Positions 1 through 34,525 of a stretch of DNA of 34,525 nt are shown piece by piece; positions within the stretch are counted from its first letter, which is position 1, and every line of letters starts with the position of its first letter. Under the pieces are notes generated by a model. That model was not told the DNA's origin, searched no databases, and worked only from the letters and a program-made list of their open reading frames with translations. Origin of the DNA: a virus. The position numbers and the translations under genes are program-made. The DNA is taken from the IMG/VR virus record IMGVR_UViG_3300037963_001253, positions 1 to 34,525 of that record; one strand, given 5' to 3'.

Positions 1-1344
1 AGCTGATGTACCTGATGTACCTGTCGTACCTGAGGTACCACTTGTTCCATCATCTCCATCATCTCCACTACTACCGGACGTACCAGAAGATCCACTAATT
101 CCACTACTACCACTTGTACCTGTAGTACCGCTCGTACCTGAAGTACCATCATCTCCAGTATTACCTGAAGAACCTGATGTACCAGATGTCCCAGTTGTAC
201 CACTACTTCCACTAGTTCCTGTCGTTCCACTAGTACCACTTGTACCATCATCACCTGAGGATCCACTTGTACCAGATGTCCCATCAACACCAGTTGTACC
301 ACTAGTACCAGACGTGCCACTAGTACCAGATGTTCCATCTACTCCAGTTGTTCCTGAAGTACCCGATGTTCCACTTGTACCTGTTGTGCCTGAGGTACCA
401 GCTGTTCCACTTGTACCACTCGTTCCATCCTCTCCTGAACTTCCAGAGGTACCAGACGTACCATCTTCACCTGTAGTTCCAGATGTACCACTCGTTCCAC
501 TAGTTCCATCTTCTCCTGAGGTACCGGATGTAGCTGAGGTTCCAGATGTACCAGAAGTACCAGAGGTAGCCGAAGTACCACTAGTTCCCGATGTACCTGT
601 TGTACCACTTGTACCATCATCACCACTAGTCCCTGATGTCCCACTTGTACCATCTTCTCCAGAAGACCCTGAACTTCCACTTGTGCCACTAGTACCACTG
701 CTTCCACTATCACCACTACTTCCACTAGTACCAGGTGTACCAGATGTACCGCTAGTTCCATCTATTCCAGAAGTTCCGGTTGTTCCACTGGTTCCACTAG
801 TTCCTGTAGTACCTGAAGTTCCATCGTCTCCAGATGATCCACTACTACCTGATGTACCACTTGTACCGGTAGTACCAGATGTGCCACTTGTAGCTGAGGT
901 GCCTGAAGATCCACTGGTTCCAGATGTACCAGAGCTACCACTTTCTCCACTTGTACCTGTAGTTCCACTTGATCCACTCGTACCAGATGAGCCAGACTCA
1001 CCTGAAGAACCGGACGTACCAGAGGTTCCATCATCACCACTTGAGCCTGAGGTACCAGAAGTTCCTGAACTACCGCTATCACCACTAGTTCCTGATGTTC
1101 CAGGAGTACCAGATGTTCCAGACGTACCAGTCGTTCCACTTGTACCATCTACACCTGTTGTACCTGATGTACCAGAACTACCACTAGTTCCTGAGGTACC
1201 AGATGTGCCATCCTCTGCACTTGTTCCACTTGTGCCTGACGTTCCAGACGTACCACTACTTCCAGTATTACCTGAGCTTCCTGAAGTACCGGAAGTTCCA
1301 GATGTACCTGAAGTTCCATCTACACCAGGATCTCCTTTATCCCC
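1..1344 (-). repeat. Collagen-like block E (at least 149 triplets, runs off the window)
   Basis: Residues about 1125 to 1572, continuing past position 1. G-T-S dominates, with acidic triplets (G-D-D, G-E-D, G-V-D, G-I-D) spaced through it. Gly-to-Ala changes are visible at 1-3, 529-531, 568-570, 892-894 and 1216-1218. Confidence 0.9.
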
Positions 1345-4300
1345 TGTTACAACAAAACATACTATAATGTCTTCACCATTTGTTAGGGCACTACCACCCT
1401 GTGCTTCATTGATAACTGGTAGAGTCCACCATGCTCCATTATCAGTAAGGTTATTATTTATTGCAAATAGAATAAAATCTCCTGAGTCATCTTTATCAGA
1501 TAATCTGATGTGACCTTTTACAGCTGAAGTAGAACTTTGTATTGTTTCTAGGAATGACTCAATATCATTACTGTCATCATCTGTTTGACTGATTGCTATT
1601 TGTGTAGCTGAAGTTTGTGTAGAGTTATTTAATCTTATATTACCTGTTCCTGGATTAGCAATAGTTGTATTAGTGCTGAATGTATAATCAAAACATGCAC
1701 CACCAAAGTTACCATCTGCTCCAGAGGTTCCTGCTGTACCAGAACTACCTGACGTTCCAGATGTTCCACTCGTACCAGCATCTCCACTAGAACCACTAGT
1801 CCCTGAAGTACCACTAGTTCCTGAGCTTCCATCTTCACCTGATGAACCACTAGTTCCAGCCGTACCACTTGTACCTGAAGAACCACTCTCTCCACTAGAT
1901 CCACTAGATCCACTTGTACCGTCTATACCACTAGTACCTGTTGTTCCCGAAGTCCCACTAGTACCTGATGTACCATCGTCCCCACTACTACCAGAAGTTC
2001 CAGCAGTTCCACTTGTACCAGAACTACCGTCTTCACCACTAGAACCACTTGTACCTGATGTTCCATCTTCTCCACTAGTTCCTGTTGTACCACTTGTTCC
2101 ACTGGTACCACTACTTCCATCGTCTCCACTAGACCCACTTGTACCAGCTGTACCACTAGTACCACTTGTGCCATCTATTCCAGATGTACCAGTTGTACCA
2201 CTAGATCCAGAGCTACCACTGGTTCCAGAAGTTCCATCATCTCCAGATGTACCATCCTCACCAGAACTACCACTGCTTCCACTTGTACCACTAGTACCAG
2301 TAGTTCCAGACGTAGCTGATGTACCAGAAGAACCACTTGTACCAGCCGTTCCACTACTACCACTTTCTCCTGAACTACCACTTGTACCCGATGTTCCACT
2401 AGTTCCATTTGTACCACTTGTTCCATCTATACCAGAACTTCCACTAGTACCACTAGTTCCGTCATCACCAGATGAACCTGCTGTACCTGAGCTTCCACTG
2501 CTACCTGCAGTTCCACTAGATCCAGAGCTTCCAGAGCTACCAGATGTTCCCGTTGTACCACTAGTACCATCTTCTGCAGACGTACCACTTGTACCACTTG
2601 TTCCGGAAGTACCATCCTCAGCTGATGTACCACTCGTTCCAGATGTACCAGATGTACCGGTTGTACCTGATGTAGCACTACTACCTGAAGTTCCACTAGT
2701 TGCACTTGTACCTGATGATCCTCCTGTACCACTTGTACCAGAGGTTCCAGTTGTACCTGACGTACCTGAGGTACCAGAACATAACCCATTAACTCCTACC
2801 GATCCACCATTGTCAATAGTAGGTAGAGCTTTAGCACATACATCTGTTGCATTTCCTTCGGATACAGTAATAGTTTGGGATACGTTTGCACAGTCTACAT
2901 AGTCTGCATCACAATCACCTCCACCATTTGGACATGACAGGTTATAACTTATACAGCTACCACCAGATGTACCGGAAGTACCACTTGTACCTCCTGATCC
3001 ACTAGAACCAGAAGTACCCGAGGTACCTGATGTGCCAGACGTACCAGATGTACCATCAATACCTGATGACCCACTCGTACCTGAAGAACCTGAAGAGCCT
3101 GAAGTACCTGTAGTACCAGAAGTTCCTGCAGTGCCTGATGTTCCAGATGTGCTGCCAACCGATACACCCACTTGCTTTATACTGAATATAGCTGAAGGTG
3201 AAGCTGGTCTATTATATCCAGCTGATGAAGCAGATGTAGCGAACAACTCAACACTTGCATTACTAGAAGCAAAGAATAACTCTAAATAGTCACCTGCTTC
3301 TAATATTAGTAGATAAGGAGTAGAAGGCATGTAAGTAGAACCAGTTAGTAAAGTTTTCATTCTATCTTTACGAGCCAGATCTACACCATTCTTCTTGATC
3401 CATATATCTATTTCAGGATTAGCAGAATCAGTAGTTTCAGCTTGTATTGTGTAAGATATTTCATACACACCATTGTGTACAATTCTTACCTGTTGATTAA
3501 CATCGAGAACAATACCGTTCTCTAATTCTGTTGTTTGAAATGTAACAGCTGTTGGAGTATTAGCTGCTGGTTGAGCATGATTTATATTGGATGAATAAGC
3601 TGCATACCAGTTTGCTATAGCAGCACCTGATGATCCATCAGCACCACTACTACCTGAACTACCAGACGTACCTGTTGTACCAGCAGTCCCACTAGTACCA
3701 GCAGTTCCTGAGCTACCAGCTGTACCTGAAGTACCTGGTGTTCCACTTGTTCCAGCTGTCCCAGCTGAACCAGATGATCCACTAGTTCCTGACGTACCAG
3801 CTGTACCACTCGATCCTGTAGTACCACTTGTTCCTGTGGTTCCTGATGAACCTGCCGTACCACTACTACCAGGAGTACCACTGCTTCCAGAGCTACCACT
3901 CGTACCAGTTGTACCTGATGTTCCTGTTGTTCCAGAGGTACCACTAGTACCACTAGAACCATCACCACCTGTTGCACCATCTAAGTTTACACAGAACGTA
4001 GTGTATGTTCCTGATCCTACACATGTAGTAGGTGCTGTAAATGTTAGAACTCCTGTTGTTGAATTGTATGATATAACTTCGCACTCTTGATAGTTATTTA
4101 CATCATGTGCAAGTATAATAGATTGTCCAGGAGTATATGCTAAACCTGTGCAGATAGTTAGTGTACCTGCTTGACATAGAGTAAAACCAGGACTAGAAAC
4201 AGTAAAGCAGCATTTATAGAAGTCTCCATCCTCACCAGATGTACCACTTGTCCCAGAGGTACCTGTTGTTCCACTAGTACCAGAACTACCAGGAGTACCT

Positions 4301-4716
4301 GACGTTCCAGCTGTACCAGATGTACCACTTGATCCACTAGTACCAGTGGTACCAGAACTTCCACTTGTTCCAGAAGTTCCACTTGTTCCTGATGTACCAG
4401 AGGTTCCAGTACTACCCGAGGTACCAGCTGTAGCACTTGTACCAGATGTACCAGACGTTCCTGAAGTAGCAGAAGTACCTGATGAGCCTGCACTACCAGA
4501 GGTACCTGAGGTTCCTGAGGTACCACTAGATCCATCCGCACCAGCACCTGAACATAGAACTTTATCTATCTTCTCGAGTGCTTGTTCTACAGTCATGTTT
4601 GTCATGACTCCAGAGCATACTAGGTTTGGGCCCTCATAGAACACACAAGCTGCACTTAGTGTTATGGGACAAGGATTAGCTACACAAACTAACTTGTTAC
4701 TACTTTTTTTACTCAT
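1..4716 (-). CDS. Giant collagen-like (Gly-X-Y) tail fibre protein, 3' end outside window
   Basis: The reading frame starts at the ATG at 4716 and stays open for 1572 codons to the window edge. I checked every in-phase triplet and found no stop. The N-terminus (residues 1-56) is Cys-rich with a C-V-F-Y-E-G motif, resembling the start of the 130-residue protein encoded just upstream. The rest alternates five collagen-like blocks (residues about 59-164, 247-364, 525-586, 648-1005 and 1125 to the edge), mostly G-T-S with G-S-S, G-E-D, G-D-D and G-I-D triplets, with four globular inserts (165-246, 365-524, 587-647, 1006-1124). Proline is almost absent. Phage collagen-like proteins are usually fibres, and a receptor-binding or side fibre is the likely role (inference). 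Base composition is far more GC-rich than the neighbours because GGN and ACN codons dominate. The gap to the upstream stop is 17 bases. No Shine-Dalgarno sequence is visible, as is usual in Bacteroidota. Confidence 0.9.
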   Translation of the reverse strand, partial: MSKKSSNKLVCVANPCPITLSAACVFYEGPNLVCSGVMTNMTVEQALEKIDKVLCSGAGADGSSGTSGTSGTSGSAGSSGTSATSGTSGTSGTSATAGTSGSTGTSGTSGTSGTSGTSGSSGTTGTSGSSGTSGTAGTSGTPGSSGTSGTTGTSGTSGTSGEDGDFYKCCFTVSSPGFTLCQAGTLTICTGLAYTPGQSIILAHDVNNYQECEVISYNSTTGVLTFTAPTTCVGSGTYTTFCVNLDGATGGDGSSGTSGTSGTTGTSGTTGTSGSSGSSGTPGSSGTAGSSGTTGTSGTTGSSGTAGTSGTSGSSGSAGTAGTSGTPGTSGTAGSSGTAGTSGTAGTTGTSGSSGSSGADGSSGAAIANWYAAYSSNINHAQPAANTPTAVTFQTTELENGIVLDVNQQVRIVHNGVYEISYTIQAETTDSANPEIDIWIKKNGVDLARKDRMKTLLTGSTYMPSTPYLLILEAGDYLELFFASSNASVELFATSASSAGYNRPASPSAIFSIKQVGVSVGSTSGTSGTAGTSGTTGTSGSSGSSGTSGSSGIDGTSGTSGTSGTSGTSGSSGSGGTSGTSGTSGGSCISYNLSCPNGGGDCDADYVDCANVSQTITVSEGNATDVCAKALPTIDNGGSVGVNGLCSGTSGTSGTTGTSGTSGTGGSSGTSATSGTSGSSATSGTTGTSGTSGTSGTSAEDGTSGTSGTSGTSAEDGTSGTTGTSGSSGSSGSSGTAGSSGSSGTAGSSGDDGTSGTSGSSGIDGTSGTNGTSGTSGTSGSSGESGSSGTAGTSGSSGTSATSGTTGTSGTSGSSGSSGEDGTSGDDGTSGTSGSSGSSGTTGTSGIDGTSGTSGTAGTSGSSGDDGSSGTSGTSGTTGTSGEDGTSGTSGSSGEDGSSGTSGTAGTSGSSGDDGTSGTSGTSGTTGTSGIDGTSGSSGSSGESGSSGTSGTAGTSGSSGEDGSSGTSGTSGTSGSSGDAGTSGTSGTSGSSGTAGTSGADGNFGGACFDYTFSTNTTIANPGTGNIRLNNSTQTSATQIAISQTDDDSNDIESFLETIQSSTSAVKGHIRLSDKDDSGDFILFAINNNLTDNGAWWTLPVINEAQGGSALTNGEDIIVCFVVTGDKGDPGVDGTSGTSGTSGTSGSSGNTGSSGTSGTSGTSGTSAEDGTSGTSGTSGSSGTSGTTGVDGTSGTTGTSGTSGTPGTSGTSGDSGSSGTSGTSGSSGDDGTSGTSGSSGESGSSGTSGSSGTTGTSGESGSSGTSGTSGSSGTSATSGTSGTTGTSGTSGSSGSSGDDGTSGTTGTSGTSGTTGTSGIDGTSGTSGTPGTSGSSGDSGSSGTSGTSGSSGSSGEDGTSGTSGTSGDDGTSGTTGTSGTSGTSATSGTSGTSGTSATSGTSGEDGTSGTSGTSGTTGEDGTSGTSGSSGEDGTSGTSGTAGTSGTTGTSGTSGTSGTTGVDGTSGTSGTSGTSGTTGVDGTSGTSGSSGDDGTSGTSGTTGTSGSSGTTGTSGTSGSSGNTGDDGTSGTSGTTGTSGSSGISGSSGTSGSSGDDGDDGTSGTSGTTGTSGTSA
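1345..1701 (-). other. Fibre globular insert 4 (residues about 1006-1124)
   Basis: About 119 residues opening A-C-F-D-Y-T-F, then N-P-G-T-G-N-I-R-L-N-N, a stretch with T-Q-I-A-I-S, then H-I-R-L-S-D-K-D and N-G-A-W-W-T-L-P-V, returning to collagen through T-G-D-K-G-D-P-G. This is the only place with a Lys/Pro collagen triplet of the classical kind. The pattern (P-G-x-G-x-[IL]-R-[LF]-N-N ... W-x-x-[IL]-x-V) is a recurrent domain of collagen-like phage fibres. Confidence 0.65.
1702..2775 (-). repeat. Collagen-like block D (about 119 triplets)
   Basis: Residues about 648-1005, almost all G-T-S, G-S-S, G-E-D, G-D-D, G-I-D and G-E-S. Gly is replaced by Ala at 2701-2703, 2674-2676, 2623-2625, 2578ff and 2314-2316, mostly in T-S-A-T-S-G or D-A contexts clustered towards the N-terminal part of the block. 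Confidence 0.9.
2776..2958 (-). other. Fibre globular insert 3, small Cys-rich domain (residues about 587-647)
   Basis: About 60 residues with eight Cys including C-I-S-Y-N, Y-V-D-C and D-V-C-A-K. The spacing D-C-x4-Q-x-[IV], then G, then C matches the C-terminal domain of the partial protein at the right edge (D-C-N-G-Q-Q-Q-V ... Y-C-T). This type of domain is common in fibres of Bacteroidota phages in my recollection. Function unknown. Confidence 0.55.
2959..3144 (-). repeat. Collagen-like block C (about 20 triplets)
   Basis: Residues about 525-586, the shortest block, G-T-S and G-S-S rich with one G-I-D. It begins after an irregular G-S-T-S and ends G-T-S-G-G-S-C, with a short G-S-G-G interruption. 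Confidence 0.85.
3145..3618 (-). other. Fibre globular insert 2, C1q/TNF-like jelly-roll candidate (residues about 367-524)
   Basis: About 158 residues starting near I-A-N-W-Y-A. It has N-G-V-Y-E-I-S-Y followed by I-D-I-W-I-K-K-N-G-V-D, and later A-G-D-Y-L-E-L-F-F. A strand with G-x-Y-x-I-x, then a W-x-x-K-N-G turn, then a G-D-Y-L-x-L strand, is the order found in C1q/TNF-like jelly rolls, which are known to follow collagen stalks. Good match in pattern; fold is inference. Confidence 0.55.
3619..3978 (-). repeat. Collagen-like block B (about 39 triplets)
   Basis: Residues about 247-364. Gly-X-Y with G-T-S, G-S-S, G-T-A, G-T-T and G-A-D triplets, between globular inserts 1 and 2. Ala at the Y position (G-T-A) is more common here than in the other blocks. 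Confidence 0.9.
3979..4224 (-). other. Fibre globular insert 1 (residues about 165-246)
   Basis: About 82 residues with several Cys, starting D-F-Y-K-C-C-F and containing Y-T-P-G-Q-S and S-Y-N-S-T-T-G, ending in V-N-L-D-G-A before the next Gly-X-Y block. This pattern (Y-T-x-G-Q-S, then S-Y-N-x-x-T-G, then x-V-N-L-D-G) is familiar to me from inserts in collagen-like phage fibres, probably a small beta-rich fold. The fold assignment is inference. Confidence 0.6.
4225..4542 (-). repeat. Collagen-like block A (about 35 Gly-X-Y triplets)
   Basis: Residues about 59-164 of the fibre. The period is three codons with Gly first, mainly G-T-S. Gly is replaced by Ala at 4468-4470 and 4432-4434. The block starts straight after the Cys-rich head and ends in G-E-D-G-D before the first globular insert. 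Confidence 0.9.
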
Positions 4717-4733
4717 CTATATGGTAATATATA

Positions 4734-5126
4734 TTAATGTACTATTTTAAGTAAGTCTCCTGTACGATATACTTCACCTACGGATAATCCAGCTAGCAGA
4801 GCAGCAGCATTATTAGCATACTCAGGTGCACCTGCTTCAGGTACAGTTACAACAACTTCCCAATCAGAAGCTGTTCCAGCTAAATTGGCAACATAAACTT
4901 TACCGTCAGCACTTTGATCTACATGTATCTTTCCTACATAAGGTGCAGGACTAGAAGGTGTAGAGTCACTATATGAAGGTGCTAAGTTAGTGTTTATGTT
5001 ACTGAGGATTAACTGTAGATCATCACCAGGATTTATAACAGCATTACCTAGGTAAGCACCATTATATATAATGCACTCTGCATTTTGTAATACAGCACAT
5101 GTGGGACAAATTTCAGCGGTTCTCAT
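4734..5126 (-). CDS. Small Cys-rich fibre-associated virion protein (130 aa)
   Basis: A 130-residue protein with an N-terminal C-P-T-C pair (C7, C10) and C18-I-I-Y-N-G, followed by a G-D-D-L-x-L-I-L-x-N-I-N helix-like segment. The same order (C-P, then C-[IV]-x-Y-x-G, then a hydrophobic L-x-x-I segment) opens the collagen-like fibre encoded next. The C-terminus, A-G-L-S-V-G-E-V-Y-R-T-G-D-L-L-K-I-V-H, is a motif I associate with small structural proteins of Bacteroidota phages. It lies between the nuclease-containing 1625-residue gene (21 bases away) and the fibre (17 bases away). A fibre cap, adaptor or short tail spike is plausible (inference). The start is the first ATG after an AT-only leader without a Shine-Dalgarno sequence. 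Confidence 0.8.
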   Translation of the reverse strand: MRTAEICPTCAVLQNAECIIYNGAYLGNAVINPGDDLQLILSNINTNLAPSYSDSTPSSPAPYVGKIHVDQSADGKVYVANLAGTASDWEVVVTVPEAGAPEYANNAAALLAGLSVGEVYRTGDLLKIVH

Positions 5127-5147
5127 AATTTTAAATTTAAAATGTTA

Positions 5148-8100
5148 TTATCTTCTATTACTTTCTTGGATTGTTACATCCATTTCTTCAGCCCATTCTG
5201 GGTCAAAGATAGCCAACCAAGTGACTAATGATTTACTTACAGGGAACATCTTCATCAAATACTTTACAGGTAAAGCATCTTCTCTTACATCAGCAGGAGA
5301 TTTGTCTAGGTCACTGAAGTCTATTCCTGTAACTTCTTCTCCAAAGTGTTCCATAAACTTACCAAACTCTGACAGTAAGTTCAATGATGGTATGATACCA
5401 CCTCTTAGAACACCACTCCATTCTGCTGGGTTATAGAAGAATAAGAGCTCGTCTGTAAATCTTCTAAGTACTTTTCTGTAGAATCTAAATCTATTTCTAG
5501 TAGCTTTATCTTCATCCTCTGCTGGCTCTAGGAATCCTGTAACCTGTAGCATTCCTAATAATACAGCTATTAGTGCTACCTCTTGTAGAGTTTTTTGGAG
5601 GTTTACTCTTACTAGATCATAGAAGTCATCTCTTGACATATTTAACTTCTCACCAGTACGAGCTTCATATTGTTGGGCATATTCAACAAACATTTTATCC
5701 ATGTCTTTTATGCCTTGTTCTGTAGCTTTGATAACTCTTATAGCTTTGTTAATATTTGGAATAACACCAAAGGCCATGAAGTTGCCAAAAAATAGTCTGG
5801 CTCTACCTATGTCATATCTTTCTCCAGTAGTTAGACCATTCTCATCTACTCTTACATTGAAGTCATCTCCTACCTTTCTAAACTCTCCAAAACGTGTGTC
5901 TGCTAGTTTAGGAATCCAACCTTTGAATACCATCATAGACTTAGTCCAGATATTCAAGTTGGCCTTCATTTGGTCAAACTCTGTAAATCCACCAGTAGCT
6001 GATCTAGCTATTGTTCTACTTAAGTTTGTTAGACGTTGTAGTTCATCTCTGTTGTTCTCTGAAAGATCTAGTCCAGGAATCTCTACCTTTCCTTCCTTGT
6101 TTAGTCTTTTAGTTACAGCCATGGACTTAGTCTTCTTAAGCTGATTTATTTCACTGTTTATTTTTCTTTCTAGTGTTCTGTATTGTCTAGGATTGTTGTA
6201 TCTTCCTTTGTATTTATCTTTTACATATTGTCTGATGTTTACAATCTTACCATCTACAATCATAGTATTTTCTAGAAGGGTCAAGAACAAAGATCTTTCC
6301 AAATGTAATTCAGGTTGTCTAAATGCTACAAATAAATAATCCTGAAAGTTATCAGCTATCAACGATCCTCTAGTTAATCCAGACTTCTGCAGAGCTTCAT
6401 AAGTAGGACTATCTTTGAGAGGCATAAATATTTCCATCAATTGTACGAATGCTTTTCTCTCATCGTTGTTTGCAAATTTATTTCCAATAAGTTTCTGCTC
6501 GTTCTTGATAAATTCTCTAAAGCTATAGTATACTCCTGACTGTGCAGCCATTTGTAAGTTAGCACCAAACAAGTTTACAAAACCAGATATAGGCTCTAGT
6601 CCTAATGTTTTAGCTTGGAATGCATTATTTAGCACTTCCATAAATTTAATTATAGATAGATTACTTCCTTGATCAATCTCACCAAAAAGTTCTTTACCTG
6701 TAATCTGTTTTGATATTGCATTTATTCCTCTTTTTATACCTGCTGTTGGTACACCAAAGTCTTGCCCATCTGCAGGATATGGATTATCATACATGATGTT
6801 TTGAACAAACAGATCAAAGAATCTAGAGTTATCTTCATTACCTGTATCCACTACAAACTCTCCACCTCTCTGTACAGGTTTACCAAACCATCCTGTTTTG
6901 TAATGATTCTTAGCTCTAACTACAGTTCTCATTAGATTAACCTGTCCTTCTATCTCAGACATATACTTATACTTATTCATGTGTTGAATGTAAAGTATCT
7001 GATTTTTAAAGAACTCAAAAGATACATCACTATCGTCATACGTACCATCTTCGTTCTGACTAAAGTCTCGAGTATAGTAGATAGGAATTGCATTCTCTAC
7101 CTCACCAGTTATTTCATTTATCGAACCATAACCTACATCATCAGCTCTTCTTTCTAATCGAGCTCCAAAGTTTTTCATAGCACTGAGTCCAAAGTTCCAG
7201 GCCATAGATTCAGCAAATCCTTTTCTTATATAAGGCAAGAATGTACTAGCTATTTTGTTTTGTAGATAGCCCATGTCTCTTGCTTTCTCATTCATGTCCT
7301 GTAAAAAGTTATACAGCTCAAAAAGCTCTGGATCTCCTTTTATCTCTAGGTACTCTTTTGTCTCCCATTTTGGTAGAGGGTGTCTTTTTATTACGTAGTT
7401 ATTGAATCCATTAAACTGGGGATTACTAAGATCCCACTTTTTCTTCATATCACTTATAAGCTTATCCCTAAGAGCTTTATCATTATCGTATATATTATTA
7501 TACTTTTCAATTTCTTTTGCTATGATTTTGTCAGCTTCTTTTTGATATGCTACTACATCTACATTTTCTTTTATCCATCTTTTACTTCTGTTTCCTTCTT
7601 CTGCATTTCTATCAACTTCTTCATAGAAAGTTTTTTGATATCGATAGATTAACTTATTTACTAAACCACCCTTAGTGTCTCTCTGATACAACTTTTGTAC
7701 AGTTTGGAGCAAGTTACCCCCTCTTTTTTCTAGTTTCTTTCGTATAGCGAGCAACCTGTTCACATCTACCAATGCACCAGCTTGTGCTTTTATTTGTGCC
7801 TTTCTAGCAAGTCTAGTTAATATTCTAACAGAAGGTAGAGGTAATTCAGCTGCCGATCTAAATAATCCCATTATTCCTTTGAGCACACTTTGTGGACTTG
7901 TTAGACCTGTTACACTATTTCTTAGACCCATAAACCTATCAGCGAATACACCAGCTAGCTCATTTATTTTATCATTACTCTGTTGTATACTCGTTTGCTT
8001 CTTACTAATCTCTGTCATGTATTTATCTTTCTCCTCTCTAGTCAAATCGGAACCTTCTATAATAGGTGCTATGTCTGTAGCAATTCTATCAAAAGCAGTT

Positions 8101-10025
8101 ACTGTATCTAAGTACGTTCTTATTTGATCTGCAAAGTCAGATAGCTGACCATCTTCAAAGCTTTGATCAGTGGGTGGTCTATCTTTATATGTAGTTTCGT
8201 ATTCAGCTATAATGTTTTCTCCTTCAGACTGTATAATATTTACAGCATCAATCAACGGTGCAATGTTTTGATTAACTTGTGCCTGACGAATAGCTAGCTT
8301 TAAGATATTAAGACGATCTCTTTTACTTGATCTATCAAGTTCATCTGTTGGTCTTGTCTTTTCTACCTGTGTATATACTGCATTTAGTTTCTTAATAAGT
8401 CTATCTAAACTTTCTATACCTGTACTCTCAGTTTTTTCAGAGACTGGAGTTAGAGTTAAGTCTTCTAGTTGTGTTGGATTTACACTACCTATAGCTATGG
8501 CATCTAGTTTTAAATCTGATGTAGGGTCCTGGAACCTATCTCTCTTTAGTTTTAGCTGAATAGGAATAGCTCTGTTCTTTCCTATTTTCTTTACTCCATA
8601 GTTCTCAAGGAGCATCTTTTTATACTGACCAAGTTGTACTCCGTAAGCACCTTGTTTGAACCATGCTACATCTTTTGCACCAGGTGCAATACTCATAAAC
8701 TTCCAATCATATATGTTAGCTGTTCCGTCCTCTTCTACTATAAGTAAGTCAACCGTACCAGCTTCATCATTAATAGGATCATACATAATTGCTTCAGAGA
8801 AAACTAGTGGGTTCTTTCCATCTTTAGAAAACTCTTGTATAAGATCGGTGTAATACTTTTCTAGTTTAGTATATACAGCAGCTCTCTTGTTATCTTTTAT
8901 ATTAGGAGCAGGTCCTGGAGTAACTCGTTTAGTTCCATCAGAATTAAAGAATCTAGCATGAATCTCTTCAAACATTTCATGGAACTCTGTTCCTAACTGT
9001 CTTTTAACTTCGTTATCTTTTACTTGTTGTGGAGTAAATGATGTCCCACGAAACTTAGATCTATACCAAGCTTTTACTCTATCAGTTACTCTTTTCTTCA
9101 CTCTCTTGTATACACCATCTATAAGAGCTTCGTAGTAATTATTTGCATCCTCTTCACCTTGTAGAGGGGGACTTACTTTTTCATTTTCATCAACAACCTT
9201 TCTAACATTATTCTTTGTGTTCAGTATTTTTCTTTGTATTGCTGCTTGTTGATCACTTATAGAAAAGTATATATTAGCCTGTCCTACTTCATCTACGTCC
9301 AGCATTGCTGTATCAACATACTCACCGTCTATCTCTCCACTTACTATTTTCTTTCCTACCTCTCTAAATATATCCACTCCAGATTTTTTGTAGAACATTC
9401 TAAACCAATCGGTTATTTTATTCCACATGTTTCTGAAGAATCCTACAGTTTGTGCTGGTACCTCATTTTCTGCTGCACTCTCTTCATTTAGTTCTTGTTG
9501 TACTATTTTTGCAATTAGTTTATCTGCTGCCTCTTTCTTTATCTTTCTGATATTAGGTCTACCATTAGGCAGTTGATACACAGGATTGTCTTTATATAAT
9601 TCAAATGTTTCTTTGTATATAGGAAGATCTCCTATCTTAGATATCATTTGTGTAACTAGTTGTGGATCTGTTTTCTCTAGTATCTCAGTAGCCACATGCA
9701 CCATCTCCTCTGTTACTTCCTCATTAGTAGCGTTGTTAGAAACTGCAATAATTTTAGCAGTTACATCTGCTATAGCTCTAACACCTTTGAAGTCAATTGC
9801 AGGATTGTCTTTTACATAGTCTTCAAGGTTACTTACCTCTACTCCCATTTTATCAAGTAACTCATACACTTTAGGTGTAATAGAGTTAGCACCTGTAGGA
9901 CTAGAGTATTCTTGAACTGGAACATCTCCATCATACTGGTCCCACAAGAAGTACGCTAAGTCTTCACCTCTTGATGCTACAAGCTGGTTCCATTCTGGTA
10001 ATCTTATGTTAGGACATTTAGCCAT
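5148..10025 (-). CDS. Giant virion cargo protein with PD-(D/E)XK nuclease domain (1625 aa)
   Basis: The ATG at 10025 shares its A with the TAA of the upstream RNA polymerase gene (TAATG), which points to coupled translation. Residues about 190-240 hold an amphipathic stretch (F-F-R-N-M-W-N-K-I-T-D-W-F-R) that resembles one following the zincin-like part of the polymerase protein. Residues about 345-445 carry a RecB/Cas4-like PD-(D/E)XK nuclease pattern: G-T-E-F-H349-E, S-E411-A, G-T-V-D426-L-L, then D440-W-K442. The remaining 1100 residues are helical and charged, without a motif I recognise. A hydrophobic helix sits at about 1479-1497 (V-A-L-I-A-V-L-L-G-M). In crAss-like phages, proteins of this size next to the RNA polymerase are carried in the virion. 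The nuclease could act on host or phage DNA after entry (inference). Confidence 0.8.
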   Translation of the reverse strand: MAKCPNIRLPEWNQLVASRGEDLAYFLWDQYDGDVPVQEYSSPTGANSITPKVYELLDKMGVEVSNLEDYVKDNPAIDFKGVRAIADVTAKIIAVSNNATNEEVTEEMVHVATEILEKTDPQLVTQMISKIGDLPIYKETFELYKDNPVYQLPNGRPNIRKIKKEAADKLIAKIVQQELNEESAAENEVPAQTVGFFRNMWNKITDWFRMFYKKSGVDIFREVGKKIVSGEIDGEYVDTAMLDVDEVGQANIYFSISDQQAAIQRKILNTKNNVRKVVDENEKVSPPLQGEEDANNYYEALIDGVYKRVKKRVTDRVKAWYRSKFRGTSFTPQQVKDNEVKRQLGTEFHEMFEEIHARFFNSDGTKRVTPGPAPNIKDNKRAAVYTKLEKYYTDLIQEFSKDGKNPLVFSEAIMYDPINDEAGTVDLLIVEEDGTANIYDWKFMSIAPGAKDVAWFKQGAYGVQLGQYKKMLLENYGVKKIGKNRAIPIQLKLKRDRFQDPTSDLKLDAIAIGSVNPTQLEDLTLTPVSEKTESTGIESLDRLIKKLNAVYTQVEKTRPTDELDRSSKRDRLNILKLAIRQAQVNQNIAPLIDAVNIIQSEGENIIAEYETTYKDRPPTDQSFEDGQLSDFADQIRTYLDTVTAFDRIATDIAPIIEGSDLTREEKDKYMTEISKKQTSIQQSNDKINELAGVFADRFMGLRNSVTGLTSPQSVLKGIMGLFRSAAELPLPSVRILTRLARKAQIKAQAGALVDVNRLLAIRKKLEKRGGNLLQTVQKLYQRDTKGGLVNKLIYRYQKTFYEEVDRNAEEGNRSKRWIKENVDVVAYQKEADKIIAKEIEKYNNIYDNDKALRDKLISDMKKKWDLSNPQFNGFNNYVIKRHPLPKWETKEYLEIKGDPELFELYNFLQDMNEKARDMGYLQNKIASTFLPYIRKGFAESMAWNFGLSAMKNFGARLERRADDVGYGSINEITGEVENAIPIYYTRDFSQNEDGTYDDSDVSFEFFKNQILYIQHMNKYKYMSEIEGQVNLMRTVVRAKNHYKTGWFGKPVQRGGEFVVDTGNEDNSRFFDLFVQNIMYDNPYPADGQDFGVPTAGIKRGINAISKQITGKELFGEIDQGSNLSIIKFMEVLNNAFQAKTLGLEPISGFVNLFGANLQMAAQSGVYYSFREFIKNEQKLIGNKFANNDERKAFVQLMEIFMPLKDSPTYEALQKSGLTRGSLIADNFQDYLFVAFRQPELHLERSLFLTLLENTMIVDGKIVNIRQYVKDKYKGRYNNPRQYRTLERKINSEINQLKKTKSMAVTKRLNKEGKVEIPGLDLSENNRDELQRLTNLSRTIARSATGGFTEFDQMKANLNIWTKSMMVFKGWIPKLADTRFGEFRKVGDDFNVRVDENGLTTGERYDIGRARLFFGNFMAFGVIPNINKAIRVIKATEQGIKDMDKMFVEYAQQYEARTGEKLNMSRDDFYDLVRVNLQKTLQEVALIAVLLGMLQVTGFLEPAEDEDKATRNRFRFYRKVLRRFTDELLFFYNPAEWSGVLRGGIIPSLNLLSEFGKFMEHFGEEVTGIDFSDLDKSPADVREDALPVKYLMKMFPVSKSLVTWLAIFDPEWAEEMDVTIQESNRR
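8691..8993 (-). other. PD-(D/E)XK nuclease domain within the 1625-aa protein
   Basis: Residues about 345-445. Order of conserved positions: H349 in T-E-F-H-E, E411 in F-S-E-A, D426 in T-V-D-L-L, then D440-x-K442 in Y-D-W-K-F. This H ... E ... G-x-x-D-L ... D-x-K arrangement is the one of the RecB/Cas4-like branch of the PD-(D/E)XK superfamily. All core catalytic residues are present. No Fe-S cluster cysteines are seen. Confidence 0.75.
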
Positions 10026-13000
10026 TATGATTTACAAACAGTTTTTAAGATCTGACCTATCTGGTCTTCATTATATCCTATCTCAGATAGCATTTGTGAA
10101 GTGATCTGTTCTTTAGTGAATATTTGATTTGGAACTTTTCCTAATCTTACCATGTTTCCTTGCATAGTTGTCAACCATGGACGTTCTGCAGTGCTTCTTT
10201 CATCTTTTCCTTTAGCAGGTTTAGATTCAAATACCTCTATTATATCTTCATCTTTTCTTTCTTCTGCTTTTAAAAGACCATTATCAAATACTGAAGGTCT
10301 AGATGTTTCATAATACTCTTGAGCTCTAAAACCATCACCCAAAGCATTGATATGCTTATAAACAAACATCTCTATATCGTCACCACTCTTTCTAGGAACT
10401 TCAACTGTGTAAGGTAAACCTGGAGTTCCATCAGGATTTTGTTGTCTAGTTTTTACAAACAGTCCTTTGTTTATAAAAGAGAAATCTCCTCTTAGTGCCA
10501 TCTCTTTTCTTTCTTTAGCTGTGAAAGTTTTATTTGGCCAAGTGTAAACAATATAGTCATTGCCCAGAGTTTCAAATGACAATGGTAATTGTACCACTTG
10601 AGGGATCTTTCCTTTTGCAATTTGACTCTTTACATTCTTTGGAAGCCACTCCATTCCTGGATTATTTTGAAATCTTGTGCTTCCTCCTCTTCCTTGGAAA
10701 GTTACTGTAGGTGCTTTTATTGTAGGAACTATACTACCATCTGACCAGTTATTCCTCTGGAACATGCCCAGTTCATAGAAGTTGTTCAAGTTACTAATAT
10801 TTTCTAAATTAGACAAGGATGAGTTGTAGAGATTTTTAAAGTCTTCATATGGTAGAAGAGAAGTAAATGATATTGGTGATGTATCTAAACCTGATTGTAA
10901 GACAGCTGTTATAACTATATCTTTGTATAATGAATCATCTCCTAAGAAGTTTCTTATTTGCTCAAATCCAAATATAACAGAGTTCTGATCATATGTTTTT
11001 GTCTCATTATTTCTCAACTGAAGGTTGATTGGAGTGTTTCCAGGACGCTTAGATGGATTGATTTCTAGCATTCTAATAACTTGATTATTATATAATGGAT
11101 GACTAGCATCAGATAGAACATCATCTACAAACTTTTCTACTCGAGCTGCTACGTTCTTCCCATCATTCTCTAACAAGTATTGTGATAATAGAGTATTAAG
11201 CTGTCCATTAGTCTGAATCACATAATCAAATAAAGAATTTACAGCACGTCTAGATATTTTTATAAACTCTTTGTCAAAAGTTCTTAGAACCCATGGCATT
11301 AAAGTGTTTTCTAATACTGATCTACTTCTTAATTGATCTGATTTAAGGAAGTTTGATATACCTTCTCTTGATTTAATTATAGATTTAAGAGTTTCTCCAA
11401 CAAACGTGTTATTCATTACAGCTTCTGGTATAGATGTTATGCTGTTTGTGGATAAATCATATGCTACAAAACCTATATTATATAATTTATTTGCTGCTGC
11501 ATACTGCATTTGTTTTTTAAATACTAACATAGGATCATTAAAAGTAGAAGTATCCCAATTTAATCCTTGTGTTAATGTAAATATCTCTCTAGCCTGTTGA
11601 TATACATTTTGAAATGAAAATATTATTTTTCTTTGTTGTAGCTTTTCTTTGTCAGTAAATTGCTTTTTACCTACCATTTTTGATAACATAGACTCGTTAA
11701 TCTCTTTACCTGTATCAATTTCATCTTGTTCTTTTTTAGTAAGCTCTCTACCTATATCATACTTTGGACTCGAAAGTAAACCATCTCTAATTGATCTGTT
11801 ACCTAAGTAGGAGTATCCTCTATTGTTTACTTCTCTTATGAAGTCCTGAACAATAGGTTGATTCATAAAGTCAGCAACCACTTTGATAGGAACACCAGCT
11901 CTTATTAAATATAACCACGTGGGAGCTGTTTGAGGTGTTGCACCTAACTCCATAATCCATGGCCCTCCAGCTATATCTACATATCCATCTATAAATTGTC
12001 CGTTGATCTTAGATATAAACTCACCGTTTGCATTTTTTCTACCGGATATACTCACCCACTTATCTATTGTATATTCAAACTCAGTACCTTCGTTTAAAAC
12101 TACAGATTGATTTATGTCTACATTATTTTTAGAAGCAAATGGAATATTAATTGCCGGTACTAATACAGGTATGCTTTGTAATAAAGCTAAGTTAACTTGA
12201 TTTACTGCAGCTACACCAATACCTTTTTTACCTGCAACAAAAGAATAACGCAGCCTAGACGTAAACTGAGAGTTGAGTAGATTACTTACCTTTTCATAAT
12301 CAAATGGTTCTCCAAATCTTTTAGTTACTATCTCCTTTGATATGTTTTCTAGTTGACTTGCGTCATTAGGAGCTGATAGTCTTTCAAAGTTTTCAGGAAG
12401 CTCTATAAGATTTTGTAGAGTTTCTATGTACTCATTTTCTAAGGATTGTGTGTACAGCCTATCTACCACAGTTTGTTTTATTCCTTTCTCACTTAAGTCT
12501 AACATGAAGTCATCTTTAACATCTTCTTCTAACAACACTTCTCCAAACATTTCAAATATTAAACTATCTGTTACATCTCCTCCATCTCGGAATAACTCTA
12601 TTTGTTCGTTTAACTGTTGTTGCTGAGACTTAGTTAACAAAGCTCCATCTTCCCATAACTCTTCAATCTTTGCTTTTGCTTCTTCACCCTTTCCAAAGTA
12701 AGGAACTGTCTGCAACTCACCGAATCTATAGTACATATTCTTGAAGTACATGAATAGTTTATCGATATCAAAGTCAGATCCCACCTTCTTTACTAATGCT
12801 TCAGGAACTACTACTTGATCTCCAAACTCTCTAGGTAGGAATTGTTTTATTTTTATAGAGTCAATAGAGTTTTGTGCTTGTGTAGGAATACGGAAAGCTA
12901 CACCACGTAATGCTTTTTGTCCTTCCTCTGTATTGTTCAAGTAGTCTAGTAAGTCTTTATCACTAAGACTACTATTAAACCAACGTCCCACCATAACTTC

Positions 13001-16000
13001 CATAACTCTTTTACCATCTTCGTCCTTATAGAAACCAAGCACGTCAGATACATATCCTTTCTTGCCGTTTATCTCTACTAATTTAACACCTTGTTCAAAT
13101 AGTGCTGATGGTATTTGTACTGCTTGTCTTCCACTTATCTTTGGACGAACAACATTCTTTTGTACTATTGAATATAAAATGTTTCGTACTTGATTGTATG
13201 CAGGTGTGCCTTCAATAACAACATCTCCATTTAGGAAACCGTCAAGAGCAACAGATACATTATCATTTGTTTCTCTTTTAAATATTTCTTCACGTAAAGT
13301 TTGAGTTGCTGCAGTTAAATCTTCAACTACTAACTTACCATCCTTCTCCACAATACCTAACCTTTTCATTACGGTATTCATTCCGTCAATAGTTAGTTCA
13401 TCTAGTAATTCTTTGTTTTGATTAGCTAAGTTATATATAGCAGAAGCTTTGAGTCTTTGTTGTTTATTAAGATTCAACCATTCCTCAAGTGACCCTGTAT
13501 AATCTACTGGAACACCACTGTCAAATAAATCTAGAGTTGCTAATTTAGTAATCTGACTAGCTCTTGTAACTCTACCATCATCTTTAGATGGAACCTCTTG
13601 TTGTAAACTGATAGCATTAAATGGTACGTTAATCACATTACTATAAGCAGTGTCATTGAATGATCCGTCTTCATTATATGTTTCATGTAATTCCTCAGCA
13701 CCTACTTTTCTTCCTGACTTATATATTATATAGTCTATGTCTTCACGTTGCATCTTCTCATACAACTTTATATTATTAGATGCAGGATCTAGTTCTTTAA
13801 TTATTCTATATGGTAATGCATACAATGCATATTTATCTAGAACAGGGTTATTAAAAGTTGATAGCACCCCACTTGAATCTAGTTTAGATCCTGATACAAT
13901 AGGTTTAAGTGGTTTATATGCACTCTTAACATCAGGATTACCTTCTTCAAGAAGATCTCTTTCTCTTTGAGTTAATAATTGTTTTTTATCTCTTTTCTCA
14001 TATGCTATATCGTATGCATATTGTTTCTCTTCTTGTGGGTTCCAGTCAGATACTCTTATTCTAAAGTTACGATATGCCTTGAAAGATATAATACCAGCAC
14101 CGTCTGTCTTCTCAAAAGTTTCATAACCAGGTAAATCACTAATGCCTATAACATCTGCATGTGTTGCAGTTTTAAAATAGCTTCTTGTAAAGTCTGTGTA
14201 TCCTATGCTGCCTTCTGCATGATCTCTATTCCATAACTCTTCGGCTTTACTATTCCACATAGTATCACTAGATAATAATTGTCTTGGTGATAAGAAACTT
14301 TTAGAACGTTTAGTTATGTCTTTGTATGCATATGGATCACCATATAATACTTTGTACATCTCCATTTGGTTAAGCACAAAGTTAATTTCTCTATATGATA
14401 ACTTTCTAAACACTTGGTCCTTAGTAAGTCCTGAAAGGTTACCTTCTATTGCAGGTAGGCTATAGGTATCCCTCGTCTCTTCTGGAATGGTTACAATAAT
14501 ATTATTTGCTGTAAGAGTATTGATAGTGGTCTGAGTCTGTTTGTTGGTAAAAGCTAGAAACGCATCTATGATTTGAGTAGCGGATGCATCATAAACTTCT
14601 TCTGCAGTTAAATTATTATCTTGTATATTTTGTTGTACCTCTTGATATAGTTTAGGATCGTACTCATTCAAAATATCTTTAAAAAATCTAAGGTCTTTAC
14701 TATCAAATATAGATTCTACTCTTCTTTCTTGTCTAGCTAAATTTACTTCATCTATAAAATATCCGAATATAATTGTTTGCAGTTGAACTTTTGGACCAAC
14801 CATATCACGCTCAGACACATTATTACCCATGAATAGAGTGTGCTCCATACCGGAATCAGCAGGAACTAAATTCTTATATATACCTTGAAGATTTAGATTT
14901 ATTTCTTGTATTAATGATTCTCTATAGGTAAGCTGAGATGATTTTTTATTTCTACCACTGGACCTGTTTGCTATACCACCTGCATAACCAGGTTTAAATA
15001 GAGGGTCCTCAAAGATATTCTTCTCACCATCTTCATCAAAGTATTTATTTAGGATTACAGAGTTTTTAGAGAATGTATCTGTAACTAAATATCCATATGG
15101 AGTCTGAGATAATTCCTCTAAGGTGTCTACATTTTGTAATGTATTATATATCTCTGAAGGTACATTTGGTCCTATGTGAGTTTGTGTTCTCTCTCCCTGT
15201 ACGTTAAAGAATGTACTGCTTACTTCTGGATTGTCTAGCTTTACTCTAATTACTGCTAGATCCATAAGTCTCTTGTTCATGTTTAATGATTTGGTAGAGA
15301 AGAAAGCTATCTCCTTAGTGTTTGCAATACTAGCTTTAATTCCACTAACTGCAGCATTAAATGATTTCTTTTCATCATAGGATAAACTATTGTACTCTTG
15401 TTGACTGAATATTATTCCTAGATCCTTAAGTAGACTCAATCTGCCACCCATAGTTCCCATATTGTAACTATTAAGTTTTCGTATGTTTGGATTGTACTTA
15501 CCATCCTTTTCTACAAATATTCCTCTACCTTGTCTAGATAAACTTACTATAGAGTTTAAATATCCTTGACGTATTTGACGTGAAGCAGAAGCTATATCTG
15601 CATCACTTACAGATACTTCTCCGTTTTCTAGAATGTTTACTACTTTTACTTGTGGAGATTGTTTCTTAAAAGTTTTAAATAAAGCATCAATTAATCTTAG
15701 TTGATGTTGTTCTGTTATATTCTCTAAACTTACACCACTTGTATAGTCTAGTCCTGTAATACGTTTATATAGAGTTCTATAGTTAGGATCATTTTCAGCT
15801 ATACTTTGTAGCCTAGTCAACATATCTTTTGTGTCAGTAGATGAACTTAAATTATCTAGAAGAGTTACATACACCTGAGCCATAGGTAAGAGCTTCACAC
15901 CATTTACTTTACTAGGAACTCTCTGAGCAAGTCCATTGCTTCCAATAGTTACTCTTGGTACTGTAGCTAACATTAATCTAACAGCTGCATTTGTTTTTCT

Positions 16001-19000
16001 AAACCCATCTATCTTTCTAGCGTCAAAGTTATATCCTTTGTTAGATAGATCATTTTCTACACCCTCCTTATCTACCTGTATAGAGTCATTCTCATCAAAA
16101 GTAATACTGTAAGCTTGTAAATACTCTTGATGTCTTTTTGTAATACTATCCCAGTTCTCTGAGATTTGTGTCATTAAGGTTATTGTTTTTTCTATCAACT
16201 CATCAACCTCTTCTTTGTTCTGCTCATTCTTAATAGAATCATATGCATCGATTTTAACTTTTAGTTTCTCGAGTGCTTTTATCTTTAACTTATCATACAG
16301 TTCCGTCTTATTTATATCTTGATAGTCAAACACACTTTTGTTTTCTAGAAGTAAATCTGTAAGTGTATTATATGTCATGTCTTCTAATAAGTCAACCTGT
16401 ACTTCACCACTTAAATTAGTTACAACTCTAAACACAGCACTAGACTCAGGAATTACCTCTCTTATCTCCCTCATTGCTAAGGCCCTAAAGGTTGGAAGTT
16501 GAGCAAAGTCTCCTGTATCTATTCTATTAAATAACTCATCTCTTAATTCTACAGCTTTCTTCTGAGTAGGATTTATAAACCAACTTTCAATAAAGTTTTT
16601 TAAGCTCTTAAATATTCTAGCTAGAAAACTTTCTTTTGGTTTCTTCTTATCTTGTATATAATCTCTAAACTCTTCTGCTAATTGTTCCCTTATTTCATCT
16701 CGAGTAGCATCTTCAAATTTAATTACTCGTCCACTAGGTCTGTCTACAAAAGTTCCTTTACGAGATCTGAAGGCTAAGTCTTGTTGTATTTTTTCCTTCT
16801 CAGTAAGATACATTGCATAAACAGCTTCGAATGCCTCGTGATATGGTGTACCCACCTCTGCATTTTCATAGACATACATAGCATTGTCTTGGAACATACC
16901 CCATGCAGTTTTTCCTCCTGACCTAATTATATTTTTAACTCTGGCTAAAGGTACTTGAGGTAAGTTTTTTTCCATCCAACTACGAACATCTTTCCAGTTC
17001 TCCTCACTCATCGCTTGAACATCTTTCTCAACCATCTCACGAAGTAAAGGTTGATCTCCTCCAGTCAGTTTTTTGTTTAGCATAGCTTCAACATCAGATA
17101 TAGATGCAGACTTTATTTTACCTTGTTGTTTCTTTTCAAATCTAGCATTATCTTTTTCTGTTTGCTGAGCTATTGCTAAATCTAAAACAGCTTGTCCTGT
17201 AGCAGAAGTAGCTCCTCCCTCTAAAACTTTTCCCGTTTTTAAATTTGTTATGTTTGCTCTATCAAGATTAAAATCAACTGAGTATCTAGTACCTTTATAA
17301 GTTACAGTTTCAACACTACTAGTTTGCTGTGGAGCAGGTTCTTCTTTTTTAGTTACAAGACGTTTAGATCCTGCAGGTCCAAATCTAGCTTCTAGGTCTT
17401 TTTTCTCTTGCTCACTTAATTCAAAGCCTGTTGACATGGCTGTATCAAATGTATTTTGTTTGGCAAGGTTTGGTTGAATAAAGTTATAGATACTAGCCTT
17501 TAGTATTTTTTTACCATCTTTACCTTCAGGAAACTTGTTTAAATACTCTTGTACTTCTTGAGGTCTAAAGTCAACTTTAATTTTTTCTTCATAGTTTTGT
17601 GCTGTTACATCAGAATCAGTAACTACAAATCTAATTCTAGGACCATTTTTAATCTTAAAAAAGTTAGCAGTTTTACCATCAGCAGCATTAAACTGACTTG
17701 ATGTAACTGGTGCAGTTTTAATAAACTCTTTTCTAGGTGGAGTTACTTCTTTTATAATATAGTCATCAATAGTAGATTGATCTACGAAGTATATACCTTT
17801 TCTGTTAACTACATTATCATCAGCTGACTCAAGCTGTGTTGTTAAAGGTATTTCAAAGCTCATTCTCGTTGCTCCCTCAGTTTTTCTATCTACTAGGTCA
17901 ACTACATCAGAAAGCATGAACGACTGATAATTAGGCCACACTATACTTTTTACATTACCCTCTGGTGAGACTGATATTATTTGCTCAAATGGTTGATTTA
18001 TATCCTCTGTATATTGTTTGTTAACATTAATGTACATGTTTTCTAGTGCACCAACGATCAACGACTTGTTTGCTTCTATGTCCTTAGGAGTAAAAGTAAA
18101 CTGTGCAGTAGGACCCACTCTTAAAACTAATTTACTATAGTTAAGTCCTGGGAATCCTTCTACCTCTCTTACAACTTGTCTTTCAAAGAATACACTATTC
18201 TGACCTACATCTTTTCTTTTACCTTGAGCATCTTTTGGTATACCCCAATACGTAACACCCTTTAAGAAGTTTAGTAGTCTTACAGCTTCGTTACTAGTAG
18301 CTCCTGCAACTGTATCTACCACTTCTCTTGAAAGACCGAGTAGTGCATCATATATCGATTCAGCTTCTTCTTTTAAAAACTTTCTATTCTGTAATTTGTA
18401 TAAGCCACTAGGTACATCTAAGTATACACTTCCAAGAGGAGAGTTATATACAGATGTTCCTTTCTCTATAGTTTTGTTTGTAGTAGGAATGTTTAATAGG
18501 ACTTTCTTCTTTAAATCTTTTCTACTAATTAAATCTGCAGAGAAAACACTGTTAGGTTCACCATTCTTATTCATTTCACCAATACCAGAAGAGGCTATTA
18601 TTTCAAAAGGAGAAGGAACCAGTACACGTTCTAGTTGATCTTTATGCCATGCAGCGTATTGTTTAGTAATTTGATCCTTCACTTCTTGTGGTGTGTTCTC
18701 TCTAAACATATCACCATTTCTAAAACCAGGGGCAGGCATAAACTGATAAATAGCTTTATCTAATAATATCTCTCCCTCTGGAATAGGTAAACCATCCACA
18801 CCAACTAAATTACCTGCACTATCGATCATAACCATTGCAATAGCAGTGTCTTTATACTTATCTATAAGTTCTTGATTGTTATCTAAAAGTCTTTCTATTA
18901 CTCCCTCTAATCTTTGGTTCTGAGTTTTGAATGTTACGTATACACCACGAATATCTTTTCTGTTTGGAAACTTCCACAGGTTTGCTCCAAACTGATTTGC

Positions 19001-22000
19001 TCTAACTTGATGATCTTTCTCAGTTTCATTTTTAAAATACTCACTACTACTATCAGGAGCCACTGTAGCTCTAGGTAGCACACTAGTAATCTTCTTTTTC
19101 TCAGGATTAAACTCTTTTGGTTCTGGAAGTATTTGTGGACCAACATACTGAGTTTGATTTAGTGTAGCTATTATCTTAGGATCTTTGGCAATTTTATTTT
19201 GTGCCTGTTTTTCTTTTTTGTGATCCTCCATGATTCGATTAAAGCGATCCACTATAATTTTCTTAGCATTCTTCTCTTGATTAAGAGATTCAATACTTTT
19301 TGTAATCTGATCAGCTTCCTGTAAAATTTTAGCCAATGCTTCCTCAGATATATTTACGTCTCCTGATACATCATTGGTTAAGTTAAAATCTGCAAGAGCT
19401 TGTTTAATTAGAGGCCACGTTTGTAATAAGTCAGCATCTTTTTCTAGAGCTGCATCTATAACTTCCTTAAGTCGCATGTTATCATTCTGATCAAAGAATG
19501 CAGTTGTATTTATGAAAGACTTTAAAGTTTTAATTGCAGACTTGATAGTCTTCTTAACATCTCTAAGAAGATCATTATTAGCTTTTTGTTCTTTGGCTAG
19601 CTGTTTACCTTGTTGTTCTAGAAGCTTTACCTGATCTTGTAACTCTTTTAAGAATACTCCGGTATTACCTGGTAGATCCAGTAGGTCTTTTCCGAAGTCA
19701 CTAAAGTATGAAATATTAAATGCAAGTTCTTCTTGTTGTGCTTCTGCTTCTTTTATACGCTGCTCTGTATCAGCCTGCATCTCAGTAAGCTTATTGATAG
19801 CTCTAGTAAAGTTTTTTTGTGCTTTGGAGAAGTTTAGTGTTACTCTTTTTCTTCTTCCATCTTTCATGATTTCAATGTTCTTGAAATCTTCTTTTATCTT
19901 AGCTAACTTTTCTTTGTCCTTTCTTATTTGTTCAGTAAGTTCTTCTAATCTTCTTTGCTGTTCTACACCAAGATCGTTTAATATTTGTACTCGACTTTCC
20001 CTATTCTTTGCTAGAGTCTGTTCACCTTTAGCTAGTTCCTCAGGACTTAGAAAGTCTTTCTCTGATTTCTTTTGTGCATCAGAAAGCTTACCTATCTTTT
20101 TAATCCTAGGTTGATTAAATCCTTCTTGGGGTAAGAAGAACTTGTTAGCTAATTCTTTTTTGAATAAGTTTCCGTTGAAGTCTTTGTATACAAAATACAG
20201 CTTATCATTAATGTAAGCTAGTCTTCCTTGCTTCTTGCCTCCAAAGTTTTTACCAAAGTTAAATTCAAACAGATCATTTCTGTGGTTGTAATAGTAGTTA
20301 GCTGTTTTGTTAGTAGCAAGATTAGCTTTTGCTGACACTTTAAAGTCTAGTAATTTTTCAGGAGAAAAATCTTTTATTTGACCATTGTCAGTTTTAACTC
20401 TTATAGTGCCATCTTCATTTTGATTAAGCAGTGTAAAGCCAGCAACAACTACAGGCTCGGTTAAAGGAGATTCATTAAAGTCTACTCCCTGTCCTACAAA
20501 GTATTCTCCTCCTATTACTAACGTTCTACTACCACCTTTTGTTTTTACTACAATTGTATCTACATTATCTGCTAAATCTTCTGGAGCTTTAGCCATAGGT
20601 TCTTCTCTAAACTGGTCTGGATTCTCTTGAATGTTTTGATACTCTTGTATATACTTTTCTCTTAACTTAGCAAGAGCAGCTAAGTCTTGAAGACCTTTAC
20701 CAAGTTCATCTTTTACTTCAGTGATAGCATCTAGATTTGTTATTATATCATTAGCCTCATTAAAACTTTGTGATTCGTTGTTTAGTATGTCTGTTATGAT
20801 CTGATCAAAGTTTACGTTAGGTAATCCTTGACTTAACTCTTGTATTAAGTTTTGAATCTGTGTGTCTAATGATGCGGTAGATACTCCTGTATAAATTAAC
20901 TTGTCTATAACTGAAGGAGTGTACACTGCTTCAAACTCTCCTGTAACTGGGTTTTGTCTTGTTATTCCTCCGTATCTAAGCATTAGTGATTGGTAAAGAC
21001 TTGATGTATTTTCAGCAACCTTTTCAAGGTTTTCCATACGTCTTATATATGCCTCTCTTGTATCACCCTCCTGCACTTTACCTTCAGATTGTAGTTGAGC
21101 AAATCCTTCTTCTGTAGAAGCTAGTTTCTTTGCATCAGCTATATCTTGTTTTACTAAATCATATCTACCATACTTTATTCTAGGTGTTAGATAATTTATT
21201 ATAAAATCTTTTTCTAGTTGCTTGTATGTAAATTCATCTCCATTCTGAGCTGCTTGTTGCATCTCCTCAATGATTACACCTGCTCTGTTTACAGCATACA
21301 TGGTTTCTTTGGTAAAGTCAGATAGTTCAAAGTTATTTATTTCTTCTACTGCTTGTTGTGTATTTGCAGCCTTTGCTCTATCTCGTGCTAACATTCCTCT
21401 GAATGTCATAATTCTACCTGAGATACCACCAATCAATGCATTCTTAGCTCCTTCATCAGAGAAGACTCCATCTGTTAGTCCCACTCCTAATGACTCTAGC
21501 CAATCTGTAGCTTGGTTATTATATTGTTTATTGTAGTAATCTTTGGATGCTACTGCAGCTCCATACTGAAACGCCTCCTCAGAAGCCTCAGTTACAGAAA
21601 ATGTATAGGGTCTAATTTTATTTATTGATCTTAATAAAGGATGAAGCTTAGATGTTTTTGGAACAAGTCTACCACCTTTATATACTAATTCATTTGTTTC
21701 TCTGGTAAGATTATTTAACACTGTCTTATCTCTACCAAACCCACTACGTCCGATCATAGGAAACATGATATAGTTACTTGCACTTAATACAGCTACATTC
21801 ATTGCGTAAGATGAATTACCTGCACCTTCTGCAGCCATGTTGATTCTATTTAATGCTTCTCCCGTAGGTGCTATACCAAATTCATTTTTGTAATCACCTA
21901 TAAGCTGATCTCTATAATCATTCATGTTGTGAAGAGCTTCTATACTAGCTTCACCACTTGTAGCTAAACCTGCAACTAAAAATCTACCTCCTGGATTTAA

Positions 22001-22846
22001 CAGGTTATACTGATTTAAAAAATTATCTGATAACTTTTTTACTTCACCGTATACACCAGCTCCTCTATTAGTAGCTTTTAATCCTTTTTCTGTAGCTTGT
22101 AATGTTTCTGCAGCTTTACCAGTAGAAAATAGACGAGAAGTTAAAGGAAGAGCTCTTAGAGCAGATGCATAAGCCAGACCTGAATAATAGGCACCAGCTG
22201 CAAATCCTAAGTTCTTAATAACTCCATCCCACAAGAAGTTACCTGTAGCCCAGTATTGAGGGGAGTACCAACTTGCGTTAAGTTCTTCGTTTGTATAATA
22301 ATTAGGGAGTTGATTTTCTAAATACTTGTTTATGTTATCTAGTTCTCTATTAAAGTCGTTGTCATAAAAAGAAGAAAACTTACCAGTGTTAGCCCATTGA
22401 TACAGACCATTCACAGCACCCACAGTACCTTGTAAGAAAGTAGTAAGAGCTAAGGATCCTCCTTTTAAAACACCGTTAACAGCTTTCTCTCCCCATCCTT
22501 GATATTGAGCAGCTACATCTTCATTGTTAATGCCCATAGAAGATGGTTGGAAATAATCATATCTACCAGCACCATCTAATTCATCTTCAGTAACAACTCT
22601 ACCTCCCATTCTTTGTTCTTCAGATATACCAGCATTTATGACAATGTCTGCAAAGTTACTTCTTCCAGCTCTACCTGGTTGTATACCAAACCCTCCTGGA
22701 GGTAATGTAGATATACTACGAGGAGTCTCCTGTAAAGGAGCAGGAGTATAGGTACCAAACCTTGGTTGCACCATAGGTGGCTGAACAGTTGGCTGTATAG
22801 GTGGTATGTTGGCCCCTGTCTGAGCTTTCTTTTTAACTTTATTCAT
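10025..22846 (-). CDS. Giant virion RNA polymerase protein of crAss-like phage (4273 aa)
   Basis: A single 12.8 kb frame. The N-terminus is Pro-rich and starts with K-K-K-A-Q-T-G. Hydrophobic segments at about 122-150 and 208-236 could insert in a membrane during ejection. A long coiled coil spans about 930-1105. At 2003-2007 is H-E-A-F-E, a zincin-like motif with the second His changed to Glu. At 3319 is R-I-P-T-Q-A and at 3358-3362 D-F-D-I-D, matching the order of the RxPT and metal-binding DxDxD motifs of two-barrel RNA polymerases (beta-prime, QDE-1/YonO and the known crAss-like phage virion polymerase). The usual fourth residue Gly is Ile here. crAss-like phages inject such a polymerase to transcribe early genes. 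The protein is far longer than a minimal polymerase of this family, so it is probably a fusion of ejection and polymerase modules. It is coupled to the genes on both sides (3-base gap upstream, TAATG downstream). Confidence 0.82.
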   Translation of the reverse strand: MNKVKKKAQTGANIPPIQPTVQPPMVQPRFGTYTPAPLQETPRSISTLPPGGFGIQPGRAGRSNFADIVINAGISEEQRMGGRVVTEDELDGAGRYDYFQPSSMGINNEDVAAQYQGWGEKAVNGVLKGGSLALTTFLQGTVGAVNGLYQWANTGKFSSFYDNDFNRELDNINKYLENQLPNYYTNEELNASWYSPQYWATGNFLWDGVIKNLGFAAGAYYSGLAYASALRALPLTSRLFSTGKAAETLQATEKGLKATNRGAGVYGEVKKLSDNFLNQYNLLNPGGRFLVAGLATSGEASIEALHNMNDYRDQLIGDYKNEFGIAPTGEALNRINMAAEGAGNSSYAMNVAVLSASNYIMFPMIGRSGFGRDKTVLNNLTRETNELVYKGGRLVPKTSKLHPLLRSINKIRPYTFSVTEASEEAFQYGAAVASKDYYNKQYNNQATDWLESLGVGLTDGVFSDEGAKNALIGGISGRIMTFRGMLARDRAKAANTQQAVEEINNFELSDFTKETMYAVNRAGVIIEEMQQAAQNGDEFTYKQLEKDFIINYLTPRIKYGRYDLVKQDIADAKKLASTEEGFAQLQSEGKVQEGDTREAYIRRMENLEKVAENTSSLYQSLMLRYGGITRQNPVTGEFEAVYTPSVIDKLIYTGVSTASLDTQIQNLIQELSQGLPNVNFDQIITDILNNESQSFNEANDIITNLDAITEVKDELGKGLQDLAALAKLREKYIQEYQNIQENPDQFREEPMAKAPEDLADNVDTIVVKTKGGSRTLVIGGEYFVGQGVDFNESPLTEPVVVAGFTLLNQNEDGTIRVKTDNGQIKDFSPEKLLDFKVSAKANLATNKTANYYYNHRNDLFEFNFGKNFGGKKQGRLAYINDKLYFVYKDFNGNLFKKELANKFFLPQEGFNQPRIKKIGKLSDAQKKSEKDFLSPEELAKGEQTLAKNRESRVQILNDLGVEQQRRLEELTEQIRKDKEKLAKIKEDFKNIEIMKDGRRKRVTLNFSKAQKNFTRAINKLTEMQADTEQRIKEAEAQQEELAFNISYFSDFGKDLLDLPGNTGVFLKELQDQVKLLEQQGKQLAKEQKANNDLLRDVKKTIKSAIKTLKSFINTTAFFDQNDNMRLKEVIDAALEKDADLLQTWPLIKQALADFNLTNDVSGDVNISEEALAKILQEADQITKSIESLNQEKNAKKIIVDRFNRIMEDHKKEKQAQNKIAKDPKIIATLNQTQYVGPQILPEPKEFNPEKKKITSVLPRATVAPDSSSEYFKNETEKDHQVRANQFGANLWKFPNRKDIRGVYVTFKTQNQRLEGVIERLLDNNQELIDKYKDTAIAMVMIDSAGNLVGVDGLPIPEGEILLDKAIYQFMPAPGFRNGDMFRENTPQEVKDQITKQYAAWHKDQLERVLVPSPFEIIASSGIGEMNKNGEPNSVFSADLISRKDLKKKVLLNIPTTNKTIEKGTSVYNSPLGSVYLDVPSGLYKLQNRKFLKEEAESIYDALLGLSREVVDTVAGATSNEAVRLLNFLKGVTYWGIPKDAQGKRKDVGQNSVFFERQVVREVEGFPGLNYSKLVLRVGPTAQFTFTPKDIEANKSLIVGALENMYINVNKQYTEDINQPFEQIISVSPEGNVKSIVWPNYQSFMLSDVVDLVDRKTEGATRMSFEIPLTTQLESADDNVVNRKGIYFVDQSTIDDYIIKEVTPPRKEFIKTAPVTSSQFNAADGKTANFFKIKNGPRIRFVVTDSDVTAQNYEEKIKVDFRPQEVQEYLNKFPEGKDGKKILKASIYNFIQPNLAKQNTFDTAMSTGFELSEQEKKDLEARFGPAGSKRLVTKKEEPAPQQTSSVETVTYKGTRYSVDFNLDRANITNLKTGKVLEGGATSATGQAVLDLAIAQQTEKDNARFEKKQQGKIKSASISDVEAMLNKKLTGGDQPLLREMVEKDVQAMSEENWKDVRSWMEKNLPQVPLARVKNIIRSGGKTAWGMFQDNAMYVYENAEVGTPYHEAFEAVYAMYLTEKEKIQQDLAFRSRKGTFVDRPSGRVIKFEDATRDEIREQLAEEFRDYIQDKKKPKESFLARIFKSLKNFIESWFINPTQKKAVELRDELFNRIDTGDFAQLPTFRALAMREIREVIPESSAVFRVVTNLSGEVQVDLLEDMTYNTLTDLLLENKSVFDYQDINKTELYDKLKIKALEKLKVKIDAYDSIKNEQNKEEVDELIEKTITLMTQISENWDSITKRHQEYLQAYSITFDENDSIQVDKEGVENDLSNKGYNFDARKIDGFRKTNAAVRLMLATVPRVTIGSNGLAQRVPSKVNGVKLLPMAQVYVTLLDNLSSSTDTKDMLTRLQSIAENDPNYRTLYKRITGLDYTSGVSLENITEQHQLRLIDALFKTFKKQSPQVKVVNILENGEVSVSDADIASASRQIRQGYLNSIVSLSRQGRGIFVEKDGKYNPNIRKLNSYNMGTMGGRLSLLKDLGIIFSQQEYNSLSYDEKKSFNAAVSGIKASIANTKEIAFFSTKSLNMNKRLMDLAVIRVKLDNPEVSSTFFNVQGERTQTHIGPNVPSEIYNTLQNVDTLEELSQTPYGYLVTDTFSKNSVILNKYFDEDGEKNIFEDPLFKPGYAGGIANRSSGRNKKSSQLTYRESLIQEINLNLQGIYKNLVPADSGMEHTLFMGNNVSERDMVGPKVQLQTIIFGYFIDEVNLARQERRVESIFDSKDLRFFKDILNEYDPKLYQEVQQNIQDNNLTAEEVYDASATQIIDAFLAFTNKQTQTTINTLTANNIIVTIPEETRDTYSLPAIEGNLSGLTKDQVFRKLSYREINFVLNQMEMYKVLYGDPYAYKDITKRSKSFLSPRQLLSSDTMWNSKAEELWNRDHAEGSIGYTDFTRSYFKTATHADVIGISDLPGYETFEKTDGAGIISFKAYRNFRIRVSDWNPQEEKQYAYDIAYEKRDKKQLLTQRERDLLEEGNPDVKSAYKPLKPIVSGSKLDSSGVLSTFNNPVLDKYALYALPYRIIKELDPASNNIKLYEKMQREDIDYIIYKSGRKVGAEELHETYNEDGSFNDTAYSNVINVPFNAISLQQEVPSKDDGRVTRASQITKLATLDLFDSGVPVDYTGSLEEWLNLNKQQRLKASAIYNLANQNKELLDELTIDGMNTVMKRLGIVEKDGKLVVEDLTAATQTLREEIFKRETNDNVSVALDGFLNGDVVIEGTPAYNQVRNILYSIVQKNVVRPKISGRQAVQIPSALFEQGVKLVEINGKKGYVSDVLGFYKDEDGKRVMEVMVGRWFNSSLSDKDLLDYLNNTEEGQKALRGVAFRIPTQAQNSIDSIKIKQFLPREFGDQVVVPEALVKKVGSDFDIDKLFMYFKNMYYRFGELQTVPYFGKGEEAKAKIEELWEDGALLTKSQQQQLNEQIELFRDGGDVTDSLIFEMFGEVLLEEDVKDDFMLDLSEKGIKQTVVDRLYTQSLENEYIETLQNLIELPENFERLSAPNDASQLENISKEIVTKRFGEPFDYEKVSNLLNSQFTSRLRYSFVAGKKGIGVAAVNQVNLALLQSIPVLVPAINIPFASKNNVDINQSVVLNEGTEFEYTIDKWVSISGRKNANGEFISKINGQFIDGYVDIAGGPWIMELGATPQTAPTWLYLIRAGVPIKVVADFMNQPIVQDFIREVNNRGYSYLGNRSIRDGLLSSPKYDIGRELTKKEQDEIDTGKEINESMLSKMVGKKQFTDKEKLQQRKIIFSFQNVYQQAREIFTLTQGLNWDTSTFNDPMLVFKKQMQYAAANKLYNIGFVAYDLSTNSITSIPEAVMNNTFVGETLKSIIKSREGISNFLKSDQLRSRSVLENTLMPWVLRTFDKEFIKISRRAVNSLFDYVIQTNGQLNTLLSQYLLENDGKNVAARVEKFVDDVLSDASHPLYNNQVIRMLEINPSKRPGNTPINLQLRNNETKTYDQNSVIFGFEQIRNFLGDDSLYKDIVITAVLQSGLDTSPISFTSLLPYEDFKNLYNSSLSNLENISNLNNFYELGMFQRNNWSDGSIVPTIKAPTVTFQGRGGSTRFQNNPGMEWLPKNVKSQIAKGKIPQVVQLPLSFETLGNDYIVYTWPNKTFTAKERKEMALRGDFSFINKGLFVKTRQQNPDGTPGLPYTVEVPRKSGDDIEMFVYKHINALGDGFRAQEYYETSRPSVFDNGLLKAEERKDEDIIEVFESKPAKGKDERSTAERPWLTTMQGNMVRLGKVPNQIFTKEQITSQMLSEIGYNEDQIGQILKTVCKS
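12647..13099 (-). other. RNA polymerase catalytic region (R-I-P-T and D-F-D-I-D)
   Basis: Residues about 3250-3400. R3319-I-P-T is followed 39 residues later by D3358-F-D-I-D (codons at 12761-12775), inside G-S-D-F-D-I-D-K-L-F. The three aspartates would bind the catalytic magnesium. The upstream stretch (F-E-Q-G-V-K-L-V-E-I-N-G-K-K-G) might contain a beta-like barrel lysine, but that is uncertain. Confidence 0.8.
16652..16864 (-). other. Degenerate zincin-like module in the RNA polymerase protein
   Basis: Residues about 1995-2065. G-T-P-Y-H2003-E2004-A-F-E2007-A-V is followed about 50 residues later by L-A-E2058-E-F-R-D-Y. The arrangement matches phage zincin-like domains of the form G-T-x-x-H-E-x-x-H with a downstream Glu, except that the second His is Glu. 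Catalytic Glu is kept. It may be inactive or may bind metal in another way. Confidence 0.55.
19532..20059 (-). other. Long coiled-coil segment in the RNA polymerase protein
   Basis: Residues about 930-1105 are rich in E, K, Q and L with heptad-like spacing (R-L-E-E-L-T-E-Q-I-R-K-D-K-E-K-L, later L-K-E-L-Q-D-Q-V-K-L-L-E-Q-Q-G-K), with a short G-N-T-G break near 1060. It separates the N-terminal hydrophobic part from the catalytic parts. Confidence 0.65.
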
Positions 22847-22849
22847 ATA

Positions 22850-25510
22850 TTAGAATTTTTCAGCTGCGTTTTGTAGCTCTTGTAATTCATCAGCAGAAGG
22901 TGGTCTCTTATATAATAGTTGAAATATAAACGCATCATTAAGATTCTGCAATGTAGGAACCACTTTATCTCTAGCAATATTACCAGGGAATAATAATCCT
23001 TCTACTAATTGTTCTCTTGCAGGGTCGTATATGTTTAACATAAGCTTAAACATTGTTCCATCCTGATTAGGATTTGTTGAGCTTACAATATTTCCTGATA
23101 CTCCAAATAGTTGTATGTTAGGAAAATCTCTAGCTCCATGAAGTGCAGCATTATTAAGATTGGTTTCATATTGCATATCTAATGATGTGCTATAAAAAGT
23201 TTGAGGCTCTCTACTCCATTCTCCGGTAAATTGATTTTGTGTTAAAGGTGGTCGTGTATCTAACATGCTTGGAAGATAGAGTCTATTAAATGCTGCAATG
23301 TTAGGCGGTTCATCAAACCTACCTCTAAATATTGATTGATATTGAGCTGGACTTAATTTAAGCTCTGCTTTGTTTGTTTTGCCTACTATTCTTAATTTAT
23401 AGTTTCCATCTCCCATCTTAACTACGTTTGCACTTTGTAGATTATCTATAATAGGTATTAAGTTTTCCTCACTTTGACCATCTCTAGCTGCATCATCTTG
23501 TATTAAGTTTCCTACCACTCCTTTAAATGTTCTAATTTCTTCTGTGTTTCTTAAAGGAATCTGAATAGATACAGGTTGTACAATCATGTTACTTCTCTTC
23601 AATTCAGTGGCTATATATTCATTTCTTTGATTTAGCACATCACTCCAAGGACCTTCTCTATAGTCATCTTTAAAGTCATTTACATCATAAAATATATTTT
23701 TAAATTTATCACCATCCATTCCATACTCCTCAGCAAAAGGATTTCCAAATATATAGTTGGAATCTTTAAAACCAGCTACATATATATCAAAGTATTTACT
23801 TAACAAAGCATTATCAATACCATTAAAATCACCAGGAACTCCAAACAACTTATATCCTCTCTCTATATCAGCCTCATTAAACAGAGGATTACCATCACCT
23901 GTTCTTGAGTTTTGAAACTCAGGTTCAAATATCTCAGTTACAATCTTGGAAAATTCAAGATAACTTCCTGGAGTTCCATCTCTAAATGTAAAACTTTTAT
24001 TCCCTTCCATCTGAGCCTCAGGATATATATTCTCAGCTTCTGTACGAAGTCCTGCTAGTATATCTGCATTTCGATTTGCATTTTGTTGTATCTCAGAATA
24101 CGAAATTAGATCTTCTCTTAAATCAAATCTAACTGACTGAGGTCTTTCTGCAACTGCTATCAACATATCTTTCAGTGTGTCCTCCGTTAGGTTATACTTA
24201 TTCAATATATTGTTTTTAGACTGCTCTGCTAAATTTAGTGATGCTTCTACATCAGCTTCATATAAAGCTATTACTTCTGGATTAGTTTTATCTTTTAGAT
24301 TTTCAAATCCTAAATCTACTGGACCATAAGGATTCTTTAATAGATCAAGTTTCTGGTTCTCAATCTCCATCCTTTCTTCATGTTGTTGATTTCGTTGTAG
24401 GTAATTTCTCAAATCGTTTTCTCTCCTATATCTCATTTCTTCCTGCTTCAACTGAACCGTTTTGAATGGACTTGTTTCAAAAGTAACAGATTTTTTTATG
24501 TTCTGATGAGAGTTAGAAAAGTTCTTCAGCCAGTTAGTAGTATATAATTTAGCTTTTGCACTCTCTACATCACCTGTAGAAAATGTAGATGAAACATCCT
24601 GATACTCAGCTCTTAACATATTTGCTTGTCTATCCAAAGCTTCTATATCTTGTTGAATTCGTAACTTCTCTTCTCCTTCTTGTGCTGATGCTAGTATACC
24701 TTCAAGATTAGTTTTTTCAGCTAGGATTTGATTAAAGGTTTCTGTGTATGCACTATTTAAATCATCTGCAAAACTTTCAGCTTCAACACCTGCATAATTA
24801 AATCTTCCGTCATTAGCCATTTGTTGAAATGCATCTGCTGTTAAACCACTTTGGAGAGCTGACTGTATTTGAGCTGCTGATATTCCTTCTATTTTAATTT
24901 TAGTAATAGCATCTCTAATAGCAATAACATTTCCATTTTCATCATAGTCAAATGCTACATCAGTAACTTGTGGATTATCAGCTTGTACCAATGCTTTAAC
25001 TATATCTAGAGCTTGATCTTGATAGTTAACATAAGGTTTGTACACTGCATCAAATCGAGTATTTATATCTCCGTTTAGCCAGCTGTTTACTGCTTCATTA
25101 AATATAAATCTGTTTGAGTCAGATCCTTTTCCATCAGCATCTATCTTTTGCATACTCTCTAGTTGTTTTCTATATGCACTAGAAGAACCTACAGCATTTA
25201 GTATAACAGGATCAGAAGCTAATTGCTTAGTCATTCCATTTACTGAGTTTACTAATTGGAAGTTAGAGAAGTCTGATGCAGCAAAGTCAGCTAACTGTCC
25301 TCCAAGAGCATTAAGCTTTGATTGAAGATACTGTTTATCTATATCTCTGATTACATCCAGACCAGCTATATTATCAATACTGTCTTGAATCTTTTGTACT
25401 CCCTCCTCATAACGTTGTTGTTTATATAGCCCAGCTTTGAGCATGTCATCCACAGGACGCTGCTCTACATATTCATTAAAGGTGGGTATATTATCTAGAT
25501 ATGATGCCAT
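22850..25510 (-). CDS. Conserved crAss-like phage virion/cargo protein (886 aa)
   Basis: The first gene after the promoter gap, 3 bases upstream of the RNA polymerase gene. The N-terminal part (residues about 1-160) has a pattern I recognise from crAss-like phage proteins: I-P-T-F near the start, G-V-Q-K-I-Q-x-S-I-D-N-I-A-G-L, Y-L-Q-S-K-L-N-x-L, D-F-S-N-F-Q-L-V-N-S-V and G-K-G-S-D-S-N. The middle (about 240-380) is predicted helical with charged heptads. No enzyme motif, signal peptide or membrane segment is seen. Its place beside the polymerase gene suggests a packaged partner, scaffold or portal-vertex cargo protein. The start chosen gives M-A-S-Y-L-D-N-I, seven bases after the promoter -7 element, so its message may be nearly leaderless. 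Molecular function is unknown. Confidence 0.75.
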   Translation of the reverse strand: MASYLDNIPTFNEYVEQRPVDDMLKAGLYKQQRYEEGVQKIQDSIDNIAGLDVIRDIDKQYLQSKLNALGGQLADFAASDFSNFQLVNSVNGMTKQLASDPVILNAVGSSSAYRKQLESMQKIDADGKGSDSNRFIFNEAVNSWLNGDINTRFDAVYKPYVNYQDQALDIVKALVQADNPQVTDVAFDYDENGNVIAIRDAITKIKIEGISAAQIQSALQSGLTADAFQQMANDGRFNYAGVEAESFADDLNSAYTETFNQILAEKTNLEGILASAQEGEEKLRIQQDIEALDRQANMLRAEYQDVSSTFSTGDVESAKAKLYTTNWLKNFSNSHQNIKKSVTFETSPFKTVQLKQEEMRYRRENDLRNYLQRNQQHEERMEIENQKLDLLKNPYGPVDLGFENLKDKTNPEVIALYEADVEASLNLAEQSKNNILNKYNLTEDTLKDMLIAVAERPQSVRFDLREDLISYSEIQQNANRNADILAGLRTEAENIYPEAQMEGNKSFTFRDGTPGSYLEFSKIVTEIFEPEFQNSRTGDGNPLFNEADIERGYKLFGVPGDFNGIDNALLSKYFDIYVAGFKDSNYIFGNPFAEEYGMDGDKFKNIFYDVNDFKDDYREGPWSDVLNQRNEYIATELKRSNMIVQPVSIQIPLRNTEEIRTFKGVVGNLIQDDAARDGQSEENLIPIIDNLQSANVVKMGDGNYKLRIVGKTNKAELKLSPAQYQSIFRGRFDEPPNIAAFNRLYLPSMLDTRPPLTQNQFTGEWSREPQTFYSTSLDMQYETNLNNAALHGARDFPNIQLFGVSGNIVSSTNPNQDGTMFKLMLNIYDPAREQLVEGLLFPGNIARDKVVPTLQNLNDAFIFQLLYKRPPSADELQELQNAAEKF

Positions 25511-25596
25511 AAGTTAACAAATTTATTATTATTTAAAGAAATATCAAAGGTTTACTAACACGTTTTGGTAATTCTTTATAATCAGATTAATTAGAG
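25511..25596 (-). other. Intergenic gap, the only one above 25 bases in the window
   Basis: 86 very AT-rich bases between the 1237- and 886-residue genes. It contains the promoter-like pair described separately. I see no convincing terminator hairpin with a T-tract for the upstream gene. Confidence 0.8.
25518..25548 (-). promoter_or_regulatory. Bacteroidota-type promoter upstream of the 886-aa gene
   Basis: On the minus strand TTTG (25548-25545) is followed by exactly 19 bases and TAAATTTG (25525-25518). This matches the Bacteroidota primary sigma factor consensus, TTTG at -33 and TAnnTTTG at -7. The element ends seven bases before the ATG at 25510, so transcription would start at or just before the start codon. 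It likely drives the 886-4273-1625 block by the host polymerase. Confidence 0.65.
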
Positions 25597-28500
25597 TTAT
25601 CCTCCAAGAGCATCGTTGTAAGTCATATTTTTAAAGTTTCTTACAACGTTACTATTTTTCTGATTTCTTTTTATTCTTTTTAGTTTAGTTCCATACAGGC
25701 CTGCAGGTACTTCCGTAGTGGTTGTATCTGTAGTAAGCACCTGTCCTCCTCCTATTCCTCCTCCTGTAAATATATCAAAGAGGTTCGAGTAAGGGTTAGT
25801 TACACCGGGTATTGAGAAATAAGCTGGAGGTCCTACGTTTACCATTCTACCCTCAGCATCAAAACCATATTGTGGATATAGATTTTCAAGAACTCTTTCT
25901 CTTATGTTTTCTAATTTATTCTTTTGATATTTATCCGATATAGATTTTGCGATCTCAAGATTAGTTGCTTTAGTATTAGCTACAGCTTGAGCTTGTCTTG
26001 TTTGTTGTTGATCTAATATTCCAAGATTAGTTAGTCTAGCTTGGTTGAGAGTATCTATGTTACCACTATATACAGTGTCCTTCATTTCTTGATTAGCTCT
26101 GAACTCAGCTGCATTCACTTTATTTATAGCTTCAAATGCTGGAGCTTGTAAAGCTGCAAGAGCTGCTGGATTGTTTTGTACAGCTGGGTTTTGTTGTAGG
26201 GACCTTTGGAAACTATTAATATCGTTTCTCTCATCTTGGAAACTAATATCATAAGGCACTCTCAGTCTAGGTTGGAATGTTTGTGCATACACAGGATCAA
26301 CTTGATTTTGTGATGCAGCTAACATCTCAGGTAGAATCTGATTGTAATCTAAAGTGTTCATAGGTCTTCTTCTGAGTTGTCTACCTAAACCTATAAGATC
26401 AGTAAGTATATTTCTTTTACTAGGTGGAACTGTTTCTTCCTCTGTAGTAGATGGGTCACCACCTCCTATAGTAGCAAAGACCTTTTTAGTTTTAGGATCT
26501 TTAGCCTCTACAGCTTCAGTGAATCTAGCACTTGCAGTTTCTTTTCCAATTATACCATCTACTGTTAGGCTTACGTCAATACCTGCATCTTTATTTCTTT
26601 TATTGAATTCTCTTTGGAATCTTTTTACATCTTCTGGTTTTCTACGATCAAAGTTATCCCAATTAAACCAAGTATTTTCTGTTACAAGTTTTTCATAGTC
26701 TGCTTCAGTTACACCACCAGCTAAGCCTGTCTTACTATCATACTTCTGGTTAGCAGGCATTTTACCTATATCAGAACCAGTAGCATCTACACCCTCTACT
26801 TCTTCTTGGATCTCTACTTCTTTAACAAATGTACCATCATCTTGTTTGACATAACCTGCTTCAATTGCTTCTGCTTCTGTAGCAAACTCTTCTGGTAATT
26901 CATTTAAATCGAGACCTTGATCTTGATTAGTATTTTGTTGACCATCTCCTTGTGCTTTAGGTACATCTACACCATCTTTACCTTTCACCATCTTACCTAT
27001 TCTTTGAGCTTGACTCTTATGCATCTTGGAAGCTTTGTGTAACTCTTTCTCTATTTTCTTGAGTTTCTTCACCTTTGTTCCATCTTCTGCATAATCTTCA
27101 ATGTCTTTAACATCTTTTACTATTTCACCTTTGTTGATAAATTTGTTTCCGTCTATACCATACTCATCAAATGTATCATTAAGTGCAGTTTGTACATCAG
27201 ATAGAATCTTCTTTTTGTTTGCTATAGCTTTTAGTTTCATGTCTGCACCAGCTATAATAGCATCAGATGTGCTTCTTACTATCTCACCCCATGGAGTATC
27301 ATCTGAGCCTCCTGCTTTTTCAACTGCTTTTTTCATATCAAAATTTACTTTACTTTCTTCGTTGTTAAGTTCATTTACATAAGTTTTGAACTTCTTACCT
27401 TTGGCATTACTATCGCCAATCTCAGCAACATAATCGTTTGGTATTTTTAAATCTCCAAACACTACCAGACTTTCTTTTGAACCTCCGTCTTTTAGCTTTT
27501 GTGCTGGTTCATTCTCTACCTCAACTACTGCTTCATTCATAGCAACAGACTGTGGTCCATATGCTACACCTATACCAGTTTGTCCAGTTTTAGGATCTTT
27601 CTTTTCATGAGAGTTACCTTCAAAATATATACTCTCACCACCAGCATACGGGTTATAAGATACTGCTTTTGCTTCACCACCCCATACAGTTTTGATGTCA
27701 GGGTCTTTTAGTTTTCCTCCTTTTTTTAAAGTGTCTGGCATTCTAGAAGCTTTTTGCAACATGTTGTTTAAGTTCTTACCATCAAATGTTTTTAAGATTT
27801 GTGGACCTGGTGCTCCTATCATTCCATAGTCATTATTAGGGCCAGGAAGTTTACCACCTTTTTTCATGTACGATGAAAAACCTGCTTGTACTGCAGGGGC
27901 CATATTTGCTAATGTCATTTCTTCAACATTTGAGTCAATCCTTTCTCTAGCTTGTTTTTGCTTCCTGTCATTTCTATCTAGTAGATCACCAACACCACCA
28001 AGAACAAAAGACCCAACAGCTCCACCAACTGGTCCAAATAAAGCTGTACCTACAGCTCTACCAATACCACTACCTATATCTGTTCCAGCATCTCTATTTG
28101 CTTTATTACCAAAAGCAATAGAAGAAAGTTCATCAGAAACCATTTGATAAGGAAAATCCCCACCCTCTTGAAACTGCTTTGCTTTGTTTACATTGTACAG
28201 AGGAACATATCCAGGATCACTAAATAGATTCATACCATCTTGAGCTCTTACACAACTACCTTTACTGTATGGTGTCTTGCCAGGAACTGCTCTATAACCT
28301 GGCCAACATCTACCACCTTTCTGAAACTTTGCTCCACTCTTTGCAAGAACGTTTGTGCCCACTCCATATATAGGAAAGAACTCCTCTCCTGTGTTTTCTA
28401 CATCTTCAGGGCGTACATATTTTCTTTCTTCCATTTCTGGTTTAGAAAGAGCAGCAGAAAGTGCAACGTTACTAACTGCTTGCATTTGTCTAAGCTGTTG

Positions 28501-29310
28501 AAGGTTTTCTCTTTGTTGTTTGATTTTACCAATACCTCTAACAATATCTCCAACAACAGGAGCACTCTTAAGTTGATCTGCAAGTTTTCCACCAAAAGAT
28601 ATATCACTTGCATCTTTGTTTCCTCTTCTTAACTTTCCTGCATCATCAAGTACATAAGATACTCCATCTGGATCAGCACTACTGGATATTCCTTCTTCTG
28701 GAATGTCAAATCCAAGATCAACATATTCAGCAAATTCTTGAGTTCCCCCTTGTGCTTTCTTTGGTTTCTCATGAGTGTACCCCAACTTACTCATTCTTTC
28801 ATGATCAGCTTTTTTATTAGCTTTATATGCTTTACCAGTCTTAGGATCATACATCATGTGTGGCTCAAACTTCATGACTTTTTTACCCTTTTTACCAGAT
28901 CCAGCAATTAAGTTTGCTGCCATCTCCATATTTTCTGGTGTCATTAGACTACTTAACATATTTCCACCTCCACCTTTTCCAGAGTTCTGATAGGCTTGTA
29001 ACTTCATCATTCTGTCAGTGTAAGCTTTTTCTTCATCATCTGTAGTAAATGCTGACACTCCCATCTCAAGAGCTTTGTCTTTAAGTGGAGAGAAAATTGA
29101 TAGAGTGTTACCTTCTATCTCACTAAAGTCTACAGGACTAACATTACTAGGAGCTGTAACATCTCCTGATATCATTGTTCCTATCTGAGCTTTCTTAAGC
29201 TTAGCTAATTGTTTTCCATGTTTTTTCAAGAAAGCTTCCTCTGTGGGGAACTTCTTGTAGAATTCTTTTTCAGACTTTACGCCTGCTATTTTTAATATTT
29301 GAGCCTTCAT
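25597..29310 (-). CDS. Modular virion protein with peptidoglycan-binding-like domain (1237 aa)
   Basis: The start M-K-A-Q-I-L-K-I lies one base after the stop of the upstream gene. The protein is a string of modules separated by Lys/Gln/Gly motifs: K-A-Q-I-G (40-44), K-A-Q-G-G (185-189), F-Q-K-G-G then C335-W-P-G-Y ... G-S-C353, R-A-Q-D-G (355-359), F-Q-E-G-G (about 380), K-K-G-G-K-L twice (about 490 and 530) and K-A-Q-G-D (785-789). Between about 400 and 460 is a Gly/Ala-rich stretch (G-P-V-G-G-A-V-G-S-F-V-L-G-G) that could be membrane-active. Residues about 885-935 resemble a PG_binding_1 domain (F-Q-R-E-F-N then T-V-D-G-I-I-G-K-E-T). The C-terminal third is Gln/Asn-rich and helical. Likely role: ejected or internal virion protein acting at the host envelope (inference). 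Confidence 0.78.
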   Translation of the reverse strand: MKAQILKIAGVKSEKEFYKKFPTEEAFLKKHGKQLAKLKKAQIGTMISGDVTAPSNVSPVDFSEIEGNTLSIFSPLKDKALEMGVSAFTTDDEEKAYTDRMMKLQAYQNSGKGGGGNMLSSLMTPENMEMAANLIAGSGKKGKKVMKFEPHMMYDPKTGKAYKANKKADHERMSKLGYTHEKPKKAQGGTQEFAEYVDLGFDIPEEGISSSADPDGVSYVLDDAGKLRRGNKDASDISFGGKLADQLKSAPVVGDIVRGIGKIKQQRENLQQLRQMQAVSNVALSAALSKPEMEERKYVRPEDVENTGEEFFPIYGVGTNVLAKSGAKFQKGGRCWPGYRAVPGKTPYSKGSCVRAQDGMNLFSDPGYVPLYNVNKAKQFQEGGDFPYQMVSDELSSIAFGNKANRDAGTDIGSGIGRAVGTALFGPVGGAVGSFVLGGVGDLLDRNDRKQKQARERIDSNVEEMTLANMAPAVQAGFSSYMKKGGKLPGPNNDYGMIGAPGPQILKTFDGKNLNNMLQKASRMPDTLKKGGKLKDPDIKTVWGGEAKAVSYNPYAGGESIYFEGNSHEKKDPKTGQTGIGVAYGPQSVAMNEAVVEVENEPAQKLKDGGSKESLVVFGDLKIPNDYVAEIGDSNAKGKKFKTYVNELNNEESKVNFDMKKAVEKAGGSDDTPWGEIVRSTSDAIIAGADMKLKAIANKKKILSDVQTALNDTFDEYGIDGNKFINKGEIVKDVKDIEDYAEDGTKVKKLKKIEKELHKASKMHKSQAQRIGKMVKGKDGVDVPKAQGDGQQNTNQDQGLDLNELPEEFATEAEAIEAGYVKQDDGTFVKEVEIQEEVEGVDATGSDIGKMPANQKYDSKTGLAGGVTEADYEKLVTENTWFNWDNFDRRKPEDVKRFQREFNKRNKDAGIDVSLTVDGIIGKETASARFTEAVEAKDPKTKKVFATIGGGDPSTTEEETVPPSKRNILTDLIGLGRQLRRRPMNTLDYNQILPEMLAASQNQVDPVYAQTFQPRLRVPYDISFQDERNDINSFQRSLQQNPAVQNNPAALAALQAPAFEAINKVNAAEFRANQEMKDTVYSGNIDTLNQARLTNLGILDQQQTRQAQAVANTKATNLEIAKSISDKYQKNKLENIRERVLENLYPQYGFDAEGRMVNVGPPAYFSIPGVTNPYSNLFDIFTGGGIGGGQVLTTDTTTTEVPAGLYGTKLKRIKRNQKNSNVVRNFKNMTYNDALGG
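26506..26658 (-). other. Peptidoglycan-binding-like domain (PG_binding_1 type)
   Basis: Residues about 885-935 of the 1237-aa protein. V-K-R-F-Q-R-E-F-N is followed by L-T-V-D-G-I-I-G-K-E-T-A-S-A, the standard order of this three-helix fold (helix with F-Q, then x-V-D-G-x-x-G-x-x-T). It may hold the virion protein at the host cell wall. Confidence 0.7.
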
Positions 29311-29311
29311 A

Positions 29312-32300
29312 TTAGTTGTATTTGTCTAACCAGCCGCCTGGTTGTGGGGTATTATAGTTTGTAAAGTTAGTTAATTGATCTAAGGTGACCAAAGATCTTC
29401 CCTGTTTTGCTGTCATTGTTTGTTGTTTACTGTCCTGATTTACAGCTGCTATACTGTTCATTAGTTCAATAAGAGCTTCATCTGATTCCACGCTATCTTC
29501 TAAATCTTGGAAGCGTGCATTGTTTTTTATCCTGAAATTCTTTCTTGCTTTATCAAGATCTTCTTGAGTAAATGTATCTTTTCTTGCATCATATATACCT
29601 TGATCATTTAACAGATAACGCAACTCTTGCATTCTACCTAACACTTCTGTTGGTTGTGTGTAGTAATATTCTTGTTTGGGTAAACCCAGTGAATTATCTT
29701 TTGTACTACGGAACATAAGATCTTTTGTAGACTGTGGTATTCTCTCACCTCCTTCATCAGCCGCATGAGCAAACTCATGTATAGGTGTAGTATTGTAACT
29801 AAATAGAGGATTCTCTGGTGTAAGTGCAGAGTATTCAGGTCTAAACTGAATATTTTTATTACCGAAACGATTGTAAACTCCTTGTATGTCTTGGTTGCTT
29901 GTAGAGTATTCACTTGATTCAGGTAGGAAACTTACACGTGTTTGCATTACATTGTTTAATCTAGTCTTTGCTTCTTCTGCTATTTGCTTATCTGTATAAT
30001 CAGGAAACTCTTTCTTTAATCTATCTTGATACTTTTGAGAGTTCATGTAACTCTTTAAGAATTTATATTGTTCTACTCCTTCTTTATTTAAACCACCACC
30101 CTCTTGTGCATAGGCCATATTAGAAGGACCAGAAGATTGACTGTTATCTGATATAGTATTTAAGAGCATATTTATTTCATCATCTGAATAAAGTTTCTTT
30201 AGATCTTGATACTGCTCGTTTATCTTCATGGTCTCTTGCATCTCAGGTGTAACCTCTGAATCAAAGATACTAGGCAATCCTTTTGCTTTTCCTCCTAGTT
30301 GCGGTTCTGTTTCATAAAAATATCTTATAGCATTTAATCTTGCTCTAACTTCTGAAGGATCTCCTATATATTTTAAGTCCTTAACCTCACCTTTACTTAG
30401 TTCATTAGTATTCTTTTTATTTCTAATGTTAGTTTTATTAAGACTGTTAATTAGTTTAACATCTGATAGAGGCATGTTTAATTTTGCAAAGTTATTATAC
30501 TTACCACCGTAATCTTGAGAATGTGATAGTTCATGTAACAATACATCATCCGGTCCTTTACCTATATATTTTGCTTCTCCATCATAGTTACTTGAGTCCA
30601 TTTGAATACGATGAGGTCCTCTATTGTATCTACCTAAGAAATTACCATCAGCTTGCTCAATTTTAACATTATCAAGAAAAGTATTTCTCTTAAAAGTTCT
30701 ATCATCTATAAGTCTTTGATTTCCTTTAAAACTATTACTTAATAACTCTTGACCTCTATTAGACATGTTCCAGTTCTTTAGAAACTCTATCTGTTCTGAT
30801 GCATCAATTGTTTCTCCCTCTTGAGCCATAGGATACTCTGTAACAGAGTTACCATCAAACTTGTAATCTTTACCTGGTAGCATCATCTTCTTGTCACCAG
30901 TGTCAGATATTCCTAGCACAGGAAAGTCTACTCCTTTCATTGTTATGTTGTTGGAGTTTATTTTAGTTATCTTTCCTGGGTTGGTTAACTGTCCCATGTC
31001 ATCTTCTATCACTTCATACTTATCTAACCATCCTCCTGTTTTAAAAGTTTTATATCCCCCTTCTATACCTTTCTCTTGTGCTTCTCTCTGACTCTCTAAA
31101 AAAGATTCTCTATTACCTTCTGACTCTATAAGTTTATGTCCGTCTAACCAAAGATCTATTAGATCTATTTCACCTTTTGGATATTTTGCTAATTGTGCTG
31201 GACCTTCTAGCATGTTTACATAGAATAAAGTATACTGATCTTTTAATGATAGCTCATCTGCTGATTTAGCATTCAAGATGTTAGGATTAACATCCACACC
31301 CATTACATTAGCAACAGTCTTGTATCTGTTTTGTGCTGTAATAAATGAAGGACCTTCAAATTGAAACACACCTCTACCTGGACCTTTAGGATATTGTCTA
31401 GCTTTTGGGTTCATTCTTTGTCTAGGACCAGACTCATGAAAAGCTATTGTGTCTGCAACCGCTCCCCATGTATCTCTATCACCACCTCTGGTTTTCACTA
31501 CATAGTCTAGTACATTATCAAATCCTAAAACTTCTCCGTTCTGTGCTTTACCACCATGTTTATACTCTAATAGTCCTTGTGCATTATATCCCATTGGTAT
31601 TGCAGCATATAATCCTTTCATTAATTTCTTTAATCCTTTTTTATCTACTACTCTGAAGAAGTCTGAAGCTATTGGAGTTCTACCACCAAGCCCATCTCTA
31701 AATATTTGTTCAATTAACTTATCTGGTATATCATATTGTTTATTAGTTCCCCAGTATTTTGGGTTAATGTATAGCCTTCTCAACTCCATCACTCTCGCAA
31801 CCATTTCTGTAGGATCTTGTAAATACTTTGCATAGTCCTCAAAAGTTGAACCAGGTCCCAGAAAGTCTTCAATACTTTTATTAGTCCCTTTAAGTATTTT
31901 TGGATCTCTTTTAAGTGCTCCTTTAATTAACTCTTTTGCCTCAGTACTTAAAGCTCTTCCACCTATATTACTAGCATGACCAAGAGTTTCATGTATACCT
32001 GTTAACATCTCCCTTGTTCTCACTATCTCCTTTAATCTATTGGAAGCTCTTGGGGAAACCTCTCCAAGCTTTACAACACTCTTGTTACCTATACTTGCAG
32101 CATCATCAAATGTTTTTAAAGTATTTAAAGGTTGATTAGCAGTAGGTACATAATATGTCCCACCTGATCCAGGTGTAAATCCTGCACTACTATATGTAGT
32201 GGGAAACTCACCAGCCTGTATTGCTTTTATGTTTTGCCTTGCTAATCCTGGATAGTACAGATTGTACATCTGATTTATTTCCATTGTAAGATCATCAATT

Positions 32301-33436
32301 TGCTGTTGGAGATACCTAGATTTAGGAAGAGCGTTTTGTAGTCCTGCTACTTCATATTTAGCTAATTCACTTTGTAATGTTTGTAGTTGTCTAGTTCTAG
32401 CTGCAATTGTTGATTCAATGTACTCTGGTCTAAGAGAAGGTAAAGGATTATATGGTCTAATCTGAGACTCAAATCTCGCATTAAACCCTGGAGCATTGGT
32501 CCAGCTTTTCATAAAATTATCTGCATCCATCTTAGGATTACTCATAAGTCTATTTGGAGGACCTGATGTTCGGTTAAAAATCTGAGGAACAACAGTGTCT
32601 CTTCCTATAGGAGCAGCACTAGGATTAAAGAAGTTTTTAAATGTATCACTTACCGCTTGACCTAGTTTAGTATTTTTCAAATAACTATAAGCACGAGCAC
32701 CACCAACATTAAGCAAAGCAAACGCTGTTTCAGGAAGTGCTTGTTTTAAATTACCATATAGTTGTTCTCCCTTAGTAATTTGACCTCTTTGATATTGTAG
32801 TTTTCTATTGTTGAGTTGTCTTGCCACCTCATCACTAGTAAAGAAGTTTCCGGTAATAGGTTGAAAGTTATCATAAGGACTAAAATAATTACCTACTGGA
32901 ACCACTGTAGCATTGTATACATCACCTATTAATCTAAAAGGATTAGCTAGATAGGTAAGAGGCATTGCATTCATTGGAAGACTGGTATCATCTTCTTGTA
33001 TTCTCTGTAGTGATTCATTTCCTCGTGGTCTTCCTTGTGATATCATAGGTTGCCTTCTTCTAGGAGCAGTCACTACAACCTCATCTAACTGTTGTAAACC
33101 TTCAGTAAAAGGAAACTTAGGAGAATCAAATCTTTCAATAGTAGGAATGTTAACTCTTGTACTATCTATGGCTACTGGTTTTCCACGTTGAGCTTTCATT
33201 TCAGATTGTGTGTACAAAGGCTCTGGAGTATTTGTACGTGCATACATCATACCAGATGCACCAGGAAGTGTACCTCCCATTGCATACTTGTCTAACCAAC
33301 CACCGTTGATCTTTTTCATAGGCGTAGCACCTCCAGCTATAGCACCGAAGTATCTCTTCTGCTTATCAGTCAGAGCTCTCCCATGGACAGTTCCGTCTTC
33401 TAACATCTTTTTTGCTTTGCCTGCTGTTAATGCCAT
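29312..33436 (-). CDS. Multidomain virion enzyme with three zincin-like modules and a lysozyme-like domain (1374 aa)
   Basis: The ATG at 33436 overlaps the upstream TAA (TAATG). The N-terminus has a motif set common in Bacteroidota phage proteins (L-T-D-K-Q-K-R-Y-F-G-A-I-A-G-G-A, then G-G-W47-L-D-K-Y). Order of modules: an undefined region with a Tyr-rich coiled part (60-450); zincin-like 1 with H482-E-T-L-G-H487 and P-T-E544; a lysozyme or transglycosylase-like domain with H-E668-S-G, M-N-P-K-A and G-x-G-V-F-Q-F (about 636-770); G-G-W803-L-D-K-Y; zincin 2 with H968-E-L-S-H972-x-x-D and P-S-E1029; zincin 3 with H1220-E-F-A-H1224-x-x-D and P-T-E1264; and a final G-G-W1369-L-D-K-Y. The modules start at A-Q-x-G motifs. 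Probable role: peptidoglycan and protein cleavage at entry, or virion maturation (inference). Confidence 0.82.
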   Translation of the reverse strand: MALTAGKAKKMLEDGTVHGRALTDKQKRYFGAIAGGATPMKKINGGWLDKYAMGGTLPGASGMMYARTNTPEPLYTQSEMKAQRGKPVAIDSTRVNIPTIERFDSPKFPFTEGLQQLDEVVVTAPRRRQPMISQGRPRGNESLQRIQEDDTSLPMNAMPLTYLANPFRLIGDVYNATVVPVGNYFSPYDNFQPITGNFFTSDEVARQLNNRKLQYQRGQITKGEQLYGNLKQALPETAFALLNVGGARAYSYLKNTKLGQAVSDTFKNFFNPSAAPIGRDTVVPQIFNRTSGPPNRLMSNPKMDADNFMKSWTNAPGFNARFESQIRPYNPLPSLRPEYIESTIAARTRQLQTLQSELAKYEVAGLQNALPKSRYLQQQIDDLTMEINQMYNLYYPGLARQNIKAIQAGEFPTTYSSAGFTPGSGGTYYVPTANQPLNTLKTFDDAASIGNKSVVKLGEVSPRASNRLKEIVRTREMLTGIHETLGHASNIGGRALSTEAKELIKGALKRDPKILKGTNKSIEDFLGPGSTFEDYAKYLQDPTEMVARVMELRRLYINPKYWGTNKQYDIPDKLIEQIFRDGLGGRTPIASDFFRVVDKKGLKKLMKGLYAAIPMGYNAQGLLEYKHGGKAQNGEVLGFDNVLDYVVKTRGGDRDTWGAVADTIAFHESGPRQRMNPKARQYPKGPGRGVFQFEGPSFITAQNRYKTVANVMGVDVNPNILNAKSADELSLKDQYTLFYVNMLEGPAQLAKYPKGEIDLIDLWLDGHKLIESEGNRESFLESQREAQEKGIEGGYKTFKTGGWLDKYEVIEDDMGQLTNPGKITKINSNNITMKGVDFPVLGISDTGDKKMMLPGKDYKFDGNSVTEYPMAQEGETIDASEQIEFLKNWNMSNRGQELLSNSFKGNQRLIDDRTFKRNTFLDNVKIEQADGNFLGRYNRGPHRIQMDSSNYDGEAKYIGKGPDDVLLHELSHSQDYGGKYNNFAKLNMPLSDVKLINSLNKTNIRNKKNTNELSKGEVKDLKYIGDPSEVRARLNAIRYFYETEPQLGGKAKGLPSIFDSEVTPEMQETMKINEQYQDLKKLYSDDEINMLLNTISDNSQSSGPSNMAYAQEGGGLNKEGVEQYKFLKSYMNSQKYQDRLKKEFPDYTDKQIAEEAKTRLNNVMQTRVSFLPESSEYSTSNQDIQGVYNRFGNKNIQFRPEYSALTPENPLFSYNTTPIHEFAHAADEGGERIPQSTKDLMFRSTKDNSLGLPKQEYYYTQPTEVLGRMQELRYLLNDQGIYDARKDTFTQEDLDKARKNFRIKNNARFQDLEDSVESDEALIELMNSIAAVNQDSKQQTMTAKQGRSLVTLDQLTNFTNYNTPQPGGWLDKYN
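29582..30082 (-). other. Zincin-like metallopeptidase module 3
   Basis: Residues about 1119-1285. It contains H1220-E-F-A-H1224-A-A-D-E-G-G-E and Q-P-T-E1264-V-L-G-R-M-Q-E-L-R, with the upstream half (F-L-K-S-Y-M-N-S, V-Y-N-R-F) resembling module 2. The motif is complete and could be active. Confidence 0.7.
30302..30811 (-). other. Zincin-like metallopeptidase module 2
   Basis: Residues about 876-1045. E-F-L-K-N-W at its start aligns with K-F-L-K-S-Y in module 3. The H968-E-L-S-H972-S-Q-D motif is complete, and D-P-S-E1029-V-R-A-R follows 60 residues later as a candidate third ligand or structural Glu. Confidence 0.7.
31127..31531 (-). other. Lysozyme/transglycosylase-like domain
   Basis: Residues about 636-770. 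I-A-F-H-E668-S-G-P, then R-M-N-P-K-A, then G-P-G-R-G-V-F-Q-F-E, the order of SLT-type and related lysozyme-fold domains (catalytic Glu in E-S-x, N-P-x-A, G-x-x-Q-F). It probably cuts peptidoglycan during DNA entry. E668 would be the catalytic acid. Confidence 0.65.
31757..32029 (-). other. Zincin-like module 1 (divergent)
   Basis: Residues about 470-560. G-I-H482-E-T-L-G-H487-A-S-N is followed by D-P-T-E544-M-V-A-R-V-M-E-L-R-R-L, the same layout as modules 2 and 3. The two His are five rather than four residues apart, so metal binding is doubtful. Confidence 0.55.
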
Positions 33437-34308
33437 TACTTATATGATATTTGTGCTGGTGCTACAATAAATTGACTCACAATATGCGAGGTAGAGGTAT
33501 TGTCTAATATATGTCTCACCTTTAGATTCTTAGCTCTTAGTTGTGACTTCTTAAATGAAAGGTCACCATAGTTCATGTTGTCCTGATTCACCACCTTATC
33601 TATTGATTTGGATTCACAGGATGTTTTAAATAGTGGTACCTGGTCATCTTTTTGTAATGCCCAGAAAGTATTATACTGATAGAAACTATCTGTTTTTGTA
33701 AACACGATAGTTTTACTATCACTATTAAGAATAGGATACTGTAAGTATGCACTTAAGTTATTCATAGGCTTAGGCACAAGTTCCAGTATCCCTGTTGATT
33801 GCTGTCCATTATATAGAACAGCTTTGTTAAAGTATTTGTCGTCTGTTTGTATTTTACTATTAGAATCAAATGCTCCTACAGTTGATGGTATGTATGTATA
33901 CACCTTACTGTAGTCTTTTATATTCTGTAGTATTTCATCATGATATTTATATGCAAATGGATACTCAATTACATATGGTTTTATATCACCATAGTAGTAG
34001 TTATACAGAGTATCATTTCTCAAATGAGTCCAAACACATCCAGTTTTTAATGGTTTAAATCTTATATTCATATACTCATTTAGAGGAATATTATCTGCTA
34101 CTGAAAAGGATTTAGTATATTCACAATCACCTGTAGACTGTAAAGTGATGACACTCACAGTGCTGTCTACAGTAAACGCCATACCAGCAGCTAAATTACT
34201 CAGTGATATATTACTTCCTACTATATTATCTTGATCATCAATAATATTGAAGGGTCCTGAGTTAGGACTTGCTGCTGAGATTTTTATGTTTATAACTTTT
34301 GTTGACAT
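33436..34308 (-). CDS. Conserved virion (tail-region) protein of crAss-like type (290 aa)
   Basis: The start lies two bases after the stop of the right-edge gene, and its own stop overlaps the next ATG (TAATG). The first 75 residues are beta-rich with S-G-P-F-N-I-I-D and L-Q-S-T-G-D-C-E, a pattern seen at the N-termini of Bacteroidota phage tail proteins. The rest has strong conserved-looking stretches: N-Y-Y-Y-G-D-I-K-P, I-E-Y-P-F, G-I-L-E-L-V-P-K, D-S-F-Y-Q-Y-N-T-F-W, and near the end L-K-V-R-H-I-L-D ... S-Q-F-I-V-A-P. I recognise these as a recurring C-terminal domain of crAss-like phage structural proteins, but not as an enzyme. No signal peptide or membrane segment. Likely part of the tail or its connection to the fibre encoded just upstream. 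Confidence 0.75.
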   Translation of the reverse strand: MSTKVINIKISAASPNSGPFNIIDDQDNIVGSNISLSNLAAGMAFTVDSTVSVITLQSTGDCEYTKSFSVADNIPLNEYMNIRFKPLKTGCVWTHLRNDTLYNYYYGDIKPYVIEYPFAYKYHDEILQNIKDYSKVYTYIPSTVGAFDSNSKIQTDDKYFNKAVLYNGQQSTGILELVPKPMNNLSAYLQYPILNSDSKTIVFTKTDSFYQYNTFWALQKDDQVPLFKTSCESKSIDKVVNQDNMNYGDLSFKKSQLRAKNLKVRHILDNTSTSHIVSQFIVAPAQISYK

Positions 34309-34310
34309 GG

Positions 34311-34525
34311 TTAAATATTACATGGTCCTACTAATGTTCCTTCTGCACCAACATTTGTGTTTGTACAATACGTTATTGTTTCTCCAGTCCCTGCACTATA
34401 TACTTGTTGTTGTCCGTTACAGTCATCAGCAAAGAAAGCTATAGGGCCTGTTACTTCCCACTCATAACATGCGTATATGCTAGTAGTTGTAGTGGTTGTT
34501 CCTAGAGTGGTGGTTGTTGTGGTGG
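34311..34525 (-). CDS. Fibre-like protein, C-terminal end only (5' part outside window)
   Basis: The frame enters at the right edge and ends at the TAA at 34313-34311 (71 codons visible). It begins with two runs of six Thr, then S-I-Y-A-C-Y-E-W-E-V, then F-F-A-D-D-C-N-G-Q-Q-Q-V and T-I-T-Y-C-T-N-T, ending G-P-C-N-I. The Cys-rich domain resembles insert 3 of the collagen-like fibre. Thr-rich linkers before such a domain are common in Bacteroidota phage fibres. The N-terminal part, its start and its true size cannot be seen. Confidence 0.8.
   Translation of the reverse strand, partial: TTTTTTLGTTTTTTSIYACYEWEVTGPIAFFADDCNGQQQVYSAGTGETITYCTNTNVGAEGTLVGPCNI

Follow-up and report, generated by a model that had tools for sequence, protein, structure and literature searches.

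The collagen-like fibre gene at the left edge of the window, that is, the whole 34,525-nt stretch analysed, which forms the left end of the 111,707-base (111.7-kb) IMG/VR record IMGVR_UViG_3300037963_001253, stands out more through its association with a protein O-glycosyltransferase than through its length. The fibre lies tail-to-tail with a gene whose product belongs to the TibC/AAH family, and enzymes of this type were found to co-occur with fibres built of Gly-Thr-Ser (GTS) triplets. Judging from these sequence comparisons, we consider a modular trimeric fibre, with rods O-glycosylated by the adjoining phage enzyme, to be the fairly probable product of the gene.

The minus-strand frame is open from position 4716 to the window edge (1572 aa), as the preliminary description had stated, and consists of five Gly-X-Y rods broken up by four globular domains (Table 1). 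The rods comprise 366 triplets, equivalent to 1098 residues, in a count that tolerates single Gly-to-Ala breaks (n = 11); the earlier figure was about 1090. The most frequent triplet is GTS (n = 176), with mainly Thr in the X position (237) and mainly Ser in Y (262), and only 6 Pro residues are present, in agreement with the original characterisation of the rods as mostly GTS with almost no Pro. The length of roughly 300 nm proposed for a fully folded helix is likewise close to the approximately 314 nm calculated here, of which approximately 128 nm would come from the longest block alone (447 residues, truncated at the window edge). The claim of unusual length did not hold, the protein being ordinary among its GTS relatives, which reach 3709 aa and 940 triplets. 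Stabilisation by charged triplets was also dropped, since the rods contain 69 acidic residues (Asp plus Glu) against one Lys and no Arg.

Table 1. Features of the fibre locus in the window (residue numbers refer to the encoded protein).
Feature	Coordinates	Strand	Basis or remark
Fibre gene, N-terminal 1572 codons	1..4716	-	Collagen-like; continues at record positions 109016-111706 (-)
N-terminal module, residues 1-58, probable virion attachment	4543..4716	-	Conserved at 48-90% among relatives
Rod 1, residues 59-166, 36 triplets	4219..4542	-	Triplet count
Globular domain 1, residues 167-246	3979..4218	-	Present in 52 fetched loci, overlapping copies of the same contigs included
Rod 2, residues 247-366, 40 triplets	3619..3978	-	Triplet count
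Globular domain 2, residues 367-524, predicted C1q/TNF/BclA-like jelly roll	3145..3618	-	Structure model
Rod 3, residues 525-587, 21 triplets	2956..3144	-	Triplet count
Globular domain 3, residues 588-647, Cys-rich	2776..2955	-	Translation and comparison with fetched loci
Rod 4, residues 648-1007, 120 triplets	1696..2775	-	Triplet count
Globular domain 4, residues 1008-1124	1345..1695	-	Comparison with fetched loci
Rod 5, residues 1125 to edge, at least 149 triplets	1..1344	-	Triplet count
Small conserved gene just 5' of the fibre (MRTAEICPTC...)	4734..5126	-	Marks this locus in relatives, whether or not they have collagen

The 176 GTS triplets are written in 43 different 9-nt encodings, and both Ser codon families are used in the rods (AGY, 156; TCN, 181), which indicates conservation at the level of the protein pattern and not a low-complexity accident. 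The fibre matches the Pfam Collagen family (PF01391, E 2.8e-136) and the collagen-like phage PHROGs 5073, 6320 and 1806, among others. This family match, the conserved N-terminal module and a predicted C1q/BclA-type trimer domain between rods uphold its description as a collagen-like phage fibre. In genomes that lack collagen, the N-terminal module heads non-collagen proteins encoded at this locus, which is consistent with an attachment module whose shaft can be exchanged. Globular domain 2 was modelled as a monomer with a mean pLDDT of 89.7 from a 25-sequence alignment, and the model resembles BxpB (Z 17.0, 1.7 A over 131) and BclA (Z 15.9), as well as C1q-like domains, the NC1 domains of collagens VIII and X, and TNF-family domains. 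A C1q/TNF/BclA jelly roll is thus predicted with high confidence. Domains of the BxpB, BclA, C1q, NC1 and TNF types are trimeric and several of them cap collagen helices, and the position of the predicted domain between rods supports a trimeric, triple-helical shaft. That the GTS stretches instead form flexible linkers or a polyglycine-II-like bundle seems very improbable: the near lack of Pro would suit such structures, as would the fact that Thr in X and Ser in Y are unfavourable in host-guest collagen peptides, but the strict three-residue periodicity is kept across hundreds of triplets and the predicted trimer domain lies among them.

The check proposed for a stop codon past the left edge could be carried out within the record, since this edge is the end of the record itself and the stop is located in an 896-aa frame at the opposite end (109016-111706, minus strand), which is open on its 5' side, starts with SATSGTSGSSGSSG and represents the C-terminal 896 aa of the fibre. 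Both frames are covered by a single intact one in the relative IMGVR_UViG_3300050343_000122 (locus L017), whose fibre (P0004) has 2625 aa, six rods and 981 triplet residues: our N-terminal part (P0001) aligns with its first part, and our C-terminal part (P0002) with its last part at 51% identity. The two end frames are therefore parts of one gene, and the record is most simply explained as a circular or permuted genome broken within the repeat, where the contigs of several relatives also end. No terminal overlap of the record was found. From the alignment we estimate that the gap accounts for about 145 residues or more, which would give the whole fibre a length of about 2600 aa or longer. Among the fetched loci, the only true relative of the C-terminal part is this same contig (L017/L024); the other tblastn matches were rejected as repeat-on-repeat alignments, and an INPHARED search with this part gave no match. 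The C-terminal part contains repeated VVGxxN-type motifs. Its structure model (799 residues, two-sequence alignment) has a mean pLDDT of 40, and for this reason no fold is claimed for the fibre tip.

The adjoining enzyme (P0003, 1149 aa; record positions 105598-109047, plus strand) overlaps the 3' end of the fibre gene by 32 nt. Its N-terminus matches methyltransferases, residues 618-752 match GT4, and residues 823-1138 match TIGR04414 (hepto_Aah_TibC equivalog; autotransporter strand-loop-strand O-heptosyltransferase) with 278.2 bits, the curated cut-off being 200 bits; the match to TibC has an E of 8e-56. TibC and AAH act on autotransporters, not on collagens. When the catalytic and iron-finger residues of TibC (PMC4358343) were mapped onto 83 distinct phage sequences, the positions of D110, K230 and W305 were invariant and that of T226 was occupied by Thr in 78 and Ser in 5, all four residues being present in P0003. 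The iron-finger Cys 339, 342, 358 and 370 are also all found in P0003; across the phage enzymes three are invariant (83/83) and the fourth is present in 82 of 83, with one gap. Other TibC features are not kept. The adenine-contacting R286 is replaced by Thr in P0003 (residue 1043) and in 57 of the 83 phage sequences, and the beta-hairpin thumb of the TibC dodecamer (F265, V266) falls in a 10-residue gap of P0003 (TibC 261-270, HMMER alignment), suggesting that the donor and the oligomer may differ from those of TibC. The position of TibC P300 is occupied by Ser, as in AAH. An unsystematic look at the phage revealed no ADP-heptose pathway. The epimerase-like gene g54 resembles several sugar-nucleotide families but scores below the cut-off of each, and hence does not settle the donor.

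Association between the enzyme and GTS collagens was found from both sides. Starting from the enzyme, 37 of the 44 loci with at least 4 kb of downstream sequence (out of 74, near-copies included) contain a collagen ORF, nearly always downstream and on the opposite strand; common descent accounts for part of this pairing. The intact relative carries the same convergent enzyme. Starting from 50 of the longer contigs selected by a GTS query alone, TIGR04414 was detected above the cut-off in 27, which include two near-copy pairs and some contigs of 202-373 kb, at distances from the collagen of mostly 2-20 kb and, in two cases, 40 kb. Most of the 23 GTS contigs without the enzyme are fragments, and in the longest of them (120 kb) the part that was read contains only 21 triplets. 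Among 36 unselected contigs picked by meaningless DNA words, the domain occurred in two, exactly those with a GTS-type collagen (65-81% identity to the query; Fisher 0.0016), and was absent from all five whose collagen matches were weaker throughout (36-56%). Within the clade of the phage itself, those near-complete genomes that have the fibre locus contained either both genes (10) or neither (3, two of which have a single weak GTS match that was counted as absent), and never one alone; G058 was excluded because it lacks the neighbouring gene and may miss the locus. On the TerL tree, collagen and enzyme change together at three separate points.

Glycosyltransferases next to phage fibre genes are usually interpreted as modifiers of the host surface (PMC7029224), and the GT4 and methyltransferase domains of P0003 would suit polysaccharide work. 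According to that interpretation, the enzyme would remodel host LPS or capsule in superinfection exclusion and its position near the fibre would reflect a host-interaction region. We regard this as unlikely, given that characterised TIGR04414 enzymes modify protein Ser (PMC4358343) and that the gene follows GTS-type collagens in the unselected contigs and along the clade tree. A different possibility is that the collagen is an ordinary unglycosylated one, whose cohesion comes from its trimer domains and from Thr/Ser hydration, and that the enzyme targets another virion protein, such as g16, g20 or g21, which are encoded in the virion operon and have long Thr/Ser linkers. C1q-type domains can indeed nucleate trimers, the stabilisation of bacterial collagens has been attributed to water networks involving polar residues (PMC8968730), and some enzyme loci have no collagen in reach (L029, L068, L070 and the T4-like phages L089-L095). 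Nevertheless, the presence of collagen predicts that of the enzyme both in the clade and in the unselected contigs, which makes this second explanation quite improbable. Dense O-glycosylation of the fibre, raised as a possibility in the preliminary description, thus finds strong indirect support in a TibC/AAH-family enzyme whose gene converges on that of the fibre and which is statistically associated with GTS collagens.

The TIGR04414 domain is present in only four of 50,697 phage records. In the isolate Microcystis phage Mel-JY01, a GTS collagen frame is located 1.7 kb from such a domain, and in a 735-kb phage sequence a 120-residue collagen frame is found near one. The Mel-JY01 enzyme is annotated as 'methyltransferase FkbM', and the collagen frame is for the most part without annotation or is annotated on the opposite strand. 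Within the open-licence PMC papers, a scope that leaves subscription journals and preprints outside, no description of the enzyme-collagen pairing was found. Regarding the identity of the phage studied here, comparison of TerL with named records gave matches to Leptolyngbya phage Lbo-JY46 (41%), to the Cellulophaga phages phi4:1 and phi17:2 (31%), and to csAssE and phages of the human gut, cr10_1 being among the matches (27-30%). The Cellulophaga and gut phages are crAss-like and, judged from its terminase and from portal and capsid PHROG matches, so is this phage. An enzyme-based scan of genome contigs revealed no relative, and consequently the host was not identified.

In the mechanism that we propose, the protein would be a fibre of a crAss-like tailed phage, probably anchored to the virion by its N-terminal module. 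Five or six Ser/Thr-rich Gly-X-Y rods, with globular domains between them and one C1q/BclA-type trimer domain, would form the shaft, and the large C-terminal region with the VVGxxN-type motifs the distal end. The methyltransferase-GT4-TibC/AAH-type enzyme would glycosylate the rods inside the infected cell, most likely on the Y-position Ser, and its other domains would perhaps extend and methylate the sugar. Ser in Y appears a likelier acceptor than Thr, since Ser, and not Thr, is what the characterised enzymes of the family modify; the genes of these enzymes often adjoin those of their substrates (PMC4358343). The resulting sugar coat would stabilise and stiffen the triple helices and shield the rods from proteases. 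The gene structure, the domain families, the catalytic residues and the co-occurrence with GTS collagens are demonstrated here, and from them we infer the activity of the enzyme, its substrate, site and donor, and the effect on stability.

This arrangement shares elements with several known systems. The match of P0003 to the bacterial autotransporter heptosyltransferases (BAHTs; TibC, AAH; TIGR04414; PDB 4RAP, 4RB4) is at equivalog level, with the catalytic Asp, Lys and Trp and the iron-finger Cys kept, and like the BAHT genes its gene adjoins one for a Ser-rich, repetitive, surface-exposed protein. However, P0003 is phage-encoded and fused to methyltransferase and GT4 domains, its neighbour is a collagen instead of a beta-helical autotransporter, and it departs from TibC at R286, at the thumb tip and, together with AAH, at P300. 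Collagen-like phage tail fibres (PHROG 5073, 6320, 1806) are also long, fibre-like proteins with a Gly-X-Y shaft, but they do not have the nearly pure Ser/Thr triplets, the division into five or six rods by several globular inserts, or the coupling to TIGR04414. The mimivirus collagen system hydroxylates and glucosylates Lys, whereas the phage rods hold one Lys and the enzyme is of a Ser type; the likeness is that each virus would modify its own collagen, as is known for mimivirus (PMC8968730). The BclA-type Bacillus spore collagens, among which BclA is glycosylated (PMC8968730), similarly join a collagen-like region to a C1q/TNF-like trimer domain. In the phage protein, by contrast with BclA, this domain lies between rods and not at the C-terminus, the GTS rods lack Pro, the proposed glycosyltransferase is from another family, and the product would be a virion fibre and not a spore filament.

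The recurrence of the fibre-enzyme pairing in unrelated phages suggests that GTS fibres carry dense sugar coats. Whether a Pro-poor GTS collagen fibre and a TibC-like O-glycosyltransferase fusion constitute a two-part module common to unrelated phage groups, in which dense Ser glycosylation would replace Pro, hydroxyproline or charge pairs, is in our judgement evenly balanced. For biomaterials work, long glycosylated rods obtainable with two genes would be of interest, and the pairing in the isolate Mel-JY01 makes the question testable there. If true, such a module would represent an undescribed way of making viral collagen, would explain how collagens nearly without Pro and Lys hold together, and would give a specific function to a type of phage glycosyltransferase that is usually read as a host-surface modifier.

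The Gly-Thr-Ser (GTS) collagen-like fibre of the window is exceeded in length by those of three relatives, L248 (3709 aa, 940 triplets), L184 (3352 aa, 882 triplets) and L087 (at least 2980 aa, approximately 780 triplets). Long plus-strand frames, those at 2-1513 and 2168-2902 of the window among them, also lie antisense to the GTS repeats and are most simply regarded as shadows of the repeat; in the Microcystis phage Mel-JY01, annotated genes sit antisense to the collagen frame. The 1625-aa protein adjoining the fibre gene has a weak relative in gut phage cr108_1.

At four of the enzyme loci (L027, L038, L040, and L078), a second collagen, which overlaps the 3' end of the enzyme gene, is located between this gene and the GTS fibre, and differs from the latter in composition (GNT, GAT, GPQ, and GAK triplets).

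Features in the window, the phage record and related loci
Feature	Location	Strand	Remarks
1625-aa protein	window 5148-10025	-	borderline PDDEXK nuclease match; PHROG exonuclease match
Giant ORF, 4273 aa	window 10025-22846	-	
1374-aa ORF	window 29312-33436	-	sub-threshold Peptidase_M91 match
Antisense frames	window 2-1513, 2168-2902	+	
Mel-JY01 collagen frame	PP395634.1 1-2298	-	
g16, g20, g21	record 46006-47142, 48934-54362 (L002)	-	structural region
Second collagen	L027 13443-14777		
Second collagen	L038 12942-14708		
Second collagen	L040 9153-11171		
Second collagen	L078 12948-14966		

Alternatively, the substrates of the glycosyltransferase may be g16, g20, and g21, proteins of the same phage bearing long Thr/Ser linkers (TTTTSTSTST...). 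In the T4-like phages L089, L091, L092, and L094, GT4 and TIGR04414-type genes are separate ORFs adjoining a tail-sheath-like gene. No collagen was found in the stretch read of these phages, whose enzymes may act on a different virion protein.

Follow-up and report, generated by a model that had tools for sequence, protein, structure and literature searches.

Genes at the locus

The window, meaning the whole 34,525-nucleotide stretch of DNA analyzed here, belongs to a virus record of 111,707 bases (IMGVR_UViG_3300037963_001253, or G000). The virus is crAss-like: its portal, TerL and MCP are all of crAss type, with PHROG matches of 2.7e-92, 1.9e-83 and 7.6e-37, respectively, which places it in Crassvirales, and its portal aligns with crAss-like portals at ~25% identity over 95-98% (tblastn). 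Marine relatives of the proteins encoded in the cargo block occur in the Cellulophaga phages phi4:1, phi17:2 and phi14:2.

The gene for the 1237-aa protein P0002 (25597..29310, minus strand) fits the gene order tail-tip, cargo 1, cargo 2, RNA polymerase proteins, and by this position P0002 is the counterpart of Crassvirales cargo protein 1 (gp45). The tail-tip ('muzzle'-like) protein of 2254 aa lies outside the window at record positions 34480-41244 and is the positional counterpart of the crAss001 muzzle; two extra genes, one for a 290-aa protein and one for the modular 1374-aa protein P0001 (29312..33436, minus strand), separate it from P0002. The positional counterpart of cargo protein 2 (gp46), the 886-aa protein P0004 (22850..25510, minus strand), lacks the motif pattern described below and serves as a negative control. 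P0003, a 4273-aa protein encoded at 10025-22846 on the minus strand, is the presumed virion RNA polymerase. At residue 2002 it reads HEAFEAV, and crAss001 gp47 has a similar HEAFHVV (HExxH); compared by sequence, the zincin-like site of P0003 seems to be degenerate, while P0001 carries intact zincins. Positions 1-4716 of the window encode a protein of at least 1572 aa that consists mostly of collagen-like SGTSG repeats and runs off the window. In the structural block outside the window (record positions 48934-51234, minus strand) there is a trypsin-like domain (PHROG 20754 'protease', E 2.5e-13), which is fused to a Ser/Thr-rich, variable C-terminal part.

From its N- to its C-terminus, P0001 comprises a KAK mini-module, a first zincin-like segment (HETLGH), a lysozyme-like module, zincin 2, zincin 3 and a terminal GGWLDKYN (29315..29338; this and all features below are on the minus strand). 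The two zincins already named in the earlier note do contain HExxH, as HELSH at residue 968 (zincin 2, 30521..30535) and HEFAH at residue 1220 (zincin 3, 29765..29779), and HETLGH lies in a third, zincin-like segment upstream of both. With HELSH, HEFAH and a conserved downstream Glu/Arg pattern, P0001 has the zincin signature of polyvalent proteins of the MPTase kind. The lysozyme-like label has no Pfam support at E<=0.1. GGWLDKY is found at the C-terminus of P0001 and of most homologues whose natural end is covered, and it recurs within P0001 at residues 45-51 (33284..33304), followed by AMGG, and at residues 801-807 (31016..31036), where alignment places the end of the lysozyme-like module. 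The P0001 homologue of phi14:2, gp081, is annotated as a structural protein detected by MS/MS. The N-terminal mini-module of P0001, KAKEMLRDGTVHGKPLTDKQKRYFGWIAGG, recurs in diverse phage contigs (L047-L056), mostly with GG peptides on both sides.

P0002 resembles gp45 of PhicrAss001 (PF25725) as a cargo-type virion protein that is encoded after the tail-tip gene and in the xxGG peptides, many of which flank the resolved anchor segments of gp45. It differs in using the AQxG dialect and has no significant profile match. PF25725 (crAss_CARG1) is matched by the crAss001, cr108 and bajarodcaudo proteins, but P0002 has no Pfam match to it at E<=0.1, and hhalign of P0002 with gp45 gave a probability of 3-4%, with one short, non-significant match in the C-terminal helical part. 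Homology between P0002 and gp45 is thus unproven, and structural inferences are carried from one to the other by analogy only. Sequence searches of the PDB returned gp45 itself or chance matches, and AlphaFold models of P0001 600-1374 (pLDDT 41) and P0002 320-960 (pLDDT 38) were too poor for fold searches. A mini-module of P0002, MMYDPKTGKxYKA..ADHxRMxxxGYTHEKP, is also present in L038, a Kyanoviridae hypothetical protein (Methylophilales phage Melnitz-3), there without a GG border.

A short peptide concentrated in virion-block proteins

The earlier note listed a short A-Q-x-G motif in P0001, P0002 and P0003, and every listed site was found at its residue. In P0001 these are KAQRG at 81-85 (33182..33196); KAQNG at 630-634 (31535..31549), aligned with the start of the lysozyme-like module; MAQEG at 870-874 (30815..30829), which by alignment precedes zincin 2; YAQEG(G) at 1109-1113 (30098..30112), between zincins 2 and 3; and the variant AKQG at 1343-1346 (29399..29410), at the right border of the zincin 2+3 block. 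P0002 has KAQIG at 40-44 (29179..29193), KAQGG at 185-189 (28744..28758), the inserted cassette FQKGG-RCWPGYRAVPGKTPYSKGSCV-RAQDG defined by alignment (28234..28326; FQKGG at 329, RAQDG at 355), FQEGG at 380-384 (28159..28173) and KAQGD at 785-789 (26944..26958), in which K-A-Q is invariant in four homologues. P0003 has KAQTG at residues 7-11 (22814..22828). Most of these sites conform to A-Q-x-G, although AKQG and KAQGD are off pattern. Likewise, the three proteins are indeed carriers, but a fourth had been overlooked: the tail-tip protein, with KAQKG at residue 23.

The significance of these occurrences was assessed with composition-preserving shuffles, comparing the four motif proteins (9,138 aa) with the remaining 26,422 aa that the called genes encode. 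[KRMY]AQxG occurs 9 times in the four large virion-block proteins against 0.4 expected, and AQxG 10 times against 2.2. In the remaining called genes the counts are about those of chance (AQxG, 5 vs 3.8 expected; [KRMY]AQxG, 1 vs 0.6), and the latter reads 2 if KAQYG in an uncalled 107-aa Lys-rich ORF (record positions 98475-98798) is included. The scrambled or reversed patterns G.QA, QA.G and A.QG are not enriched in the motif proteins. The K-A-Q-x-G motif is real, non-random, conserved and concentrated in virion-block proteins. It is not a general cargo tag, as had been suggested, given that the cargo protein 2 (P0004) family lacks it and the tail-tip protein, which is not internal cargo, carries it. 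We found no description or function of the motif in the literature (searches covered open-licence papers), and no mention of a border motif of Crassvirales cargo protein 1 in the literature and database records consulted.

The uncalled ORF belongs to a group of three neighboring small Lys-rich proteins (173, 98 and 107 aa; record positions 97633-98798) with repeats such as KAKSGTKKGMVRKTARKAYMKK, KAQYG and MKKGGK, which are possibly DNA-binding internal proteins.

Modules are gained, lost and exchanged at the motif

Comparison of related phages bears out the proposal that the motif marks module borders. The lysozyme-like module, which extends from KAQNG to KTGG, is present in P0001 and L016 and missing from L017, L021 and L019. 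In the P0001 homologue of L019, zincins 2 and 3 are deleted exactly between EYPM and KQGG. Differing whole-module inserts occupy the interval between GGWLDKYQxGG and KxGG, the two GGs of the first GGWLDKY copy, in L016 and L017. The same NIPLKTxNxxGELERLTYPSSV module comes after YAQEG in L017 and after MAQGG in L021. In P0002 a 30-aa Cys cassette (RCWPGY...GSC) is inserted between border motifs, as FQKGG-RCWPGYRAVPGKTPYSKGSCV-RAQDG, and it is missing from this location in L014, L017 and L020; at other places, border motifs also enclose it in P0001 homologues, namely those of L016, L017 and L019. Beyond these relatives, a GG-bounded block that contains the barrel-bound segment (214-245) of crAss001-type cargo 1 is missing from DAC15, Dulem 41 and cr111, and the predicted phage lysozyme (PF18013) of the bajarodcaudo cargo-1 protein lies between FQEGG and KAFGG.

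In order to quantify this association, in-frame indels of >=20 aa were scored as motif-associated when their ends lay <=8 aa from a motif, with motif residues masked in the alignments, and were compared with 1000 simulated placements. Indel ends lay near the motif in 36 of 72, 14 of 22 and 32 of 52 cases in three families, against 12.1, 5.6 and 15.0 expected, and in each family none of the 1000 simulated placements reached the observed count; as indel events share ancestry, these simulation counts are strong indications rather than exact probabilities. When the data were pooled, 32 of 100 events had a motif at both ends of the indel, where 6.9 would be expected. The control dipeptides SG, AG, GA, SS, KK and others of this kind were at or near expectation in the pooled test, and DG, GI, KG and GS showed smaller excesses, to which overlap with the motif may contribute.

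At the first P0001 border, K-A-Q-x-G is retained in nine of nine homologues, which were chosen for having AQxG there (L046 has none), and the flanks on both sides vary. Across 49 motif sites, Ala, Gln and Gly are encoded by a mixture of codons. What is conserved within the variable flanks is thus the amino acids of the motif and not its codons.

AQxG as one form of a wider peptide

Judged from the sequences compared, AQxG is a local dialect of a wider peptide, [F/Y/A]-[A/Q/K]-x-G-(G), in crAss-like cargo-type proteins. The border between zincins 2 and 3 reads YAQAGG in phi4:1 and AAMGG in phi14:2. In P0002 and 16 other cargo-1-position proteins, mostly of Crassvirales, [FY]xxGG is found 50 times against 9.1 expected, and in 13 cargo-2 proteins 0 times against 2.1 expected. 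The position profile of AQxG sites has P at -5 and K/M at -4, that of GG sites F/Y at -3, A at -2, W at +2 and L at +3, and the two share the same register. The GGs at 427/428, 447 and 562/563 of gp45 are among ~50 columns that are invariant in 11 cargo-1 proteins, and in distant phages GG peptides flank the KAK mini-module. In cargo 1 of DAC15 (L029, ~187-315), an FTxYCGGKVTxxCI mini-module is tandemly duplicated between GG border peptides.

The motif also stands alone near protein N-termini. In addition to KAQTG in P0003, the presumed virion RNA polymerases of the six relatives whose protein start was seen (L017, L020, L042, L043, L044 and L046) carry an AQxG that starts at residue 8 or 10. 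Relatives have AQKG or SQKG close to the N-terminus of the tail-tip protein (SQKG in L017).

A proposed joint or docking peptide, and alternatives

We favor the interpretation that the motif is a protein-level joint or docking peptide and that being cut by the encoded zincins is not its main role, and we would put the chance that this is correct at about even. A structural guide is crAss001 gp45, in which the barrel-bound segment 214-245 and the portal-bound segment 425-552 were resolved by cryo-EM, the latter folded into a compact domain (PMC10172136). The portal-bound segment, which corresponds to Pfam crAss_CARG1 (424-555), has AFGG at its start and includes three GG copies (GG pairs 427, 434 and 447), and GG copies at 209 and 263 flank the barrel-bound segment. 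Because the portal-bound segment is resolved across them, these copies are probably not cut in the virion. By analogy, the motif could be an exposed joint that docks on a shared partner in the virion, for which the portal wing, the tail barrel or the cargo-1 cable would be candidates. Docking would hold each module extended and ordered for ejection, and a module with the peptide at both ends could drop in without any redesign of assembly contacts. Against this interpretation, at KAQIG of P0002 the Q is replaced in most relatives, which have AAVG or AEVG. More tentatively, the peptide may be a general connector, in which peptide-flanked modules are strung on the ejected cargo cable, the polymerase and the tail-tip protein are docked likewise, and the clade-specific AQxG is perhaps cut by a dedicated trypsin-like protease after ejection.

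Alternatively, the proteins could be polyproteins with the motif as their cleavage site, processed either while the head matures or once they have been ejected. The fixed and free positions of the motif resemble a protease site, and the modules it separates are autonomous. The zincins encoded here had been put forward as candidates for the protease, and for the injected polyvalent proteins of phages and conjugative elements processing by fused zincins has been proposed (PMC5512222). However, L019 has lost zincins 2 and 3 and keeps the motif, and the complete genomes of crAss001, DAC15, Carjivirus, crAss002 and cr126 contain no homologues of the P0001 zincins, although the wider GG motif abounds in their cargo protein 1. 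Therefore, the zincins are not the general protease of the motif, and we reject them in that role.

The remaining protease candidate is the trypsin-like domain of the structural block, which could cut between Q and x. Gln at P1 (AQ|xG) would suit some PA-clan proteases. Seven clade members have this serine protease with an invariant His/Asp/Ser triad, and the domain is absent from crAss001, DAC15, Carjivirus, crAss002, phi14:2 and phi4:1, six genomes in which the GG dialect is the main form and AQxG occurs sporadically; nevertheless, this co-occurrence amounts to a single clade event. The leader of the tail-tip protein ends in the motif and crAss001 has no such leader, but a cut 7-13 residues from the start of the RNA polymerase or, at the other end of P0001, 6-8 residues from its C-terminus would not free any module. 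What has been published on crAss001 tends to speak against a cut that is obligatory: the resolved part of gp45 runs through three GG copies (PMC10172136), and virion bands of 150, 270 and >300 kDa suggest large proteins that are not extensively cut (PMC6235969), although the argument from the gel is weakened by the few motifs in the large proteins behind these bands. Overall, we regard cleavage at the motif as less likely than docking, but as a serious competitor.

We likewise doubt that the motif is a passive linker, in which Gly-rich turns tolerate insertion and recombination so that modules accumulate without any recognition of the peptide. Indels do associate with GG peptides and glycine is flexible, but breakpoints show hardly any excess of other dipeptides typical of linkers, and the residues specified extend beyond glycine to K, A, Q and P, or to F/Y and A. 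Furthermore, neighboring large cargo proteins lack the motif, and it stands alone at N-termini, where a copy links nothing and therefore speaks against a pure linker. Finally, a DNA-level recombination site or mobile cassette end, retained as a crossover point, could account for the RCWPGY cassette at different borders in two proteins, but it is highly improbable and largely refuted by the mixed codons and by cassette copies that are only 77-84% identical in DNA.

Relation to known systems and significance

P0001 resembles the polyvalent proteins (PMC5512222), which are giant and multidomain, combine zincin with lysozyme modules and exchange their modules rapidly; no shared border peptide was seen in the text consulted on them, whereas here the motif persists without zincins of the P0001 type. 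For contractile injection systems, DUF4157 has been considered as a core domain of effectors (PMC13277306), and for this reason zincin-like folds may be loading domains rather than proteases. A small DUF4157 protein with HELGH is encoded in crAss001 (gp4, NC_049977 1145-1537).

Double-glycine cleavage sites are known from adenovirus, ASFV and C39 leader peptidases, with a GG-containing recognition sequence. In contrast, no such protease has been identified here, and uncut copies are resolved in crAss001. In T4 and in the SPN3US ejection proteins, the signals for prohead-protease cleavage and for capsid targeting (PMC5694885, PMC10052503) are likewise short motifs, and they control how internal virion proteins are loaded or matured. 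Such sites are of the glutamate type and a dedicated capsid protease acts on them, whereas the peptide here is A-Q-x-G or A-x-G-G, is present in many copies per protein and is also found in a tail protein. The prohead protease family was not found among the few genes of the virus record that were scanned.

Crassviruses are the dominant human gut viruses and eject several megadaltons of protein. A conserved border peptide predicts module boundaries in giant proteins that are otherwise unannotatable, and points to possible places of contact between cargo and virion. Whether the peptide is docked or cut becomes a direct question for peptide mapping.
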